NCBI GenBank assembly: GCA_947493005.1
Contig: CANLOY010000004.1
Span: 62,001 to 126,000 of the forward strand
Direction of reading: 5' to 3'
Length of the DNA: 64,000 nucleotides
Source: an uncultured Roseivirga sp.
GTDB taxonomy: Bacteria > Bacteroidota > Bacteroidia > Cytophagales > Cyclobacteriaceae
Positions 1 to 64,000 of this stretch are shown in pieces. Within the stretch, counting starts at the first letter, position 1. Each line of letters begins with the position of its first letter. The translations under genes and the position numbers were made by a program. A model generated the notes under the pieces. That model had not been told where the DNA came from and did not search any database. It worked only from the letters and a program-made list of their open reading frames with translations.

Positions 1-555
1 GTTGGCATCAGTATGGGAGGAGGGCAGACTTTAAGGTATTTAGGTGAAGAAGATGAGTTTGGTGTGCCTTCGCAAATTAGAAGAGCTGTAGTGGTTTCAG
101 CCCCATGTTCTCTTATAGAGAGCGCTGAGACATTGACTTTGAGGTCTAATAGGCTTTATGAGAAGAAATTTCTCACCAAGCTTAAAGTTAAGATTGCACA
201 AAAGGCTGAATTGTACCCCGATATTGATGTATCTAATCTTGATGAGTTGAAGACTTTGAGAGATTTTGATACTAGGTTTTCTGCACCAATCCATGGCTTT
301 GAAAGTACAGATGCATTCTATGAGTTTTGCAATCCATACCCATTCATTGAGAAAATTAATAGGGAGGTTCTGGTTTTAAACGCACTCAACGATCCACTGT
401 TGAAGGGTGGTTGTTACCCTTACGAACTTGCCAAGGGAATGAATAACCTATATTTAGAGACTCCGAAGAGAGGCGGTCATGTTGGCTTTACTTTGAGAGG
501 GAACGAGTATACCTATTCTGAACTCAGAGCACTCGAGTTTCTTGGTAACTCTTGA
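1..555 (+). CDS. Alpha/beta hydrolase, YheT-like (5' end outside window)
   Basis: This is the C-terminal part of an alpha/beta-fold hydrolase; the gene starts before the window. The first visible codons read V-G-I-S-M-G-G-G, the nucleophile elbow G-x-S-x-G, with the presumed catalytic Ser at visible residue 4. The likely acid is Asp131 (N-D-P-L) and the likely base His160 (G-G-H-V-G-F), so the full triad lies in the visible part. The order and the C-terminal half resemble YheT-type (COG0429) hydrolases, a family of esterases whose natural substrates are mostly unknown. Its last 43 bases overlap the convergent M23 peptidase gene. The specific subfamily is inferred; the fold is fairly sure. Confidence 0.8.
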   Translation, partial: VGISMGGGQTLRYLGEEDEFGVPSQIRRAVVVSAPCSLIESAETLTLRSNRLYEKKFLTKLKVKIAQKAELYPDIDVSNLDELKTLRDFDTRFSAPIHGFESTDAFYEFCNPYPFIEKINREVLVLNALNDPLLKGGCYPYELAKGMNNLYLETPKRGGHVGFTLRGNEYTYSELRALEFLGNS

Positions 556-1064
556 TTTAAATAGGGTATAGGGTTTATAAAGAACATCTTTTTCCACCCC
601 AATTTACTTTGATCAACTTTCCAAGGCAGGGGGATAACAGAATAAATGGAGTAGTGCAAATGTGGCGCCTTGCCCTTGGCATTACCTGAATTACCTACAG
701 TGCCAATTTGTTGGCCAGGTTTAACATACTGTCCTTCAGAAACCATCGAAGAATTTAGGTGAGCATAGTAGTGAGCTCGCCATTTGGGGCCAAGAATAAG
801 TATAAAATGTCCAGCCCTTTCCGAAGTGCCTCTTCTCAATACAATGCCATTGATTGAAGCTAAAACGGGAGTACCTTTATTGGCAAAAATGTCTACACCT
901 TTGTGAGTAACTGACTTCCCCCATGGATAGGCCCAAAAGGAATTCTGATTATAATCTCTTCTTGAAATACCCTTTACTGGCAAGAAGAAGTTTTCTGGTA
1001 AAAAGAAACCAAGACAAAGAAGAAAAAGAAGTAACCAGATCGCTCTTTTTAAAAAAGTCCCCAT
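513..1064 (-). CDS. M23 family metallopeptidase (LytM-type)
   Basis: A small membrane-anchored or exported peptidase of the M23 family, which cut peptide cross-bridges of peptidoglycan. The N-terminus has a basic start followed by a hydrophobic segment (about residues 9-22). The LytM zinc site is complete: H-x3-D (His54, Asp58), His102 in the A-H-Y-Y-A-H-L stretch, and the H-L-H pair at His135/His137. The chosen ATG lies two codons inside a possible TTG start. The gene is convergent with the upstream hydrolase and shares 43 bases with it. The intact metal ligands argue for an active enzyme rather than a degenerate LytM activator. Confidence 0.85.
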   Translation of the reverse strand: MGTFLKRAIWLLLFLLCLGFFLPENFFLPVKGISRRDYNQNSFWAYPWGKSVTHKGVDIFANKGTPVLASINGIVLRRGTSERAGHFILILGPKWRAHYYAHLNSSMVSEGQYVKPGQQIGTVGNSGNAKGKAPHLHYSIYSVIPLPWKVDQSKLGWKKMFFINPIPYLNQELPRNSSALSSE

Positions 1065-1108
1065 TATCAAAATAGATGTATGAGGGTAACGCTAATGGAT
1101 TGCCTTTA

Positions 1109-2305
1109 TTAGAATCTTTTTAAAACTAAGTCTGATATACTATCTCCAATAGAAAGTGAAGAAGTGGCAGCAGGGCTTGGTGCATTGCATACATTAATAG
1201 CATGCTTTGCTTCAATGATAGAGAAATCATCTAGCAACCCTCCGTTTCTGTCACATGCCTGGGCTCTTACTCCGGCTCCGCCATCAACAAGGTCTTTTTC
1301 TTCGATTTCAGGAATGAGTTTTTGAAGTGCTTTGGTAAATGCTGCCTTTGAAAAGGAGCGGTACATTTCTCCAAAACCTGTTCTCCAGTACTTCTTTGCA
1401 ACTTTTTGGAAGCCTGGCCAGAACAAAGACTCAAGCAATTCGCCTAAATGGATTTGAGATTTCTTGTAGCCTTCTCTGCGAAACGCCAGTACAGCGTTGG
1501 GACCCGCTTCAATTCCACCTTTCATCATACGTGTGAAATGCACACCAAGGAATGGGAAATTTGGATCGGGTACAGGATAAATCAAGTGCTTTACCAGATA
1601 TTCTTTTTCGGGAACGAGTTTAAAATACTCACCCCTGAAAGGGATTATTTTCAGGTCAACATCATCTGAGGTTTTCCTTGCAAGCTTATCAGAATATAAT
1701 CCACCACAATTGACAACCAGTTTCGTTTCCAAGCTCTGTTTGCTTGTTTCAACTGTGGAATACCCAGTGAATTCATTAATGTTAAGAACTTTTTCGTTGA
1801 GAAAAATTTCTCCACCGAACTCCCTGATCTTGTCAGCGTACTTTTCAGCAACGGCAACATAATCTACTATACCTGTATAAGGCACATTTAGCGCAGCAAT
1901 CCCATTTACGTGGGGTTCTATCTCTTTGAGTTGTTCAATGCTGATTTTTTCAATCTTATCGAGACCATTTTCAAGCCCTCTTTTATATAGGTTTTCTAAA
2001 AGAGGCTTCTGGAAAACATCAGTAGCTACTACTACTTTTCCACAAAGCTCGTAAGGTATTTCCTCCTGATTACAGAACTCAAGAAGCATATTATAACCAT
2101 TGATGCAATTGGTGGCCTTAAGACTACCGGGCTTGTAATAAAGTCCGGAGTGAATTACACCACTGTTGTTTCCAGTTTGGTGTTTGCATAGCCTATCTTC
2201 TTTTTCAATCAGAGCTAGCTTTAGGTTTGGTTTCTTTTTCAGGATTTGATAAGCAGTTGCCAAGCCAACAATTCCGCCACCAATTACAACAAGATCGTAT
2301 TTCAT
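1109..2305 (-). CDS. lhgO: L-2-hydroxyglutarate oxidase
   Basis: An FAD-dependent oxidase that converts L-2-hydroxyglutarate to 2-oxoglutarate, feeding electrons to the respiratory chain in characterised relatives. The N-terminus opens with the dinucleotide-binding strand Y-D-L-V-V-I-G-G-G-I-V-G (residues 3-14), followed by H-Q-T-G-N-N-S-G-V-I-H-S-G-L-Y-Y, typical of LhgO/YgaF. The length of 398 residues matches the family (about 400). It runs 3 bases downstream of the DUF3127 gene on the same strand, so the two are probably co-transcribed. Other DAO-family oxidases (glycerol-3-phosphate, glycine) are less likely given the N-S-G-V-I-H-S-G signature. Confidence 0.9.
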   Translation of the reverse strand: MKYDLVVIGGGIVGLATAYQILKKKPNLKLALIEKEDRLCKHQTGNNSGVIHSGLYYKPGSLKATNCINGYNMLLEFCNQEEIPYELCGKVVVATDVFQKPLLENLYKRGLENGLDKIEKISIEQLKEIEPHVNGIAALNVPYTGIVDYVAVAEKYADKIREFGGEIFLNEKVLNINEFTGYSTVETSKQSLETKLVVNCGGLYSDKLARKTSDDVDLKIIPFRGEYFKLVPEKEYLVKHLIYPVPDPNFPFLGVHFTRMMKGGIEAGPNAVLAFRREGYKKSQIHLGELLESLFWPGFQKVAKKYWRTGFGEMYRSFSKAAFTKALQKLIPEIEEKDLVDGGAGVRAQACDRNGGLLDDFSIIEAKHAINVCNAPSPAATSSLSIGDSISDLVLKRF

Positions 2306-2308
2306 TAC

Positions 2309-2689
2309 TTAGAATGGTAAGTCATCAGATTCATCGGCATTTAACCAATCAGGTTCGTCATTTGATGCTGGAGGAGGAGGTGTGCCCTCAGCAGGTACAT
2401 TGCTCTGTGCTTGTTCTGCTGTAATTCTCCAGGCCTGTAAAGAATTGAAATACTTATCAACTCCTTGTGGGTCTGTCCACTTTCTCCCTTTCAGGTTGAA
2501 ACTCACATTGACAACCTGTCCTTCAGAAAAGCTGTCTAGTTGGTCACATTTATCTTGTATGCATTCAAATTTGATGAACTCTGGATATTGCGGATTTTCA
2601 GCATATTCTACCACGAATTCACGTTTTCTGAAAGTGGCACTAACTTGCTGAGATGGGAATATTTTAGTGATTTTTGCTTTGATATCCAT
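2309..2689 (-). CDS. DUF3127 domain protein
   Basis: A 126-residue protein of the DUF3127 family, common in Bacteroidota. The body (residues 1-90) looks like a small beta-barrel of the OB type: alternating hydrophobic strands, a K-R-E-F-V-V-E-Y segment and the closing L-K-G-R-K-W-T-D-P. The tail (about 95-126) is Pro/Asp/Glu-rich and ends in a run of acidic residues plus P-F, recalling the acidic tip of single-stranded-DNA-binding proteins; that parallel is inference only. It sits 3 bases upstream of lhgO. Cellular role unknown. Confidence 0.8.
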   Translation of the reverse strand: MDIKAKITKIFPSQQVSATFRKREFVVEYAENPQYPEFIKFECIQDKCDQLDSFSEGQVVNVSFNLKGRKWTDPQGVDKYFNSLQAWRITAEQAQSNVPAEGTPPPPASNDEPDWLNADESDDLPF

Positions 2690-2898
2690 TGATTAAATTT
2701 TGCCCCAAAACAATTGAATAAAACATCAAGAAACAAATTAGCCACAAGTATAATGTTGCTTCCGTCAAACTTTTCGTTGTTAAGATTGTCAGACAAAAGA
2801 ACCTAAGGCAAAATTTGGCCTTATTAGCCGCTTAAGAAACGGAAAATATGGCCATATTTAGGGTCTGATTTTAGAGATCAATTGCGACACTATATAAA

Positions 2899-5800
2899 TT
2901 GAGAAGGCTACTACTAAGTATTATTGGCTTGTGTTTTGCATTTTCTGCAATGGCACAAGTTACCACTGAGGGCAGAGATTTTTGGTTAGGGTTTATGCAG
3001 AACTTTGACGCAGGAACCTCGTCATCACTCGAGGTCTTTCTTACTAGTAAGGAAAGAGCTGAGGTAGAAATCTTTGTTTACACCAATGGCCAAACTATCA
3101 ACGTAACCGTTGAACCAGGTGTCACTCATAAGGAATTAATCAATATTGCCCCGGATAATCCATTCGCAGCCTCAGGCTCTGGAAATATTGAAAGAAAAGG
3201 TATTCATATAACTTCCGATGTAGATATAAGTGTTTATGCGCTGAATAATAGATTCAGAAGTGCGGATGCTGCTGTGATACTCCCAGTTAATACACTTGGA
3301 AACGAATACTATGCAGCAACTTATTGGGAGGAAGCTCCAGCCGGTGACCCTTTCAATACTGTTGATGGACCTGCTGAACTTTTAATTGTGGCTACAGCCA
3401 ATGATACTCAAATCGAGATTACACCTTCTGTAGCAACAGCCGATGGTAAAAATGCAGATGAAATGTTCACGATTACCTTGGACCAAGGTGATATATACCA
3501 ATTGCAAGCTGCTGGTGACCTTTCCGGAACACTCATTAAGGTTAGCGAGTCTGCAAGTGATACAGAATGTAAGAATTTTGCAGTTTTTGCTGGAAACAAA
3601 TGGGGAAGAGTAACAGGAGGAGCGGATTGTGCGGTGCCTCAGGGATCAGGTGGTTTTGCTGCCGATCAACTGTTTGAGCAAATGTACCCTACAAATACAT
3701 GGGGTAAAGAATATATTGCTTTGCCATTTGAACTTAGAACGGCATATGTACTTCAGATTACAGCACTTGAAGACAATACCGAATTGGTAATTGGTACAGA
3801 CCGTATCAACTTAAATGCTGGAGAATACCACAGATCATTGCATGATAATGTAGTTTCTATCACAGGCTCAAAACCAATTCAGGTAGCACAGCTAAGCCAG
3901 TCTTTGAGTTGTGATGCTCAGGTAACTACAGGACCGGGAGATCCCTTTATGCTAATGCTTAGTCCGAATGAACAAAAGCTAACAGATATTACTTTTAATG
4001 CACTGGAAACCACCGCAATTGACAACTATTTTGTGGCTATTGTTACGGAGACGAGTGAAATTTCAAATATTACATTGAGCAGTGCATCTATAGATGCTTC
4101 AGAATTTACTTCTGTTACCGGTACGGCATTTTCTTCAGCAATAATTGAAATTGACAAAGGGGTTGATTATAACCTCAATTCAGATGCTGGTTTTATCGCC
4201 TACATATATGGTTTTGGCAATATTGAATCTTTTGGTTACGTGGCAGGAGCGGCTTTAGAAAACCTTAACCTTCAGATTGTTGGAGATGATGAAGAAATAG
4301 ATATTATAGTAGATGAAGGCTGCGCTGGTAATGTGGTAGATTTCAATCTTGACTTTGAAGTTATACCTGGTGAAGACCCAAGGTTTAACGAATTTGAATG
4401 GGATTTCGGAGATGGAAATACAGCCTCTGGTCAGGATGTGATGCATACTTATGTAGATGCAGGAGAGTATATAGTAATGGTAAGGGCTTCTCAAGGTGGT
4501 GCATGTGGTAGTTCTGAAACTGTTGTTAGAACAATAAAAATTACTGACAATGAAATAACTGAAGTAACTGGGCCAGCCTCAGTTTGTCCTGATGTTACGG
4601 GAGTAGAGTATTCTGTAAAAGGTACTGACGGACAGAGTTATCAATGGACAATACAGGGGGGGACAATAACTTCTGGAGCTAATACTGCTAGAGTGACGGT
4701 TGATTGGGGGGCGGCCAGAAATGATGCTTTCTTAAAAGTAGTTGGAACAACTCCATTGGGATGTATAACTGAAGATTTCATACTGGATGTTATCATCAAT
4801 AAAAGATTAGAACCAGCTTTGCCACAAAGTAATGGTCTAACTGACAATGAAGTGTGTTTTACCGAACTACAAGATGTTACTTACTTCACTCCCCAGACTA
4901 GTGGCTCTGAATACGAATGGTTTGTTGATGGAGGGACAATTCTTGGCGCTAATAGCTCGAATGAAATAAGAGTCAGATGGAACGGCCCTGGTTTTGGTAG
5001 AGTATGGTATCGAGAGTTTAATCCAGCAATATCTGATTGCGAAGGGTTCTCAGATCAACTCTTGGTTACAATTTATACAGAGATAGTGTCTACACCTAGT
5101 ATAACGAATGCCCTTTGTAACGGTGATGCTAATGGAACTATCAGCTTGGTTCTTGAAGGAGGTAAACCTGGAAATTATAATGTGTCTTGGGATAACGGAA
5201 TGTCGGGTCAAAACATTACAGGGCTTGTGGCTGGTGATTATGTGGCTACAATAACAGATGCACTAGGTTGTGAGATTCAAGAAACCTATACAATAACTGA
5301 ACCGGATGTGTTGGCAGTGAATGATTCTCAACTGAATAATGTTAGATGCTTTCAAGAAGCCAATGGCAGTGCTCTGATATTAGTAGGTGGAGGCACCACT
5401 TTTGCCAATGGAGATTATAGTTATGCATGGACGGGGCCCAATGGGTTTAGTGCAAATACAAATACCGGGCAGATTAACTCTTTGAGGGCAGGTGATTACT
5501 CAGTCCAAATTACCGATGCGAATGGATGTCAGACTTCCACCAGTTTTACAATTACTGAACCTCTACTTTTAGAAGCAGATTTGGAAACGTTAATAAATGA
5601 ACCTATATGCCCTCAAGCAACAGATGGTACTGCATTTATAGATGCAAAAGGTGGAACACCAGACTATCAGTTTTTCTGGAGTAATAATGAAACTGAAGAC
5701 AATGCAAATGCTTCGAACCTGAGCCAGGGCACTTATACAGTTAGAATTGTAGATGCTAATGGTTGCGAAACTTCTAAGAGTATTGATGTAGTTGAGCGTT

Positions 5801-6084
5801 TTCCAAGAATTTTTATTCCCAATGCATTTAGTCCCAATGGAGATGGCACCAACGATGAGTTTAAACCTGTTGCAGATTGTTCCATTAAATTCTCTATGCA
5901 GATTTATAATAAATGGGGCTCTGTTGTTTTTAGCACCGAGGATGTTGCAGATGGTTGGGATGGAAGTTTTGAAGGGCAGAATGCTCCTGACGGAAAATAT
6001 TCGTATATCATATTCTATGCTGGTGCTTTAAATGGAGTTGCTTTTGAAGAAACTTTCAGGGGCTCCATAAAACTTATTCGCTAG
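2899..6084 (+). CDS. Large secreted SprB-repeat protein with type B T9SS sorting domain
   Basis: A 1061-residue exported protein. It starts at a TTG, the only codon that gives a proper signal peptide (residues 1-20, ending S-A-M-A-Q). Residues 20-460 resemble the IgGFc-binding N-terminal domain (V-T-T-E-G-R-D-F-W-L-G-F and repeated blade-like strands). A PKD domain follows at about 490-560 (F-E-W-D-F-G-D-G-N), then Ig/PKD-like modules to about 725, then three SprB-type repeats (about 731-970), each with a conserved Cys near both ends and the G-x-Y-x-V-x-I-T-D-A-x-G-C signature. The last 90 residues form the type B sorting domain (I-P-N-A-F-S-P-N-G-D-G-T-N-D, then Y-N-K-W-G), so export by type IX secretion to the surface is expected. 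It has a close paralogue directly downstream. An adhesin or matrix role is likely but inferred. Confidence 0.88.
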   Translation: MRRLLLSIIGLCFAFSAMAQVTTEGRDFWLGFMQNFDAGTSSSLEVFLTSKERAEVEIFVYTNGQTINVTVEPGVTHKELINIAPDNPFAASGSGNIERKGIHITSDVDISVYALNNRFRSADAAVILPVNTLGNEYYAATYWEEAPAGDPFNTVDGPAELLIVATANDTQIEITPSVATADGKNADEMFTITLDQGDIYQLQAAGDLSGTLIKVSESASDTECKNFAVFAGNKWGRVTGGADCAVPQGSGGFAADQLFEQMYPTNTWGKEYIALPFELRTAYVLQITALEDNTELVIGTDRINLNAGEYHRSLHDNVVSITGSKPIQVAQLSQSLSCDAQVTTGPGDPFMLMLSPNEQKLTDITFNALETTAIDNYFVAIVTETSEISNITLSSASIDASEFTSVTGTAFSSAIIEIDKGVDYNLNSDAGFIAYIYGFGNIESFGYVAGAALENLNLQIVGDDEEIDIIVDEGCAGNVVDFNLDFEVIPGEDPRFNEFEWDFGDGNTASGQDVMHTYVDAGEYIVMVRASQGGACGSSETVVRTIKITDNEITEVTGPASVCPDVTGVEYSVKGTDGQSYQWTIQGGTITSGANTARVTVDWGAARNDAFLKVVGTTPLGCITEDFILDVIINKRLEPALPQSNGLTDNEVCFTELQDVTYFTPQTSGSEYEWFVDGGTILGANSSNEIRVRWNGPGFGRVWYREFNPAISDCEGFSDQLLVTIYTEIVSTPSITNALCNGDANGTISLVLEGGKPGNYNVSWDNGMSGQNITGLVAGDYVATITDALGCEIQETYTITEPDVLAVNDSQLNNVRCFQEANGSALILVGGGTTFANGDYSYAWTGPNGFSANTNTGQINSLRAGDYSVQITDANGCQTSTSFTITEPLLLEADLETLINEPICPQATDGTAFIDAKGGTPDYQFFWSNNETEDNANASNLSQGTYTVRIVDANGCETSKSIDVVERFPRIFIPNAFSPNGDGTNDEFKPVADCSIKFSMQIYNKWGSVVFSTEDVADGWDGSFEGQNAPDGKYSYIIFYAGALNGVAFEETFRGSIKLIR

Positions 6085-6212
6085 CATTTCGCTTTCACCT
6101 TATAAGGGAGTTTATTTTCTACAAGATAATAGAGTGAGGTTCTCCCACGAGTCAGTTGTTACAGTATTGTTACAACCTTTAAGTTCTACACTGCTAATTA
6201 ATTGTTTCGAAT

Positions 6213-9200
6213 TTGGATACGTACGAGTACCATATTCCTTTGAATGCTACGAAAAAGTGGATAAAAGCAATATTGACTTTGACTCTGCTTTTTTATGCAA
6301 CAACGGCCTTTGCTCAGGTAACTACAAAAGGCAAGGATTTCTGGTTAGGTTTTACAGAGAATGAATTTGTGAGAGGCTTGACTTTAGAAATCTATATTAC
6401 GTCTGACGAACCAGCTACGGTATTACTTACTAACCCTCTAGGAACCTTTAGAAATACGAAAGAAGTCGTTCCGGGACAAGTAACGCTCGTAATCCTTCCA
6501 AATGAATTGATGCACAGGGGTGAGGGGAAAAACGATTTTGGTGTACACATTACCTCCGATGAAGATATTTCGGTTTTTGCATTGAACAAAAGAATTATCA
6601 GCGCAGATGCTACGGTGATATTGCCAACAGAAGCGCTGGATACAGAATACTATGTGATGGCTCATGCAAAACAGGATACCATTGATAATGATGCCAAGGA
6701 ATCTAACTTGTTAATCGTGGCAACTCAAGATAATACTGAAATTGAAATTGTTCCTTCAGTAGACACGTTTAAGGGGCTCAAGGCAGGTGTTACAGAAAAC
6801 TTTATACTTCAGGCAGGTGAAACATACTATGTGCAGTCTAGTGATGACTTGACAGGAACTTTTGTGAGGTCTGTTGTAGGAGCTGATCGTATATGTAAAA
6901 AAATCGCAGTTTTTGGAGGTAATAAACTGACCAATGTAGGTAGTTGTGGTGCAACCAGAGACCATTTAATGGCTCAGATGTATCCAATATCTTATTGGGG
7001 AGAAGAATTTCTTTTTGTACCGTTCAGTAGCAGAAAAGGAGGTGATTTTGTTAAAATACTGGCATCTGAAGATGGAACAAGAGTACAGATATCCGGAGAA
7101 GGTACTATTGAACTGGATGCAGGTGAATTCTATGTCAATGAATCTCTTGAAGGAGTAAGAAGTATTAAATCAAATGAGCCTATTTCTATAGGGCAGTTTA
7201 GCAGAAGTCAAGGGTGTGATGAAGTTTCTTCAGACCCATTTATGTTGATTATGAATCCTATTGGACAGGGGGTTAAGTCGGTTAATTTCACTGCATTACC
7301 AACACTTCGTTCTCTCGAACACCATCTTACTTTAGTTACTTCCAGCGCCAACCTTAGTAATATTCAACTGGATGGAGTGGATATTACAGATCAGTTTAGA
7401 ATTGTAGGAGATGCCGCCTATGCTACTTTATCCTATTCAATTGGTAATCATAGATTAACCGCAGAAAATGGAGTAATTCCATATGTATATGCCTTTGGTG
7501 AAGAAGAGTCGTTTGGCTATGTGGCAGCTGCAACTTTGGGAGATGATGATCTTATACAAGTAGCAGAAAGTTTAACAATTATACCTGATTCAGAATCCGT
7601 TTGTGCCGGAACACCTTCCAGCTTTTTAGCAGACTTCTTGGTGATTGAAGGTGAAGAACCTTTGTTCGATACTTTTGAGTGGGACTTTGGAGATGGTAAT
7701 ACAGGATTTGGAAAAGAGGTTATCCATACTTTTGAAGCAGCGGGCAGTTATGAAGTCGTTTTGCGTGCTTCAGACGGAAGAAGTGTCTGCAACACCATAG
7801 CAACAGCCATATTAGAAATAGAGGTTAAGGATCTGGCAATAAGAGAGTTTTTGGGGCCTTTATCAGTATGTCCTAATACAACAGGTATTGAATATGTCAT
7901 TGATGGGCCAGATGGAAATACTTATGATTGGTCTATCAGTGGCGGGACTATTACATCTGGAGGGAATTCAAATAAGATCACTGTAGACTGGGGAGAAGAA
8001 AATAACAACGCATACATAAGAGTTGTGCCTTTGAATACTGATCAGTGCAATGTTGAGCCGCTTACATTCGATATAAGAGTTAATCTACAACTTACTCCGG
8101 CTCCACCTAGCAGTAATGGTTTTTCAGATTCGGAGGTGTGTTTCGACCAGGTACAGAGTGTAATTTACTCAGTTAACCCAACCAATGGATCACAATATGA
8201 GTGGTTTGTAGATGGACATGGTGAAATATTAGGCTCAAATCAGGGTGAGAATATTGAAGTCAGGTGGAAAGGTCCAGGTAAAGGGCAAGTCTGGTATAGA
8301 GAACACAATCCTTCAATAGCCGATTGTCAAGGGTTTTCTGAGGTACTTAATGTCACCATCTATGAAGAAATTCAAGCCAGTGCCAGTATTAGTGATGCCC
8401 TGTGCAATGGAGAAGACAATGGAAGTATTGAGTTATTCATATCAGGAGGTAAACCTGGTAACTATGATGTGAATTGGAGTAACGGAATGCAAAGGAATCA
8501 AATAACAGGATTGTCAGCAGGAACATATGTAGCCACTATTACCGATGAGTTAGGTTGTTCCGTTCAAAGAAGTTTTGAAGTTGGAGAACCGTTGTCTCTT
8601 GTTATAAGGGATATGGAAGTGACCAGTGCTTTGTGTTTTCAGGAAGCTAGCGGAAAAGTGTTTTTTATGGTCGATGGAGGAACTCCTTTTCCAAATGGAG
8701 ATTATCGATATCAATTGACCAGCCGTGGAACAACCATTAGCTCAGATTCGAGGTTAATAGAGTCTTTAAAAGGAGGGGACTATGAAGTAACAGTAACTGA
8801 TGCGAATGGATGTGAAGCTACCACAAGCTTAACAGTTGGAGAACCAAGTTTATTGGAAGCAGATTTAAACACTTTAATTAATGAATCTATTTGTCCTCAG
8901 GCGAGCAATGGACGTTTGTTTGTAGATGCCAAGGGAGGAGTACCAGACTATCAGTTTTTCTGGAGTAGCAATAATGGAGTTGAAGGTCAAGAAGTTTCGG
9001 ATCTAAGTATGGGAGGTTACAGTGTGAGAATAGTTGATGCAAATGGCTGTGAAGCAACTTTTAGCACAGTTGTAGCTGAGCGATTTCCTAAGATATCGGT
9101 TCCTAATGCATTTAGTCCAAATGATGATGGCACAAACGATGTTTTCAAACCAGTAACAGACTGTAACTTACCGTTCTCTGTGCAGGTCTATAACCAATGG

Positions 9201-9368
9201 GGGGCAGTAGTCTTTTCAAGTCAAGATATTAATCAGGGGTGGGATGGGAATTTCGAAGGAGAAAAAGCCCCTGATGGTAAGTACTCTTACATTATCTTTT
9301 ATACTGTTACACTCAATGGTAGAACTTACGAAGAGAGTTACAGAGGAACTGTGAAGTTAATTCGATAA
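6213..9368 (+). CDS. Large secreted SprB-repeat protein, paralogue of the preceding gene
   Basis: A 1051-residue paralogue of the gene just upstream, with the same architecture in the same order: signal peptide (about residues 20-35, ending T-A-F-A-Q), IgGFc-binding-like region, PKD module (W-D-F-G-D-G-N), Ig-like modules, three SprB-type repeats and a type B type-IX-secretion sorting tail (V-P-N-A-F-S-P-N-D-D-G-T-N-D, Y-N-Q-W-G). The start is a TTG and there is no good ATG before the hydrophobic segment; the exact start is uncertain by up to 20 codons. Similarity is strongest in the repeats and sorting tail and weaker in the head, as expected for a duplicated surface protein that diversified in its binding region. 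128 bases separate the two genes. Confidence 0.87.
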   Translation: MDTYEYHIPLNATKKWIKAILTLTLLFYATTAFAQVTTKGKDFWLGFTENEFVRGLTLEIYITSDEPATVLLTNPLGTFRNTKEVVPGQVTLVILPNELMHRGEGKNDFGVHITSDEDISVFALNKRIISADATVILPTEALDTEYYVMAHAKQDTIDNDAKESNLLIVATQDNTEIEIVPSVDTFKGLKAGVTENFILQAGETYYVQSSDDLTGTFVRSVVGADRICKKIAVFGGNKLTNVGSCGATRDHLMAQMYPISYWGEEFLFVPFSSRKGGDFVKILASEDGTRVQISGEGTIELDAGEFYVNESLEGVRSIKSNEPISIGQFSRSQGCDEVSSDPFMLIMNPIGQGVKSVNFTALPTLRSLEHHLTLVTSSANLSNIQLDGVDITDQFRIVGDAAYATLSYSIGNHRLTAENGVIPYVYAFGEEESFGYVAAATLGDDDLIQVAESLTIIPDSESVCAGTPSSFLADFLVIEGEEPLFDTFEWDFGDGNTGFGKEVIHTFEAAGSYEVVLRASDGRSVCNTIATAILEIEVKDLAIREFLGPLSVCPNTTGIEYVIDGPDGNTYDWSISGGTITSGGNSNKITVDWGEENNNAYIRVVPLNTDQCNVEPLTFDIRVNLQLTPAPPSSNGFSDSEVCFDQVQSVIYSVNPTNGSQYEWFVDGHGEILGSNQGENIEVRWKGPGKGQVWYREHNPSIADCQGFSEVLNVTIYEEIQASASISDALCNGEDNGSIELFISGGKPGNYDVNWSNGMQRNQITGLSAGTYVATITDELGCSVQRSFEVGEPLSLVIRDMEVTSALCFQEASGKVFFMVDGGTPFPNGDYRYQLTSRGTTISSDSRLIESLKGGDYEVTVTDANGCEATTSLTVGEPSLLEADLNTLINESICPQASNGRLFVDAKGGVPDYQFFWSSNNGVEGQEVSDLSMGGYSVRIVDANGCEATFSTVVAERFPKISVPNAFSPNDDGTNDVFKPVTDCNLPFSVQVYNQWGAVVFSSQDINQGWDGNFEGEKAPDGKYSYIIFYTVTLNGRTYEESYRGTVKLIR

Positions 9369-9426
9369 TTAGTTATCATTTTGCCCTCATTCTTTTAATT
9401 TCAGCTTAGTTCTAATCTTAGCTGAA

Positions 9427-12400
9427 TTGCCACTAAAAGTTTACAAATCATCTGCCGGTTCTGGCAAAACATTTACTCTTGTAAAGGAGTATCTAAAACT
9501 TGTTTTACTGAACCCTTCCGATTTCAGGAATATTCTTGCCATCACTTTTACAAACAAGGCAACCGAGGAAATGAAACGTAGAATACTGGAAGCCCTTTCA
9601 GAGATTGCTGAAGGAAGTCAGGATGCAATGTTTGAGGTATTAAGAGAGGAACTAAAAGACTCGCTTGACGAAAAGGGATTGAGAAGTAGGGCAAATGAAG
9701 CCTATGACCTTATTATTCATAATTATGGTCGGTTTGAAATTTCTACCATTGACAGTTTTTTTTCGAAAGTACTGAGGTCTTTTGCCAGAGAACTGGATTT
9801 GCCTTTGAGCTATGAACTGGAAATGAATACTTCATTGGCACTCCGGGAATCTATTGATCAGCTGTTTCGGAGCCTGGATGATAACCGGCAAGTAAGAGAA
9901 TGGCTGGTATCATTTGCCAATGAACAAATGGAAAATGACAAGTCCTGGAATGTAGACCAGAACATGGAGAAACTAGGTAAAAGCCTGTTCTCCGAAGCTT
10001 TTCAGGACGGGTTTAAACTAGTAGATCTCAATCTGGATCAATTGAAAGGACTGATTGACAAGATGAGAAAAACTGTGAAAGGCTATGAGTCACAGTTGAA
10101 GTCATTTGGCAACGAGGCTTTAGATTTAATGTCTAATCAAGGACTAGTTGTAGAAGACTTTAAAAGAGGTAAAACCGGTGTAGCAAATACCTTTAAAAAA
10201 CTTGTTTCAGGTATATATGAGGTAACAGCAACTTTTGTTAAAGTTGTTGATGGCGATGATACATGGTATACAAAAACGAGTGATAAAGCTGAAGTGATTG
10301 ACCAATTGGTTGCCGGACGCTTTGGGGAGGTGGCGCAATCAATTGTTCAGTACATAAATGATTATCAAAGTGACTATAATACTGCCAGAGTACTACTAAA
10401 AAACATGTTCTCTTATGGCTTGTTAGAAGAATTGAATAAGCACCTGAAAGATTACAGAGATGAGCATAACGTAATGTTGATTTCAGATAATAACCTGATT
10501 CTGAAAGACATTCTGGAGCAGGCAGATGCTCCATTTATTTTCGAGAAGCTAGGTAGCTATTTCAAACATATTATGATAGATGAGTTTCAGGATACTTCTA
10601 ATTTTCAATGGAGCAACCTGAAACCATTAGTTGTTAATGCGCTTTCGGAAGATAATAACGTATTGATAGTTGGAGATGTGAAACAATCAATTTATCGTTT
10701 CAGAGGCGGGAATATGAATTTATTGCTTAGCCAATTAAAAACAGACCTGGGTGCTTTTTATACAACCGAAAGTGACCATAACCTGAAAGATAACTTCAGG
10801 AGTTTGAAGCAGGTTGTTGAGTTTAATAATCAGCTTTTCGAAAAGTTACCCATAGAAATAGGAGCAAATGAGTCTATTACCGATGTAGCTTTATTTGAGA
10901 AAGCTTATACCAACCATCAACAAGAAGTACGAGGTAAAGATGGGGGGTATGTTCAGGTACGTTTTTATGAGAAAGGAGATGAACCATGGAAAGCATCGGC
11001 ATTAAACGATTTGATTTCTGTAGTCAAAGATAACTGTGATAAAGGGTTTGAATTGAGTGACTTTCTTATTCTGGTGAATGCAAATGCAGAAATACCAGAT
11101 ATTGCTAACATACTGTTGGCAGAAGATATTCCGTTCATCAACGGAGAATCGTTAAGAATTACCCAAAGCGACCTGGTACAGTTTGTACTCGAGGTGTTCA
11201 GGTATCTACAATCAGATTACGATGAAATACTCCTTTTAAATCTAATCACACTTTATCATAAACTATCTGGAGCTGACCCTGATGATGTTTTTTTCAGGTC
11301 TAGAGAGAATAGAATGTCAATTGAAGAGGCTGCTTTTCCAAAAGAGTTTTTGGAGAAGAAGCATTACCTAAAACAGCAATCACTTTTTGACCTTGTCAGT
11401 GAGGTACTACTCATCTTTGACTTTGCTAAATATGCTGATGTGTATATACAGCAGCTTCAGGATGTAATTCTTGAACAGACACAAAAGGGCATTAATTCTA
11501 TTAACACCTTTATAGAATGGTGGGATAGTGAGGGACATGATACTACGGTTGCGGCCAATGAAAAGACAAATGCGGTAAGGATAATGTCAATACATAAGTC
11601 TAAAGGACTTGAAGCACCAATTGTTTGCCTTCCTTTTACAAACTGGAGTATTTTACCACCAGTAAGACATCAGTTCTGGACCAGTGACCTGCCACTTGAC
11701 TATAAAGATTTGCGTTTTGTGCCACTAGACTATTCCAGGCGATCCTTGTCCAATTCTCACTTTGTCAATCAGTTTCATAATGAATCAAGAGAGTTTGCCT
11801 TGGATGTGCTGAATAAAACCTATGTAGCATTTACCAGAGCAAGAGAAAAACTCTTTATATGGGCACCCAATGGAGCGTTAAAGGGAAGGAATGCTAACCC
11901 CTCTAACATTCAGTCTCTATTATGGAAAATAATGCCCCTTCTTAATACCAATGAAACTACCGAAACAGCATACGTGGATTATAGCTTTGGAACAAGTAAT
12001 GTAAAAATCGGAAGCGTTGAAAAGGTCAGAGAATCTAAGGAAATAAAAGTTTACCCGGCTTCTTCCTATTTACAAAAGTTGACCATAAGGAATGATTCAG
12101 AACGCTTTTTCATGTTGCAGGAAACTCAGGGTGCACAGAATATTACGATTGGTAACCAAGTACATGAAGTATTATCAGCAATAAGTACAACTGATGATTT
12201 AGAGTTGGTACTGAAGCAGATGCAGCAGTCAGGTGAACTGGGTAATAAGGCGGTAATAGAGGTTTCTGGTAGAATTAAAAAACTGTTTAAAGATCCAAAG
12301 ATTGCTCCATGGTTTTCCGATGGTTATGAAGTACTGAACGAAAGAGAAATCTGGTATGAAAACAGAATTCATAAGCCCGATAGAATTCTTACAGATGGTA

Positions 12401-12561
12401 AAAAGGCTGTGGTCATAGATTATAAAAAGGAAAAAGAAGCAGAGTCTCACCATACACAAGTAAGAAGATATATGAAGGCCTTGAAAGCCTTAGGCTTTGA
12501 AGAAGTGGAAGGCCATTTGATTTATGTTGAACCAGTTGTAGTTAGGGAGGTGAGTCAATGA
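9427..12561 (+). CDS. UvrD/RecB-type helicase-nuclease (AddA-like)
   Basis: The helicase-nuclease subunit of an AddAB-like double-strand-break resection complex. Visible are Walker A (A-G-S-G-K-T, residues 10-15), the T-F-T-N-K-A-T-E-E-M motif Ia, Walker B D-E-F-Q-D-T (385-390), the G-D-V-K-Q-S-I-Y-R-F-R-G-G motif, the late motif V-A-F-T-R-A-R-E-K-L, and a C-terminal PD-(D/E)XK nuclease core with V-I-D-Y-K (Asp998, Lys1000). The length of 1044 is near that of AddA/RecB. The start is a TTG preceded by a small inverted repeat (TTCAGCT/AGCTGAA at 9400-9426) ending right before it. The next gene starts inside the last codons (ATGA overlap), so the subunits are translationally coupled. Confidence 0.88.
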   Translation: MPLKVYKSSAGSGKTFTLVKEYLKLVLLNPSDFRNILAITFTNKATEEMKRRILEALSEIAEGSQDAMFEVLREELKDSLDEKGLRSRANEAYDLIIHNYGRFEISTIDSFFSKVLRSFARELDLPLSYELEMNTSLALRESIDQLFRSLDDNRQVREWLVSFANEQMENDKSWNVDQNMEKLGKSLFSEAFQDGFKLVDLNLDQLKGLIDKMRKTVKGYESQLKSFGNEALDLMSNQGLVVEDFKRGKTGVANTFKKLVSGIYEVTATFVKVVDGDDTWYTKTSDKAEVIDQLVAGRFGEVAQSIVQYINDYQSDYNTARVLLKNMFSYGLLEELNKHLKDYRDEHNVMLISDNNLILKDILEQADAPFIFEKLGSYFKHIMIDEFQDTSNFQWSNLKPLVVNALSEDNNVLIVGDVKQSIYRFRGGNMNLLLSQLKTDLGAFYTTESDHNLKDNFRSLKQVVEFNNQLFEKLPIEIGANESITDVALFEKAYTNHQQEVRGKDGGYVQVRFYEKGDEPWKASALNDLISVVKDNCDKGFELSDFLILVNANAEIPDIANILLAEDIPFINGESLRITQSDLVQFVLEVFRYLQSDYDEILLLNLITLYHKLSGADPDDVFFRSRENRMSIEEAAFPKEFLEKKHYLKQQSLFDLVSEVLLIFDFAKYADVYIQQLQDVILEQTQKGINSINTFIEWWDSEGHDTTVAANEKTNAVRIMSIHKSKGLEAPIVCLPFTNWSILPPVRHQFWTSDLPLDYKDLRFVPLDYSRRSLSNSHFVNQFHNESREFALDVLNKTYVAFTRAREKLFIWAPNGALKGRNANPSNIQSLLWKIMPLLNTNETTETAYVDYSFGTSNVKIGSVEKVRESKEIKVYPASSYLQKLTIRNDSERFFMLQETQGAQNITIGNQVHEVLSAISTTDDLELVLKQMQQSGELGNKAVIEVSGRIKKLFKDPKIAPWFSDGYEVLNEREIWYENRIHKPDRILTDGKKAVVIDYKKEKEAESHHTQVRRYMKALKALGFEEVEGHLIYVEPVVVREVSQ

Positions 12562-15392
12562 AAACCTTTCATGAATCCCTTGTTGATCACATTGATGAAG
12601 AGGCACTTCTACAACTTAAGGGGCATTGCTATGTTTTTCCTACCAAACGTGGAGGAGTATTCTTTAAAAGAGCACTCTTAAACAGGTTTGGAGATAGAGA
12701 TTTTATACTACCCACCATACTTAGCATAGAAGATTTAGTACAACAAATGACGGGCATCAGTATTACCGATGAACTCACTTTGCTGTTCAATCTTTTTCAG
12801 GTTTATCAAAAAAGAGATAAAGACCTGGAGTTTGATAAATTCTATGCCTGGGGAAAAATAATACTCAAAGATTATGACGAGATAGATCGCTATATGGCCA
12901 ATGCGAAAGAGATCTACTCAGCCTTGCAAAACATCAAAGAAATAGACCATGTCTTTGGTTATCATGATGAGCTAAGGGGAATTATTGAGCGTTATAGAAC
13001 CCTTACTGAAAAGCAAGAGAAGACAAAGTTACTTACAGAGTTTCTTAAAATCTGGCAAGAAGTAGGCAATGTCTATGTGGAGTATCAGGATGTATTGCTT
13101 AAGGAAGAGAAAGCTTATGGAGGGATGCTATACCGAAACCTCGCGGCAGTCCTAATGCAGGAGCATTTCAACCATAGGTACACGCATTATCATATTTGTG
13201 GATTTAACGCACTTTCAAAATCAGAAGAAGTCATTTTTGATGCACTTGTTAAAGCCGGAATAGGTACGCTCTACTGGGATGTAGATAGTTACTATTTGCA
13301 AGAGAGAAAAGAGGAGGCAGGAGATTTTGTACGGGATTATCAGAAGAAATGGCCTGATTCGGTTTGGATAGATGCATGCTCGCATGAGCATTCTAAAAAG
13401 GTTACGGTACATGCCGTACCACAATTGATCGGTCAGGCTCACCTGGCAGCTCAGCTTATGGCTGAAATTGTTGCTTCCGGAGCTAAACCCGAAGAATCGG
13501 CCATTGTATTGGCAGATGAAAAGCTACTGTTGCCATTGCTTTACGCAATTCCTTTGGAAGACCAAAAGTTAAATGTGACCATGGGATATCCCATGAAATC
13601 GACTGTGGTTTATGACTTTGCCTTGAGTTACATGGAATTGATGCGGAGAGCTAGACAAACTGACGAAGGGACGGTATTTCATGTGTATGACCTGAAACCC
13701 TTTCTATCTAATGCCTATACTGCTGTATTTCAAGAGGGTATTTACGATGAGATGAACCAGTGGTTTGTTCAGGAAAAAAAGAATAAAGTAGGGCTCGAAG
13801 CACTTTTAAAAAGAATCAAGGCTAAGGAGCTAAGGGCATTACTTAAGCTTGAAAACCAATGGGAGCCTTTGAGTTCAGGGTTGAAAGACTATTTAACCAG
13901 TGTGTTTTACTACTTCAAAGAAAACGAAAATGGATTGGCCGACAGGGAGTTCATTTACTTTTTTCTGAAATCTTTAAATCAGTTGAATGATTATCTGAAT
14001 GGTAGAGACGGATTTTCATTGAGGCTTATCAAGAAGATTGTTCAAGAGCATTTCAGGTCCATAAAAATCCCATTTGAGGGAGAGCCTGTCAGAGGCTTTC
14101 AGATTATGGGATTCCTCGAAACCAGAACACTTGATTTTAAAAACGTAATTGTACTGTCTACCAATGAAGGTAAAATCCCAGCAGCTAGAAATCTCAATTC
14201 TTACGTTCCTTATGGCCTAAGGAGAGTTTTCGAATTACCAACCTTCGAAGAACAGGATGCTATTTATGCATACCATTTTAAGCGACTGATGCAGCGCGCT
14301 GAAAACATCCATTATATATATGATAATACAGTTGCTGCAGATTCAACGGGAGAGGTAAGTCGCTTTGTTTTGCAACAGTTAAGAAGATATAGCACATTAC
14401 TTGGCTATCAGGTAGAAGAAAAAACTTATGAGGGGCTTATTCCTAAACAAGCTGAAAAAAGAGTTATCTCAATAGAGAAAAAACCGATGGTACAACAAAT
14501 GTTAGAACGGTACCTGGATGGAAATGAGGCCGATAAGTTTTTGTCACCAACCTCTCTAACGACATATGTGACCTGTCCATTGAAGTTCTATTTTCAATAT
14601 GTTGCCAGATTCAGCGAGCAAGACCATGTTGAAGAAGATATTGATGCAAGGAACCTAGGTATTGTAGTCCACGAAGTTTTAGAAGAGTTATATACTCCTT
14701 TCCTAGGAGAGGAAATTGTCGCAGACCAAATCAAGAACTTAAGAAGGTTAGTTGAAAAGCAATTGCTGACTTCTTTAGAGAAGAACAAGATTATTCAGTC
14801 TAACCAGCAATTGACTGGTCGAGATCTTTTGACCAAACGCGTAATGGAGCAAATGGTACAAAAGGTATTGGACATGGACATGAAACAAGCACCTTTTAAA
14901 GTTGTTGGCTTGGAGAGAGATGACTTTCAATATCAGGTGGAACTACCATCAGGGCAGAAAGTCAATCTGGGTGGTACCATAGATCGTGTGGATGAAAAAG
15001 AAGGAGTTACTCAGATTATAGATTACAAGACTGGAAAGGTGAAATTAGCCACAGCCAGTCAGCTTAGACTACCTGCTGAAGAGTATATTGAAAATTATTT
15101 TCAGAATCCTGATCTTAAATCTGGCTTTCAGGGCTATTTGTATGCCATATTGACCAGAGGACATTTATCTGAACAAGTACGTATTGGTATTTTAAGTATG
15201 AGACACTTAAGCCAGGGAACGCAATGGCTTAGGGCAGGGCAGTTGATACCAGAAGAAGTAATTGACGCTTTCAATCAGCGATTGAGGGAAATGGTACTCG
15301 AAATTTATAACCCTGAAATTGCATTCACCCAAACGGAAGATTTAAAGCAGTGTGAGTACTGTGCCTTTAACAGAGTTTGTAGAAGAGTTTAA
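12558..15392 (+). CDS. AddB-like PD-(D/E)XK nuclease with iron-sulfur cysteines
   Basis: The partner of the upstream helicase: a 944-residue inactivated-helicase-like protein with a C-terminal RecB-type nuclease. The nuclease core shows G-T-I-D-R-V-D followed by I-I-D-Y-K-T-G-K (Asp822, Lys824). Four cysteines, Cys673 (T-C-P-L-K-F-Y-F) and Cys932/935/941 (C-E-Y-C-A-F-N-R-V-C), match the 4Fe-4S staple of AddB nucleases. The N-terminus lacks a canonical Walker A lysine loop and instead has F-P-T-K-R-G-G, as in many Bacteroidota relatives. The 4-base overlap with the upstream gene supports a stoichiometric complex. Confidence 0.86.
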   Translation: MKTFHESLVDHIDEEALLQLKGHCYVFPTKRGGVFFKRALLNRFGDRDFILPTILSIEDLVQQMTGISITDELTLLFNLFQVYQKRDKDLEFDKFYAWGKIILKDYDEIDRYMANAKEIYSALQNIKEIDHVFGYHDELRGIIERYRTLTEKQEKTKLLTEFLKIWQEVGNVYVEYQDVLLKEEKAYGGMLYRNLAAVLMQEHFNHRYTHYHICGFNALSKSEEVIFDALVKAGIGTLYWDVDSYYLQERKEEAGDFVRDYQKKWPDSVWIDACSHEHSKKVTVHAVPQLIGQAHLAAQLMAEIVASGAKPEESAIVLADEKLLLPLLYAIPLEDQKLNVTMGYPMKSTVVYDFALSYMELMRRARQTDEGTVFHVYDLKPFLSNAYTAVFQEGIYDEMNQWFVQEKKNKVGLEALLKRIKAKELRALLKLENQWEPLSSGLKDYLTSVFYYFKENENGLADREFIYFFLKSLNQLNDYLNGRDGFSLRLIKKIVQEHFRSIKIPFEGEPVRGFQIMGFLETRTLDFKNVIVLSTNEGKIPAARNLNSYVPYGLRRVFELPTFEEQDAIYAYHFKRLMQRAENIHYIYDNTVAADSTGEVSRFVLQQLRRYSTLLGYQVEEKTYEGLIPKQAEKRVISIEKKPMVQQMLERYLDGNEADKFLSPTSLTTYVTCPLKFYFQYVARFSEQDHVEEDIDARNLGIVVHEVLEELYTPFLGEEIVADQIKNLRRLVEKQLLTSLEKNKIIQSNQQLTGRDLLTKRVMEQMVQKVLDMDMKQAPFKVVGLERDDFQYQVELPSGQKVNLGGTIDRVDEKEGVTQIIDYKTGKVKLATASQLRLPAEEYIENYFQNPDLKSGFQGYLYAILTRGHLSEQVRIGILSMRHLSQGTQWLRAGQLIPEEVIDAFNQRLREMVLEIYNPEIAFTQTEDLKQCEYCAFNRVCRRV

Positions 15393-15433
15393 ATCCGTGT
15401 AATTGAGTTGGTTATTGTTTTGAGATGCCTCTT

Positions 15434-15460
15434 GTCATTCCCGTGTAGGCGGGAGTCTCC
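15434..15460. repeat. Short palindromic repeat, GTCATTCCCG type
   Basis: A stretch reading GTCATTCCCG then a mirrored CGGGAGTCTCC lies in the 226-base gap after the nuclease gene. It belongs to the same GTCATTCCC.../...GGGAATCTC type as the longer inverted repeat at 21063-21155. It can form a small hairpin. The rest of the gap (15393-15618) shows nothing gene-like. Confidence 0.5.
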
Positions 15461-15618
15461 TTCATTAGGGGTTTAACCAATTTCGAGATTGCCCTTTGGT
15501 ACTAGAAGGATTCGTTAGTTCGCAACGAACAATGGTTTTTAATCAATAGATTGTCCCTTTTTGATTCCCTTGTTCGTTTATAAGTTGATAATCACTTTTA
15601 ACAATAAACTGTATTTAT

Positions 15619-15984
15619 ATGAATCCTATCAACTGGTTTGAAATTCCTGTCAACAACATAGAACAGGCCAAGAACTTTTATCAAAGCGTTTTTAATATTG
15701 AAATGACTGTTACCGAAATGGGGCCAAGTCTTATGGCTTGGTTTCCTGGCGATCCTCAAAAGCCTGGTGCGACAGGTACTTTAATCAAAACTGAAGGCTA
15801 TGTACCATCGCATGAAGGATCAGTAATTTATTTTAGTGTAGAAGACATTGAAGCCACACTGGCCAAGATTAATGAAAACGGAGGAAAGACACTTGTTCCT
15901 AAAATGAGTATTGGAGAATACGGTTATATTGCTCAATTCGAAGATATAGAAGGAAATAGAGTGGCACTACATGCTGTAAGCTAA
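15619..15984 (+). CDS. VOC family protein (glyoxalase/dioxygenase fold)
   Basis: A 121-residue single-unit vicinal-oxygen-chelate protein. It opens with N-W-F-E-I-P-V-N-N-I-E-Q-A-K-N-F-Y and closes with Q-F-E-D-I-E-G-N-R-V-A-L-H, the two beta-alpha-beta signatures of the fold. The closing Glu-containing strand suits a metal site, but substrate cannot be told from sequence. It stands alone and is followed by a strong hairpin terminator. It is one of three VOC-type genes in the window; they are not close to each other in sequence. Confidence 0.8.
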   Translation: MNPINWFEIPVNNIEQAKNFYQSVFNIEMTVTEMGPSLMAWFPGDPQKPGATGTLIKTEGYVPSHEGSVIYFSVEDIEATLAKINENGGKTLVPKMSIGEYGYIAQFEDIEGNRVALHAVS

Positions 15985-15995
15985 CCTGTAAAATG

Positions 15996-16032
15996 AATGC
16001 GCTCCTGAATACAATTGAGGAGCGCATTTTAT
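15996..16032 (+). terminator. Rho-independent terminator, possibly bidirectional
   Basis: Perfect 10-base arms AATGCGCTCC and GGAGCGCATT (15996-16005 and 16019-16028) enclose a 13-base loop and run into TTTT. It lies between the convergent VOC and DUF1080 genes and could serve both. Confidence 0.8.
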
Positions 16033-16054
16033 AAGATTATAGTCTTAATGCTTT

Positions 16055-16756
16055 TCAGAGTTTTCGAACTCTGATATTTCTGTACCAAACTTCCCCACCG
16101 TGGTCTTGAAGACTAATATGTCCTGATTTGTACTTTGCGTAACCTTCTACATTTGACCATTTACTAGCATCTTTAATGGCTTTCCATTCTTCGCTGCCTT
16201 CTTCAAACTCTAATACCATCTTGCCATTAAGCCAATGCTCTACATGGCCGTTGTCATAGATAAGTTTTACACTGTTCCATTTCCCAACACCATTGAAAGG
16301 TTTATCATCAGCAGGAGGGTACATATCATAATTTGCCGCTAAACGATTCTTATTAGCTCGGTTCGGATTCTCATTGTCATCAAGTATTTGATATTCCGGC
16401 CCGGTTTCATAATCATTTTTATATTCAGGGGCTTCAACAACATGGTACATGATACCACTGTTGGCATTTTCTGTCACCATAAACTCAAGTTCAAGTTCGA
16501 AATTGCCAAACTCTTCTTTCGTCATGATAGAGCGATGTTTCTCGGGTTGTATGTCAGGATTACTTCTGCACTTAATGGCTCCATCATTAATTGTCCATTG
16601 AGGTGTAATAGGACCATCACCATACATTTCCCATGCATCGAGTGTTTCTCCGTTAAAGAGAGTGATCCAGGAGCTCTCCTGGCTTTCTTTAGTATTGCCA
16701 CAGGATAGAAGAATTAGTGTTAATAATAAAAGTGGTAGCGTGTTTCTGGTTTTCAT
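16055..16756 (-). CDS. DUF1080 lipoprotein (3-keto-disaccharide hydrolase type)
   Basis: A 233-residue lipoprotein: signal segment L-L-L-L-T-L-I-L-L-S-C with the lipobox Cys at residue 19. The mature part is one DUF1080 domain, a concanavalin-like sandwich, with W-I-T-L-F-N-G-E-T-L-D-A-W-E near the start, the central N-S-G-I-M-Y-H and the closing G-H-I-S-L-Q-D-H-G-G-E-V-W-Y-R-N-I. Some members hydrolyse 3-keto-glycosides; activity here is inferred from the family. The two-domain paralogue at 39127-40485 shares its C-terminal signature. Confidence 0.85.
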   Translation of the reverse strand: MKTRNTLPLLLLTLILLSCGNTKESQESSWITLFNGETLDAWEMYGDGPITPQWTINDGAIKCRSNPDIQPEKHRSIMTKEEFGNFELELEFMVTENANSGIMYHVVEAPEYKNDYETGPEYQILDDNENPNRANKNRLAANYDMYPPADDKPFNGVGKWNSVKLIYDNGHVEHWLNGKMVLEFEEGSEEWKAIKDASKWSNVEGYAKYKSGHISLQDHGGEVWYRNIRVRKL

Positions 16757-16933
16757 ACTTATTGTATTGTTGGATTTGACCTAAATATAAACAAACCCAT
16801 GAGAGTGAATTAGCATAAAGCTGACTTACTTATTGATACAGTTCACGCATGTTTATGACGCGTTTGTATGTTGTTTTGGTTTACTTATCTGATAAATGCA
16901 TTAGGGCTTTAAAAAATCTTGAACTTCAAATCA

Positions 16934-17341
16934 ATGAGAAAGAGAAAGCAAGTTTCGGAGATACAGAATTCAACATTCCTTGCTAAAGGAGTATCAATTG
17001 AAGGTGAATTGAAGGCTTCTGGAGTAATAATATTGGAAGGAGAATTAAAAGGAGATGTACTCTATGCGAGCAAGCTGGAAATACGCGATTTTGGAAGACT
17101 GATTGGGAATATTAATGTTGAAGTTGCCGAGATAAATGGTTTTGTTGAAGGAGATGTTATCGCTGGGGGTATGATTCTTTTGAAGGCAGGAGCAGAGGTA
17201 AAGGGTGACCTTTATACGAATAAGCTGATAATTGAACAAGGTGCTTTTTTTAGTGGCATCAGCAAAATGAGTGGGTCTCAATTGAGCTTGAAAGAAATTC
17301 CAATCCTTGACGAAACACAATCTATTGCTGCAAATGCATAG
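16934..17341 (+). CDS. Bactofilin family protein
   Basis: A polymer-forming cytoskeletal protein. The centre (about residues 15-110) is a right-handed beta-helix of short hydrophobic/glycine turns: G-V-S-I-E-G-E-L, I-L-E-G-E-L-K-G-D-V, I-N-G-F-V-E-G-D-V, V-K-G-D-L-Y. Flanking tails are short and polar, as usual. Bactofilins scaffold cell-wall enzymes. The ATG at 16934 is preferred over a TTG 15 bases upstream because it starts at the basic R-K-R-K tail. The gene stands alone, 177 bases from the divergent DUF1080 gene. Confidence 0.88.
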   Translation: MRKRKQVSEIQNSTFLAKGVSIEGELKASGVIILEGELKGDVLYASKLEIRDFGRLIGNINVEVAEINGFVEGDVIAGGMILLKAGAEVKGDLYTNKLIIEQGAFFSGISKMSGSQLSLKEIPILDETQSIAANA

Positions 17342-17436
17342 AGTTTAGATTGCTTCACTACACAATGAGGAGGTGCAGGTGTTTATATCCAGATTGTTGG
17401 GTGAGTAGGTCCTTTATCTCTTCAGCTTAATTAGTA

Positions 17437-17927
17437 CGTCTTTGCGAGGAAGTATGACGAAGCAACCTCCTCTCTTTTCGGAGCACAAGTGTTTAAGCAA
17501 ACCATTTTAAAGAAAAATCACCAATGTTGTATATCAAAATAGAGGTCTCTCCATTCGGGATTAACCGACTCCATAAGTAGAATCTTCTTTTTCCTGGATC
17601 CACCTTTGATTCTTTTTTTCCTCTTCAATGGCAGATTCTATATGGTCGAATACCCTGAAATAGACCAGCTTATTTGCATTGTATTTTGCAGTAAATGACT
17701 TCAAGAAGTGTTTTTCTCTATGTTGGATTATTCTAGGTACTAAATCAGACGTTACTCCCGTATATAATGTGGAATGGTACTTATTGGTCAGTATATATAC
17801 GAAACCTCCCTTTGTCATTACGGTGCATATTTTATGAAAGTATCAAATCAAGGTTAGTTTATACACATTTATCATTCAATTACCTTATACAAACTATGAA
17901 AGGAGATTGCTTCACTCTGTTCGCAAT
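17437..17927. mobile_element. Inverted-repeat element enclosing a GIY-YIG nuclease gene
   Basis: Two complementary arms flank the GIY-YIG gene. The left arm (17437-17470) begins CGTCTTTGCGAGGAAG and ends GAAGCAACCTCC; the right arm (17902-17927) begins GGAGATTGCTTCACT and ends TTCGCAAT. The same left and right arms, 77-93 bases end to end, occur three times at 31721-32277 with no gene inside. Reading this as one element family, with a gene-carrying copy here and gene-less copies there, is inference; the matching arms are seen directly. The right arm's outer end is less well kept (AATAGG instead of AATGACG). Confidence 0.55.
17518..17818 (-). pseudogene. GIY-YIG nuclease, frameshifted
   Basis: A single-domain GIY-YIG endonuclease of the short type. 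Seen are F-V-Y-I-L-T-N-K-Y, T-L-Y-T-G-V-T-S-D-L and the following Arg (V-P-R-I-I-Q-H-R). As written the frame stops at 17561 after 85 codons with an odd tail. Dropping one A from the run of seven A in the coding strand (a T run near 17613) restores the family consensus: E-E-K-R-I-K-G-G-S-R-K-K-K, then S-V-N-P-E-W-R-D-L-Y, ending at 17518. So it is a one-base frameshift, a sequencing error, or a slippage-expressed gene. It lies between inverted arms (see the enclosing element). Confidence 0.75.
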
Positions 17928-17934
17928 AGGAATA

Positions 17935-18198
17935 CTATTTATTAGGAATTTTGTTGATAATATGTGCTCCAAACCTTATAAAAAGGGATAAAATAAAAAT
18001 CATTGGAATTCCGAAGACACCAAAGATCAAAATGATGTTCAGCACATTGTCAGAAAACTCGGTGCCGGTTTGAGTACCAGTATTGGTCATCATTGCTTTG
18101 GCTATTACATAGACAGAAGTGAGTAAGAACCAAAGAAACGTTCCCCTCAGGTAGAATTTTTTAAACTTAATTTGCTCTGCACTCTTATCGATATTCAA
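17935..18198 (-). CDS. Small two-helix membrane protein, unknown
   Basis: An 87-residue protein with two hydrophobic segments (about residues 18-36 and 52-74), a basic region between residues 8 and 16, and a short polar Thr/Gly-rich loop (T-N-T-G-T-Q-T-G-T-E) between the helices. The only sensible start is a TTG, which lowers confidence. No family recognised. It begins right beside the right arm of the GIY-YIG element, in whose orientation it is also read. Confidence 0.5.
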   Translation of the reverse strand: MNIDKSAEQIKFKKFYLRGTFLWFLLTSVYVIAKAMMTNTGTQTGTEFSDNVLNIILIFGVFGIPMIFILSLFIRFGAHIINKIPNK

Positions 18199-18344
18199 AT
18201 TTAACCTTTACATATATTACTTGATTAGAATACAGAGTTATTTATGTATTAAGATGTATGAAAAAGAGAATTGGCTAAATAAACTCTTAGGGTTTTCATG
18301 AAGAACGAAAATACCGAACTTAAGAGTTAATTGTTTTTAAGCTT

Positions 18345-18716
18345 ATGAACATTAACCCATCACCAAAGCAGCAACAAGACTTTATGTCTATGCCTGATGT
18401 TAAACCTGTTTTTATGGTTAACCTGCTAAAGTTCAGGCCTAAAGGAGTTGAGATTTATCAAGAGTATATAAAGAAAGTAGCCCCACTGTTAAAAGAGGTT
18501 GGAGGTGAGTTAATATGGTCGGGTAAGCCATTAGGTATTTTAATTGGCCCGGAAAATGAGAGTCTATGGGATGCCATGTTGATTGTTCGATATCCTGATA
18601 AAATGGCTTTAGCACAATTGGGAGGGAATCCAGAATACCCTGGACACCTGAGAACAGAAGCCCTGGAAGATTCTCGTTTAATTGCCTGTGCCCAACTAGA
18701 CTTTAGTCAAAGCTAA
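18345..18716 (+). CDS. DUF1330 domain protein
   Basis: A 123-residue dimeric alpha-beta-barrel-type protein. The V-F-M-V-N-L-L-K-F strand, Y-Q-E-Y-I-K-K-V-A-P and the later L-I-V-R-Y-P-D-K-M-A strand with a following R-T-E-A-L-E-D-S-R-L match DUF1330/EthD-like folds. Function is unknown in most members. The last 14 bases overlap the convergent membrane-protein gene. Confidence 0.75.
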   Translation: MNINPSPKQQQDFMSMPDVKPVFMVNLLKFRPKGVEIYQEYIKKVAPLLKEVGGELIWSGKPLGILIGPENESLWDAMLIVRYPDKMALAQLGGNPEYPGHLRTEALEDSRLIACAQLDFSQS

Positions 18717-19773
18717 CCTGTTCCAGATTAACCTTAAAATGATTTAATAGCCAGACTGATTTATCACTTTTAATATTCTTATAATTGATTTCAAGGGTTA
18801 GCTCCTCAATTCCGGTGAGTCCAGATATCTGCTGAATCCGTTGTTCATTTTCTTCAATAGCATCCAGAAAATCCAAAGCGGAACGTATACCTATTCTTTG
18901 AAGTTTCATAATATCATAATGGAATTCAATAAGTAGTTTGGCTTGTGAAACCCAATCCAATAAAACCCTGACTGGGAATGGCGTTTTCACTATGAGTAAT
19001 AGAAAGTTGAATTGAGCAAGGTTCTGAACATTATCAATACCAACTTCATTGAGCCTGAGTTTGTGGAAATAGCTGATGCCTTCAATGGCTTCTAATGGCA
19101 GGTTTTCCACTTCCTCTTTTCTTCTACCGGGAAAAATGTCAGAAGTCTTATCCATTAATAATTTAAAACCCTTGTCTGGGAATATTCCAGTAAGGAAGGC
19201 AATTACTAAAATCACGCTTGATTCGGATTCTGGGTCATCATAACCGAGTACATAGGCCAGCATCAATGAAACTACAGGAGCCAATAACATTCTAATGCCT
19301 ATGGAGAAAAAGTTTCCAGGAGTTAAGTCGATAGTAGAAAACCTTCTGTAGATATACTGTCCGCCACTAAGGAATCCTCCCATTAACGCCCAGCCAACAA
19401 TAGCCAGACTCTTCTTTTCTTTTCCATAAACAGGATCGGCCCAGAAGTCACTTCCAGACCATAACATACTTTTTGCGAGGCCTTGATCCGTCAGGTCATA
19501 AAGTGACCAGCCCATGAGCATTAAAAACAAGCCGATCATGCTTAGTACCGTAACAAAAATAACTGGTAGGATATAGTCTTGTCTGGCAAATTCCTTATCC
19601 ATACTGTTTTTTAAACTAAAAGATTTCTCTTTGAGGTTAAGGCTGCTAATCAAAGAATCCAGCTCTTCTTGTTTGCGTACCAGTCTGAACTTAAAAAATG
19701 AGAAAGTGATAATTATGAAGTATGAGCTTAACAGTACTAAAGCTATAGCTTCAATCCATTGGGCAAGAGACAT
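18703..19773 (-). CDS. Multi-pass membrane protein with helical cytoplasmic tail, unknown
   Basis: About 356 residues. Five hydrophobic segments occur in the first 210 residues (starting near residues 5, 55, 115, 145 and 175), after which comes a soluble, helical C-terminal half with repeated short L-x-x-I/V-G-I turns (L-N-E-V-G-I-D-N-V, L-Q-R-I-G-I-R-S-A, I-S-G-L-T-G-I-E-E). These turns recall helix-hairpin-helix units, but that is only a resemblance. The internal ATG is chosen because it begins directly at the first membrane helix; a longer start 23 codons upstream is possible. No known family recognised. Confidence 0.6.
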   Translation of the reverse strand: MSLAQWIEAIALVLLSSYFIIITFSFFKFRLVRKQEELDSLISSLNLKEKSFSLKNSMDKEFARQDYILPVIFVTVLSMIGLFLMLMGWSLYDLTDQGLAKSMLWSGSDFWADPVYGKEKKSLAIVGWALMGGFLSGGQYIYRRFSTIDLTPGNFFSIGIRMLLAPVVSLMLAYVLGYDDPESESSVILVIAFLTGIFPDKGFKLLMDKTSDIFPGRRKEEVENLPLEAIEGISYFHKLRLNEVGIDNVQNLAQFNFLLLIVKTPFPVRVLLDWVSQAKLLIEFHYDIMKLQRIGIRSALDFLDAIEENEQRIQQISGLTGIEELTLEINYKNIKSDKSVWLLNHFKVNLEQVSFD

Positions 19774-19933
19774 TTTTTGTTGTGTTTGGAGGAATATACA
19801 AACATTTTGAAAAGCATGAGCATACAAATTATAAGATGGCATGACTTAGCTAGTTTTTGCTCTGGTGGAATTCAGCTATATAATTGTTGAATTGAAATTG
19901 ATAAATTCATTGTCGAATTAAACACACATACAC

Positions 19934-21034
19934 ATGTCGAGATATCAAAGTAAGGAGTACAAAAAGCGCTCCTATTTGCCTGAATTGCCAGTTGTAGACT
20001 GGAGTGCAATCGGTAAAAAGGCACCGAAAATCATCCCTTTCGATTACAAAGGTGCAGATGCACCATTACCAGATGCAGATATGGTTGTTATCACCTGGAC
20101 AAGTGCAGAATGGTCGGCTTTTGATCATGTATTTGTTAACAGCCAAACACCCAGAGGGCCATACGCTTCAACTGACTGGAGAGATGCCTGGAAAGCCTAT
20201 AGCCGTGGAACATCGAGTGCTGAAGGAACCACTCCCTGGGGCTATTACCTTTTGGTTGGGATAGAAGACAACTCAGGAAGTGAGAAAAAGGTAATTCTAT
20301 TTAAGTCTGAAACGCATTTGGCACATGCGCCATACATTGCCGGTTTAACAGAAATGACCAAGTGCATTTTAGAAGATGCCAAACCAGATCAGATTTATTC
20401 CATAGGAACGGCAGGAGGAGCTTCTTTAAAGTCTGTACTTGGAGATGTAGCACTTACTAACTCAGGACATATCAAGCTGAAACTACCTGAAAACAAAGGG
20501 GTAGATTTTAATAATAAAACGTTTACTTCTTCCTTTTATCCATATCTGGATATGATACCCTCTGTTGAAAAACAGTTTATTCCATTAAGCACGGTAATGA
20601 CAAAAAGTGAGCTGGAATATTTAATCGAAAAACTTCACGAAGAAAAGAAAGTAGCAGCACCTTTCGGTTACGAGGATCTGGTCAACTTTCCATTGAGTCC
20701 TTCCAATACCGATAAGCCCAAGGTGATGGAAGCCAAGGGCATTCCATTGCTTACTACGGATTACTACTTTATTGCCAATGGAGATGACACTGCACAATAT
20801 TCAGCTTTGGAAATGGACGATACGGTAATAGGACATCAAGCTGGTTTGATGGGGGTAGACTATTGCTACGTTCGGAACATCTCAGACCCGGTGATTGCCA
20901 GCAAAGCTCAGGATGGAACGGAAATTCCTGCTGAAGTAAGGGAAGAATGGTCAAGCCTTATTTATGAGACGGCTGGGTTCTATACCAGCTTCAATGGCGC
21001 TTTAACCGCCTGGGCAGCTTTGGTTGGTCAATAG
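19934..21034 (+). CDS. Nucleoside-phosphorylase-fold protein
   Basis: A 366-residue cytoplasmic protein that follows the purine nucleoside phosphorylase/MTA-SAH nucleosidase plan: an opening strand M-V-V-I-T-W-T-S-A-E, the phosphate/ribose-binding type I-Y-S-I-G-T-A-G-G followed by G-D-V-A-L-T-N-S-G, the A-L-E-M-D-D strand in place of V-E-M-E-A, and R-N-I-S-D-P-V in place of R-x-I-S-D. The family cleaves N-glycosidic bonds of nucleosides. It is larger than ordinary nucleosidases (about 230-290). Its neighbour downstream is a UDG-like protein on the same strand, 180 bases away across an inverted repeat. Substrate unknown. Confidence 0.7.
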   Translation: MSRYQSKEYKKRSYLPELPVVDWSAIGKKAPKIIPFDYKGADAPLPDADMVVITWTSAEWSAFDHVFVNSQTPRGPYASTDWRDAWKAYSRGTSSAEGTTPWGYYLLVGIEDNSGSEKKVILFKSETHLAHAPYIAGLTEMTKCILEDAKPDQIYSIGTAGGASLKSVLGDVALTNSGHIKLKLPENKGVDFNNKTFTSSFYPYLDMIPSVEKQFIPLSTVMTKSELEYLIEKLHEEKKVAAPFGYEDLVNFPLSPSNTDKPKVMEAKGIPLLTTDYYFIANGDDTAQYSALEMDDTVIGHQAGLMGVDYCYVRNISDPVIASKAQDGTEIPAEVREEWSSLIYETAGFYTSFNGALTAWAALVGQ

Positions 21035-21062
21035 CAATTCAATTGAGTTGTCTCAATTATAT

Positions 21063-21155
21063 CGTCATTCCCAACTTGATCCGATATTTCGGATGGGAAT
21101 CTCACTAAAAGAAACAGGTGACCTTAATGAGATTCCCGATTCCTCGGGAATGACG
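21063..21155. repeat. 93-bp inverted repeat (CGTCATTCCC...GGGAATGACG)
   Basis: The outer 10-base arms CGTCATTCCC and GGGAATGACG are perfect complements. Inside, GGGAATCTCA and TGAGATTCCC form a second nested pair, so the unit can fold as one long stem or two hairpins. It fills the gap between the phosphorylase-fold and UDG-like genes. A partial relative is at 15434-15460. It is REP- or MITE-like; no coding content. Confidence 0.7.
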
Positions 21156-21213
21156 TTGCTTCTTCGATTTTTGTTAAAGCCTCTTTTTAGAACATTAAAT
21201 AGTAAACACAATC

Positions 21214-22917
21214 ATGTCAAATTCAACCTATAACCCACCACGTGCCAAGGAAGTAGATACAAAAGATCCTTTAGAAATAGATTTAGTATTCAACATCCGT
21301 TCGTGCGGGACCTGTGACTTTTTCTGGCCTAAGGATAAAAGAAAGCAACCCTATGGACCTTATACCGCTTTTGATTTTCAAAAGAGCATTCCTGATGAGA
21401 ATGATCCAAAAGATAACCCAGAGGATTACTTATGGTTGAAAGGAGTAACGAGAGAGGACGCTTTCCCTAATGGAGAAGTAATGGACGGTTGTCGGAAAGC
21501 ACCCATAATGACCATTGGTATTAACCCCAATATGACTGCTTTTGCTCCAGGGCAACAAGGAGCGAGCTGGGCTTATCCCAATTTTACCAGCGATGAGGAT
21601 ACAGATGCATGGACCAAGTATGCGTATTATTATAGATACAGGTCAGTATATCAGGAGCACTTGAATCTGGATTTTGTGAAGGAAAACCTATCATCTGAAG
21701 GGCAGATTATTGCAGAAAGGGATGGTAAGCTGGTCAGTGCCGAAAGAACTAGTTCTTCTCCTTCTTATGATATAGAAGTCCTTTATGATGGAGATGCTAA
21801 AGCGACTAAAATCCATTTGTCTGGAGAATTAGGCTCTCCTCAGTATGTGCTGTTATATGATCACTTTGAACCGAATAATGTGTTTAAAAAAGGAGATGTC
21901 ATTGCTGCTAAACCGAATATTCCTGCAGGTGTAGAGACAGACGTCTATCAAGAACAAATAGGCTACTATGAGCAGTTAGTGCCCACGTTGAATATGTTTT
22001 CAGATTTCCTGAAAGAAAAGGGAATGACAGGTGCCGATATTCAAATTGGGGAAGATGTCGGACAGTTGGATATGGTGGCTTGCGCATCTCCGCATTGGAA
22101 TAAGGCTTTCCTGAGCGATGAGAAGGGAGATAGGGAACCAGACATTATCAATAACTGTGTTTCAAAAAATGCCTGGGCCATAAAGCAGTTGGTGCAGACG
22201 AAACCAGCCGTACTTTATCTGGTTGGAGAATCTTCCTGGAATATGTTCAGAGATGCTTTTGGTGGTTTAATTCACCAAAAAGAACCCATGCCGGAGTATC
22301 CTGAAGATGGTGCTTTTACACTCTTTAAAAGTACCATAGATGATAATAATCCTTGCTACTTTAAGTTTTCGACAGAGATTGATGGAAGATCATATGAATT
22401 GACAACGCGCTTAATCGCTACGCCTCACTTTTCTTACAATACTAATTTCCTGCCTCAGTTTAGAATGAGTCCTGATGACCTGAAGGCTTTCAAAGCGAAT
22501 TATGCTGCATGTTATGCCTATTTCGAAAAAAGTGAAGATGTTGACATAGTGCCAGCAAAAGATTATGGTTTTTCAGCAATTCAGATTGTAAAGAATACGG
22601 ATGAGGTTTTTCAAGCACTTGAGAAAAACTATTCTGAAGCATTGAAAGCATTAACGCCTGGATATTATAATCCACATCGTCAAATGGCCGAGGTGTTAGA
22701 AGGGCTTTATAATGCGGGTAAATTAAGTTATGTGAAGGGCTCGGGAGAAGAAAAAGGTTACTTGACACGCTCTGAAGGTTCATGCAGTTTCTGTGTAAAC
22801 GATCACTGGGAATTTCCTTTAGGTTGTCCTTATAAGAAAACGGAAGAGCCAGCACCCCCTGTAGGCTTTCTGAAAAAAGTGGCAGCCCAAATAGTCAAAG
22901 CTGGCAAAAAGGAGTAA
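21214..22917 (+). CDS. Large Cys-rich protein with uracil-DNA-glycosylase-like motif order
   Basis: A 567-residue protein with no assigned family. Four stretches match the UDG superfamily in order: I-M-T-I-G-I-N-P-N (residues 98-106, like the G-E-x-P-G loop), L-D-M-V-A-C-A-S-P-H-W-N (like the N-V-x-K-C-R-P-P strand), V-L-Y-L-V-G-E-S-S-W (like V-x-L-G-x-x-A), and I-A-T-P-H-F-S-Y-N-T (like T-x-H-P-S-Y). Cysteines cluster at both ends: Cys31/Cys34 (C-G-T-C), Cys93, and Cys524/527/538 (C-S-F-C ... G-C-P-Y-K-K), a possible iron-sulfur or zinc site as in family 4/5 UDGs. It is far larger than normal UDGs (about 200), with a long insertion. Activity is inference. Confidence 0.55.
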   Translation: MSNSTYNPPRAKEVDTKDPLEIDLVFNIRSCGTCDFFWPKDKRKQPYGPYTAFDFQKSIPDENDPKDNPEDYLWLKGVTREDAFPNGEVMDGCRKAPIMTIGINPNMTAFAPGQQGASWAYPNFTSDEDTDAWTKYAYYYRYRSVYQEHLNLDFVKENLSSEGQIIAERDGKLVSAERTSSSPSYDIEVLYDGDAKATKIHLSGELGSPQYVLLYDHFEPNNVFKKGDVIAAKPNIPAGVETDVYQEQIGYYEQLVPTLNMFSDFLKEKGMTGADIQIGEDVGQLDMVACASPHWNKAFLSDEKGDREPDIINNCVSKNAWAIKQLVQTKPAVLYLVGESSWNMFRDAFGGLIHQKEPMPEYPEDGAFTLFKSTIDDNNPCYFKFSTEIDGRSYELTTRLIATPHFSYNTNFLPQFRMSPDDLKAFKANYAACYAYFEKSEDVDIVPAKDYGFSAIQIVKNTDEVFQALEKNYSEALKALTPGYYNPHRQMAEVLEGLYNAGKLSYVKGSGEEKGYLTRSEGSCSFCVNDHWEFPLGCPYKKTEEPAPPVGFLKKVAAQIVKAGKKE

Positions 22918-22994
22918 ACTCAGCACGATTATTCTTAGAGGAATAAGTTTTCTCAGATCAGCTGCAAGGTTAAATCAATCTGTTAAAAGAAAGC

Positions 22995-23366
22995 TTATTC
23001 CCTTAACTCTTTAAACACAATTGAATTATTGTCAGGGTCGTAGACTCCGACACTTAGGGCTTGATCGTTTTCTGTAATTTCTCCCATTAGTGTTCCCCCA
23101 TGAGCTTTAACTGTGCCAATAAGAGCTTTCAGGTCAGAAACTATAACATCGAATTGATGTCGATTTTGATCAGCGGTATTTCTAGCTATTTCAGCTGGGC
23201 AGAAAAGGAGTTTCATGTCCCCCCAGTTTCCGGAATATAGCTTGGTTCCATACATTTCATTTTCTTCAAAATCAATATTGAAAACACTGGAATAGAAATC
23301 TAACATTTCATCCATTTTAGTAACGGCTAATGTCATGCCTTCAATTTGGTAATCCACTTTTTCCAT
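22995..23366 (-). CDS. VOC family protein
   Basis: About 123 residues of vicinal-oxygen-chelate fold: M-T-L-A-V-T-K-M-D-E-M-L-D-F-Y near the start and D-P-D-N-N-S-I-V-F-K-E-L at the end. The ATG at 23366 is chosen because a longer frame to 23423 would run into the end of the neighbouring S9 peptidase gene and adds residues unlike the family. It lies 10 bases downstream of that peptidase gene on the same strand, so it may be the tail gene of that unit. Substrate unknown. Confidence 0.78.
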   Translation of the reverse strand: MEKVDYQIEGMTLAVTKMDEMLDFYSSVFNIDFEENEMYGTKLYSGNWGDMKLLFCPAEIARNTADQNRHQFDVIVSDLKALIGTVKAHGGTLMGEITENDQALSVGVYDPDNNSIVFKELRE

Positions 23367-23376
23367 ACTATGCTTT

Positions 23377-25434
23377 TTAACGTCTGATATCCATAGAAAT
23401 TGACTCGGTTCTATACTTATCAAACCAAGTTAGTATTGCTGAAACCTTACCAATTAAATTGCTGGGTCTGGCGGCAATGCCATGATAAGCACCCGGAATA
23501 CGCACCATGGCAGTTTCAACCCCTTTGAGTTTTAATGCGGTATAATACTGTTCTGACTCATGAATAGGTGTTCTTAAATCCGCTTCACCTGTTAAGAGCA
23601 TAGTAGGTGTGGTGACATTTCCAATCAGAGAAATAGGAGAGTGCTTCATATATTTTTCAGGATCTTCCCAAGGCTTTTTCTCAAACCAGTATCGTGTGGC
23701 AAAAGCAGACATATCAGCATACAATGCCCAGCTATACCAGTTGATTACCGGCTTGGCGACCACCGCAGCTTTGAATCGATCGGTTTTGCCTACAATCCAT
23801 GAAGTGAGTACACCACCACCAGAACCACCGGTAACAAAGAGCTGACTTTCATCGATATACCCTCTTCCGATTACTTCGTCTACACCAGACATCAGGTCAT
23901 CATAATCTTTGCTTGGGTAGTTCTTATCGATTTCGTTACCGAAATCATAACCATAGCTAGTACTGCCTCTAGGATTGGTATACAGTACAACATAACCCGC
24001 AGCGGCCATCAGTTGTATCTCTCCGGAAAATACCGGGCCATAACTAGAGAATGGGCCACCATGAATTTCGAGAATCAGTGGGTACTTTTTGTTCGGGTCA
24101 AAGTCAGCAGGTTTTACAATCCAGCCATTGATATCCAATCCATCGGCTGACGACTTATACCAGATTTCTTCAACCTGCCCCAGCTTTTTATAATCCAGCA
24201 GGTCTTCGTTGACCTTGGTAATTCTTCTGTTGTTTCCGTTGTTTCCAACCCCTAAATCCGCTGGTTCATGTGTTTCTGCCCAGGTATAGGCATAGTTACC
24301 ATTATCAGCAATAGAGTAGCCCCCAGAGGTATAAGGCCTGCCTAAAGACATACCACCCAGACCTTCGGTAATATCCGTCACCTTTCCCTTCAGTGTGATG
24401 TGAGCGATTTTGGTGTGCGCCTTGTCTACATACTGAAAGTAAAGCCCTTTGCCATCGGCTGCCCATTTGATATTGCCAACATCTCTGTCCAGTTTTCCAG
24501 ATACCAACCGACTATTGGAACCATCAACATTGGACACATAAAGTTTGCTGATCTGGTAGCCCTTGTACTTATCATCATATCCAAGGTAGGCCATTAGCTT
24601 TCCGTCAGGTGAAATGTTTGGACTGCCATCAGGGCCATAGCGATTGGTCAGTTTCTTTAATACTCCTGTAGTCAGCGACACAGAATAGATATCTGAGTCA
24701 GAGCCTTCAAACTCCCTGTCTTCTCTCATGTTGGCACTGAAGTACAGATGCTTCCCATCCTTTCCCCAGGTAGCATTTCCATGATTAAACGGACCTTCAG
24801 TAACTTGCCTTGGCGTACCGCCAGAAACATGCACGGTAAAAAGTTGCTGGTTACCTTGAGGCAATTCACCAACCCCATCTCTTCGCCAGGAGAGATCATC
24901 TACATATTTAGGAGGAGCATTCCATGTAGCACCTTTTGGTTTGGCGGGCATTTTAATAGGTGATGGTTTAGCCTTTGGAACAAACATGTTGAAAGCCAGA
25001 TGTTTATCGTCAGGAGACCAGGTGATGCTTGAAGGTGATTTTTCTGAGTTCACCAGCACCATTTCATCCCCAGAATCCATCCATCGCAGATAGATTTCTG
25101 ACTTCCCATCTTTATTGGAGGTATAGACTATTCTAGTACCATCATGAGACCACCTTGGAGAGCGGTCGTTTTGCTCGCCCGTGGTTAGGGGTCTGTTCTG
25201 AGTGCCATCGAAATTGGCAATCCAAAGATTCGATAGACTCCTGTCCGTCATAATGTCTTTGAAGTTCCTGACATAAATTACCTTCTGTCCGTCAGGGGAA
25301 ATTTGCGGGTCAGAGACAAATTCAAGATTGAAAATGTCCAGCATTTCCAATCGGTTGGAAACCTGTGCACTGAGGCTTGAAATAAGGAATACGGAAAGCA
25401 GAATAGAATACGAGAGTCTTTTTAGCAGTTTCAT
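23377..25434 (-). CDS. S9 family serine peptidase (prolyl oligopeptidase type)
   Basis: An exported 685-residue peptidase. A signal peptide (residues 1-23, ending S-L-S-A-Q) is followed by a beta-propeller with repeated P-x-x-S-P-D-G-K and W-S-x-D-G-T turns (about 35-400), then the alpha/beta-hydrolase domain. The catalytic triad is Ser538 (G-G-S-G-G-G), Asp619 (T-G-E-A-D-L-R-T-P) and His651 (G-A-Y-H-G-I). The size suits acylaminoacyl-peptidase or DPP-type members that take short peptides in the periplasm. A VOC gene follows 10 bases on. The upstream region (25435-25790) is filled with tandem repeats. Confidence 0.9.
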   Translation of the reverse strand: MKLLKRLSYSILLSVFLISSLSAQVSNRLEMLDIFNLEFVSDPQISPDGQKVIYVRNFKDIMTDRSLSNLWIANFDGTQNRPLTTGEQNDRSPRWSHDGTRIVYTSNKDGKSEIYLRWMDSGDEMVLVNSEKSPSSITWSPDDKHLAFNMFVPKAKPSPIKMPAKPKGATWNAPPKYVDDLSWRRDGVGELPQGNQQLFTVHVSGGTPRQVTEGPFNHGNATWGKDGKHLYFSANMREDREFEGSDSDIYSVSLTTGVLKKLTNRYGPDGSPNISPDGKLMAYLGYDDKYKGYQISKLYVSNVDGSNSRLVSGKLDRDVGNIKWAADGKGLYFQYVDKAHTKIAHITLKGKVTDITEGLGGMSLGRPYTSGGYSIADNGNYAYTWAETHEPADLGVGNNGNNRRITKVNEDLLDYKKLGQVEEIWYKSSADGLDINGWIVKPADFDPNKKYPLILEIHGGPFSSYGPVFSGEIQLMAAAGYVVLYTNPRGSTSYGYDFGNEIDKNYPSKDYDDLMSGVDEVIGRGYIDESQLFVTGGSGGGVLTSWIVGKTDRFKAAVVAKPVINWYSWALYADMSAFATRYWFEKKPWEDPEKYMKHSPISLIGNVTTPTMLLTGEADLRTPIHESEQYYTALKLKGVETAMVRIPGAYHGIAARPSNLIGKVSAILTWFDKYRTESISMDIRR

Positions 25435-25576
25435 AAGGCTGAGGTTGATATGAAAAGGAAGATAGTAAAAGACTACAAGAGGAGAAAGTGTACTTGTTAT
25501 GAATGGAAACCCTTAAGTCATTCAGAATTATAAAGTTATAGACTAGCTACCCTTTGATTCTCTAAAGGGGCTTATT

Positions 25577-25722
25577 TCTCCCTTTAAGGCAGGGGTAATC
25601 GATACTACTTCGTCACCCTTTAGGGTTGGGGTAACTGACACAACTTCGCTCACCCTTTAGGGCTGGGTTAATAGATACCATTTAGTTCTCCCTTTAGGGT
25701 TGGGGTTATTATCATAGTCCTA
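25577..25722. repeat. Four ~37-bp tandem degenerate repeats
   Basis: Units start near 25577, 25613, 25650 and 25687, each opening with TC(A/T)CCCTTTAGGGTTGGGG or a close variant and then about 18 variable bases (often ACTTCG). A mirror half-unit, TCTAAAGGGG, sits just before the first (25561). The array fills the gap between the divergent S9 peptidase and phosphodiesterase genes (25435-25790); nothing else is visible there. Confidence 0.7.
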
Positions 25723-25790
25723 AGTGCTTAGCTTAATAACCCTTTTTTAATATGGAGTTGCCCCCCTTGTCCGGGAATCATGCTATTTTC

Positions 25791-26786
25791 ATGACCATGA
25801 AACAAATGATTTTGCTCGCCATTGCTTTCTTCTTTTGTCTGGGATGCAAAGAAGAGCAGAAAGACCGAAAAGTGGTTTTTATATTACTCGATGGCATACC
25901 TGCCGATGTATTGGAAAGTGTTGAAACGCCATTTCTTGATGAGATTTCGGAAACTGGAGGCTACACTCGTGCTTATGTAGGTGGAGAAAAAGGAGGGGAG
26001 TCTGAATCACCAACCATTTCTGCGGTGGGCTATAACAGTCTACTTACTGGTACCTGGGCTAATAAACATAATGTATGGGGAAATGACATTAAGGACCCCA
26101 ATTATAAGTATTGGAGCATTTTCAGGCTGGCAAGACACGCTAAGCCTGAAACAAAGATGGCAATCTTCTCTACCTGGCAAGACAACAGAACCAAATTGAT
26201 AGGAGAAGGCCTAGCCGAAACAGATTACCTGAAAATGGATTATGCCTTTGATGGTTTTGAGTTAGATACGCTTCGCTTTCCACATGATGAAGATCGAAAG
26301 TACATCTCCGATATTGACGAATTAGTCTCCGAAGAAGCGGCCAGATATATCAAGTCTGAAGCCCCTGATTTGTCTTGGGTATATCTAGAATACACTGATG
26401 ATATGGGGCATGAATATGGAGACAGCCCACAAATGACGGAGGCAGTGAAGCTTGCTGATAAACAAGTGGGAAGAATCTGGGAATCTGTAAAAACAAGGCA
26501 AGAGCAACACAACGAAGAATGGCTGATAGTCATCACCACAGACCATGGTAGAACCTCCTCAGACGGTAAAGGACATGGTGGACAATCAGACCGAGAACGT
26601 ACTACATGGATTGTAACCAATTACCCGAAGCCATTACCGGCATTTTATCAAAATCCGGGCATTGTAGATATTATGCCCTCTATGGCCAGTTTTATGGATT
26701 TAACAATGCCAAAGAGGAGTGAGGAAAGAATTGATGGGGAGAGTTTTGTTGAGAGGTGGCAGAGTGCTGCTGATTTAGTTTTTTAA
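25791..26786 (+). CDS. Alkaline-phosphatase-superfamily phosphodiesterase lipoprotein
   Basis: A 331-residue lipoprotein related to nucleotide pyrophosphatases/phosphodiesterases. The ATG at 25791 gives a clean lipoprotein signal (A-F-F-F-C-L-G-C). Metal and nucleophile motifs are F-I-L-L-D-G-I-P (metal Asp), S-P-T-I-S-A-V-G-Y-N-S-L-L-T-G (Ser or Thr nucleophile), D-D-M-G-H-E-Y-G and T-T-D-H-G-R. The pattern fits enzymes that hydrolyse phosphodiesters or sulfate/phosphonate esters in the periplasm; the substrate is not told by sequence. It is divergent from the S9 gene and ends 58 bases before the convergent hamB. Confidence 0.8.
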   Translation: MTMKQMILLAIAFFFCLGCKEEQKDRKVVFILLDGIPADVLESVETPFLDEISETGGYTRAYVGGEKGGESESPTISAVGYNSLLTGTWANKHNVWGNDIKDPNYKYWSIFRLARHAKPETKMAIFSTWQDNRTKLIGEGLAETDYLKMDYAFDGFELDTLRFPHDEDRKYISDIDELVSEEAARYIKSEAPDLSWVYLEYTDDMGHEYGDSPQMTEAVKLADKQVGRIWESVKTRQEQHNEEWLIVITTDHGRTSSDGKGHGGQSDRERTTWIVTNYPKPLPAFYQNPGIVDIMPSMASFMDLTMPKRSEERIDGESFVERWQSAADLVF

Positions 26787-26844
26787 ATTTCCAACTTTTC
26801 GGATAAGTTAAAATCTATTTTGTTTTACTAAACAGCTATCATCT

Positions 26845-29154
26845 TCAAACGTTGTTATCACCAGTACTTTCTTCATTTATTATTTTTTCAACTTTATTAA
26901 ATATGATGAATTCATATTTGTCAAATGATTTTTTGATTTCGTTTGCTTTATCCTCATTCTCGTAATAGTCAATAATTGAATTAGGAACGCCAAAATCACT
27001 TGCTATTCTTCCTTTTTCTGTAAACGCATTGTACTCTAGTTTGGTCAATAATCTATCAAGACCACTTACTTCATCAATAGGTTGGTCAGTTTGTTTCGAA
27101 ATGTGAAATTTATACATAACATTAAATACTCCTAGGTATTTGACAACTTGATATTTTAAAGTGTTATATACAAATTCCGAGGTTTCAGAAATAGCTTTGT
27201 CAACAGTTAGTCCTTTGCTTAATTTAAAATTAACCGAACCTCTAAAACCACTTGTTAAGTAGAAATGAACTAAATGTGTTAAAGTCGAGTAATTGCCATT
27301 TTCACCTTTGTATTCAATTAAGAACTTTAGTTTTTGATTTTTAACTACAGACTCTAAAATGTTTAGAATGATTTGAAAGCCATCATACTCGATGTCCATT
27401 TTATAATTGATATACCGGATTAATTTTTTGATGTCTTCTAGTTGAGCTTGGTTTAACGAAACGATTTTATCGTAAATCTTTATTTTGTCTTTTCTACTTA
27501 CTACTTTATATAAATGGAATATTTCATCAGGAATGCCTCTTTCTTGTTGAAGTTGATTAATATCGATTATTTTAGTTTTGTCCTCCTCACTTAAATACTC
27601 TTCTTCAGTATAAAATAAATCAACTTCTTCTTTTGGTGAGTTTATGTCGTAGTTTTTATGTTTTATTCCTTCAGGTTCAGAGTTAATTGCTTCCATAAAG
27701 CTGTTTTTAAGAACAATAACTCTACCATTATAGTGGTATAAAAATCTGCCCGCCCTACCCGCAATGTTTTTCGCATCGAACTTCTTTAGAGGTTTATTGC
27801 CTTTTTTATCATGAAGAACGATTAAATTTTTAGCGGAAGTATTTACTCCTTCTGTGATTGTAGTTGTTGAGAGTAGAACCTTTAGCAAGCCTTTGTTAAA
27901 TAGTGAAACTGTCTCTTTTTGAATGTATTTAGGTACAAGTCCGTGATGTATTCCAATTCCTTTTTTTAATGCACTTATCAAAGTCCATTCATTGTTGAAA
28001 TTATCCGATATATGGCTTACAAATTCATCATATTCCTTAAAGCTGTGATTAATAAGTAATCCTGAATTTATGATTGTTTTTGCATAGGATTCAACCGAAC
28101 TTCTAGAGTAACAATAGACAATTGTATTTTCATTAAGGTTAAAAATTTGATCTAGAATTTCAATAAGCCTATCATTCTTTGAACTCGTTTTAAAATTCAA
28201 ATCAAAATTGTGGTCAACCGAATAGCTCTTTTTACCCTTTATATCGCTGAAGCTCTTATTTACTATTTCAAGATTATTATAGTCAATTAATTTGATTTTA
28301 TTTTTCTCTAAAAACCTATCAAAAGAACGGTTGTAATTTACGTCTTTAGGCCTTGAGAAATCTATATATGGTCCAGCTAAAAGTGTGTCAACATCCTTTT
28401 TAAGTGAATAAAACACAGCTAACCTATATGCGACATCTCTTTCATTTTCTCTGACTTCTTCGTCAATAATATAATCGTTATCTATTTTATAGACCTCATC
28501 AATAAATGCAAAATTGAAATCTATTTCTTTTTCTCTTTTTTCTATAAATGATAAGTAGCGTTCGGGTGTGTAAATGAATAGATTTTTGTTATCAAAATTT
28601 TCAACCTCGCTTAAAGTATGTATAGAATATTTTTCGACAAAAAAACTGTAACTCTCATCGGAAGTTAACCTTTCAAGATTCTCTGAAAGCAAAGCAATTG
28701 TTGGAAAAATCAGGACTACATTATCATAGTCCATTTGTTTGATTATTTCGAATACTATGTGAGTCTTTCCAAAAGAAGTACTGGCCGAAAGAAAGTATCT
28801 ATTTAATTGGTTAGGTTCAAAAAGTTCTAGAATCTGCTTTTGATACTTATGTACTTTATTGCTCTTACTTATATTTAACGTGCTTTCATAAATCACTGCA
28901 GATAGCGTGTTTAAGTCGAAAGAATTTAGAGTGATATCCTGTCCAAACTTTTCTAACAAGTCATAGAAGTGGGGAATTCCAATAACACCAGAAATGTATT
29001 TCAAGAAATTTAAGTCAGCTTCAAATAAATCTTCTTGTTTGATTTTATCAAAATAGTCACAAACTACTTTGATAAGTTCATGGCTCTGAAGCTTATCATT
29101 TCGATAAGCATTAAGAGCTTTAATTAGATTAGTGGCTTCTTCAATTCTATCCAT
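26845..29154 (-). CDS. hamB: Hachiman system helicase HamB
   Basis: A 769-residue superfamily 2 helicase of the Ski2-like kind. Motifs in order: Walker A A-S-T-S-F-G-K-T (124-131), P-T-I-A (151-154), T-P-E-R-Y-L (196-201), D-E-V-Y box (219-222), G-I-H-H-G (401-405), T-T-T-I-T-E-G-V-N (430-438), A-G-R-A-G-R (465-470). The C-terminal 250 residues are helical with no known name. It is the second gene after hamA, overlapping it by 31 bases, the layout of two-gene Hachiman antiphage systems, in which HamB surveys and unwinds DNA and controls the HamA nuclease. Visibly AT-rich compared with neighbours, as expected of a transferred defence gene. Confidence 0.88.
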   Translation of the reverse strand: MDRIEEATNLIKALNAYRNDKLQSHELIKVVCDYFDKIKQEDLFEADLNFLKYISGVIGIPHFYDLLEKFGQDITLNSFDLNTLSAVIYESTLNISKSNKVHKYQKQILELFEPNQLNRYFLSASTSFGKTHIVFEIIKQMDYDNVVLIFPTIALLSENLERLTSDESYSFFVEKYSIHTLSEVENFDNKNLFIYTPERYLSFIEKREKEIDFNFAFIDEVYKIDNDYIIDEEVRENERDVAYRLAVFYSLKKDVDTLLAGPYIDFSRPKDVNYNRSFDRFLEKNKIKLIDYNNLEIVNKSFSDIKGKKSYSVDHNFDLNFKTSSKNDRLIEILDQIFNLNENTIVYCYSRSSVESYAKTIINSGLLINHSFKEYDEFVSHISDNFNNEWTLISALKKGIGIHHGLVPKYIQKETVSLFNKGLLKVLLSTTTITEGVNTSAKNLIVLHDKKGNKPLKKFDAKNIAGRAGRFLYHYNGRVIVLKNSFMEAINSEPEGIKHKNYDINSPKEEVDLFYTEEEYLSEEDKTKIIDINQLQQERGIPDEIFHLYKVVSRKDKIKIYDKIVSLNQAQLEDIKKLIRYINYKMDIEYDGFQIILNILESVVKNQKLKFLIEYKGENGNYSTLTHLVHFYLTSGFRGSVNFKLSKGLTVDKAISETSEFVYNTLKYQVVKYLGVFNVMYKFHISKQTDQPIDEVSGLDRLLTKLEYNAFTEKGRIASDFGVPNSIIDYYENEDKANEIKKSFDKYEFIIFNKVEKIINEESTGDNNV

Positions 29155-30020
29155 TCTAATACGCTCTTTTTAACTTTTTTCACATCTTCTACGGGTATAA
29201 ATATGAAGAAAACACTGTATGGTATTGATAAATCATAATCTTCTAGTTTATAATTTTTTTCTATATACTCTGGTATTTTCTTAATACTCTCATCATAACC
29301 TAATTTGCTTTGCTCAAAAAGAATGATAACTGGATATATAAGATTTATTGAATGTTCTTTTAATTTTTCTATGATTTTTATACTTGGATTTTTATCCCAG
29401 TCATCAAGTATGATTTTGATTTTTGAATCTTCTACATTTAAATTTTCTCTATTCTTTCTTATTGCCAAAAGGTTTGTATTTAAATAACCATCAGAAAGAG
29501 AAGATTTGATTTTCTTTAAAACATCATTTACGGCACTTGTATAACTTATATGAAACTTGGTTTCCCCAAACCAAAGTCCAACAGTATCATTTTCCTCAAT
29601 TAAATGATAAGCATCATATCCACGAGCTTCACCTTTAGTTAGTGGATCATAGAAATAACCTTTTGAAATTAATGTGTCAGTTTTAAAAAAAAGCTTCAGA
29701 ATACAATGCAATAGAACTTCTCCAAAGAAACCATATCTCAATTTAGATGCTTCATTATCAGCTTCATTATATCTTACTCTTTCCTGAAAGGCGATTGTGT
29801 GTAAATCTTCTAATTCTCTTTTCGTAAAATCAAATTCGTTAAAAGAGTAATCAATTATCGAATTATAAATGACTTCTACCAAAGCTTGTTCATTTGAAAT
29901 TGAATAACACTTATCGTTTTCGGTTGAAAATATAGTTTTTGGAATAGATTGAGGAGTATTCGGTAAATCATATTTATATATGATAGTGCTCTTAATTAAG
30001 TTATATAATGGTTCTCTCAT
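29124..30020 (-). CDS. hamA: Hachiman system nuclease HamA (DUF1837)
   Basis: A 298-residue DUF1837 protein. The nuclease core of the PD-(D/E)XK type is visible: Glu101 (F-F-G-E-V-L-L-H), Asp136 (A-R-G-Y-D-A-Y-H) and Glu153-x-Lys155 (W-F-G-E-T-K-F). All presumed catalytic residues are present, so it should be active. In studied systems HamA degrades DNA once HamB senses phage activity. It is the first gene of the pair; its 3' end overlaps hamB by 31 bases. Low GC like hamB. The region just upstream carries a 150-base repeat also found upstream of the lipoprotein gene at 30786-31412. Confidence 0.9.
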   Translation of the reverse strand: MREPLYNLIKSTIIYKYDLPNTPQSIPKTIFSTENDKCYSISNEQALVEVIYNSIIDYSFNEFDFTKRELEDLHTIAFQERVRYNEADNEASKLRYGFFGEVLLHCILKLFFKTDTLISKGYFYDPLTKGEARGYDAYHLIEENDTVGLWFGETKFHISYTSAVNDVLKKIKSSLSDGYLNTNLLAIRKNRENLNVEDSKIKIILDDWDKNPSIKIIEKLKEHSINLIYPVIILFEQSKLGYDESIKKIPEYIEKNYKLEDYDLSIPYSVFFIFIPVEDVKKVKKSVLEWIELKKPLI

Positions 30021-30082
30021 TCAGTTTTTGCGGTCTTTTACTTCGGTGGTAACTTTACCCATATACCTATTTCATAGCATTT

Positions 30083-30232
30083 ATATTTTCAATAATTCAC
30101 CAATAATCCGTGCCACCGGCCAATAGGGAAGACTATACTTAGTCTTTTGGTTTTCAGAAAAGCATGTGGAGTATCGAGGGCATTGCGTGTTGTTCTTTTA
30201 TGAAGTAAAGAAGATAATATTATAATCACAAG
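30083..30232. repeat. Duplicated upstream region, copy 1
   Basis: An imperfect direct repeat with 31463-31607. The ends are best kept: TATTTTCAATAATTCAC at the left and the 21-base exact match at 30200-30220 (ATGAAGTAAAGAAGATAATA plus T) at the right. The copy begins 63 bases upstream of hamA. Confidence 0.65.
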
Positions 30233-30287
30233 TGGAAAATATCAAATGGATATTTAGTGTTAGGAGCAGGTGGCGTTGTCAACTTTC

Positions 30288-30713
30288 TTATTCCTCTGAT
30301 CTTGAAGTAACCTTCCAGGTAATGCCAAATTGGTCGGTACAAATACCAAAGTATGCTCCCCAGAATGTCATATTCAATGCCACTTTTATTTCCCCATCTT
30401 CAGCGAGTTCATTAAACAGTCTGTCAGTTTCTTCTTTACTGTCTGCATTAATGATTAGGGAAAAGTTGCTATATTCAATGGACTGATTATATGCTGCTGA
30501 GTTGTCAGCACCCATTAAACAGGTTTCCGTACTAATGGGCAAGGTGGCGTGCATAATTTTTTCATCCGCTTCCTTGAAAAGATGCCTGTGTGCATTGGGC
30601 GCATTTTTATAACGCTCCATATATGTAATCTCTGTACGAAAAACAGCACTATAAAAATTGAAGGCAGCTTCACAATTACCATTAAAATAGATGTATGGAT
30701 TTACTGTGGTCAT
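30288..30713 (-). CDS. PhnB-like VOC protein
   Basis: A 141-residue protein of the PhnB/3-demethylubiquinone-methyltransferase-like VOC type: N-P-Y-I-Y-F-N-G-N-C-E-A-A-F-N-F-Y at the start, M-H-A-T-L-P in the middle, and F-W-G-A-Y-F-G-I-C-T-D-Q-F-G-I-T-W at the end, all characteristic of this subgroup. Such proteins are abundant in Bacteroidota and usually lack an assigned function. Lies upstream of hamA in the same direction but separated by 267 bases containing a repeat, so it is probably not part of the defence operon. Confidence 0.85.
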   Translation of the reverse strand: MTTVNPYIYFNGNCEAAFNFYSAVFRTEITYMERYKNAPNAHRHLFKEADEKIMHATLPISTETCLMGADNSAAYNQSIEYSNFSLIINADSKEETDRLFNELAEDGEIKVALNMTFWGAYFGICTDQFGITWKVTSRSEE

Positions 30714-30785
30714 AAGGAGAGTTTGTAGTGTGACTTTAGTTTTCTGTCGCCATAAGAGTAAGTGTAAAACATATTTTACACAGCG

Positions 30786-31412
30786 TTATAAAGTGTTTTG
30801 TTTTAATTTTTCGATATCTTTTTTTAGTCTTTTAATGTTCTCTTGAATATGCTTTTCGATTTCCGAATAGTGATTAAGTCCATGAGCACTAATTGTATTT
30901 ACTTGCTCTAATGTCTCAGTATCTACTATTCTCAATTCATAACCCCATTTCACTTGATTTCTATTAAACCCTCCATACGGTTTGTCAAATCGAGTCAGGA
31001 TTAGAAAATCAACATCAACTTTTTCAATAATTGGAGGACAGTATTTTTTATCAAACACACCTTGATAGGTAACTCCCATGAGTGTTTTCAGTGGGAAGGG
31101 GGTAACTTTAATATTTTCAAACTTATTCAACTCGTTCTCAACAACAGGATTAAAATTGTAATTATGCATTGCATATTCATATCCATTTGCACACTGAACA
31201 ACAATGATTTCAAGAGTGTCGATACTTTGTGTGCCTTCAGATAAATTTACCTCATTCATAATTTTTGAAGTATCAATCGAGTTAGCCTCAATTTTTTCTT
31301 CTTTTGATTCGATTGAATCCTTTGCCTTCTCTTTTGTTGAATTACAGCTGGTAAAGGCTAAAAGAGAAAGGAACATTAAAGTTTGAAGGCCTTTATGTCT
31401 ATGAATTGTCAT
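30786..31412 (-). CDS. Putative lipoprotein, unknown function
   Basis: About 208 residues. The ATG at 31412 precedes a signal segment with lipobox F-T-S-C; a charged Lys/Glu/Ser-rich linker follows (about residues 25-60), then a compact domain of alternating strands and helices (I-I-V-V-Q-C-A-N-G-Y-E-Y, F-L-I-L-T-R-F, W-G-Y-E-L-R-I-V-D). The tail is a Lys-rich helix. No family recognised. Same strand as the PhnB-like gene, 72 bases upstream of it. Its own upstream region carries copy 2 of the duplicated region. Confidence 0.6.
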   Translation of the reverse strand: MTIHRHKGLQTLMFLSLLAFTSCNSTKEKAKDSIESKEEKIEANSIDTSKIMNEVNLSEGTQSIDTLEIIVVQCANGYEYAMHNYNFNPVVENELNKFENIKVTPFPLKTLMGVTYQGVFDKKYCPPIIEKVDVDFLILTRFDKPYGGFNRNQVKWGYELRIVDTETLEQVNTISAHGLNHYSEIEKHIQENIKRLKKDIEKLKQNTL

Positions 31413-31462
31413 TTTGTTCAAATGGTGTGCAAAGATGTATAACGCTTTCTTTTACAAGTATT

Positions 31463-31607
31463 TTATTTTCAATAATTCACTAATCATTCCTTGTAGCTAA
31501 TTAATAGGTGTGCTATAAGCACCTTTTGTTTATAGGAAAGCTCAGAAATTAAAAGGTATTGCCTGTTGTTCCTTATGAAGTAAAGAAGATAATATAATAA
31601 TGACAAG
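31463..31607. repeat. Duplicated upstream region, copy 2
   Basis: Matches 30083-30232 in the same orientation, with the exact 21-base stretch at 31575-31595. It begins 51 bases upstream of the lipoprotein gene, much as copy 1 lies 63 bases upstream of hamA. Confidence 0.65.
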
Positions 31608-31638
31608 GCCGAAAACCGGAGATTGACTTGTTATAGTA

Positions 31639-31668
31639 GGAGTTTGCTTCACTGTGTTCGCAAAGACG
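31639..31668. repeat. Solo right arm of the inverted-repeat element family
   Basis: GGAGTTTGCTTCACTGTGTT followed by CGCAAAGACG matches the right arm of the elements at 31721-32277 and 17437-17927. No left arm is seen to its left, so it may be a half copy, or pair with a more distant arm. Confidence 0.6.
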
Positions 31669-31720
31669 TGATGAAGATATTTACATAGAGAGGCCTTTAT
31701 GCCCTTCAGCTTAATTAGAA

Positions 31721-31800
31721 CGTCTTTACGAGGAAGAATGACGAAGTAATCTCCAGAAAGACATTGGGCAAGAGATTGCTTCACTGCGTTCGCAATGACG
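31721..31800. repeat. Inverted-repeat element copy A (80 bp)
   Basis: Left arm 31721-31754 (CGTCTTTACGAGGAAG ... GAAGTAATCTCC), short spacer, right arm 31772-31800 (GAGATTGCTTCACTGCGTTC then GCAATGACG). The outer CGTC/GACG and inner TCTCC/GGAGA portions pair. It is followed by a 33-base tail, 31801-31834 (GGACTGGGGAAGGGTGGTTG...), that recurs after copy B. Confidence 0.7.
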
Positions 31801-31953
31801 GGACTGGGGAAGGGTGGTTGTACCGAGACTTAGTGTTAGGTCGTTGGAAGTTAATAACAGGGTTGTTTCATTCCATTTGCAATGACGGGGTGAACGCATT
31901 TGGGTTAGAATTATGGGGTGGATTTGCCTTGTTTCACCTCAAAATAATTAGTA

Positions 31954-32030
31954 CGTCACTGCGAGGAAATATGACGAAGCAGTCTCCAAAGGTCTTGTTA
32001 GGAGATCGCTTCACTGCATTCGCAATGACG
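31954..32030. repeat. Inverted-repeat element copy B (77 bp)
   Basis: Left arm 31954-31987 (CGTCACTGCGAGGAAA ... AGTCTCC), right arm 32001-32030 (GGAGATCGCTTCACTGCATT then CGCAATGACG), and the same tail at 32031-32063 as copy A. Confidence 0.7.
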
Positions 32031-32184
32031 GGACTGGGGAAGTGTGGTTGTACCGAGACTTAGAGGGATGTAATTGGAAAGTTAAGAGCAGGGTTGTTTC
32101 ATTCCATTTGCAATGGCGGGGTGAAGATGTTTACACCCTAATTGTTAGGTGAGATGGTCTTTGTGCCCTTCAGCATTATTAGAA

Positions 32185-32277
32185 CGTCTTTACGAGGAAG
32201 AATGACGAAGTAATCTCCTTTCTGACAGAGAAGAAAAGGTTAGTATTGGAGGTTGCTTCACTGCGTTCGCAAAGACG
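32185..32277. repeat. Inverted-repeat element copy C (93 bp)
   Basis: Left arm 32185-32218 is identical to that of copy A; right arm 32248-32277 (GGAGGTTGCTTCACTGCGTT then CGCAAAGACG). The region before it (about 32118-32184) resembles the lead-ins at 31666-31720 and 17380-17436, so the repeat unit is longer than the arms. The whole 31413-32384 gap holds only such repeats; open frames there are repeat artefacts. Confidence 0.7.
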
Positions 32278-32384
32278 TACTAATCTGGTTTAGTCTAAGG
32301 GGGAGATTAAGACTAGCTGTAATACCATAACTAAATCACTTCCTTTTTTCCATAAAAAACGATTAATCCGTACTTTACCTATTC

Positions 32385-32897
32385 ATGCAAAAGTCAGTCT
32401 GTCAAGAAGAAGTCTATAATACTTTGTACCACAAGCATTTTCAGTCTGTGAGAAACTACGTTTATTACAAATGTGGAGACTTGGATCAGGCACAGGACAT
32501 TGCACAAGAGAGCTTTATCAGGCTATGGAACAAGTGTGCAGAGGTACTTTTCGAAAAAGTAACGGGCTTTGTACATACCGTAGCCAATAGGCTTTTTCTG
32601 GATCAGGTACGTTCTAAAAAAGTGGTACTGAATTTTGAAAAAGATCAGCTGCCTCAACAAAACACGGAAGATCCATTTTATATTCTAAGGACTGAGGAAT
32701 TCAGGGCACAAATAGAACAGGTGATTTCTGACTTACCTGAAGGACAGCGAGAAGTCTTCCTATTAAATAGAGTAGATAAGCATACCTATAAAGAGATTGC
32801 CGAAATGCTGGGTGTGAGTCAAACGGCCATAGAAAAACGAATGACTAAGGCATTGATCAAGCTGAAGTCTAAAATTGAAGAATTTAAAAATATATAA
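32385..32897 (+). CDS. ECF RNA polymerase sigma factor (FecI-like)
   Basis: A 170-residue ECF sigma factor. Region 2 spans about residues 15-80 (Y-Y-K-C-G-D-L-D-Q-A-Q-D-I-A-Q-E-S-F-I-R-L-W) and region 4 about 110-165 (L-P-E-G-Q-R-E-V-F-L-L-N-R-V-D-K-H-T-Y-K-E-I-A). It directs transcription in response to the downstream anti-sigma factor. First gene of a trio (sigma, FecR, TonB receptor) with gaps of 45 and 20 bases, the usual Bacteroidota cell-surface signalling layout. A repeat-packed gap lies upstream. Confidence 0.92.
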   Translation: MQKSVCQEEVYNTLYHKHFQSVRNYVYYKCGDLDQAQDIAQESFIRLWNKCAEVLFEKVTGFVHTVANRLFLDQVRSKKVVLNFEKDQLPQQNTEDPFYILRTEEFRAQIEQVISDLPEGQREVFLLNRVDKHTYKEIAEMLGVSQTAIEKRMTKALIKLKSKIEEFKNI

Positions 32898-32942
32898 GGA
32901 GATGGGGTTGGGTAATGGAATAAACCGCCCGTTAGTTAAATA

Positions 32943-33857
32943 GTGAGCGAACAACTCGAAAATAACGAATTTATTGCCCGGTGGCTGAGCGGAGATCTTT
33001 CTGAAGAAGAAAAGAAGGAGCTGGCTAACAGGAATGACCTGGAAGATTTACAGGCCGTCATAAAAGATATCGACACTTGGTCTTTACCGGCTATAGATAC
33101 TCAACAGAGCCTTAAGGCATTAAAAGGCCAACTACAAAAACCAGAAACCAAGGTGATCAGCCTTTGGCCAAAGGTGTTGCGTTACGCAGCGGCAGTTGCA
33201 CTGATTGCAACTTGTTGGTTTGTATTTGACTATGCCCAAAACGCTGGAACTGTTTCTTTGAAAACCAGTCTTGCAGAAACGCTTACTCACCAATTACCTG
33301 ATGGATCAGAAATTATTTTAGGTGCACAATCAAGTGTAGACTATTCTAAAAAAACCTGGGATAAGGAACGCACACTAAACCTTCAGGGTCAGGCTTTCTT
33401 TGATGTAGAAAAGGGAGCATCGTTTATTGTTGAAACAGCACTAGGCAATGTGAAAGTACTGGGGACAGAATTTGACGTGCAAACAATCGGTGACCTCTTA
33501 AAAGTAAATTGTTTCGAAGGGAGTGTTCAGGTTTCTTCGGGAACTGTCAGCGAAATACTTAAACCCGGACAGGGAGTTTTAATTGAAGGTAATAACCTTG
33601 AAAGAGTAGTGTCCGACAAGACTTCTCCGGACTGGACAGGCACCATTAGTATTTATGAAGGTGCTGCATTATCGCTAGTAGCAGCCGATTTAAAGCGGTA
33701 TTATGATGTTGAACTGAGTCTTCCTGCCGCAATTGTCAATCAGTCTTTCAGCGGTAGCTTTGCCCATGATAATCTGGAGGCTGCACTGAGTTCGATCTTT
33801 TCCCCACTGGAAATAGCATATGAGTTGAGGAATGGAAGAACAGTTGTTTTTAAATAA
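32943..33857 (+). CDS. FecR-type anti-sigma factor
   Basis: A 304-residue inner-membrane protein starting at GTG. The N-terminal 70 residues are cytosolic (F-I-A-R-W-L-S-G-D-L-S-E-E-E), a single membrane helix follows (about 78-98), then the periplasmic FecR domain (about 105-200; T-H-Q-L-P-D-G-S-E-I-I-L and V-L-G-T-E-F-D-V) and a C-terminal DUF4974/STN-like domain (about 235-304). It holds the ECF sigma factor until the TonB receptor's STN domain signals ligand binding. The order and closeness of the three genes support that. Confidence 0.92.
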   Translation: MSEQLENNEFIARWLSGDLSEEEKKELANRNDLEDLQAVIKDIDTWSLPAIDTQQSLKALKGQLQKPETKVISLWPKVLRYAAAVALIATCWFVFDYAQNAGTVSLKTSLAETLTHQLPDGSEIILGAQSSVDYSKKTWDKERTLNLQGQAFFDVEKGASFIVETALGNVKVLGTEFDVQTIGDLLKVNCFEGSVQVSSGTVSEILKPGQGVLIEGNNLERVVSDKTSPDWTGTISIYEGAALSLVAADLKRYYDVELSLPAAIVNQSFSGSFAHDNLEAALSSIFSPLEIAYELRNGRTVVFK

Positions 33858-33877
33858 AAGCTGCTTCATCTTTAAGT

Positions 33878-36394
33878 ATGATAGATAGACTCAGGTCATT
33901 TTTTCTTTCTGTTATTTGCTTGGTGCTTCTATGTCAGGCCAGTCTGGTTTTGGGTCAAACAGATACATCGGTGATTTCAATATTGAAAGGACTGGAAAAG
34001 CGTTTTGAGGTGGTTTTTTCCTACAGTCCAAAACTATTGGAGACTTTGAGTCTGACTTTTGACAGCGAAGGTGATAACCTGGATATTATTCTTGAAAAAC
34101 TAAGCAATCAGCTTCCATTGAAATTTGAAAAAGCAGGAGAGAGTAGTGTACTGGTTATTCCTGTCAGGTCGCCTTTAAAATTTAGTGTGAGCGATATCAA
34201 TGACCAGGCATCAATAAACCTGATCTACATTGTTCATAACAATCAGGCACCGAGATATATCTTGCCCAATGAAGGCGTCTATACCATTGAAAAGACATTT
34301 CCTACCGATTCCCTGTCTATCAATACCTCTTTCTACAAACCGCTGAATACTACAGTAGCCCATGTTAACCAATTGAATGGTCAAGTTAAGCTAAGCCCAG
34401 ATACAGTAGACCTGGGGGAAGTGACCATTCTGTCCTATATCACTTCGGGTGTGAACTCGGTATTGGGAGATCATAGGATTGAAGTAAGTATGCGTGACCT
34501 GAACTTGTTAGCAGGAGAAACGGATAGTGATGTTTTTCAGGTATTGCAGGCCATACCAGGAATCAGATCGCCCAACGGAAAACCTGGAAGCCTTAACCTA
34601 AGGGGAGGGCCTTTCGATCAGAACCTGATGTTGTTCGATAATATTCCCATATACCATACAGGTCACTTCTTTGGTACTTTTTCGCCATACAACCCAGGTA
34701 TTGTAGACCAGATTAACATATACCGAGGAGGCTTGCCTGCTGCTTTAGGGGGGCGTGTAGGTGGAGTAATAGATATCAAAACCCAGCAAGAAGTGCCAGA
34801 CTCTACAAGTACAGGTGTGCTGGTTAATACCGTATATGCCGGACTGGAGTTTAAAACCCCGATAGTGAAGGATAAGCTTGGCTTGCTACTTTCTTACCGT
34901 TCCAGACTTCCTTTTGATGATTTACCGCCAAAGCTCGATGCCTATTATGACCTGAATTTTCAAGGGAGCAGAATCGCTTCCAATATTTTGGATGGCCCTG
35001 CAGAGTTAAGGGATATGAACCTCGACTTTAATGATTTAAACGGGAAACTCGTTTACCAACCCAACGATAAGCATAACATAAGTCTCAGCTTTCTGAATAT
35101 TGACAATGATTTCAGGTATACCTTAACAGGTAGTGACCGCACAAGGGTAGAATCAGAGTCTTCTACACTAGACAATTGGGGAATCACTTTGGCCTGGCAT
35201 GCCGATTTGTCTGAAAAGTCTAAACTGATGGCTCGTTATACCTCATCATCTTTCCGGTTGAGAGAACAAAGGGGAGATGTTCAGCAAGGAAATGAGATTT
35301 TCAGAGAGTTTGTCACAAATGGTATTGACGATTCGGGTATCGACCTGAGACTTGAACATAAGGCGAGTAAAAATACCAGTCTTATTGTGGGGTATAAACG
35401 CTCTGATCATACCGTGACCTTCGATGAAAGAAGACAAGGGACAAACCCGGGAATTATAGATCGGAGAAATGGAAGCGGAAGCATCAACTCAATTTATGCC
35501 AGTGTCGATCAACAAATAGATAATAAGCTAATTATCAACGCTGGTTTAAGGACCAATTACTTTTCAGTAGGTCAACAGTCCTTTTTTGCTCCCAGACTGT
35601 TTTTAACTTATCTGGTTTCAAAATCCTTTTTCCTGAAGGGTTCGGCAAGCGGTTCCTACCAGTTTGTAAGACAGAGTTTTGCCGATGATTTCGATGATTT
35701 CAGAATATCTAATCAGTTTTGGGCACTGGCCGATGAAAACATTCCTGTCTTAAAAGGCAAACAATACATGGGCGGAGGCCTGCTGGATTATGGTAGCTGG
35801 CTTTTTGATTTAGAATTATATGTAAAACAAGTGAACAATGTGGTTCGACCTGGAGGAGTCGGAACACCTCCTAATATTATCGGAGACTTGGATGTAAAAG
35901 GTGTCGATTTGTTAGTCAAGAAACGTTGGGTGGGATTTGAATCCTGGGTGAGCTATTCGCTGAGTCATGCTCAGGAAACCTTCAGAGAACGTAACGGAAG
36001 AGTAGTGCAGGATACATTCTATGACCAAAGGCATGTACTCAATTTTAAATCCATATTTCCTGTAAATAGATGGAATTTTGCCCTTTCATGGAGTCTGATG
36101 TCGGGTGTGCCTGTTTACCCACCAGACCCTGATGAAGTGAATGGGCCAGGAAGTCAGAACTTTACTTTACAGTATTCAGGCAGGTTCCCTGCACAGCACC
36201 AGATGGATTTGTCAGCTTCTTATCGATTTACCAAACCCTCATCCGGAGTTAAGGGTGTGTTAGGCATGTCTATTCAGAATGTCTACAACAGACAAAACGT
36301 GATTAACAGTTTTCAACAGAATGTCAATGTCAATAACCCCATTCGCTTTGGCCTTGGTTTCTCTCCAAATATCCAGTTAAAAATCACCTTCTGA
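33878..36394 (+). CDS. TonB-dependent receptor with STN signalling domain
   Basis: An 838-residue outer-membrane receptor. Signal peptide (residues 1-27), STN domain (about 32-100, L-E-K-R-F-E-V-V-F-S-Y-S-P and L-S-L-T-F), a linker, a plug domain (about 185-310; L-Q-A-I-P-G-I-R-S-P-N-G-K-P and L-N-L-R-G-G-P-F-D-Q-N-L), then a beta-barrel ending in a C-terminal Phe. The STN domain marks it as the transducer for the FecR/sigma pair just upstream. No SusD-type lipoprotein follows, so the ligand is more likely iron-chelate, vitamin or small molecule than a polysaccharide; that is inference. Confidence 0.9.
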   Translation: MIDRLRSFFLSVICLVLLCQASLVLGQTDTSVISILKGLEKRFEVVFSYSPKLLETLSLTFDSEGDNLDIILEKLSNQLPLKFEKAGESSVLVIPVRSPLKFSVSDINDQASINLIYIVHNNQAPRYILPNEGVYTIEKTFPTDSLSINTSFYKPLNTTVAHVNQLNGQVKLSPDTVDLGEVTILSYITSGVNSVLGDHRIEVSMRDLNLLAGETDSDVFQVLQAIPGIRSPNGKPGSLNLRGGPFDQNLMLFDNIPIYHTGHFFGTFSPYNPGIVDQINIYRGGLPAALGGRVGGVIDIKTQQEVPDSTSTGVLVNTVYAGLEFKTPIVKDKLGLLLSYRSRLPFDDLPPKLDAYYDLNFQGSRIASNILDGPAELRDMNLDFNDLNGKLVYQPNDKHNISLSFLNIDNDFRYTLTGSDRTRVESESSTLDNWGITLAWHADLSEKSKLMARYTSSSFRLREQRGDVQQGNEIFREFVTNGIDDSGIDLRLEHKASKNTSLIVGYKRSDHTVTFDERRQGTNPGIIDRRNGSGSINSIYASVDQQIDNKLIINAGLRTNYFSVGQQSFFAPRLFLTYLVSKSFFLKGSASGSYQFVRQSFADDFDDFRISNQFWALADENIPVLKGKQYMGGGLLDYGSWLFDLELYVKQVNNVVRPGGVGTPPNIIGDLDVKGVDLLVKKRWVGFESWVSYSLSHAQETFRERNGRVVQDTFYDQRHVLNFKSIFPVNRWNFALSWSLMSGVPVYPPDPDEVNGPGSQNFTLQYSGRFPAQHQMDLSASYRFTKPSSGVKGVLGMSIQNVYNRQNVINSFQQNVNVNNPIRFGLGFSPNIQLKITF

Positions 36395-36458
36395 ACCAGG
36401 TATCGTCATTCCGGAATTTTTCTTCATAATCTGAGTTTGGGACAAAAAGGACGTCATG

Positions 36459-36569
36459 CCGGAAAAATTGGTCTGAATTTTCAGAATAGACCAATTTTAT
36501 CCGGTATCTCAAATCTATGAGATTTTTCCAGGGAGATTCTCAACCAAAATTTCGGGTCAAGTTGAGAAT
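36459..36569. repeat. Three successive hairpins in a long intergenic gap
   Basis: Hairpin 1: arms 36459-36474 and 36488-36504 (CCGGAAAAATTGGTCT against AGACCAATTTTATCCGG, one bulge). Hairpin 2: ATCTCA/TGAGAT at 36506-36523. Hairpin 3: ATTCTCAAC/GTTGAGAAT at 36536-36569. They lie in the 484-base gap after the TonB receptor, next to CGTCATTCCGG and CGTCATGCCGG motifs (36412, 36452). The rest of the gap shows no gene. Confidence 0.65.
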
Positions 36570-36769
36570 GTTGGCCTGCGATATGGACTCTGTGTTTTTA
36601 AAATTTCACTTCAACCCCGAACTCATGGGGTTGGGTAAAACCTACCCTTTACCGTTGCCTATATAATAACAAGGGATTTATCTCAGTATCGGCCTGATGC
36701 GAAGTGTTGATGAGGTGTAAAAGTCGATACTGCAGATAATGTGAGTTATTACTTTTAGTCGGTTAAAGC

Positions 36770-36796
36770 AAAGGGAGTTTATAAGGAACTCCCTTT
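36770..36796 (+). terminator. Hairpin, possible terminator or leader structure
   Basis: Perfect 10-base arms AAAGGGAGTT and AACTCCCTTT with a 7-base loop. The T-rich stretch after it is interrupted (CTAATTTTATTC). It is 375 bases past the receptor gene and 83 bases before the next, so it may end a long transcript or sit in a leader. Confidence 0.5.
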
Positions 36797-36878
36797 CTAA
36801 TTTTATTCAGGCCTCACATTTAGTTGTTTGACTATGCCATTCTTTGTATGTTAAAGAACTAGTAATCAACCTTGACCA

Positions 36879-39125
36879 ATGTCTTCCTCATTTTTTAAAA
36901 CCAGCATATCAGCTAACCTCGTTTTATTCCTTCTGCTTTTCGCGCAATCCTGCCAGCAAGACTATGAAGAACCCATAATTTCATTGGAGAAATATGTGAT
37001 TGATGATGGTTTTGAACTGGAAGCCATTGCTTCGGAACCTTTTCTGGAAGCGCCAGTTGCCATAGATTTTGACAATCAGGGAAGAATCTGGACTGTGGAA
37101 ATGAGAGGCTATATGCAAACCCTGACAGGTGAAAGTGAGAGCATGCCCAACGGTGTGATTTCAATCCTGGAAGATAAGGATGGTGACGGAGTAGTAGACC
37201 ATTCAAAAGTGTTTCTGGATAGCCTGGTACTGCCAAGAGCTATTGCACACGTTTACGGAGGCTTGTTGTATGCCGAACCTCCCAACCTTTGGTTTGTGGA
37301 AATTGACAATGACCAGCCTGGGAAAAGAATTTTAGTCGATTCGCTTTATGCCGATGAGGGAAATGTGGAACATCAGCCCAACGGATTGATGATGAACATT
37401 GATAACTGGATTTACAATGCCAGATCGCATTACAGGTACAAACGCGAAAACGGAATCTGGTTAAAGGAACCAACCTCTTTCAGGGGGCAATGGGGAATTA
37501 CTAAAGACAACTTTGGACGACTCTATTACAACAACAATTCTACCCAGATTATGGGTGATTATGTATTGCCCAATGTGCTGATCAATAATGAATTTTACCA
37601 GCCTAAAGATGGGATTGGGAAGGTGCTTACTCGTAATCAACGAGTATACCCATTGCATGCCACTTTGGTGAACAGAGGTTATGAAAAAGGAGTTCTGGAC
37701 AAAGACAGTATGCTGGTAAATGTCACCTCATCCTGTGGGCCGTTGGTTTATCGTGGTGGGCAATTTCCAGATGCCTTTAATTTGAATGCCTTTGTTTGCG
37801 CTCCTGAGGCCAATCTGGTCAAACGAAACATCCTGACTTTTGACGGGCCAGTTACCACAGCAAAGCAAGCTTATGATGATAAAGAATTCATCGCTTCAAC
37901 AGATGAAGGTTTCAGACCTGTTAACCTATTCAATGGCCCTGATGGAGGAATGTACATTGTGGATATGCACAGAGGAATTATTCAGCATGGTGCTTATATG
38001 ACCTCATATTTAAGGGAACGCCTTGCTGCCAGTGGAATGGATAAGGTGATAGGCATGGGGAGAATCCTGAGAGTGAAAAGCAAAGAGAAAGCACTTAATG
38101 AAATACCAAATCTCACTAATGCCAGTACCAGACAATTGGTGGATTATTTAAGTCACGAAAATGGATGGATCAGAGATAGGGCTCAACAATTGATTATTCA
38201 AAAGAATCTAAAAGAAGCTGTTCCTATGCTTCAAACAGCTTTATCTGATTCGGAAAGTGAAAATACCCAGCTTCATGCGCTTTACGCATTGGAAGGGTTG
38301 GGTACACTCACACATGAAGCACTTCTCGAGAGTGCTAAAAGTAACAATATCAAGCTTGCGTCTCATGCTTTGTTGTTGTTGCCGAAGTACACAGCAGCTG
38401 ATGGTAAGAAAAGTGAAATTGATCTGGTTAATGAGTTGCTCTCCAGAAAGAACAAAACAATTGACCTCTACTTGATTTCTTTCCTTGCAGATTTACACAA
38501 ACGTTATGACCAGTCATTTGCGAGTATCATTGGGCACCTTGTAGAGAGAAATTCTGAGTCATTTTATGGAGATGCTTTGATCAGTGCCATGAGTGAGGAA
38601 GAGGAGGTTATGAAACCTCATTTGGAATTTGTTGCGGACAAGGTGGTGGAAAGTATTGAAACTGTGATGGACAATCGCAGGAACAATAAAAAGTATTGGA
38701 TTTACGAAAAGGCTTCTTTGCCTTTGGATGATCGTACACATGGCCTTCAGTTGTATAGAAATACCTGTGCTGCATGTCATGGAGGAAACGGAAGGGGTGT
38801 GGAAGGTTTGGCTCCACCATTAGACAACTCTGAGTATATCAAAGGACCTGCAAAAAGGTTGGGACTTGTTTTGTTGCATGGAATGAAAGGGCCACTTCAT
38901 GTCAATGGAAAACGTTATGAAATGAATGCTCAAATGCCGGGTCTGGCAAACAATAATGAGTTTACCGATCAGGATATTGTAGATCTGATGGTATACTTAA
39001 GTAATGCCTTTGGCACATCCAGCAGAGGTGTAAATACAGAAATGATCAAAGAGCTCAGAAATGTAAAACCCAAGGCAGGGGCTTACACGGAAGAGGAATT
39101 GTTAGAAATTATTAAGGAGAAATAA
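36879..39125 (+). CDS. Lipoprotein with beta-propeller, HEAT-like repeats and cytochrome c domain
   Basis: A 748-residue lipoprotein (lipobox F-A-Q-S-C near residue 25) of the membrane-bound-dehydrogenase type known from Planctomycetes and Bacteroidota. The first 400 residues form a propeller (P-V-A-I-D-F-D-N-Q-G-R-I-W-T-V-E, G-P-D-G-G-M-Y-I-V-D-M-H-R-G), residues 420-600 are helical repeats (W-I-R-D-R-A-Q-Q-L), and the C-terminus carries one c-type haem site C-A-A-C-H (Cys630, Cys633, His634) with a likely Met ligand downstream (A-Q-M-P-G-L). It likely oxidises an organic substrate and passes electrons to the haem. It is one base apart from a DUF1080 gene, so operonic. Confidence 0.82.
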   Translation: MSSSFFKTSISANLVLFLLLFAQSCQQDYEEPIISLEKYVIDDGFELEAIASEPFLEAPVAIDFDNQGRIWTVEMRGYMQTLTGESESMPNGVISILEDKDGDGVVDHSKVFLDSLVLPRAIAHVYGGLLYAEPPNLWFVEIDNDQPGKRILVDSLYADEGNVEHQPNGLMMNIDNWIYNARSHYRYKRENGIWLKEPTSFRGQWGITKDNFGRLYYNNNSTQIMGDYVLPNVLINNEFYQPKDGIGKVLTRNQRVYPLHATLVNRGYEKGVLDKDSMLVNVTSSCGPLVYRGGQFPDAFNLNAFVCAPEANLVKRNILTFDGPVTTAKQAYDDKEFIASTDEGFRPVNLFNGPDGGMYIVDMHRGIIQHGAYMTSYLRERLAASGMDKVIGMGRILRVKSKEKALNEIPNLTNASTRQLVDYLSHENGWIRDRAQQLIIQKNLKEAVPMLQTALSDSESENTQLHALYALEGLGTLTHEALLESAKSNNIKLASHALLLLPKYTAADGKKSEIDLVNELLSRKNKTIDLYLISFLADLHKRYDQSFASIIGHLVERNSESFYGDALISAMSEEEEVMKPHLEFVADKVVESIETVMDNRRNNKKYWIYEKASLPLDDRTHGLQLYRNTCAACHGGNGRGVEGLAPPLDNSEYIKGPAKRLGLVLLHGMKGPLHVNGKRYEMNAQMPGLANNNEFTDQDIVDLMVYLSNAFGTSSRGVNTEMIKELRNVKPKAGAYTEEELLEIIKEK

Positions 39126-39126
39126 G

Positions 39127-40485
39127 ATGAAGTCAACTATAGTTTTAATCTTCCTTTTATCCCTTTGTAGTCTTTCTGCTCAAAAACGAGAATGGAAGCC
39201 GCTTTTTAACGAACAAGACTTGGAAGGCTGGAAGATACTGGGTGGTGACGGGATGTATGAAATAAAAGGAAATGAAATAGTAGGCTTAACTAAAGGACGT
39301 GCTAATACCTTTCTGGCTACTGAGAATACTTATGGCGACTTTATTCTTGAGCTTGAAGTTTGGGTCGATTTCAGAATGAATTCTGGAATTCAATTCAGAA
39401 GTGCTCAGAATGAATCGGGAAGAGTCTTTGGTTATCAGGCCGAGATTGATCCATCCGTCAGGGCCTATAGCGGAGGTTTGTATGATGAAGGTAGAAGAGA
39501 TTGGCTATACCCGCTTTCACTGAATGATAAAGGACGGAGAGCTTTTAAAGGTGGAAAGTGGAATAAATATAGAATTGAAGCATATGGCACTTCACTTAGA
39601 ATATGGGTAAATGATATTTGTACTGCCTACGTTGAAGATGATGCAAGTGCTTCTGGATTTATTGCTTTGCAGGTACATGGTGTGGGTAGTGAAGAAGAGG
39701 AAGGAAGAAAGGTCAAATGGAGAAATATCAACATACTGACCTCAGGAGTAAAGAAGGAATTGAAGAAGGTTCCGGAGACCATTTATCAACTCAACTTACT
39801 GAAGAATAAACTCACCAGAGCCGAAAAGAGGTTGGGTTGGAAACTGCTTTGGAATGGTAAAGACGCCAGTGGATGGAGAAAAGTCCATGGCAACAAGTTC
39901 CCATCCTCTCGATGGGCAATCGCCAATGGAGAACTATCCGTTTTGTCATCAGATAAAGAAGGGAACTCTGATGGCCTTGATTTAATCTCAAACAAGCAAT
40001 ACTCCAGTTTTGAGCTGAGTTGGCAATACAAATTAACCGAAGGAGCGAATAGTGGAGTCAAATATCTGGTGAATGAAAAACTAAATCCAGAAGGCGGAGC
40101 TATTGGTCTGGAATTTCAGCTGTTAGACAATAACAAGCATCCTGATGCTAAGAATGGCAGAAATGGAAACAGAACACAAAGTAGTTTGTATGATTTGATT
40201 CCTGCAGAAAACCTCTCTTATGCTGGTATGGAAAAACGTTTTTTAAAGGGGATAGGCCAATGGAATCACGCCCGGATTGTAGTAAATGGTAATCATGTGG
40301 AGCATTGGCTAAATGGATTCAAAGTAGTAGAGTACGAAAGAAATACAGATGCTTTTAACAGTATGGTGAGGAAAAGCAAGTATAAAGACTGGGAGAACTT
40401 CGGAAATGAAAAGAAAGGCCATATTGTCTTACAAGACCACGGAAATCAAGTTTCTTTCAGAAGTATAAAAATCAGAAAACTATAG
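39127..40485 (+). CDS. Protein with two DUF1080 domains
   Basis: A 452-residue exported protein (signal peptide 1-19, ending S-L-S-A-Q). Two DUF1080 domains lie in tandem: residues 22-205 (W-K-P-L-F-N-E-Q-D-L-E-G-W-K, N-S-G-I-Q-F-R-S) and 235-452 (W-K-L-L-W-N-G-K-D-A-S-G-W-R, G-H-I-V-L-Q-D-H-G-N-Q-V-S-F-R). The second resembles the single-domain lipoprotein at 16055-16756 in its closing motif. Family members include 3-keto-disaccharide hydrolases. It follows the cytochrome/propeller gene by one base; together they suggest oxidation of a sugar at C3 and hydrolysis of the keto-glycoside, which is inference. Confidence 0.85.
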   Translation: MKSTIVLIFLLSLCSLSAQKREWKPLFNEQDLEGWKILGGDGMYEIKGNEIVGLTKGRANTFLATENTYGDFILELEVWVDFRMNSGIQFRSAQNESGRVFGYQAEIDPSVRAYSGGLYDEGRRDWLYPLSLNDKGRRAFKGGKWNKYRIEAYGTSLRIWVNDICTAYVEDDASASGFIALQVHGVGSEEEEGRKVKWRNINILTSGVKKELKKVPETIYQLNLLKNKLTRAEKRLGWKLLWNGKDASGWRKVHGNKFPSSRWAIANGELSVLSSDKEGNSDGLDLISNKQYSSFELSWQYKLTEGANSGVKYLVNEKLNPEGGAIGLEFQLLDNNKHPDAKNGRNGNRTQSSLYDLIPAENLSYAGMEKRFLKGIGQWNHARIVVNGNHVEHWLNGFKVVEYERNTDAFNSMVRKSKYKDWENFGNEKKGHIVLQDHGNQVSFRSIKIRKL

Positions 40486-40591
40486 TGCCGGCTTGTTTTT
40501 GGTATGGGTTTTTACCGCTCATGTAACAATCAGCAATTGTGCTAAACCTTTGCGATCTTGATGAGTCAAAACCTTAATCAACCATTAAGCT

Positions 40592-43500
40592 ATGCAAATC
40601 AAAAACCTCATTAAGGTAAGCACACGATTTACCTTTCTCACTGTCTTTGCATTGTTCGTTCACTTTTCATCAAACGGGCAGCAAATCGACTTTTCCAAAA
40701 TGGAATCAATGAAACCACGAAGTATTGGCCCGGCCAGTATGAGTGGTAGAATTACATCCATTGATGTTGTTAGAAATCAGCCAGAAATCATTTATGCAGG
40801 CTCTGCTTCTGGAGGACTTTGGAAATCTGAAAGTGGTGGAATTGCCTGGGAACCGATATTTGACGGTAATTTGGCACTATCTATCGGAGCCGTTGCAGTC
40901 TCTCAGAAAAACCCTGATGTAGTTTGGGTTGGAACAGGAGAAGGTAATCCAAGAAACAGTTTAACAGGAGGTTATGGTGTGTATAGAAGCCTTGATGCTG
41001 GAAAAACCTGGGAGCTGATGGGACTTGAAAAGACTCGCAATGTACATCGAATCATCATTCACCCGGATGATCCGAATACCGTTTATATAGGAGCAATTGG
41101 TTCGCCATGGGGAGATCATGAAGAGCGAGGTGTTTATAAAACAAATGACGCTGGTGCCACCTGGAAGAAAATTCTTTATGTAGATCAAATGACTGGTGTT
41201 GGAGACATGGTGATGGACCCCTCTAATCCAGATAAGCTTCTGGTCAATATGTGGCAGCACAGAAGAAAACCATGGTTTTTTGAATCCGGTGGACCGAGTT
41301 CAGGTCTTTATATGACGATAGATGGTGGAAAGAACTGGACCAAACAGAGTGCTAAGGAAAACGGGTTGCCGGAAGGTGATTTGGGGCGTATGGGACTGGC
41401 TTTTGCAACCAACAACCCGGACCGTGTTTATGCAATTATTGAATCCAAGAAGAATGCTTTGTATAGATCAGAAAATGGTGGTGCCAACTGGACAATGGTC
41501 AACGACAAATCTGAAATCGGTAACCGTCCATTTTACTACTTCGACATTTATGTAGATCCAAAAAATGAGAATCGACTGTATAGTATTTTCACGAATGTGA
41601 ATGTTAGTGAGGATGGTGGCAAATCCTTTTCAGGGCTTATTGGTAGAGGCCTGATTCATGTGGATAACCATGCCCTTTATATCAATCCTGATAATCCTAA
41701 GTACATGATCTTAGGAAATGATGGTGGAATGGCCATTACCAGAGATATGGGCAAGACCTGGCAATTCGTTGAGAACCTGCCTTTAGGACAGTATTATCAT
41801 GTTAATGTGGATAATGAAATACCATATAATGTTTATGGTGGACTACAAGATAATGGTAGCTGGACAGGCCCTTCTTATTCATGGGTAAGAGGAGGTTTAC
41901 GTAATGACTATTACCATTCAATTGGAGGAGGAGACGGTTTTGATGTAGTGCCTGATCCAGATGATTCCAGATATGGGTACTCAATGTCGCAACAAGGAAA
42001 TGTGAATCGCTACGACAAATTAACAGGGTTTTCAAAAGGGGTCAAGCCTATTCATGAAGACCCGGATGTCAGGCTAAGGTTCAACTGGAACGCAGCAATA
42101 GCACAGGACCCGTTCGACAACTCAACGATCTATTTTGGTAGCCAGTTTGTTCATAAAAGTGGCGACAAAGGAAGTAGTTGGGATGTGATTTCTCCTGACT
42201 TAACGACTAATGATACTACAAAGCAAAAACAACATTTGAGTGGAGGTATTACAATTGACGCCACAGGAGCAGAAAACTACACCACAATTTTAGCCATTGA
42301 GCCAAGTCCAACCGAGCAAGGAGTGATTTGGGTTGGTACGGATGATGGTAATGTGCAAATCACCAGAGATGGTGGTGGCAGCTGGAAAAATGTGGCTAAA
42401 AACATAAAGGGTGTCCCTGAAGGAAGCTGGGTAGCTCAAATCAAGGCCTCAAGGCATAACAATGGCGAAGCTGTAGCAGTGATCAACAACTATAGAAGGT
42501 TTGACTTCAAACCTTATTTAATGAGAACCAGAAATTATGGTAGAACATGGGAAAATCTGGCAAATGAGAATGACATATTCGGATATGCGTTGTCTTTTAT
42601 TCAAGACCCTGTTGAACCTAAGCTGATGTTCTTTGGAACTGAGCATGGTCTTTACATATCTATTGATGGGGCAAAGAACTGGACCAAGTTTGAAAATGGT
42701 TACCCAAGTGTCTCTACCATGGACCTTGTGATACAGGAACGTGAAAGTGATTTAGTGATTGGCACTTTTGGAAGAGCCATCTGGGTACTTGATGATATCA
42801 AGCCACTTAGGGTTTTGGCTAATAAAGGACAAAGTGCTGTTCTGGATGCTTCGGTTACCGCTATCCCTACAAATATCGCTTATATGAGTAATTCACGTTC
42901 GGCAAGTGGCCCGGCTAACCCGGGAAGTGCAACGTATGAAGGGCAGAACAGACAATCAGGTACTGCAATCATTAAGTTCTTTGCTAAGAAGCCAGCAACT
43001 CCCGCAGGAAGAGATACGACTCAAAGAAATGGTAACGCAAGGGAAAGGTTGCAACAAGCCAGAGCAGGACGTGGAACTCGGGGTGGAGGACGGTTTGCCG
43101 CTGGCGGCCGAAGAGGAAGAGTCAGAGGGCCACAGGCAAGTATTGAAATTTCAGATTTAGATGGAAATCTGGTGAGAAAACTAAGCGCTCCATTGGTAGA
43201 TGGATTGAATCAGGTGTCATGGAGATTTGATGAAGATCCTCCAAAAGGTACTGTACAACCTCCATTACCTGAAGGTGTTCCAGCTCAGTTTGCCAGATTC
43301 TTTAGAATCAGCGGAGCTCCAGCTTTACCGGGGTTATATAATGTAAAGGTGAGTGTTGGAGAAGAGAGTTCAACTACTCAAGTTGAAGTGAAAATGGATC
43401 CAAGGCATGATATTCCTATGGACGTGTTGATAGCGCGAAGAGATTTACTTAGGGAAATCAGCCTGATATCCAATGAATCAACGGCCATGTCTACCAAGAT

Positions 43501-43885
43501 TACAAAAGATATTCAAACAGTAGATAAGGTGATTGCAGCATTGCAAGGGAAGAGAGGAAGAGACATTGCAGCACTTAGAACCAGAAGCAATGAAGTGAAA
43601 AAGGAAATGCAGGCATTGTCTAAGGAAATTGGAGGAGGAGGCCGTGGCTTCCGTGGTGGAAGCCCTGATGAACCAACGCCTCTAAGAAGCAGAGCTTTAA
43701 GCCTTTCCAGAAGTGTGAGCGGATCTTACGATATGCCAGGTAGAACGCAGGAGGTTTTAATGAAGCAATTCAAAGATCAATTGGCTGACTTGAAGTCAAG
43801 AATGGACGACTGGTACAATGGAAACTGGGATGCATTTCTAGAGGAAGTGAAAAAGATTGATTTCTCACCGATAGGTACTAACTAG
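40592..43885 (+). CDS. Large sortilin-like (BNR/VPS10) beta-propeller protein with RG-rich inserts
   Basis: A 1097-residue exported protein with a signal segment (about residues 12-30, ending S-N-G-Q). Residues 40-780 form a ten-bladed sortilin/BNR propeller with repeated W-x-x-T-x-x-G-x-x-W or S-x-D-G-G-K-x-W-T turns. Two Arg/Gly-rich stretches interrupt the C-terminal part: about 820-850 (R-G-T-R-G-G-G-R-F, G-G-R-R-G-R-V-R-G) and about 1012-1022 (G-G-G-G-R-G-F-R-G-G). A coiled region lies between. No type IX sorting tail is visible. Such proteins are often called VPS10 or glycosyl-hydrolase-like; function unproven. A strong terminator follows. Confidence 0.82.
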   Translation: MQIKNLIKVSTRFTFLTVFALFVHFSSNGQQIDFSKMESMKPRSIGPASMSGRITSIDVVRNQPEIIYAGSASGGLWKSESGGIAWEPIFDGNLALSIGAVAVSQKNPDVVWVGTGEGNPRNSLTGGYGVYRSLDAGKTWELMGLEKTRNVHRIIIHPDDPNTVYIGAIGSPWGDHEERGVYKTNDAGATWKKILYVDQMTGVGDMVMDPSNPDKLLVNMWQHRRKPWFFESGGPSSGLYMTIDGGKNWTKQSAKENGLPEGDLGRMGLAFATNNPDRVYAIIESKKNALYRSENGGANWTMVNDKSEIGNRPFYYFDIYVDPKNENRLYSIFTNVNVSEDGGKSFSGLIGRGLIHVDNHALYINPDNPKYMILGNDGGMAITRDMGKTWQFVENLPLGQYYHVNVDNEIPYNVYGGLQDNGSWTGPSYSWVRGGLRNDYYHSIGGGDGFDVVPDPDDSRYGYSMSQQGNVNRYDKLTGFSKGVKPIHEDPDVRLRFNWNAAIAQDPFDNSTIYFGSQFVHKSGDKGSSWDVISPDLTTNDTTKQKQHLSGGITIDATGAENYTTILAIEPSPTEQGVIWVGTDDGNVQITRDGGGSWKNVAKNIKGVPEGSWVAQIKASRHNNGEAVAVINNYRRFDFKPYLMRTRNYGRTWENLANENDIFGYALSFIQDPVEPKLMFFGTEHGLYISIDGAKNWTKFENGYPSVSTMDLVIQERESDLVIGTFGRAIWVLDDIKPLRVLANKGQSAVLDASVTAIPTNIAYMSNSRSASGPANPGSATYEGQNRQSGTAIIKFFAKKPATPAGRDTTQRNGNARERLQQARAGRGTRGGGRFAAGGRRGRVRGPQASIEISDLDGNLVRKLSAPLVDGLNQVSWRFDEDPPKGTVQPPLPEGVPAQFARFFRISGAPALPGLYNVKVSVGEESSTTQVEVKMDPRHDIPMDVLIARRDLLREISLISNESTAMSTKITKDIQTVDKVIAALQGKRGRDIAALRTRSNEVKKEMQALSKEIGGGGRGFRGGSPDEPTPLRSRALSLSRSVSGSYDMPGRTQEVLMKQFKDQLADLKSRMDDWYNGNWDAFLEEVKKIDFSPIGTN

Positions 43886-43907
43886 TTTTAAGTAGCTTGT
43901 TGATATT

Positions 43908-43940
43908 AAAAGCCATCTTCTTTACTTGAAGATGGCTTTT
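43908..43940. terminator. Bidirectional rho-independent terminator
   Basis: Perfect 13-base arms AAAAGCCATCTTC and GAAGATGGCTTTT around a 7-base loop, with T runs on both strands. It lies between the convergent propeller and TauE genes. Confidence 0.9.
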
Positions 43941-43945
43941 TACTT

Positions 43946-44689
43946 TTAGGTTAAGTAGATAACTACCGCACCCAGCGCTGTCATTACCAGAATAAACCTC
44001 CTGAAGAGTGTATCATTCACTTTCTTCAAAACCCTGATTCCAACAAAAAGGCCAATAAATATTGCAGGTACAGCCACAGCACTCACCTGAATGGTTTCAG
44101 TTGTAATTGTTCCCCAACTGAATACGTGAAAAGGGACTTTAAACAGGTTGATAATGAGAAACAGCCATGCAGTAGTACCAATGAATGCGTTTTTTGGTAA
44201 TCTCATGGCCAGAAAGAAGATATTGGCGAATGAACCAGCCAGATTACCCACCATGGTTGTAAAGCCTGCTGTCAGTCCCATAACACCTGCAAAACCAATA
44301 TGCTGAGGTACGTTTTTGGATTTCCTTTTATCCCACCAGAACATAATGAGAACTGAAATGAAGATGACTATCGCCATGCTTCTTCTAAATGTCTCTTCAG
44401 AAAGTTTATCACCAATCCAGGTACCCAGTAATACACCTATCATCATAAAGGGTAGAAGCTTAATGAGATATTTCCATTGAGCATGCCTGTTGTAATAAAT
44501 GACGGCTACTATATCACCTACAATCAACATAGGAAGAAGTATACCTGTGGAGGCTTTTGCACCAAAAACAAAAACCAGCAAAGCCACTATAATGATGCTG
44601 ATTCCTTTTATTCCTGATTTTGAGAGTCCAACGATAAAAGAAGCCCCGATTACAGCTACCCAATCAATAAGTGTGAGTTCTGAAAGCAC
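43946..44689 (-). CDS. Sulfite exporter TauE/SafE family protein
   Basis: A 247-residue integral membrane protein with about eight hydrophobic segments and the doubled family signature: G-A-S-F-I-V-G-L-S-K-S-G-I-K-G near the N-terminus and G-L-T-A-G-F-T-T-M-V-G-N-L-A-G in the middle. TauE/SafE proteins export small organic sulfur compounds or anions; the substrate here is unknown. The frame begins at a GTG. Single gene; it ends at the shared terminator. Confidence 0.88.
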   Translation of the reverse strand: MLSELTLIDWVAVIGASFIVGLSKSGIKGISIIIVALLVFVFGAKASTGILLPMLIVGDIVAVIYYNRHAQWKYLIKLLPFMMIGVLLGTWIGDKLSEETFRRSMAIVIFISVLIMFWWDKRKSKNVPQHIGFAGVMGLTAGFTTMVGNLAGSFANIFFLAMRLPKNAFIGTTAWLFLIINLFKVPFHVFSWGTITTETIQVSAVAVPAIFIGLFVGIRVLKKVNDTLFRRFILVMTALGAVVIYLT

Positions 44690-44852
44690 GGTTCGAATAT
44701 AGAAATAGATAAGCTGATAATCTTCGGGTTTAGGTAAGCTTTCGAAAAATCAGTTTATTGAAGCATGGATAGAGATATTGAACATTGCTTGAGTTTTTAT
44801 AAAGACAACGTATAATTGTGGAGAGAGTGATTATCAAAAGCCGGATATAGGG

Positions 44853-45872
44853 ATGCTTGAAGTTTTTATTTTTACCAATGCCATATTTCTTGGTGTCTTA
44901 TTGTCCCTAAGGCCCTCTAGAATAAAACATGCCAACCTTTTCTTATCCTTATTCCTGTTTTCCTTAAGTCTTGAATTGCTCCCCGATATATTGGAAGAGG
45001 AAGGTTATTTCCTTGAAACCAGTTTCCTGACGGTTCCTTTACTTTTTCTGTACGTCAAGCAATTGGCATCTGCAAAGGTAAGATTGGGGCACTACCTGTT
45101 ACTTATCCCTGCTTTATTGAGCAATGTACTGGTGGAGATATTACCTCCTGAATCTCCTGATATATTGGTAGAAATACTAGTCCAAATACCCTTTTATACA
45201 TTTAATCTATATCTGCTCTTTTCAATGAACAAGTCAATCTCAGAACATCAGCGAAGTCTGGAAGATAGATTTGCAAACCTTGAGAGCAGAACTTTAAATT
45301 GGGTGAAAGGCCTTGTATGGATATTTCTGTCGTTTCACCTCTTATGGGTGGCAGAGGACATACTCCGGTTTATTGGGCTTGATTCCCCAGCATTGGCATT
45401 TATTTCTGAATTATTGACCTTATTATCAGTTTTCTGGGTTGGGTATCATGGGCTTTCTCAGGTAGATTCAACTATTAAACCGGAGAATGACAGCAAAACA
45501 GTTAAAGTGCCTGTTATCACAAATGAAGCACACAGAAAAAGTTTTGAGGAAGTTCAGCAAAAGATTGAGTTGAACAAACTCTATTTGAACCAAGAGTTAA
45601 CCTTGCGGACCTTAGCGCAGCAAGTAGACATTAATGAGAAGAAACTCTCTACCTGGATCAATGAGTTTACAGATAGTAATTTCTATCACATGATTAATTC
45701 TTATCGGATTCAAGAATTTAAACTTCAGCTTTCAAACCCAGAGAACAGAAATTTAAGCTTGCTTGGAATTGCACAAAATGCTGGTTTTAGGAATAAATCT
45801 ACCTTTTACAAAGTCTTTAAAGAGTTCGAAGGAATTACCCCTAGTGAGTACAAAAGGTCCGTTTTAAGTTAG
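44853..45872 (+). CDS. Membrane-anchored AraC family regulator
   Basis: A 339-residue regulator with about six hydrophobic segments in residues 1-200 and an AraC-type double helix-turn-helix at about 230-336 (L-T-L-R-T-L-A-Q-Q-V-D-I-N-E-K-K-L-S-T-W, then L-G-I-A-Q-N-A-G-F-R-N-K-S-T-F-Y-K-V-F-K, G-I-T-P-S-E-Y). The membrane half presumably senses an envelope or membrane signal. Similar layout to the regulator at 49830-50963; the pair bracket a set of exported proteins, which are plausible targets. Confidence 0.88.
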   Translation: MLEVFIFTNAIFLGVLLSLRPSRIKHANLFLSLFLFSLSLELLPDILEEEGYFLETSFLTVPLLFLYVKQLASAKVRLGHYLLLIPALLSNVLVEILPPESPDILVEILVQIPFYTFNLYLLFSMNKSISEHQRSLEDRFANLESRTLNWVKGLVWIFLSFHLLWVAEDILRFIGLDSPALAFISELLTLLSVFWVGYHGLSQVDSTIKPENDSKTVKVPVITNEAHRKSFEEVQQKIELNKLYLNQELTLRTLAQQVDINEKKLSTWINEFTDSNFYHMINSYRIQEFKLQLSNPENRNLSLLGIAQNAGFRNKSTFYKVFKEFEGITPSEYKRSVLS

Positions 45873-45877
45873 TAATG

Positions 45878-45916
45878 GTCTGAATGGAAGCATTCGGACT
45901 CCATTTCCATTTTTTT
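45878..45916 (+). terminator. Weak terminator after the AraC gene
   Basis: Arms GTCTGAATG and CATTCGGAC (one G-T pair) around GAAG, then a T run (45910-45916) 11 bases after the stem. The distance makes it a weak candidate. Confidence 0.4.
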
Positions 45917-45966
45917 CATGAGGGTGAAGTAGGCGGGTAAAGTATATCCTGCCAAACTTTATAAAA

Positions 45967-46815
45967 ATGAAAAAATCGATGAATCTATTATTTCTATTAA
46001 GTGCAGTTCTTTTTGCTTGCAATAACAACTCAGATACAACACCAATTGGTGGAAATATTTCTCCAGGCAATGATCCCAATTTTAAGATTGTAGCGAACAC
46101 CGATGTTGGTCTTTCTTCTTTTAACAGAAAGGTGGTTGTCTTTGACATAGACATCTATGCTGTAGCTGCTGTTGAAGATGCTAAGCTTTTGCATGCCGCC
46201 AATGTGATGGCGCAATATCTCGACAATGATGAAAATGGAGAAGTAGATAACCCTGCCGTACTAACAGCAATGAAGAATGCAAAAGCGTTTCTTGTTATGT
46301 GGAAGAGCGAATCAGACCTTGAGAACCTGAACCCACCTAATGGAAGAGAAGGACAAGATTTGGGTAATGATGAAACTCGACCAGGATGGCACTCCAATAG
46401 ATCTGGTGAGTTTGATGCTTCACTGGAAGAAGTTTGGCATATTATTACACATGCAGGTTATGCAAATGCTTATCCAACAGTTTTCGGAGAAGGTGCCGGC
46501 ACAACATTGAGCAATGCGATGGATATAGCTAGAGGAGGAAATTTTACTACCATACCAAATCCATATCCAGCCGGTGCCTGGTATACTTATGATGATACTA
46601 CTTGCAATTATAACTGCATGACCACTGAATACTTCTATTGGGCAATGACTTCTATGCTAGGTGCACAAGAAAACAGGCTGAATGAAATTGGTCAGGAATG
46701 GAGGTTGAATACCCGAGCCAAAGTTCAGGCTACAGATGCTGCGGTTTACCAACTATTGACTGATCCGCAATACAAGTTGCCCACAGTGCTACCCGATGGA
46801 ACCTATAAAAGATAG
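45967..46815 (+). CDS. Lipoprotein with E-E-x-x-H motif, unknown function
   Basis: A 282-residue lipoprotein (L-F-A-C at residue 18). The mature part shares a pattern with the lipoprotein at 47826-49004: a paired helix region with a fall into a strand (V-M-A-Q-Y-L-D-N-D-E-N-G then A-K-A-F-L-V-M-W), then L-E-E-V-W-H-I-I-T-H-A-G (about 154-165) and a later T-T-E-Y-F-Y-W-A-M-T. The Glu/His cluster could bind a metal, but the order E-E-x-x-H is not the classic H-E-x-x-H. No named family recognised. First of four exported proteins between two AraC regulators. Confidence 0.65.
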   Translation: MKKSMNLLFLLSAVLFACNNNSDTTPIGGNISPGNDPNFKIVANTDVGLSSFNRKVVVFDIDIYAVAAVEDAKLLHAANVMAQYLDNDENGEVDNPAVLTAMKNAKAFLVMWKSESDLENLNPPNGREGQDLGNDETRPGWHSNRSGEFDASLEEVWHIITHAGYANAYPTVFGEGAGTTLSNAMDIARGGNFTTIPNPYPAGAWYTYDDTTCNYNCMTTEYFYWAMTSMLGAQENRLNEIGQEWRLNTRAKVQATDAAVYQLLTDPQYKLPTVLPDGTYKR

Positions 46816-46838
46816 ACCTGGCAAGCCTTTCTGTAAAT

Positions 46839-46863
46839 GGGCATAATAGCATGCCCTCTTTTG
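46839..46863 (+). terminator. Small hairpin terminator
   Basis: GGGCAT/ATGCCC arms with a 6-base loop, then CTCTTTTG, 23 bases after the lipoprotein gene. Confidence 0.5.
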
Positions 46864-46884
46864 TAAATCATAATAAGTAAAAAG

Positions 46885-47664
46885 ATGAAAAAGATATTCA
46901 GTATAATATTTCTATTGAGTGCATTTACCATTGCATGCAAAAACAATTCGGATACGCCAACTCCTCAGGGAGCAACTTGCGATTTCAATTCTTTGACTCA
47001 AAGAGCTGGTGAATCATATGATTTTAATTCAGATTTTTCTGCACACTTTAGCCAGAGCACACGCTGGGAATCGCATAGTGCAAATATTACCCTCGTTAAT
47101 GGCAAAGGCCGATTAACGGCCAATTCCGGAAACGTAAGTCAGGCTCTGGAAGCCTGGAAGTTGTACAAGGTTCAGATGCCATATAACAAATCCTGGGAGA
47201 TTTCTGTAGAGGTTACTATACCTACTTACTGGAATTCAAATGGAGGAAATAATGCGCAGGTGGGAGCTGGAATATTTGTTGGAAAGCCAGTTCCATCCGG
47301 GCAATCTTCAAAAGTATATGAATGTAATATGGCTGTAATTAATCGTGGGGAAAGATTTGTGCAGGCACAGCTAGTTGCTAATCGCTTGGGCGATGACCCA
47401 ATAGATGTACAACACACTGTTTTGAGTCAATCTAAAGAAATGAGTAGCCTCAAAATTCAGTTCTGCGCCAGTAATAAGACCTTATCTCTGTTTGTAGATA
47501 ATGTCATAGTTGGGAGTGGAAAGTCTATTGATTCCAGTGGTTTAGACAACTGGGGACTTTCGGGAAATGACCTAATGGATGTAGGTGTAATGGGTTTTGC
47601 TGAAAACACAGTGATTACCTCAAACCAGCCTGTAATCGACAATTTCAGGTACACAATTTACTAG
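46885..47664 (+). CDS. Lipoprotein with concanavalin-like sandwich, unknown function
   Basis: A 259-residue lipoprotein (T-I-A-C at residue 18). The mature part consists of alternating strands with a LamG/concanavalin feel: W-E-I-S-V-E-V-T-I-P, G-A-G-I-F-V-G, L-S-L-F-V-D-N-V-I-V-G-S-G and a closing V-I-D-N-F-R-Y-T. A carbohydrate- or surface-binding role would suit but is inferred. The N-terminal 20 residues resemble those of the upstream lipoprotein. 70 bases separate the two. Confidence 0.6.
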   Translation: MKKIFSIIFLLSAFTIACKNNSDTPTPQGATCDFNSLTQRAGESYDFNSDFSAHFSQSTRWESHSANITLVNGKGRLTANSGNVSQALEAWKLYKVQMPYNKSWEISVEVTIPTYWNSNGGNNAQVGAGIFVGKPVPSGQSSKVYECNMAVINRGERFVQAQLVANRLGDDPIDVQHTVLSQSKEMSSLKIQFCASNKTLSLFVDNVIVGSGKSIDSSGLDNWGLSGNDLMDVGVMGFAENTVITSNQPVIDNFRYTIY

Positions 47665-47825
47665 TGACTGATCTATTACCCATTAACTGGAAAATCAGAG
47701 TCACTATCAATAAAATAAAAGGTAGGGTTTATTGCCTTTTAGCGGATTACTAATCAGAAAGCAAAATTGGTATTTGAAGAAGGCTGTAATCCCTGCTGAT
47801 TATGAAATGTTTCAAAATTTTAAAA

Positions 47826-49004
47826 ATGAGAAAACCAATGATCTTTTTAGTGTTGTTAAGCATGCTCATGTCGGCATGTAATAATGATAGTCCTGCACCT
47901 CAACCTTCAGGAGATTTAAATACCGAATTGGGTATTGAAAGTGTTCCGGCTTCTTTGGGGAGCCAGTATACGTCAAACTTTAACAGATATACCAAAGTGG
48001 TTGCTCCAAATGGAAAGGCCATACACATTGTTGCACAATCCAATATTACTAATGAGCAAATTGTACGCTGCAGAAGTATATTGGAACATTTCCTGAGAGA
48101 TTTGCCCAACTCGCAATATGGAAGCAACAAAGGACTTATTGCCAATCAAATGGCTAACAATGGAGCTACACTGACCCTACTGAATGGAAGGGATGATGGA
48201 AGGAATTCTGTAGAAGTTGACGGGCAGGCTTTATTTGAGGAAGAAATACAAGTTGAGGGACATTCATGGTATGTCAATCAGGATTATCGATCGCACAGAG
48301 ATGCGGCATTTGAAGAAATTTTACACTTGGTTCACGATACAGGAATTGGCGTTGATGGTTTAAACTCTAGTCCAGGCGCGGCACCTGCATTTCAGGCTGA
48401 AATCAGAGCTGCTCAGACAAATGCATTAAACAATAGCCTTTGGGGTATTGGTGCTTCAAGATGGATTGATGAACTGACCAGAGAGAATAGCTTATCACAA
48501 GAATACCTGGCGGCTGTTATTGACGTTTACTATGGATTATGGGGAGCTGATACCGAAAATGCAACTCATGGTATGGGAGGACTTTATGTGGCTAAAACCA
48601 GAGACGGTATTGCTATAGAAGACCCTAGAGGAGCTGATTTGATGAACAATAAGTTCTTCCATAGCCATCTAACTTATAATGCTCGCATAGACTCAGACTT
48701 TGAAGGAGTGTTTCTGCTAAGGTTTGATGCCAGCGTTCCTTATACACACCATTCCAGGTACTTGAAAGATATAACCCTTCTTGGAAATAAGAATACTCAG
48801 GTCATGGTGAATGAACTAGACAATGGTATCACTGGTAATGATGGAGTAAACACAGTGCATTTCTCTGGAAGCAGAAATCAATATCAGGTTGAACAAGTAA
48901 ATGGAGGGTATAAAGTGACAGATGCCATTTCTAATAGAGATGGAGTAAATACATTAAAACAAGTCGAAAAACTCAAGTTTTCGGATCAAACAATAGACTT
49001 ATGA
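47826..49004 (+). CDS. Lipoprotein with E-E-x-x-H motif and RTX-like tail
   Basis: About 392 residues; the internal ATG gives a clean lipoprotein signal (M-L-M-S-A-C). An upstream ATG 8 codons earlier is also possible. The central part parallels the lipoprotein at 45967-46815: helices around R-S-I-L-E-H-F-L-R-D, a strand A-T-L-T-L-L-N-G, then F-E-E-I-L-H-L-V-H-D-T-G and S-Q-E-Y-L-A-A-V. The last 80 residues look like the end of RTX/serralysin-type repeats (G-N-D-G-V-N-T-V-H-F-S-G ... D-G-V-N-T-L-K-Q-V-E-K-L-K-F-S-D). Overlaps the dioxygenase gene by 4 bases (ATGA), so the two proteins are likely made together. Confidence 0.65.
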   Translation: MRKPMIFLVLLSMLMSACNNDSPAPQPSGDLNTELGIESVPASLGSQYTSNFNRYTKVVAPNGKAIHIVAQSNITNEQIVRCRSILEHFLRDLPNSQYGSNKGLIANQMANNGATLTLLNGRDDGRNSVEVDGQALFEEEIQVEGHSWYVNQDYRSHRDAAFEEILHLVHDTGIGVDGLNSSPGAAPAFQAEIRAAQTNALNNSLWGIGASRWIDELTRENSLSQEYLAAVIDVYYGLWGADTENATHGMGGLYVAKTRDGIAIEDPRGADLMNNKFFHSHLTYNARIDSDFEGVFLLRFDASVPYTHHSRYLKDITLLGNKNTQVMVNELDNGITGNDGVNTVHFSGSRNQYQVEQVNGGYKVTDAISNRDGVNTLKQVEKLKFSDQTIDL

Positions 49005-49696
49005 AAAGGAAAGATTTTTTAAAAAATGTAGGTATAGGAGCTATGGGCTCCGTAGTAGCAGGAGCTGCGTTGACTTCATGCAAAAGCGATGACCCAAGTC
49101 CTGTAACCAATTCTAATCCGAGTGCCTGTGCAGTTTCACCTTCAGAAACTGCCGGACCATTTCCAATAAAAACTCCGGCACAATGGATAAGAGAGAATAT
49201 TGTAGGAGATAGAACTGGTATACCATTGGTTATCAATATTAAAGTTGAAAACACAAACAACAACTGCCAGCCTTTAGCGGGGGTATTGGTCGACATTTGG
49301 CATTGTGATTCAAAAGGCAACTATTCAGAGTATAGTGGGCAATTGGATGGTGACTTTACGAGTAAACACTTTTTAAGAGGTAGACAAACTACGAATGCTG
49401 CAGGAATTGCCTCCTTCATTAGTATTTACCCTGGATGGTACCCCGGTAGAGCCCCTCATTTACATTTGGAAATTCTAAATTCCAACGGTGCTTCATTGTT
49501 GGTCACGCAAACAGCTTTTCCAGAAGAGGTTTCAAGAGCAGTTTATGCATCACAACATTATAAAGGCAACTTTGATACCTCAAATGCGCAAGATGGAGAG
49601 TTTGAAGGTAGCCTGGACTGGAATATGGCAGAATCCGTTACAGGTAATGTAAATGATGGTTACATACTTAATGAAACAATAAAGGTGGCTGGATAG
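49001..49696 (+). CDS. Exported intradiol ring-cleavage dioxygenase
   Basis: A 231-residue protein of the catechol/protocatechuate dioxygenase beta-type fold. The core shows D-I-W-H-C-D-S-K-G-N-Y (about 98-108) and Y-P-G-W-Y-P-G-R-A-P-H-L-H (143-155), giving iron ligands His153 and His155 plus Tyr108 or Tyr111 and Tyr143 or Tyr147. The N-terminus (K-R-K-D-F-L then a hydrophobic stretch and L-T-S-C) suggests export and a lipid anchor, in keeping with the dioxygenase-like proteins of this group found outside the cytoplasm. Coupled by a 4-base overlap to the upstream lipoprotein. The substrate need not be a simple catechol. Confidence 0.85.
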   Translation: MKRKDFLKNVGIGAMGSVVAGAALTSCKSDDPSPVTNSNPSACAVSPSETAGPFPIKTPAQWIRENIVGDRTGIPLVINIKVENTNNNCQPLAGVLVDIWHCDSKGNYSEYSGQLDGDFTSKHFLRGRQTTNAAGIASFISIYPGWYPGRAPHLHLEILNSNGASLLVTQTAFPEEVSRAVYASQHYKGNFDTSNAQDGEFEGSLDWNMAESVTGNVNDGYILNETIKVAG

Positions 49697-49829
49697 TAGA
49701 TGACATTTTGTCTTTATTCTGACTTATAAAAATTGATGTCAGTACCATATATCTCATGCTTTTTATGAAATTTGGTACCAAACTTGAATTGTCATCGTCT
49801 CGAAGATGAAGTAACTTCGGTTTGGTTTA

Positions 49830-50963
49830 ATGGATTTAATAACAACGATTGACATAGCGGTACTCTTTCAGGGGTTAATATTGGGAGGTTTAATCCTGCT
49901 CAATAAACCAACCGGTGGGAAAGCTTATGTTTACCTTGGACTTCACATTTTATTGCTCAGTCTTGTTGGTATTGCCACTTTAATTGAAGAGTTGGGAGTC
50001 TATGAAACTCATCCTTTTCTTTATTTCCTTCCCGTCAATTTCTTTTTATCGTTTCCGGTATTTCTGTATTTATATGCCAAAGAAATTTCTGGTTTGGATA
50101 GAGAAGAGAAGTTAAAGAGGAAACTTCTACCCGGAATAATTGAGTTCACAACCTGGTCGGTGTTGTTTATTCTGACCATACTTGGAGTTGAAATCAATCC
50201 TGAAGGAGAGGTTTATCTTCTTTTTGAAGACCTCTACTATTTGTTCGTTTTCTTCTTTCTGGGTTACTACCTGATCAAAATCATTCGGTTTATTACAAAA
50301 GTTAATAAAGCCGCTGAGAATAGATTTTCCAGTTTAGAACATAAAACGCTTTCCTGGTTAAGAGTTGGATGTATTCTGCTGTTGCTAATATTTGCGCTAG
50401 ACCTAAGCGAGGCTTTTATGGAGAATGAAGCAGGTCATGGTGTCTGGTTGGACTACCTTGATACGGCAGTTAGCGCAGGTATAGTGTTGTGGTTGGCATT
50501 CCATGGTTACCGCCAAACGGTGATACTCAGTTATAAGAAAAGTATAACCACGGAAATTAGTGATTCAAATGTAATTGCTGAAAAAACTGTTGAACCTAAA
50601 GTAATCTCACTAGAAGGAGATAAAAAGTTATACGAAAGTGTTGTTGAAAAGGTAGAAGGTGAACAACTCTATAAGAGGCAGGAACTAACGTTAAACGAGC
50701 TGGCCGAAGAGATAGGGATCCACCAGAAACAACTTTCCTTTTTGATTAACCAGTTTGCTGAAAAGAACTTCTTTAATTTCATCAATAGTTTTAGAGTAAG
50801 AGAGGCTCAGGAGTTGCTCTTAGATGATAACTACTCTCACCTGAGTTTCCTTGGGATTGCGTTCGAAGCTGGCTTCAATAGCAAGGCTACATTCAATGCT
50901 ACTTTCAAGAGAATAACAGGACAAACACCTCGTCAATATAAGCTGTCAAAGCAGTCGGCATAA
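49830..50963 (+). CDS. Membrane-anchored AraC family regulator
   Basis: A 377-residue regulator with about six or seven hydrophobic segments in residues 1-235 and an AraC domain at about 270-372 (L-T-L-N-E-L-A-E-E-I-G-I-H-Q-K-Q-L-S, then L-G-I-A-F-E-A-G-F-N-S-K-A-T-F-N-A-T-F-K, G-Q-T-P-R-Q-Y). Same architecture as the regulator at 44853-45872. It precedes the four-gene envelope operon by 135 bases; a hairpin separates them. Confidence 0.88.
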   Translation: MDLITTIDIAVLFQGLILGGLILLNKPTGGKAYVYLGLHILLLSLVGIATLIEELGVYETHPFLYFLPVNFFLSFPVFLYLYAKEISGLDREEKLKRKLLPGIIEFTTWSVLFILTILGVEINPEGEVYLLFEDLYYLFVFFFLGYYLIKIIRFITKVNKAAENRFSSLEHKTLSWLRVGCILLLLIFALDLSEAFMENEAGHGVWLDYLDTAVSAGIVLWLAFHGYRQTVILSYKKSITTEISDSNVIAEKTVEPKVISLEGDKKLYESVVEKVEGEQLYKRQELTLNELAEEIGIHQKQLSFLINQFAEKNFFNFINSFRVREAQELLLDDNYSHLSFLGIAFEAGFNSKATFNATFKRITGQTPRQYKLSKQSA

Positions 50964-51021
50964 GTCTTTTTAAAGTCTGACTTTAGTAAAAAACTACCCT
51001 AAACGTATTAAAAATCCTTAA

Positions 51022-51050
51022 AAAGGTCTGACTTCTTGAAATCAGACTTT
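51022..51050 (+). terminator. Hairpin terminator after the AraC gene
   Basis: GTCTGA/TCAGAC arms (51026-51031 and 51042-51047), flanked by A-rich and T-rich ends, 60 bases past the stop codon. The motif AGTCTGACTT also occurs at about 50973. Confidence 0.5.
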
Positions 51051-51097
51051 TGAAGGGTAATTAAATCGTTCCTTTGGTACATCAAAAACTTTTAAGA

Positions 51098-51937
51098 ATG
51101 AGAAAAATAGTATTACCACTATTGGTAGTCATTTTATTGACAGGCATGGCAGTGGGACAAGAAGAAAGTGAAGAGTCAAAAGCCACGGGGTTTTGGGAAC
51201 TCAAAACAGGAGTTGGTTTAGGCCGATTACAAAACTTGAAAAGCTCTCAGGTAAAACTGCGAGGAACAACGATTCCGATTAGTGTTTACAGAGGTAAGAT
51301 TTCTGAAAACAGAATGTATGGAGGAGGACTCGAAATTGTTGCGGGCACCTTGACTTCGCCTTTCAATAATGTCACTGATGTTACTACATCTGAAATCAGA
51401 GTACACTTCAACTATATGAAAAGACTCTCAATTGAGACTTCGCTTTTCGAAGCGTGGTATTTTGGAGGAGGGCTGGAGTTAAGAAGACAGTCTTTAACCA
51501 ATGAGTTGGCAGGCAATAACTCGCAGAACTCTGTTTTTAGTAACTCTTTGTTTGCTGTTAATCACTTTGAACGTAAGGTCAGACTTCTTAAAAAAGACCT
51601 GAAGTTGTCATATGACTTTTCTCTGGCACTATTAAGCTATGCTAAAGATGATGGTTCATTTGCGTTTTCAGCGCCACAAACCGCACTGGAAAATGGCGAA
51701 TTCAATACGCAGGATTTTGAATCTGGGATATATGAACATGGAGAGATAGTGAGCATAAACAAGTTCGCAAATATCAGGTCAAAAGTGGCACTGCATTTCC
51801 CAGCCAAAAGAAGGTCTTCCTGGATCCTTGCTTATGAATGGAACCTTGTGAAATACTCGAGGGTCAAAAATTATGGAGTGGCCAATGCTTTACATACAAT
51901 TAGTATAACCAGATACATACCGAAAAAGCAAAAATAA
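51098..51937 (+). CDS. Putative outer-membrane protein, unknown
   Basis: About 279 residues with a signal peptide (residues 1-19, ending A-V-G-Q). The mature sequence alternates polar and aromatic/hydrophobic residues in about ten short strands (G-F-W-E-L-K-T-G-V-G, Y-G-G-G-L-E-I-V-A-G, W-Y-F-G-G-G-L-E-L-R, W-I-L-A-Y-E-W-N-L-V), as in a small outer-membrane barrel. The ATG at 51098 is chosen over an upstream TTG because it begins directly at the signal peptide. One base before the S41 peptidase gene. No named family. Confidence 0.6.
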   Translation: MRKIVLPLLVVILLTGMAVGQEESEESKATGFWELKTGVGLGRLQNLKSSQVKLRGTTIPISVYRGKISENRMYGGGLEIVAGTLTSPFNNVTDVTTSEIRVHFNYMKRLSIETSLFEAWYFGGGLELRRQSLTNELAGNNSQNSVFSNSLFAVNHFERKVRLLKKDLKLSYDFSLALLSYAKDDGSFAFSAPQTALENGEFNTQDFESGIYEHGEIVSINKFANIRSKVALHFPAKRRSSWILAYEWNLVKYSRVKNYGVANALHTISITRYIPKKQK

Positions 51938-51938
51938 G

Positions 51939-52946
51939 ATGAAGAATAAATCAATAGTATTTGCCCTAAGCATGATCTTGTTTTTAGGGTTAGCATGTGA
52001 AGATCTAGCATTTGACCCTCAGCCTAAATCAAACAATGTGGCTGTGTATGAAGAGTTCTGGAGGGTATTCAATGAGAAGTATGCCATGTTCGATTTTAAA
52101 GGAGTAGACTGGCAGAATGTCTATAACCAAACTCGTCCTTTAGTGGATAATACAATTTCGCAAGATTCATTGATTATAGTGTTGGGTGAAATGGTACTGT
52201 CATTGAGAGATGGGCATACTTCTTTAATAAATACTGAAGGACAAATTGGTGCTGTGTTCGATGTTGAAGCAGGTTTTCCTGTAAATCTTAATGGAGATAT
52301 TATTCAAGCTCAGTATCTAAAGGGAAATGAGAAAGTACTCGGTGGTTTTACATATACCATATTGCCAGATAATATCGGTTACATCATATTCAGGGATTTT
52401 CTGGTAGAGATTACTGATGAGCAAATCGATCAGATTTTAACTGAGCTTAAAGATACTCAGGGAATTATAATTGATGTTAGAGGGAATGGAGGGGGAGACC
52501 CTTTCGGAGCTGGTAAACTCGCTTCTCACTTTACAACTCAGGAAGTATATGCAGGCTATGAAAGATTTAAGACGGGGCCTGGCAAAAATGACTTTGTGAA
52601 TAGTGACTTTACTTTAAAACCAACTACTGGCGTGGTTTATACTAAGCCAGTAACAGTTTTAACCAACAGACTTTGTTACAGCGCGACTACAACTTTCCTG
52701 TATTTAATGGATCCAATTCCTCATGTAACTTTTGTAGGAGGAAGAACTGGTGGTGGTAGTGGTTCTGTAGCTGGTGGGCAGCTTATCAATGGTTGGCAGT
52801 ACTCCTTATCGGTCAGTGAGTTTATAGACGCCAGGAACAGACACCTTGACGATGGAATTGATCCGGATATTCTAATTAACCTGAATGAAAATGATCCCTC
52901 GAAAGATGAAATTATTGAAAGGGCAATTGAGGTAATAAAGAACTAA
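51939..52946 (+). CDS. S41 family peptidase lipoprotein
   Basis: A 335-residue lipoprotein (F-L-G-L-A-C). The N-terminal helical part (Y-E-E-F-W-R-V-F-N-E-K-Y-A-M-F) is followed by the tail-specific protease core: L-R-D-G-H-T (active-site neighbourhood), I-I-D-V-R-G-N-G-G-G-D, and C-Y-S-A-T-T-T-F with the presumed nucleophile Ser, then G-R-T-G-G-G-S-G. The PDZ is short or absent. Such proteins trim C-termini of envelope proteins. It belongs to a tight unit with neighbouring gaps of 1 and 17 bases. Confidence 0.85.
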   Translation: MKNKSIVFALSMILFLGLACEDLAFDPQPKSNNVAVYEEFWRVFNEKYAMFDFKGVDWQNVYNQTRPLVDNTISQDSLIIVLGEMVLSLRDGHTSLINTEGQIGAVFDVEAGFPVNLNGDIIQAQYLKGNEKVLGGFTYTILPDNIGYIIFRDFLVEITDEQIDQILTELKDTQGIIIDVRGNGGGDPFGAGKLASHFTTQEVYAGYERFKTGPGKNDFVNSDFTLKPTTGVVYTKPVTVLTNRLCYSATTTFLYLMDPIPHVTFVGGRTGGGSGSVAGGQLINGWQYSLSVSEFIDARNRHLDDGIDPDILINLNENDPSKDEIIERAIEVIKN

Positions 52947-52963
52947 TTAAGACAGAATAAGAT

Positions 52964-53386
52964 ATGAAAGTTAGAAACACATTGATGTTAGTGGTTGTTC
53001 TATTGATCGCTATTGGGCAAACCTCTTATGCTCAGAAGAATGAGGAATATACAATTCAGAATTATGATAAATCTAAAATGCCCAAGTATGTGGTGTTGAC
53101 TGCAGAAAAAGGAGATTTGATTTTTGGTTCAGTAGTCCAGGTGGAAAGAAGGAGATCAGAAATGAAAGCTGAATTGAGATGGCTGGAAAGATACCTGCGC
53201 AAGAATAAGGCTTCCAGAAATGTAACCGATCTATTGAATACGATGGATAGATTGAGCTTCGATTTTGTCGATTTTGTTGAGAGTTCAAGTAATTCTATTG
53301 GATTAGGAGCAGGAGAAGATTTGGATGTCACTGGAACATCAGGAAAGAATAGGATTTTGTTTGTTTTTAAGCGAAGAGATGAATAG
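52964..53386 (+). CDS. Small exported protein, unknown
   Basis: A 140-residue protein with a signal peptide (residues 1-23, ending S-Y-A-Q). The mature part has a strand-rich start (K-Y-V-V-L-T-A-E-K-G-D-L-I-F-G), a central charged helix (R-R-R-S-E-M-K-A-E-L-R-W-L-E-R-Y-L-R-K) and a closing strand (R-I-L-F-V-F-K-R). No family recognised. Its last 8 bases overlap the start of the next gene; third gene of a four-gene operon. Confidence 0.6.
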   Translation: MKVRNTLMLVVVLLIAIGQTSYAQKNEEYTIQNYDKSKMPKYVVLTAEKGDLIFGSVVQVERRRSEMKAELRWLERYLRKNKASRNVTDLLNTMDRLSFDFVDFVESSSNSIGLGAGEDLDVTGTSGKNRILFVFKRRDE

Positions 53387-54482
53387 AAGGTCCTCTAATA
53401 CGGTTTTTTCGGGAGTTGCGGTAATCTGTATTTTACTTGCAGTCTGGAGCTGCAATTCTCCGAAGAAACTGGCAAAAGTCAATACTCAAAGCAGATGTAT
53501 TGAAAGCAATGGTTACTGGTATGAAGGTAAATGCTGGCCAGAGTTTGAAGAGTCATTCATAACGTTAGCCAATGTGGATTCTGTAGTCAACGCTCAGATG
53601 GTTGCAATTCAAAAAACCTTTGTGAAGGTCAATGATGAACGATATACCATTGATTTCTTTTTCCCGGAACAAGAAGGTGAGGAGCTAATTCTAATTGTTT
53701 CATTTAATGAATTAAAGCACAACCTGATGATTCCTTTTGATGCCAAGTTGATGGATAAAAAAGAGTTCACGGCAGAGGCACTTTATATGACAGGTAATAT
53801 TGTAGAAGGAGGAGATGATGTACAGCCAAAACCTATTGCTGATGGAAAGATGAATGTTTCAATAAATTCTGACTTTGAAGTGAAAATTAGTGGCACCCTT
53901 AAGGGTGAGTCAGAAGAGTATGTCATAGAAGTTGAAGCGGATGAGTCGGTAATGGGTGCTGGAACAAGCACTTTTAAAATTGAAGGGGATAAGGCTTTTC
54001 TTTCCGGAACCTTAGGAACAATCACCTACCATCAGCTAAAGGATATAATAGATTATCATCCCAATGTGAAAACCATTGTTATGGAAAATGTCAGAGGGTC
54101 AATTAACGATGAGGTAAATATGCATACGGGTAGAATTCTAAGAGAAGCGGGCCTGAATACCAAAGTATTGGCAGACAGTCATATTGCTTCAGGAGGAGTT
54201 GACCTGTTTGCCTCTGGGGTGGAGAGAACAATAGTTAAAGGGGCAAAACTCGGAGTGCATTCCTGGGCTGGAGATGATGTAACTGGTGATAAACTGCCGA
54301 AAGATCATCCTGCACATCAGTATCAGTTGAAATATTTCAGGCAGATGTTAGGAAACAATTTCGGCCCTGATTTTTACTTTTATACACTGAGTTCTGCACC
54401 AGCAGATGGTATGCATTACATGTCTGATCAGGAAATAAAAGATTGGACTTTAGCCACGCGATTCTTAGAGAAGGGCAATTAG
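53379..54482 (+). CDS. ClpP/crotonase-fold lipoprotein
   Basis: About 367 residues. The ATG at 53379 gives a lipoprotein signal (V-W-S-C). Residues 200-367 resemble periplasmic ClpP-fold proteins (COG3904-like): T-I-V-M-E-N-V-R-G-S, D-S-H-I-A-S-G-G-V-D-L-F-A-S-G (Ser in the usual nucleophile position) and G-A-K-L-G-V-H-S-W with a His. The first half is a strand-rich domain of unknown type. With the S41 peptidase two genes upstream, this gives two protease-type proteins in one envelope operon. Activity not proven. Confidence 0.6.
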   Translation: MNRRSSNTVFSGVAVICILLAVWSCNSPKKLAKVNTQSRCIESNGYWYEGKCWPEFEESFITLANVDSVVNAQMVAIQKTFVKVNDERYTIDFFFPEQEGEELILIVSFNELKHNLMIPFDAKLMDKKEFTAEALYMTGNIVEGGDDVQPKPIADGKMNVSINSDFEVKISGTLKGESEEYVIEVEADESVMGAGTSTFKIEGDKAFLSGTLGTITYHQLKDIIDYHPNVKTIVMENVRGSINDEVNMHTGRILREAGLNTKVLADSHIASGGVDLFASGVERTIVKGAKLGVHSWAGDDVTGDKLPKDHPAHQYQLKYFRQMLGNNFGPDFYFYTLSSAPADGMHYMSDQEIKDWTLATRFLEKGN

Positions 54483-54502
54483 AAGAAAGTATTGAGACAA
54501 AT

Positions 54503-54534
54503 AAAAAGGAGCTATTTAGGGTAGCTCCTTTTTT
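54503..54534 (+). terminator. Rho-independent terminator of the envelope operon
   Basis: Perfect 12-base arms AAAAAGGAGCTA and TAGCTCCTTTTT, 7-base loop, T run. Confidence 0.92.
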
Positions 54535-54593
54535 GTTAGCCAAAATATATCTTATTTTGCGCTATCTGTAATGAGTCTAAATAAGAATAATCT

Positions 54594-55199
54594 TTGAAAG
54601 TAGCTATCTACGATTCTCAGTTTTTATCGAGTGTGGGAATAGAGACCGTGTTGAAGAATATCTCGGCACCTTATTCTATTGACATACTCAACACCGAAAG
54701 ACAGTTAATTCCACAACTTAATTCAGAACACGATTTACTTATCCTTGAGTACGTTGGTGAATACGTAGTTAGTGCGGATATACTAAAAGAGGTCAAACGG
54801 AAATTTTCAAACCTTAAGGTGCTTATCATATCAGAAGACGATGATACTATTGAGATTAAGAGAAGAATAGCCCTCGGTGTAGAAGGGTTTTTAACTAAAA
54901 AGTGTTCACTCCAGGAAATTCAATTGACTATTGACACTATAACCAAAGGAGGTAGATTCTATTGCAGAAAGATCATTGATGTGATGGCAGACCATGATAC
55001 TGCCATGACTGTGGATTTGTCAGAAAGAGAGTTACAAATTGTTCAAATGATAGGGAAAGGAATTCCTTCAAGCGAAATGGCTGACAAATTAAACCTGAGT
55101 ATTCACACCATTAACTCGCATAGAAAGAATATTCTAAAGAAGCTTCGATTTAAATCTCCTGCTGAGCTTATAGCCTATGCTGTCAAAAAAATGGGTTAG
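54594..55199 (+). CDS. LuxR-type response regulator with substituted phospho-acceptor
   Basis: A 201-residue regulator starting at TTG. The receiver domain (1-125) has the normal order of strands and the conserved Lys102 (G-F-L-T-K-K), but the phospho-acceptor position reads L-L-I-L-E-Y: Glu52 where Asp is expected. The acid pocket is also altered (I-Y-D-S instead of D-D). The LuxR helix-turn-helix lies at about 137-200 (L-S-E-R-E-L-Q-I-V-Q, S-I-H-T-I-N-S-H-R-K-N-I-L-K-K-L). A fixed active state or a phosphorylation-independent signal is plausible. No kinase adjoins it; a histidine kinase lies 1.6 kb on. Confidence 0.85.
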   Translation: MKVAIYDSQFLSSVGIETVLKNISAPYSIDILNTERQLIPQLNSEHDLLILEYVGEYVVSADILKEVKRKFSNLKVLIISEDDDTIEIKRRIALGVEGFLTKKCSLQEIQLTIDTITKGGRFYCRKIIDVMADHDTAMTVDLSERELQIVQMIGKGIPSSEMADKLNLSIHTINSHRKNILKKLRFKSPAELIAYAVKKMG

Positions 55200-55341
55200 A
55201 CATTAACTACTTCTAATAGCCTTTCTACTACCAATAGTAGTGGCCTTATACTATTACTAGCGATTTTTTGCAGTGTGCATGTAGCATACCTTTGTTGTTA
55301 TTAAGAACGATTCTAAGTAATAATTAAAGACTGTTTCGATT

Positions 55342-55674
55342 ATGAGCAGATGTAATCATAAGATCCTTCTTGAAAAGGATGGTATAAATGTTACTACATG
55401 TCTTTGTTGTAGAAGAATAGGGCTTCACTATAAAAACATTTTATGCGGGTTCAATCAACAGGATTTTAAGGTGTTCGTGTCAAATACACTTGAGGTTAGC
55501 TTCAGGAATAGTGCTGTCAGGTTTCCTCAGAACAAAAGAAGAGTGATACTGAAAACATGCCACCCTGATATTCAATTCTGCTTTGATGAGTATCAACTCG
55601 ATCAATTTAAAGAAACCTTAACTGAAGCCTTGTTGATGTTTGAAGTACACATGGCTTTAGAAACTAATGGATAA
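55342..55674 (+). CDS. Small Cys-rich protein, unknown (DUF6686-like)
   Basis: A 110-residue cytosolic protein. N-terminus: C-N-H-K, then C-L-C-C-R-R-I-G-L-H-Y-K-N (a possible metal knuckle with five Cys/His). The rest is an alpha/beta fold with a closing helix (Y-Q-L-D-Q-F-K-E-T-L-T-E-A-L). It resembles a small Bacteroidota-specific family I recall as DUF6686, but this is uncertain. Alone between the LuxR gene and the DUF6607-like gene. Confidence 0.55.
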   Translation: MSRCNHKILLEKDGINVTTCLCCRRIGLHYKNILCGFNQQDFKVFVSNTLEVSFRNSAVRFPQNKRRVILKTCHPDIQFCFDEYQLDQFKETLTEALLMFEVHMALETNG

Positions 55675-55725
55675 CATGAAGCCATTGGTACCCTTATTAA
55701 TAATCTAAAGAATAAGAAATACAAG

Positions 55726-56640
55726 ATGAAGAATGTAATAATAGTTGCGCTCTGTCTTATTACAATTAGTGCTAAGACACAAAGCAGAAAAAAACAAGAT
55801 AAGGAAGCAATCAAAACAATGTGTGGTTGCTATGAGGTCGCTTTTAACTTTTCCGAAACATTTGCTCCGGATAAGAGCTATGAGTTCCATAAGAACTATA
55901 ATGCAAAGGCTCTGGAGTGGGTTCAGTTAGTGGATGACAAGAAAGATAAAGTTTCTTTGCAGCACCTTTTGATTGTAGGAGATGATATGATTGTGAAGCA
56001 TTGGAGACAAGATTGGTTATATCAGAATACCTCATTTCACATCTATGATAAAGACCGTAAATGGAAACATATTGAATTAACCAAAAGGGACGTAAAGGGA
56101 CAGTGGACTCAAAAAGTATTTCAGGTTGATGATAGTCCGAGGTATGAGGGTTCGGCAAGCTGGGTTCATGTTGACGGACGTCATTTTTGGGAGAACACTA
56201 CAGATTCTCCCTTACCAAGGAGAGAAGCTTCGAAAAGGAAAGATTACAATGTTATGGTAAGAACTAACCGTCACGAATTGACTGATGATGGCTGGGTTCA
56301 TGAACAAGACAACGATAAAGTGATTAGAGAAGCTGATAAAGGGGATGTACTCCTGGCAGAAGAGAAAGGGTGGAACACTTACAAAAGAGTAGACAATGAC
56401 AAATGCAAAGCAGCTCAGGAGTGGTGGAATAAAAATGAGCAATATTGGTCTGATGTTCGCAAAGCATGGGATTTGGTTTATGGATATAAAGAACCACTTG
56501 CTTTTAAGCGTAGAGTTGATAACAAAATGATGTACAAAAGAATCTTTGACCTAGGAGATGAGTTGATCAGGTCAGAAGACTATGATAGTCAGTCTGTCCA
56601 GACTCAGATGGTAGAAATTATAAATGCTTATAAAAACTAG
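55726..56640 (+). CDS. Exported protein, DUF6607-like
   Basis: A 304-residue protein with a signal peptide (about residues 1-18). The mature start D-K-E-A-I-K-T-M-C-G-C-Y-E-V-A-F-N-F-S-E-T-F-A and the many aromatic strands (H-W-R-Q-D-W-L-Y, W-K-H-I-E-L, G-Q-W-T-Q-K-V-F) match a Bacteroidota family of unknown function that I recall as DUF6607. A lipocalin-like barrel would fit but is inferred. A perfect hairpin terminator follows 26 bases after the stop. Confidence 0.65.
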   Translation: MKNVIIVALCLITISAKTQSRKKQDKEAIKTMCGCYEVAFNFSETFAPDKSYEFHKNYNAKALEWVQLVDDKKDKVSLQHLLIVGDDMIVKHWRQDWLYQNTSFHIYDKDRKWKHIELTKRDVKGQWTQKVFQVDDSPRYEGSASWVHVDGRHFWENTTDSPLPRREASKRKDYNVMVRTNRHELTDDGWVHEQDNDKVIREADKGDVLLAEEKGWNTYKRVDNDKCKAAQEWWNKNEQYWSDVRKAWDLVYGYKEPLAFKRRVDNKMMYKRIFDLGDELIRSEDYDSQSVQTQMVEIINAYKN

Positions 56641-56665
56641 CTTTTAGAGCTTATTCAGGTTGATT

Positions 56666-56698
56666 ACAAAAAAAGACATACAAGGTGTCTTTTTTTGT
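56666..56698 (+). terminator. Rho-independent terminator
   Basis: Perfect 13-base arms ACAAAAAAAGACA and TGTCTTTTTTTGT around a 7-base loop. It ends the preceding gene and overlaps the earliest possible TTG start (56695) of the histidine kinase, which argues for a later start of that gene. Confidence 0.92.
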
Positions 56699-56763
56699 AT
56701 TTAGATAATATTTGTTTTGGGTTTTCTGTGTATTTTCAGCCGCTTAGACCTGAATATACGCAC

Positions 56764-58770
56764 TTGAGAAAATTCTCGCACACACTTCGTTATTTGAGCC
56801 ATGTTGTTGGGTTGATTCTGTTGTCTATGGCAAGTTTATCAGCAATGGGCTCCCTGACCACCTCACTTAGCAATGAGGTTAATCAGAACCAAACGGTTCA
56901 GAACCCAAAACAGATACCATCTTATAATGTGGAAGATGAAATAGAGGTTGATTCCTTTAAAATCGCTTTTATCAGAGATAGTTTAGGTTCATATACAATT
57001 AATGAAGTTGCTGAAAGATCAATTGATGATGTAATACCGGGGAGGTTCGATATTCCTTCTACAGATGGAGTTTATTGGTTTGCTTTTAGAATTGAAAATG
57101 ATACCGACCAATCATTTAGCAAGGTGGTCAGGTTCGATGAAGTTTACATGGAAAGAGCATCCATTTACTATGTAAAGGATAGTTCATGGTATGAAGAGCA
57201 TAGTGGGCTTTCAGTGGAAATAGGTGCTCGTGAGGTCGAGAACAGAGCACCAGTTTTTCTTGTTAATCTTGAAGCTAATACCTCTAAAACAATTTATTTA
57301 AGACTTAACTCTAAGTTTAGGCTTTCCCTTGGTATATCTATTGAATCTCCTGACAGGTTTCTTCTAAAAGAACAGCTTCATATCGTTGGCTATTGGTTCT
57401 TTTTTGGAGCCGCAATTGCAATCTTTCTATACAATTTCTTTCTGCTTCTTTCATTAAGGCAAAAAGTATATCTGTATTACTGTTGCTATAGCTTTTGTTT
57501 TATCACTTTTTCATTTCTATACAGTGGTTTTTCACTTTATGTGATAAGGGCTCCTTGGTTGCATTATGACTTGCACCTTAGTATTACCTTAACAGGTACA
57601 TTTATCTTTCTCTTTAGTAGAGAACTCTTACAAACCAGGCTTAATCTACCAAAGTTCGATAAAGTGCTAAAAGCTGTTGCTATATGGTATGTTGTCCTAT
57701 CAATTCTGGTTGTTATAGATATTAGGTTTTACCATCTCCTGGTTCTGTCTGGCATGCCCACCATGCTAATACTCTTTGGAGTGGGTATTTACTTTTTGAC
57801 TAGAAAACACAAATTGGCGAAGTTCTATGTGTTGGCCATGACAGGGTATTTGTTTGGGTTAGCTATGATTGCCTTAGTGAACATAGGAGGGGTACCATAT
57901 AATTTTTTTACTCGATATGGGTATTTGTTGGGGTCTTTAATCGAGATGATTGTGTTTTCATTGGCATTGGCCTATAGAGTGAAATTACTGCAAAAGGAAA
58001 AGAATAGGGTTCAGCAAGAATTACTTGGTATAGAACAAAGGAATAAAGAAAGGTTGGTCCTAAAAGTAAAGGAGCGTACACAGGAATTGCAGCTTTCTAA
58101 CAATGAGGTCAGTCGACAAAGAGATGAATTGCGATCCAGAAATGAAAACATTGAGCTGTTACTGAAAGAAATTCATCATCGCGTAAAAAACAATTTACAA
58201 GTGGTTTCAAGCTTGCTGGACCTTCAGACACGAGAAATCGAAGATGAAAGAACGTTAGCAACTTTTATAGAAGGCCAGAGTAGGGTAAAGGCTATGGCCT
58301 TGATTCATCAAAAACTATATCAGAATGAAGGCTTGGTAAGTATTGACTTTGGTGATTATGTGGAACAACTGATTAAGGAACTGATTGGAGTGTATCTATT
58401 ATCTAAAAAAGTAAATACAACAGTAAACGTTAATGGGAATACCCAGTTTGATATCGACACAGCTATTCCGCTAGGGTTGATTCTAAATGAACTCATATCT
58501 AATGCCTTCAAATATGCTTATGATGGAAGTGAAGAGGCAAGGTTGAATGTACAACTAGACTCAGTTGATAATGGTCAATATTGCCTTACTGTTAGTGATA
58601 ATGGAAAAGGTCTACCAGAACATTTTGAATTTGCCAAGTTGAAAAGCCTGGGTTTGAAGCTCGTCAGGCGCCTGAGTAAGCAGTTGTATGGAGAAGTTAT
58701 GTATTCCAAAGATGGTGGTGCCCGTTTCACAATAACTTTTATGGATACAGTTCATAGGAAGGCTATATAG
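56764..58770 (+). CDS. 7TMR-DISM sensor histidine kinase
   Basis: About 668 residues. A signal segment (V-V-G-L-I-L-L-S-M-A-S-L-S-A) precedes a periplasmic 7TMR-DISM ligand domain (about 70-205), seven membrane helices (about 205-410), a coiled coil and a HisKA_2-type kinase with E-I-H-H-R-V-K-N-N-L-Q (His472 the likely acceptor), N-E-L-I-S-N-A-F-K-Y, D-N-G-K-G-L-P and L-G-L-K-L-V. The start at TTG 56764 is chosen because the earlier TTG lies inside the terminator hairpin; no ATG suits. No response regulator adjoins it. Its likely role is control of transcription from an extracellular carbohydrate-like signal. Confidence 0.85.
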   Translation: MRKFSHTLRYLSHVVGLILLSMASLSAMGSLTTSLSNEVNQNQTVQNPKQIPSYNVEDEIEVDSFKIAFIRDSLGSYTINEVAERSIDDVIPGRFDIPSTDGVYWFAFRIENDTDQSFSKVVRFDEVYMERASIYYVKDSSWYEEHSGLSVEIGAREVENRAPVFLVNLEANTSKTIYLRLNSKFRLSLGISIESPDRFLLKEQLHIVGYWFFFGAAIAIFLYNFFLLLSLRQKVYLYYCCYSFCFITFSFLYSGFSLYVIRAPWLHYDLHLSITLTGTFIFLFSRELLQTRLNLPKFDKVLKAVAIWYVVLSILVVIDIRFYHLLVLSGMPTMLILFGVGIYFLTRKHKLAKFYVLAMTGYLFGLAMIALVNIGGVPYNFFTRYGYLLGSLIEMIVFSLALAYRVKLLQKEKNRVQQELLGIEQRNKERLVLKVKERTQELQLSNNEVSRQRDELRSRNENIELLLKEIHHRVKNNLQVVSSLLDLQTREIEDERTLATFIEGQSRVKAMALIHQKLYQNEGLVSIDFGDYVEQLIKELIGVYLLSKKVNTTVNVNGNTQFDIDTAIPLGLILNELISNAFKYAYDGSEEARLNVQLDSVDNGQYCLTVSDNGKGLPEHFEFAKLKSLGLKLVRRLSKQLYGEVMYSKDGGARFTITFMDTVHRKAI

Positions 58771-59150
58771 TCGGAGCTCTTCTTTGTTTTCCTAGATCCA
58801 TTCAGTCTAGCTGTTTGTTAATAGGCCTTTAAATGATCTGAGATGCCTTTTTATCATTTTATGAATGGAAAACCTTTCTTTCGGAACTAAAATAGAGTCG
58901 TTCAGAACAATTATTACGCAAGTGATTATTGTAATAGCTAACCTTGGATATCCTTTCGGATACCTCAAACAAATAGAGCTGCGCTAGAAATATTGCTTTT
59001 CAAATTTTGAAAAGCATATCCAGCGATAATTCCAGCTTTAACCTAATACATACGCTTATTTATTAAATGACTTTGTCATAAAGTGCAGACCTGTGTGGTC
59101 TTTGTATTTGTGCTGGATTCGATAAGGAAACTTTATATCACCTACACGTT
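58771..59150. other. Intergenic gap with a perfect palindrome
   Basis: A 380-base gap. At 58994-59016 lies a perfect palindrome, TGCTTTTCAAA and TTTGAAAAGCA around one central base, a possible operator or hairpin. A 40-codon open frame (58865-58987) with one hydrophobic stretch is present but not supported by anything else. Confidence 0.45.
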
Positions 59151-59516
59151 ATGAATAAAGAATATAAACACATTCAAGATTTTAAGGCTAAAAACCCTGA
59201 CTTCAATTGGGAGAATTATACTGTGTTTGGAGGGCAGGAAGTACCATATTACTTAAAGAATTATCAGTGCTTGTTTGGGCTAATAGGTGATCATGCCATA
59301 TGTGAAATATTATTCAGAACGGGTTTTTATTCGCCAACAGAAATTGCTTCCAGACCTATTGGGAAGTTCATCGACCTACTAGCTCCAGTCTTTAACAGAG
59401 AGCTTCCGGAAGTTGAAGAGGCTGGTTTTAGTAGAATACAGTTGTTGGAAGCTATATATGACGAAGCGGTGTGTTACGAATCAAGAAATATGTCAAGAAT
59501 GGTAATGGCTTCTTAG
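59151..59516 (+). CDS. Small cytosolic protein, unknown
   Basis: A 121-residue, mostly helical protein with a Tyr/Phe-rich first third (F-N-W-E-N-Y-T-V-F-G-G-Q-E-V-P-Y-Y-L-K-N-Y-Q-C) and C-E-I-L-F-R-T-G-F-Y in the middle. No family recognised. It stands alone and is followed by a good terminator, which supports expression. Confidence 0.55.
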   Translation: MNKEYKHIQDFKAKNPDFNWENYTVFGGQEVPYYLKNYQCLFGLIGDHAICEILFRTGFYSPTEIASRPIGKFIDLLAPVFNRELPEVEEAGFSRIQLLEAIYDEAVCYESRNMSRMVMAS

Positions 59517-59591
59517 CTTAGAGTGTAATTAGATGAGTAGGTAAAAGTATATGTTGTTAGTGATGGCTGTTAGTAAGTAATAGCCTAACGA

Positions 59592-59622
59592 AAAAGCCAC
59601 CGGAAGGGTGGCTTTTGTTTTT
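59592..59622 (+). terminator. Rho-independent terminator
   Basis: Arms AAAAGCCACC and GGTGGCTTTT with a 5-base loop, followed by GTTTTTT; T runs on both strands, so it may also serve the convergent gene. Confidence 0.88.
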
Positions 59623-59641
59623 TGAGGAGGTATTGTATATA

Positions 59642-60172
59642 TCATTTACTTGTACAACCTACAAACCCTTCTTGTTTGCTTGTAAATAGTACATTGAAAG
59701 AGGTCAAGCTGCCATAAATCCTTGTAATATATTGCTGAAGGTTTACTTTTTCTTCATCAGTGAGCCTAGAACTGTTTATCCTTTGCTCCATTACCCGTAA
59801 TCGATCCCTGATCATAACAATCTTGTGAAAAAAGGTATCAATAGGTAACTCGTATGGCTTTAGCTCAGCGTTTCCCGGTTGAAATATGAGTGTTCCACCT
59901 TCCCACTTACCCGCTAGGTCTACTAATTCTATCTCATCTGTAACCCTTCCTATAATATTCTGTATTACGGTTTCAATAGTTTCCAAGCTCACAATATCTT
60001 TAATGGGTGGAGCTTCTTCTAGAACTTCTAGCTCACCCTCTGCATATAGCCTTGCTATTTCTCGAACACCATAATTGACAAATGTTACTATAAAGAGTTC
60101 AGCACTTACTTGAACAATAACTCCAACACCCAATTCCTTATGCCTGACTCTGGATCCTATACCTAAATTCAT
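59642..60172 (-). CDS. Protein with N-terminal Tudor/CarD-like domain, unknown
   Basis: A 176-residue cytosolic protein. The first 55 residues form a small barrel like those of CarD and the UvrD C-terminus (G-S-R-V-R-H-K-E-L-G-V-G-V-I-V-Q-V, then F-I-V-T-F-V-N-Y-G-V-R-E-I). The remainder (about 65-165) is helical with W-E-G-G-T-L-I-F-Q-P-G in the middle and K-I-V-M-I-R-D-R-L-R-V-M-E-Q-R-I. The fold suggests binding to RNA polymerase, a helicase or nucleic acid, but this is inference. No named family. Confidence 0.6.
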   Translation of the reverse strand: MNLGIGSRVRHKELGVGVIVQVSAELFIVTFVNYGVREIARLYAEGELEVLEEAPPIKDIVSLETIETVIQNIIGRVTDEIELVDLAGKWEGGTLIFQPGNAELKPYELPIDTFFHKIVMIRDRLRVMEQRINSSRLTDEEKVNLQQYITRIYGSLTSFNVLFTSKQEGFVGCTSK

Positions 60173-60570
60173 TTGATTAAAGATTTATTGAAAAGTGATT
60201 TTAAGGAAAGTTTTCTCATCAGATGAATTAGAATGTTCAATTACTAGTTTGATGTAATGAGCCTTATGCTTTTGATGATGAACTACTTCTATATCCGATT
60301 ATGTACACTTATTACTAGTTGAACGTAGTTTGAAAAATTCAGGGGTTAACCTTCAACTATGATCTTTCCTTAGGGTAAAAAATACCAACTAGTAAGAATT
60401 ATCATAATGGCTGAACTATGTTTCGAATAGACAGTGTTTTGTAGCTACTGCAATAACGGGGGAGTTTCTAATTAAAGCGGGGTTGTGAAAAAGATCATGA
60501 AGCGTGCTAATGGGAATGGATAGGGGTGAGTATTGAACGAGCATTGACAGGTCAAAACAACCTCCATGAA
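60173..60570. other. Intergenic gap, nothing recognised
   Basis: About 400 AT-rich bases between the Tudor-like gene's start and the tRNA terminator. No open frame, repeat or clear promoter recognised. Confidence 0.4.
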
Positions 60571-60603
60571 AAATAAAAAAGCCTTAGATTTCTCTAAGGC
60601 TTT
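60571..60603 (-). terminator. Terminator after tRNA-Asp
   Basis: Perfect 11-base arms AAAGCCTTAGA and TCTAAGGCTTT (60578-60588, 60593-60603) with a 4-base loop. On the minus strand it is followed by TTTTTTATTT and starts 3 bases past the tRNA end. Confidence 0.88.
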
Positions 60604-60606
60604 AAG

Positions 60607-60680
60607 CGGAACGGACGGGACTCGAACCCGCGACCTCCTGCGTGACAGGCAGGCATTCTAACCAGCTGAACTACCGCTCC
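60607..60680 (-). tRNA. tRNA-Asp (anticodon GTC)
   Basis: The minus strand folds into a cloverleaf: acceptor GGAGCGG with CCGTTCC and discriminator G, D arm GTTCAGCTGGTTAGAAT, anticodon stem CCTGC/GCAGG with loop CTGTCAC (anticodon GTC), and T arm GCGGG/CCCGT around TTCGAGT. The acceptor stem includes one G-T pair. CCA is not encoded. A terminator follows directly, so it is a single-gene unit. Confidence 0.97.
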
Positions 60681-60826
60681 AATATTTTATAAATGTCCCT
60701 TTCATTTAAGGTGATGCAAAAGTAGTGTCTTGATTTTGATTTGCAAACATCAGAGTGAAAAAATTAACTAAAATATTTACCAATATTGGTAAGCTGCTTG
60801 GATTGAAAGAGTTATGAAATCTGACT

Positions 60827-61417
60827 TTATTCAACCAACTTAAAATTCAATGTGGTTTTCTTAATTACCCACTTGAAAGACTCGAGAATACCATTTTTAT
60901 ATAGATAATGCCGTACTCCGTTTTTATGATCAGATATGTAATTATCTTTTTCTTTCTTTAAAAGGTTAATAGTTTTTCCTTCAGTTAAAGAATAGACTTT
61001 TTGGGTATCGACTGGGGATTCGAAATAGTAAAAATCCATTGCTACTAAATCATTTTTTTTAATCGTTGATTTGTTTCCATCTATATCAACTTGATAAACT
61101 CCACCTTTAAGAACAGCTATAATTGATGATTCTAATGCCCCGTTTGTTTTTGTTAATGACTCTCCAATAAGTAACCGATTGTTCATATAAATCGATTCCG
61201 TAAATAGCTCTTTAGAATAGCTTGTATCAGCTTTTAACCGTAAGGAGGTATTAGTTTGTATTTTAATACTCTCATCATTAACCTCACGTACTACACTCAT
61301 TTCACCAACCATAACTCCTTCCGAGTAAACATGATAGACGATTGTTTGAGAATGAATATGGAGTGCGTAACTATTTCCTATTAGAAAAAGAATGATGTAA
61401 ATGACTCTTAACTGCAT
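60827..61417 (-). CDS. Exported protein, DUF6134-like
   Basis: About 196 residues with a signal peptide (I-I-L-F-L-I-G-N-S-Y-A-L). The ATG at 61417 is chosen over a GTG 21 bases upstream because it directly begins the signal; GGAGG lies immediately before it, closer than usual. The mature part is a run of amphipathic strands (G-V-M-V-G-E-M-S-V, S-I-K-I-Q-T-N-T-S-L-R-L, I-Y-M-N-N-R-L-L-I-G-E-S). It recalls a Bacteroidota family I know as DUF6134; this is uncertain. Function unknown. Confidence 0.6.
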   Translation of the reverse strand: MQLRVIYIILFLIGNSYALHIHSQTIVYHVYSEGVMVGEMSVVREVNDESIKIQTNTSLRLKADTSYSKELFTESIYMNNRLLIGESLTKTNGALESSIIAVLKGGVYQVDIDGNKSTIKKNDLVAMDFYYFESPVDTQKVYSLTEGKTINLLKKEKDNYISDHKNGVRHYLYKNGILESFKWVIKKTTLNFKLVE

Positions 61418-61629
61418 AACCTCCAAATGTAATATCACAACACTGCAATATTAAACCAGAATGAGAGGTTGACAAAGTTTATCTTCGGGCTATAACAGTT
61501 TTTCACCAATTAAGCCTCAGTTGATTTCTGATGTTAAGGTAGAAAGGAAGTCAGTTTGTCGCTTGAATTGGGTTTTTGGCTGAAAAATTACTTTACAAGC
61601 GACTAAGGTCAACGGAGTGCTCTTTATGC

Positions 61630-62088
61630 TTACCACGTGGAAGTCTTCAAGTCTCTTGTGGCTTTTAATATATCTCTTCGACTTACCTGCCCAACAAGCT
61701 TTCCATTGTGATCAACCACAGGGAACCTCCTGAAGTGGGTTCTTAGAAACTTAGAAGCCACGTCCAATACATCTGCTGTCATCGACACCGTAGCTACTTG
61801 GTTACTCATATACTTTTCTACGCTTATTCTTCCGTGAGGTAGGTTGTGATATGCCTCATCTACCATAATCTTCAGGCAATCTATCTCGGAAAGTATTCCA
61901 ATGATTTTTCCTTGATCATCTACTACCGGAGCTCCTGAAATCCTCAATTCGAGAAATGTATCCATTGCATCTGCTATGCTCTGATCTGGGTGGAAGGTAA
62001 TAACCTCAGTAGTCATGTAATCGGTGACTGGACGGTATTGTGTAACCGTTTTTGCTGGTTCTGGTGCTTTTACGCCTGTGAAATTCAT
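61630..62088 (-). CDS. CBS domain protein
   Basis: A 152-residue protein made of two CBS motifs: first about 22-85 (T-E-V-I-T-F-H-P-D-Q-S-I-A-D-A, I-S-G-A-P-V-V-D), second about 88-148 (V-A-T-V-S-M-T-A-D-V-L-D-V-A, F-R-R-F-P-V-V-D, V-G-Q-V-S-R-R-D-I-L). CBS pairs bind adenine nucleotides and act as energy or ligand sensors, here without an attached enzyme. Its 143-base upstream region carries a 15-base direct repeat. Confidence 0.9.
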   Translation of the reverse strand: MNFTGVKAPEPAKTVTQYRPVTDYMTTEVITFHPDQSIADAMDTFLELRISGAPVVDDQGKIIGILSEIDCLKIMVDEAYHNLPHGRISVEKYMSNQVATVSMTADVLDVASKFLRTHFRRFPVVDHNGKLVGQVSRRDILKATRDLKTSTW

Positions 62089-62152
62089 AAGTTCGTGTAT
62101 TAATGTTGATTTCTGTATGGAAAGGGTATAGAAATTACCGATAATACACGTG

Positions 62153-62228
62153 ATTACAAAACAAAAGACTGATTATTGTTTCAATTCAAAATATTAATTT
62201 GTATTTAATTGTTATTACAAAACAAAAG
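62153..62228. repeat. 15-bp direct repeat upstream of the CBS gene
   Basis: ATTACAAAACAAAAG occurs exactly at 62153-62167 and 62214-62228, 61 bases apart, in the gap between the CBS gene and the YdeI-like gene (both minus strand). Could be a protein-binding pair or a small duplication. Confidence 0.6.
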
Positions 62229-62231
62229 TAA

Positions 62232-62753
62232 CTACATAGGGCGATCTCTCTGATTATACTCCTTAATCTTTTCGTTTAGCATTTTAAAGTCCAGCTTGCC
62301 TTGTACATCTGAGAGATGCTCCAAAATGGCCAGTCCCTTGTTGATTTGCTTGTCTATGTTTTTAACCTTGTTTACTATATAAATGAGGCTTCTTTGCTTT
62401 CCAGGTGTCAAAGCATGAAAATGCTTATTTCCAATTTCATCCTGATCCAGAAGTGTCATAAAACTTTCCGGCATTGGTATTCCATATTCAGAAGTATCCT
62501 TTTCGATACTCACTGAAACGGAATCTCCAATGGATATACCTAGCTTTTTTCTGACTTTTTGATTGATGAGGATATAACTCCCTTCGTCTAAAGGCATCAA
62601 GGCACAATGTATTTCCAAGGTGTTATTAAGAATGCACTTAATGCGTCTATGCGTTTCGCTTGACATTTCTTCTGTGATTTCAGGGCTTACTGGAAGATGG
62701 TAGCTCCAGATATTCCAATTTAATTGTTCCAGGGTGGTTGAAAAAACTCTCAT
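62232..62753 (-). CDS. YdeI/OmpD-associated family protein with DUF1905 domain
   Basis: A 173-residue protein. The first part (about 8-85) matches DUF1905 (W-S-Y-H-L-P-V-S, A-L-M-P-L-D-E-G-S-Y-I-L-I-N-Q-K-V-R-K-K-L, G-D-S-V-S-V); the second (about 95-150) matches the YdeI-like helical region (F-H-A-L-T-P-G-K-Q-R-S-L-I-Y-I-V). Named for a link to stress resistance; the biochemical role is unknown. The ATG at 62753 is chosen over a TTG three codons upstream. Runs in the same direction as the CBS gene but 143 bases away. Confidence 0.8.
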   Translation of the reverse strand: MRVFSTTLEQLNWNIWSYHLPVSPEITEEMSSETHRRIKCILNNTLEIHCALMPLDEGSYILINQKVRKKLGISIGDSVSVSIEKDTSEYGIPMPESFMTLLDQDEIGNKHFHALTPGKQRSLIYIVNKVKNIDKQINKGLAILEHLSDVQGKLDFKMLNEKIKEYNQRDRPM

Positions 62754-62977
62754 TGCAATCAAGATACTGCAATAGGATTTAAAACAAAAAATAGTGCTGT
62801 ATAGTCAGGAATTTACAAATGTCACCTGGCAAACATTTAATGAATGAAATAGATTAATTGTTCTCTAACCACTTCAAAGGGAACCTTTAAAGTCAGGCAA
62901 TACCATTAATTTACTATTATGATAAGGTTAACACTGTTACTTTAGTGTTTTAAAGCATATCAATCTAATCAAGTCAC

Positions 62978-64000
62978 ATGAAACAAATACTACGACTATG
63001 CTCGGGCTTAGCAGTACTAATGCTTATAAGTTTGAGTTCAATAAACGCACAGGTAACCACTTCTTCAATGAGTGGAACCGTTTTGGACACGAATGGTGAT
63101 CCTTTACCAGGTGCCACGATTCTGGCTACACATCAACCAACAGGGACTAAGTATGGTGTAGTAACTCGTTCAAATGGACGATACAATATTCCCAATCTTC
63201 GGATAGGAGGTCCATATAAGGTAGAAGCTAGTTTTGTAGGTTTTGAATCTCAAACAAAACAGGGTTTTATGTTAACCTTGGGCAAGAACCAGACGGTCAA
63301 TTTTGAAATGAAGGAAAGTGCCACCAATCTGGAGGATGTTGTGGTAACTGCTGGTTCAGTTGAAATAAATTCCGATAGGACAGGTGCTGCGACAGTAATT
63401 GGTAACGATCAATTGATCAAGATACCGACTATTAGCAGATCTGCGGCCGATATCTATAAAATCACCCCTTCTTCCGATGGTAATTCTTTCGGAGGTAGAA
63501 ACGATCAATTCAACAATTTTTCACTGGATGGTTCAATCTTCAATAACCCTTTTGGTTTAGATGCGGCTACCCCTGGTGGGCAATCAAATGCACAACCAAT
63601 CTCACTAGATGCCATTGACCAGATTCAGGTGTCTCTTGCTCCTTATGATGTGACTCAGGCAGGGTTTACTGGAGCTGCCGTTAATGCCGTGACAAAGAGT
63701 GGAACAAATACATTTAAAGGAACAGCTTTTGCTTTTTACAGAAATCAGGACTTAACTGGAGGAAAAGTGAGCGGTAATGAGGTTTTTGTTCCAGACCTTA
63801 CGCAATTTCAGGCTGGTTTTAGTGTTGGAGGACCAATCATTAAGGACAAGCTTTTCTTTTTTGCCAATTTTGAATTGGAACGAAGAGAAGATTTAGGTTC
63901 TAATTTCAGAGCTTCCAGACCAGGTTTAACAGGAGATAATATTTCGAGGGTAACCGCTGATGACTTGCAAGCTGTAAGTGATATTTTAAGGTCTAGATTT
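62978..64000 (+). CDS. Oar-like TonB-dependent receptor (3' end outside window)
   Basis: The first 341 codons of an outer-membrane receptor that continues past the right edge. Signal peptide (residues 1-25, ending I-N-A-Q), then a carboxypeptidase-regulatory-like domain (about 28-110; M-S-G-T-V-L-D-T-N-G-D-P-L-P-G-A-T-I), then the plug (about 120-250; V-V-T-A-G-S-V, F-N-N-F-S-L-D-G-S-I-F-N-N-P-F-G, V-T-K-S-G-T-N) and the start of the barrel (G-G-P-I-I-K-D-K-L-F-F-F). The G-G-P-I-I-K-D-K-L-F-F-F and V-T-K-S-G-T-N marks are typical of Oar. Oar-type receptors transport large substrates or aid secretion of certain proteins. The frame is open to the last base. Confidence 0.92.
   Translation, partial: MKQILRLCSGLAVLMLISLSSINAQVTTSSMSGTVLDTNGDPLPGATILATHQPTGTKYGVVTRSNGRYNIPNLRIGGPYKVEASFVGFESQTKQGFMLTLGKNQTVNFEMKESATNLEDVVVTAGSVEINSDRTGAATVIGNDQLIKIPTISRSAADIYKITPSSDGNSFGGRNDQFNNFSLDGSIFNNPFGLDAATPGGQSNAQPISLDAIDQIQVSLAPYDVTQAGFTGAAVNAVTKSGTNTFKGTAFAFYRNQDLTGGKVSGNEVFVPDLTQFQAGFSVGGPIIKDKLFFFANFELERREDLGSNFRASRPGLTGDNISRVTADDLQAVSDILRSRF

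Follow-up and report, generated by a model that had tools for sequence, protein, structure and literature searches.

Small GIY-YIG nuclease genes between CGTC-type palindromes: a candidate REP-nuclease pairing across bacteria

A small GIY-YIG nuclease gene of an uncultured Roseivirga sp. belongs to a clade whose members are associated with flanking palindromes of the CGTC REP type, and this gene-repeat association is general and firm. Moreover, gene and arms co-vary, and REP-type genes have switched neighbourhood more frequently than GIY-YIG genes of a control subfamily. From these sequence comparisons we lean, with somewhat more confidence than doubt, toward a REP-nuclease system formed by the gene and its flanking palindromes, in which the nuclease would mobilise its own repeats.

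RESULTS

Element in the window

The window, i.e., the whole stretch of DNA analysed (64,000 nucleotides, C4:62001-126000, from a genome of 4.88 Mb), holds the following features.

17437-17470, + strand: left arm, a REP-like palindrome with an outward CGTC tag; 1 mismatch to the arm consensus
17901-17930, + strand: right arm, a REP-like palindrome oriented oppositely to the left arm, with a decayed outer end
17561-17818, - strand: GIY-YIG nuclease gene, a reading frame of 85 aa, C-terminally truncated by a frameshift
17521-17628 (C4:79521-79628), - strand: C-terminal nuclease remnant, out of frame with the gene; matches profile positions 64-99 as a second piece
17346-17376, + strand: perhaps a third arm, degenerate, of right type and lying upstream of the left one (array context), read by eye against 32094-32127; low confidence
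31639-31668, + strand: solo right-type arm
31721-31800, + strand: gene-less repeat pair, REPIN-like unit 1
31954-32030, + strand: gene-less repeat pair, unit 2
32185-32277, + strand: gene-less repeat pair, unit 3
31848-31894 and 32079-32125, + strand: degenerate right-type arms inside the 231-base array (direct repeat D7); arm reading by eye

The original prediction had placed arms around a single GIY-YIG gene, and gene-less units with a solo arm at 31.6-32.3 kb, and all of these are present. The spacer between the arms is 430 bases long and contains one recognisable gene. The two gene-flanking arms are not identical: they have the outer and inner stem halves in common and differ in their loops. 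The three gene-less units form one array with a period of about 231 bases, which the gene-bearing copy resembles also upstream of its left arm (repeat family D2). A fuzzy arm scan of the window returned 5 sites, vs none in any of 10 first-order Markov shuffles; two known sites that it missed, the right arm (17901) and unit 2 (31954), are visible in other comparisons. Close to the gene-less array, repeats of 27 and 35 bases (D9, D13; 30081-30232 and 31461-31607, about 1375-1380 bases apart) surround two small genes.

The left arm and all three gene-less units start with CGTC, the outer end of the right arm being decayed. Many arms of relatives have the stem of 8-9 bp beginning with AT and the loop of 4-5 bases of CGTC REPs; the window arms have longer loops and weak hairpins. 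As for the CCA tail, the window left arms and most of the Bacteroidota arms listed end in CT, and CCA-ending arms are present in S. meliloti, Rhizobium, and Azospirillum. A general CGTC-hairpin detector, strict or relaxed, did not find the window's own arms; the window copy is thus an eroded member of the REP-nuclease pairing, and its arms, which also deviate in stem and loop, are called only CGTC-REP-like. In single-strand folding, neither arm outperformed shuffles (z 0.61 and -0.71), and the three gene-less units folded at best moderately (z -0.33, -2.55, and -1.74), whereas an intact repeat pair from a relative reached z -11.3. An Rfam search of window positions 17200-32500 gave no match.

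Nuclease

The window gene matches Pfam GIY-YIG (PF01541) with an E value of 1.1e-11 and 45.2 bits (cut-off, 22.6), its only Pfam match, with no Y1 domain. Its clade consists of stand-alone GIY-YIG nucleases of about 95 residues, in which Y20, G22, R30, H34, E67, and N86 are invariant across 61 aligned relatives, R30 being only nearly invariant once four plasmid sequences are added (65 rows). The conserved Tyr, Arg, Glu, and Asn presumably have catalytic-type roles, and in the window copy the Asn-bearing C-terminal part is out of frame. An AlphaFold model of the nuclease has a mean pLDDT of 93, and its nearest structures, all weak matches (none at an E value of ≤0.001), are UPF0213 BH0048 (1zg2), Slx1, and the UvrC N-domain. 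The best of them is the UPF0213-type small GIY-YIG protein (E 4e-3), which shares fold and size. SLX1-SLX4 is described as a structure-specific endonuclease in the accessible text of PMC8287910, and the Slx1 likeness of the model would fit a hairpin or cruciform substrate for the nuclease. A PADLOC search gave no match for the nuclease.

Other GIY-YIG and Y1 genes of the genome

A PF01541 search of the genome found nine places. Two are long proteins, by their size presumably UvrC and the polymerase-associated exonuclease; one (L007) is a short protein of another subfamily with no visible arms; and six (L001-L005 and L008, the window copy) are small genes of one type. Each of these six has, by eye, a separate family of palindromes on its two sides, mostly of the shape GTC-AT-stem-loop-stem-AT-CT. 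The detector found arms on both sides of 2/6 (strict) or 5/6 (relaxed), missing the window copy in either setting; a scan of the nine loci with the window's own arm matched L008 alone, with 4 mismatches in its right arm.

There are also five Y1_Tnp matches in this genome. The RAYT-like genes L034-L037 adjoin palindromes of their own that are different and, by eye, not of the CGTC kind, making up a second REP system in one genome. One arm-like CGTC stretch lies some hundred bases downstream of L034 (at 2290).

Arms around relatives

Relatives were collected by scanning one genome per species with an alignment of the six proteins, and the best 80 of 579 confirmed relatives were kept, a similarity-ranked and not a random sample. 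Among these best 80 of 579, CGTC-type palindromes occur on both flanks (400 bases) of 63/80 genes with the relaxed detector and of 44/80 with the strict one, compared to 8/259 and 4/259, respectively, of the control ORFs in the same loci. The strict count shifts with gene boundaries and flank width (44/78, 43/80, and 44/80), the first value leaving out the 2/80 loci with a flank of <100 bases. Detector arms are absent from both sides at 2/80 loci, both with flank repeats of other shapes by eye. The original prediction had drawn the link between gene and repeat from position alone, wondering whether the family might usually lack arms or the arms might enclose unrelated genes. The link is upheld by these counts and by the co-variation described below: genes without any arm and control ORFs with two arms are both rare, though two repeat pairs of the genus with a spacing of about 460 and 630 bases (L235 and L236) enclose no GIY-YIG gene by eye.

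REP density in the best 80 of 579 relatives, minus the 2 with a flank of <100 bases, is 2.58/kb at ≤400 bases from the gene and 0.15/kb at >1 kb, with 0.04/kb in shuffles. In the repeats nearest to the gene, the CGTC tags face outward at 29/44 loci and inward at 5/44 with the strict detector (36/63 and 8/63 with the relaxed one), and these outward tags, like the repeat pairs of the genus, correspond to the head-to-head pairing of CGTC REPs. Upstream and downstream flanks are also more alike within than between loci (inverted, 27.3 vs 13.8): over 73 loci, 7/80 being dropped as short of flank, the own partner was the best in 30/73 rows and 27/73 columns, where one is expected.

Outside Bacteroidota (by record title), relaxed-detector arms lie on both sides at 15/22 loci, these 15 including Balneola, Ignavibacteriae, Peregrinibacteria, Gottesmanbacteria, Roizmanbacteria, Armatimonadetes, Anaerolineaceae, and Alpha- and Gammaproteobacteria. 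Matches were present in 43 plasmid or phage records, and of the 12 analysed (11 plasmid, 1 phage), 7/12 have relaxed-detector arms on both flanks, while at L135, L139, L140, and L141 arms are absent or detector matches are isolated and chance-like. L135, without clear arms, is from Novosphingobium aromaticivorans, for which CGTC repeats are recorded in the accessible text of the 2013 survey (PMC3733652). In S. meliloti Ak57 (L130), the detector found arms upstream only, and a slightly altered downstream copy is visible in the alignment. The Neisseria locus (L133) lies inside an array of CGTC repeats, and the same survey text equates the Neisseria CGTC repeats with dRS3 (PMC3733652).

Three loci showed further particulars. 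A 406-residue GIY-YIG frame (L114, 4001-5221) has a long repetitive C-terminal part resembling translated palindromic repeats; in Ak57 a partial nuclease 3' end with arms lies beside the full gene (L130, 2080-3010); and on Planktothrix plasmid p1 (L134, 2181-3097) the unit has an MmeI-type restriction gene on one side and the DISARM gene drmA on the other.

Co-variation and copy number

Profile scores have a bimodal distribution across 19 genus genomes, 18 of which contain the REP-type gene, at 1-8 copies per genome; the 19th does not. Arms on both flanks (500 bases) were found for 35/58 REP-type genes (relaxed; strict, 16/58) vs 1/27 (strict, 0/27) of the other small GIY-YIG subfamily of the genus, which we take to be UPF0213 (Fisher 2e-7 for the relaxed counts); L007, without a profile match, is outside these 27 controls. 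GIY-YIG genes of this type do have arms.

In 209/275 trials, the copy closest in protein was also the copy closest in its arms (83.4 expected; maximum of 122/275 in 1000 shuffles of arms within genomes). The trials are not independent: each pair enters from both sides and relatives have ancestry in common, and the shuffles preserve genome composition but not all ancestry. A trial compared each gene with each other genome holding two or more non-syntenic copies, 20 pairs flagged as syntenic being dropped.

For two arm families, genomes with the cognate gene have more copies than genomes lacking it (5 vs 14 genomes each, p 0.009 and 0.004; the groups were set post hoc, after seeing the counts). 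The window arm family (threshold 0.6) shows a weak trend, with at least one copy in 7/7 genomes having a related gene and in 5/12 without. At the level of the order, the REP-type gene is present in 29/98 genomes (E 1e-15). Arm-model matches occur in five of the 98, and the four that hold the gene account for 48/50 matches, the covariance model (R1) having low sensitivity over these genomes; since its rows were picked by the hairpin detector, its pair counts are not taken as evidence. Exceptions exist on both sides: G113 has arm-model matches without the gene, G016 has 8 copies of arm family C and G015 has 14 of arm family B without a close cognate gene, and G002 has a cognate gene and no arm copy matching the pattern.

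Neighbourhoods, sites without the gene, and gene-less pairs

Outer-flank homology between similar protein pairs was found in 7/78 REP-type pairs vs 9/16 pairs of the control subfamily (p 7e-5). Sites without the gene, which the original prediction had suggested looking for, exist in three genera. In Azospirillum lipoferum, the unit lies between sufB and sufC, which are adjacent in three aligned relatives. Sphingobium TomMM15 and TomMM7A carry a unit that TYG72 and TYG65 lack, and TYG74 and TYG64 have in its place one fused double-tagged palindrome. Where S. meliloti Ak57 carries its unit, a fused palindrome of similar kind is present in Sinorhizobium K101, together with a further, degenerate repeat. 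These fused palindromes consist of the outer halves of both arms, and the form is not common, since double-tagged repeats are 2/246 of the strict REPs in the 80 loci. A fused palindrome may be either an insertion target or the product of a deletion between repeated stems, and deletion between repeat copies could account just as well for the sites that lack the gene. Short target duplications had also been suggested as something to look for: when gene-bearing sites of Sphingobium, Sinorhizobium, and Azospirillum were aligned with their counterparts lacking the gene, the flanks being diverged, none was seen and no exact insertion junction, nor did the gene-less units of four collinear 50-kb Sphingobium stretches, some with diverged flanks, reveal a target duplication.

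Gene-less pairs of the genus are near-constant in length (73-80 bases in 7/8 examined), and those of Sphingobium have the same inner ends as the gene-bearing unit. Between two close members of the genus we found no newly inserted pair: the three pairs examined are common to both, one of them decayed in one species. One gene-less pair (L242, L244) is kept at the same place in two genus members. In a search of relatives for the window's own site without the gene, none of the six neighbouring proteins was found beside a GIY-YIG homologue in eight locus records (six distinct places; flanks of 0.7-1.5 kb, 4 kb in one), and two DUF1330 homologues (about 68% identity) had no GIY-YIG match beside them.

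DISCUSSION

Association, co-variation, gene-less copies, neighbourhood change, and sites without the gene can be read directly from the sequences, and from them we infer recognition, cutting, and copying driven by cutting. In the mechanism that we propose, each nuclease would recognise the CGTC-tagged palindrome belonging to it, probably in hairpin or cruciform form, and cut within or next to this palindrome; the break would then be repaired, or replication restarted there, so that REP-gene-REP or REP-short spacer-REP is copied to new places, and gene-less pairs would accumulate as non-autonomous copies. Such recognition and cutting of its own palindrome by each nuclease could explain why gene and repeat evolve as a pair. 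GIY-YIG enzymes are hydrolytic, and hence we know of no integration chemistry for a lone enzyme of this family. The original prediction of a nuclease-carrying element with non-autonomous derivatives, in which a nuclease is the likely mover, is in line with the arms around relatives and the gene-less pairs, though the window gene itself is frameshifted. In place of its description as MITE-like, we would call the repeats palindromes of the REP/REPIN type rather than classical MITEs: inverted repeats are present, and no target duplication was recognised in the alignments with their diverged flanks.

RAYT-REP systems are built on the same plan, with one small DNA-cutting enzyme gene between inverted palindromes, REPINs, and co-evolution of enzyme and repeat. 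The chemistry of GIY-YIG enzymes is presumably hydrolytic and without a covalent intermediate, unlike that of RAYTs. The enzyme of our system is a GIY-YIG nuclease (PF01541) where RAYTs are Y1 HUH enzymes of the IS200/IS605 type (PF01797), and its tag is CGTC instead of GTAG. The gene between the window arms matches GIY-YIG and no Y1 HUH transposase, the Y1 genes of the genome adjoining other repeats, and the co-evolution of RAYT and REP has its counterpart, by analogy, in the 209/275 trials for the GIY-YIG clade. On RAYT-REP/REPIN systems, see also PMC3116915 and PMC2817692. The REP-nuclease system would thus work like RAYT-REP with an unrelated enzyme, its clade being the obvious candidate partner of the repeats.

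CGTC REPs were defined in 2013 by Di Nocera, De Gregorio, and Rocco as repeats apparently without a dedicated transposase, widespread in five phyla, the dRS3 repeats of Neisseria and the RPE-4 and RPE-6 repeats of Rickettsia being among them (accessible text of PMC3733652). The likeness to the arms described here is close: an outward CGTC or TGTC tag, a short stem usually beginning with AT, and mostly head-to-head pairs, often heterodimers (accessible text of PMC3733652); moreover, S. meliloti, A. lipoferum, and Neisseriae, which have CGTC REPs according to that text, are among those in which we found the gene. The differences are that Bacteroidota arms end in CT and not CCA, many with longer, bulged loops, and that a nuclease clade lies between the repeats, GIY being nowhere mentioned in the accessible text of PMC3733652. 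The intragenic set of that survey omitted REPs inside hypothetical proteins of <120 residues (PMC3733652, accessible text), and this omission may have helped a gene of 95 residues to go unnoticed. The pairing of GIY-YIG genes with REPs was not found in the open-access literature, a search with preprints and most subscription papers outside its scope: in the accessible texts, a Moraxella study tabulates a GIY-YIG gene together with a RAYT gene, unlinked (PMC9465073), an isopod-symbiont study does not link GIY-YIG and REP (PMC10928387), and RepRanger (PMC12306157) and PMC6006769 merely cite the 2013 paper. Thus, we did not find the widespread REP-nuclease pairing described in the open-access literature, and earlier publication elsewhere is possible.

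Free-standing GIY-YIG homing endonucleases, e.g., the phage Seg proteins, are also encoded by lone and apparently mobile genes, with sites that do and do not hold the gene. A homing parasite, whose gene enters palindromes by cutting and repair, in the manner of such homing genes, while something else moves the repeats, is the strongest rival, yet an unlikely one. The fused double-tagged palindrome at two gene-less sites, in Sphingobium and Sinorhizobium, is what would be expected of an uncut target, but simple deletion between repeated stems produces it too. Unlike homing endonuclease genes, the element has dedicated palindromic ends and gene-less derivatives and is not restricted to a single homing site, and the gene-less pairs, of near-constant length and in Sphingobium with the inner ends of the gene-bearing unit, speak against homing, as do the rarity of two arm families where the cognate gene is absent and, exceptions apart, the concentration of arm-model matches in genomes with the gene. 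Less probable still is a host-domesticated nuclease that trims or resolves cruciforms at REPs for maintenance or regulation, the repeats marking sites without moving. It would agree with a fold resembling the structure-specific nuclease Slx1 and with the three gene-less pairs kept in place in two species, one decayed; on the other hand, patchy presence (29/98 genomes of the order), a copy number varying from none to 8 in the genus, broken copies, and frequent neighbourhood change give the gene the look of a mobile one. The control subfamily differs in the latter respect as well as in its arms (both flanks in 1/27, relaxed), having more stable surroundings.

A Y1 (RAYT/IS200) transposase moving the CGTC repeats in trans, with the GIY-YIG gene as cargo, is highly improbable in our opinion. 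The genome does have Y1_Tnp matches and an arm-like stretch downstream of L034, but its RAYT-like genes adjoin, by eye, different palindromes of their own, cargo is not expected to co-vary with arm sequence, and, as the accessible text of PMC3733652 has it, none of the tyrosine transposase genes of CGTC-positive species is flanked by CGTC repeats. That REPs simply gather near small intergenic genes is what their mostly intergenic location (accessible text of PMC3733652) could suggest; such chance or passive linkage seems to us scarcely credible, given control ORFs and a control GIY-YIG subfamily mostly without arms, and co-variation of gene and arms.

Beyond the REP-nuclease system itself lies a broader proposal, which to us is evenly balanced: these nucleases may be the dedicated mobility enzymes of CGTC REPs, and the unit of one GIY-YIG gene between two palindromes, with the gene-less pairs, a distinct, phylum-spanning class of minimal mobile elements that would spread by hairpin cutting and host repair, without transposase, recombinase, or reverse transcriptase. 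If the clade is the partner of CGTC REPs, REP mobility would have evolved twice from unrelated nucleases, and such enzymes may be the missing partner spreading widespread and so far ownerless bacterial repeats. In that case, a single small protein and two short DNA substrates would suffice for a direct test.

Other features of the window

On the - strand at 26845-30020, PADLOC identified a Hachiman defence pair, the HamB helicase (1118 bits) and HamA DUF1837 (413 bits). Four tandem units of about 37 bases (D4) lie at 25577-25723, before an ORF at 25752.
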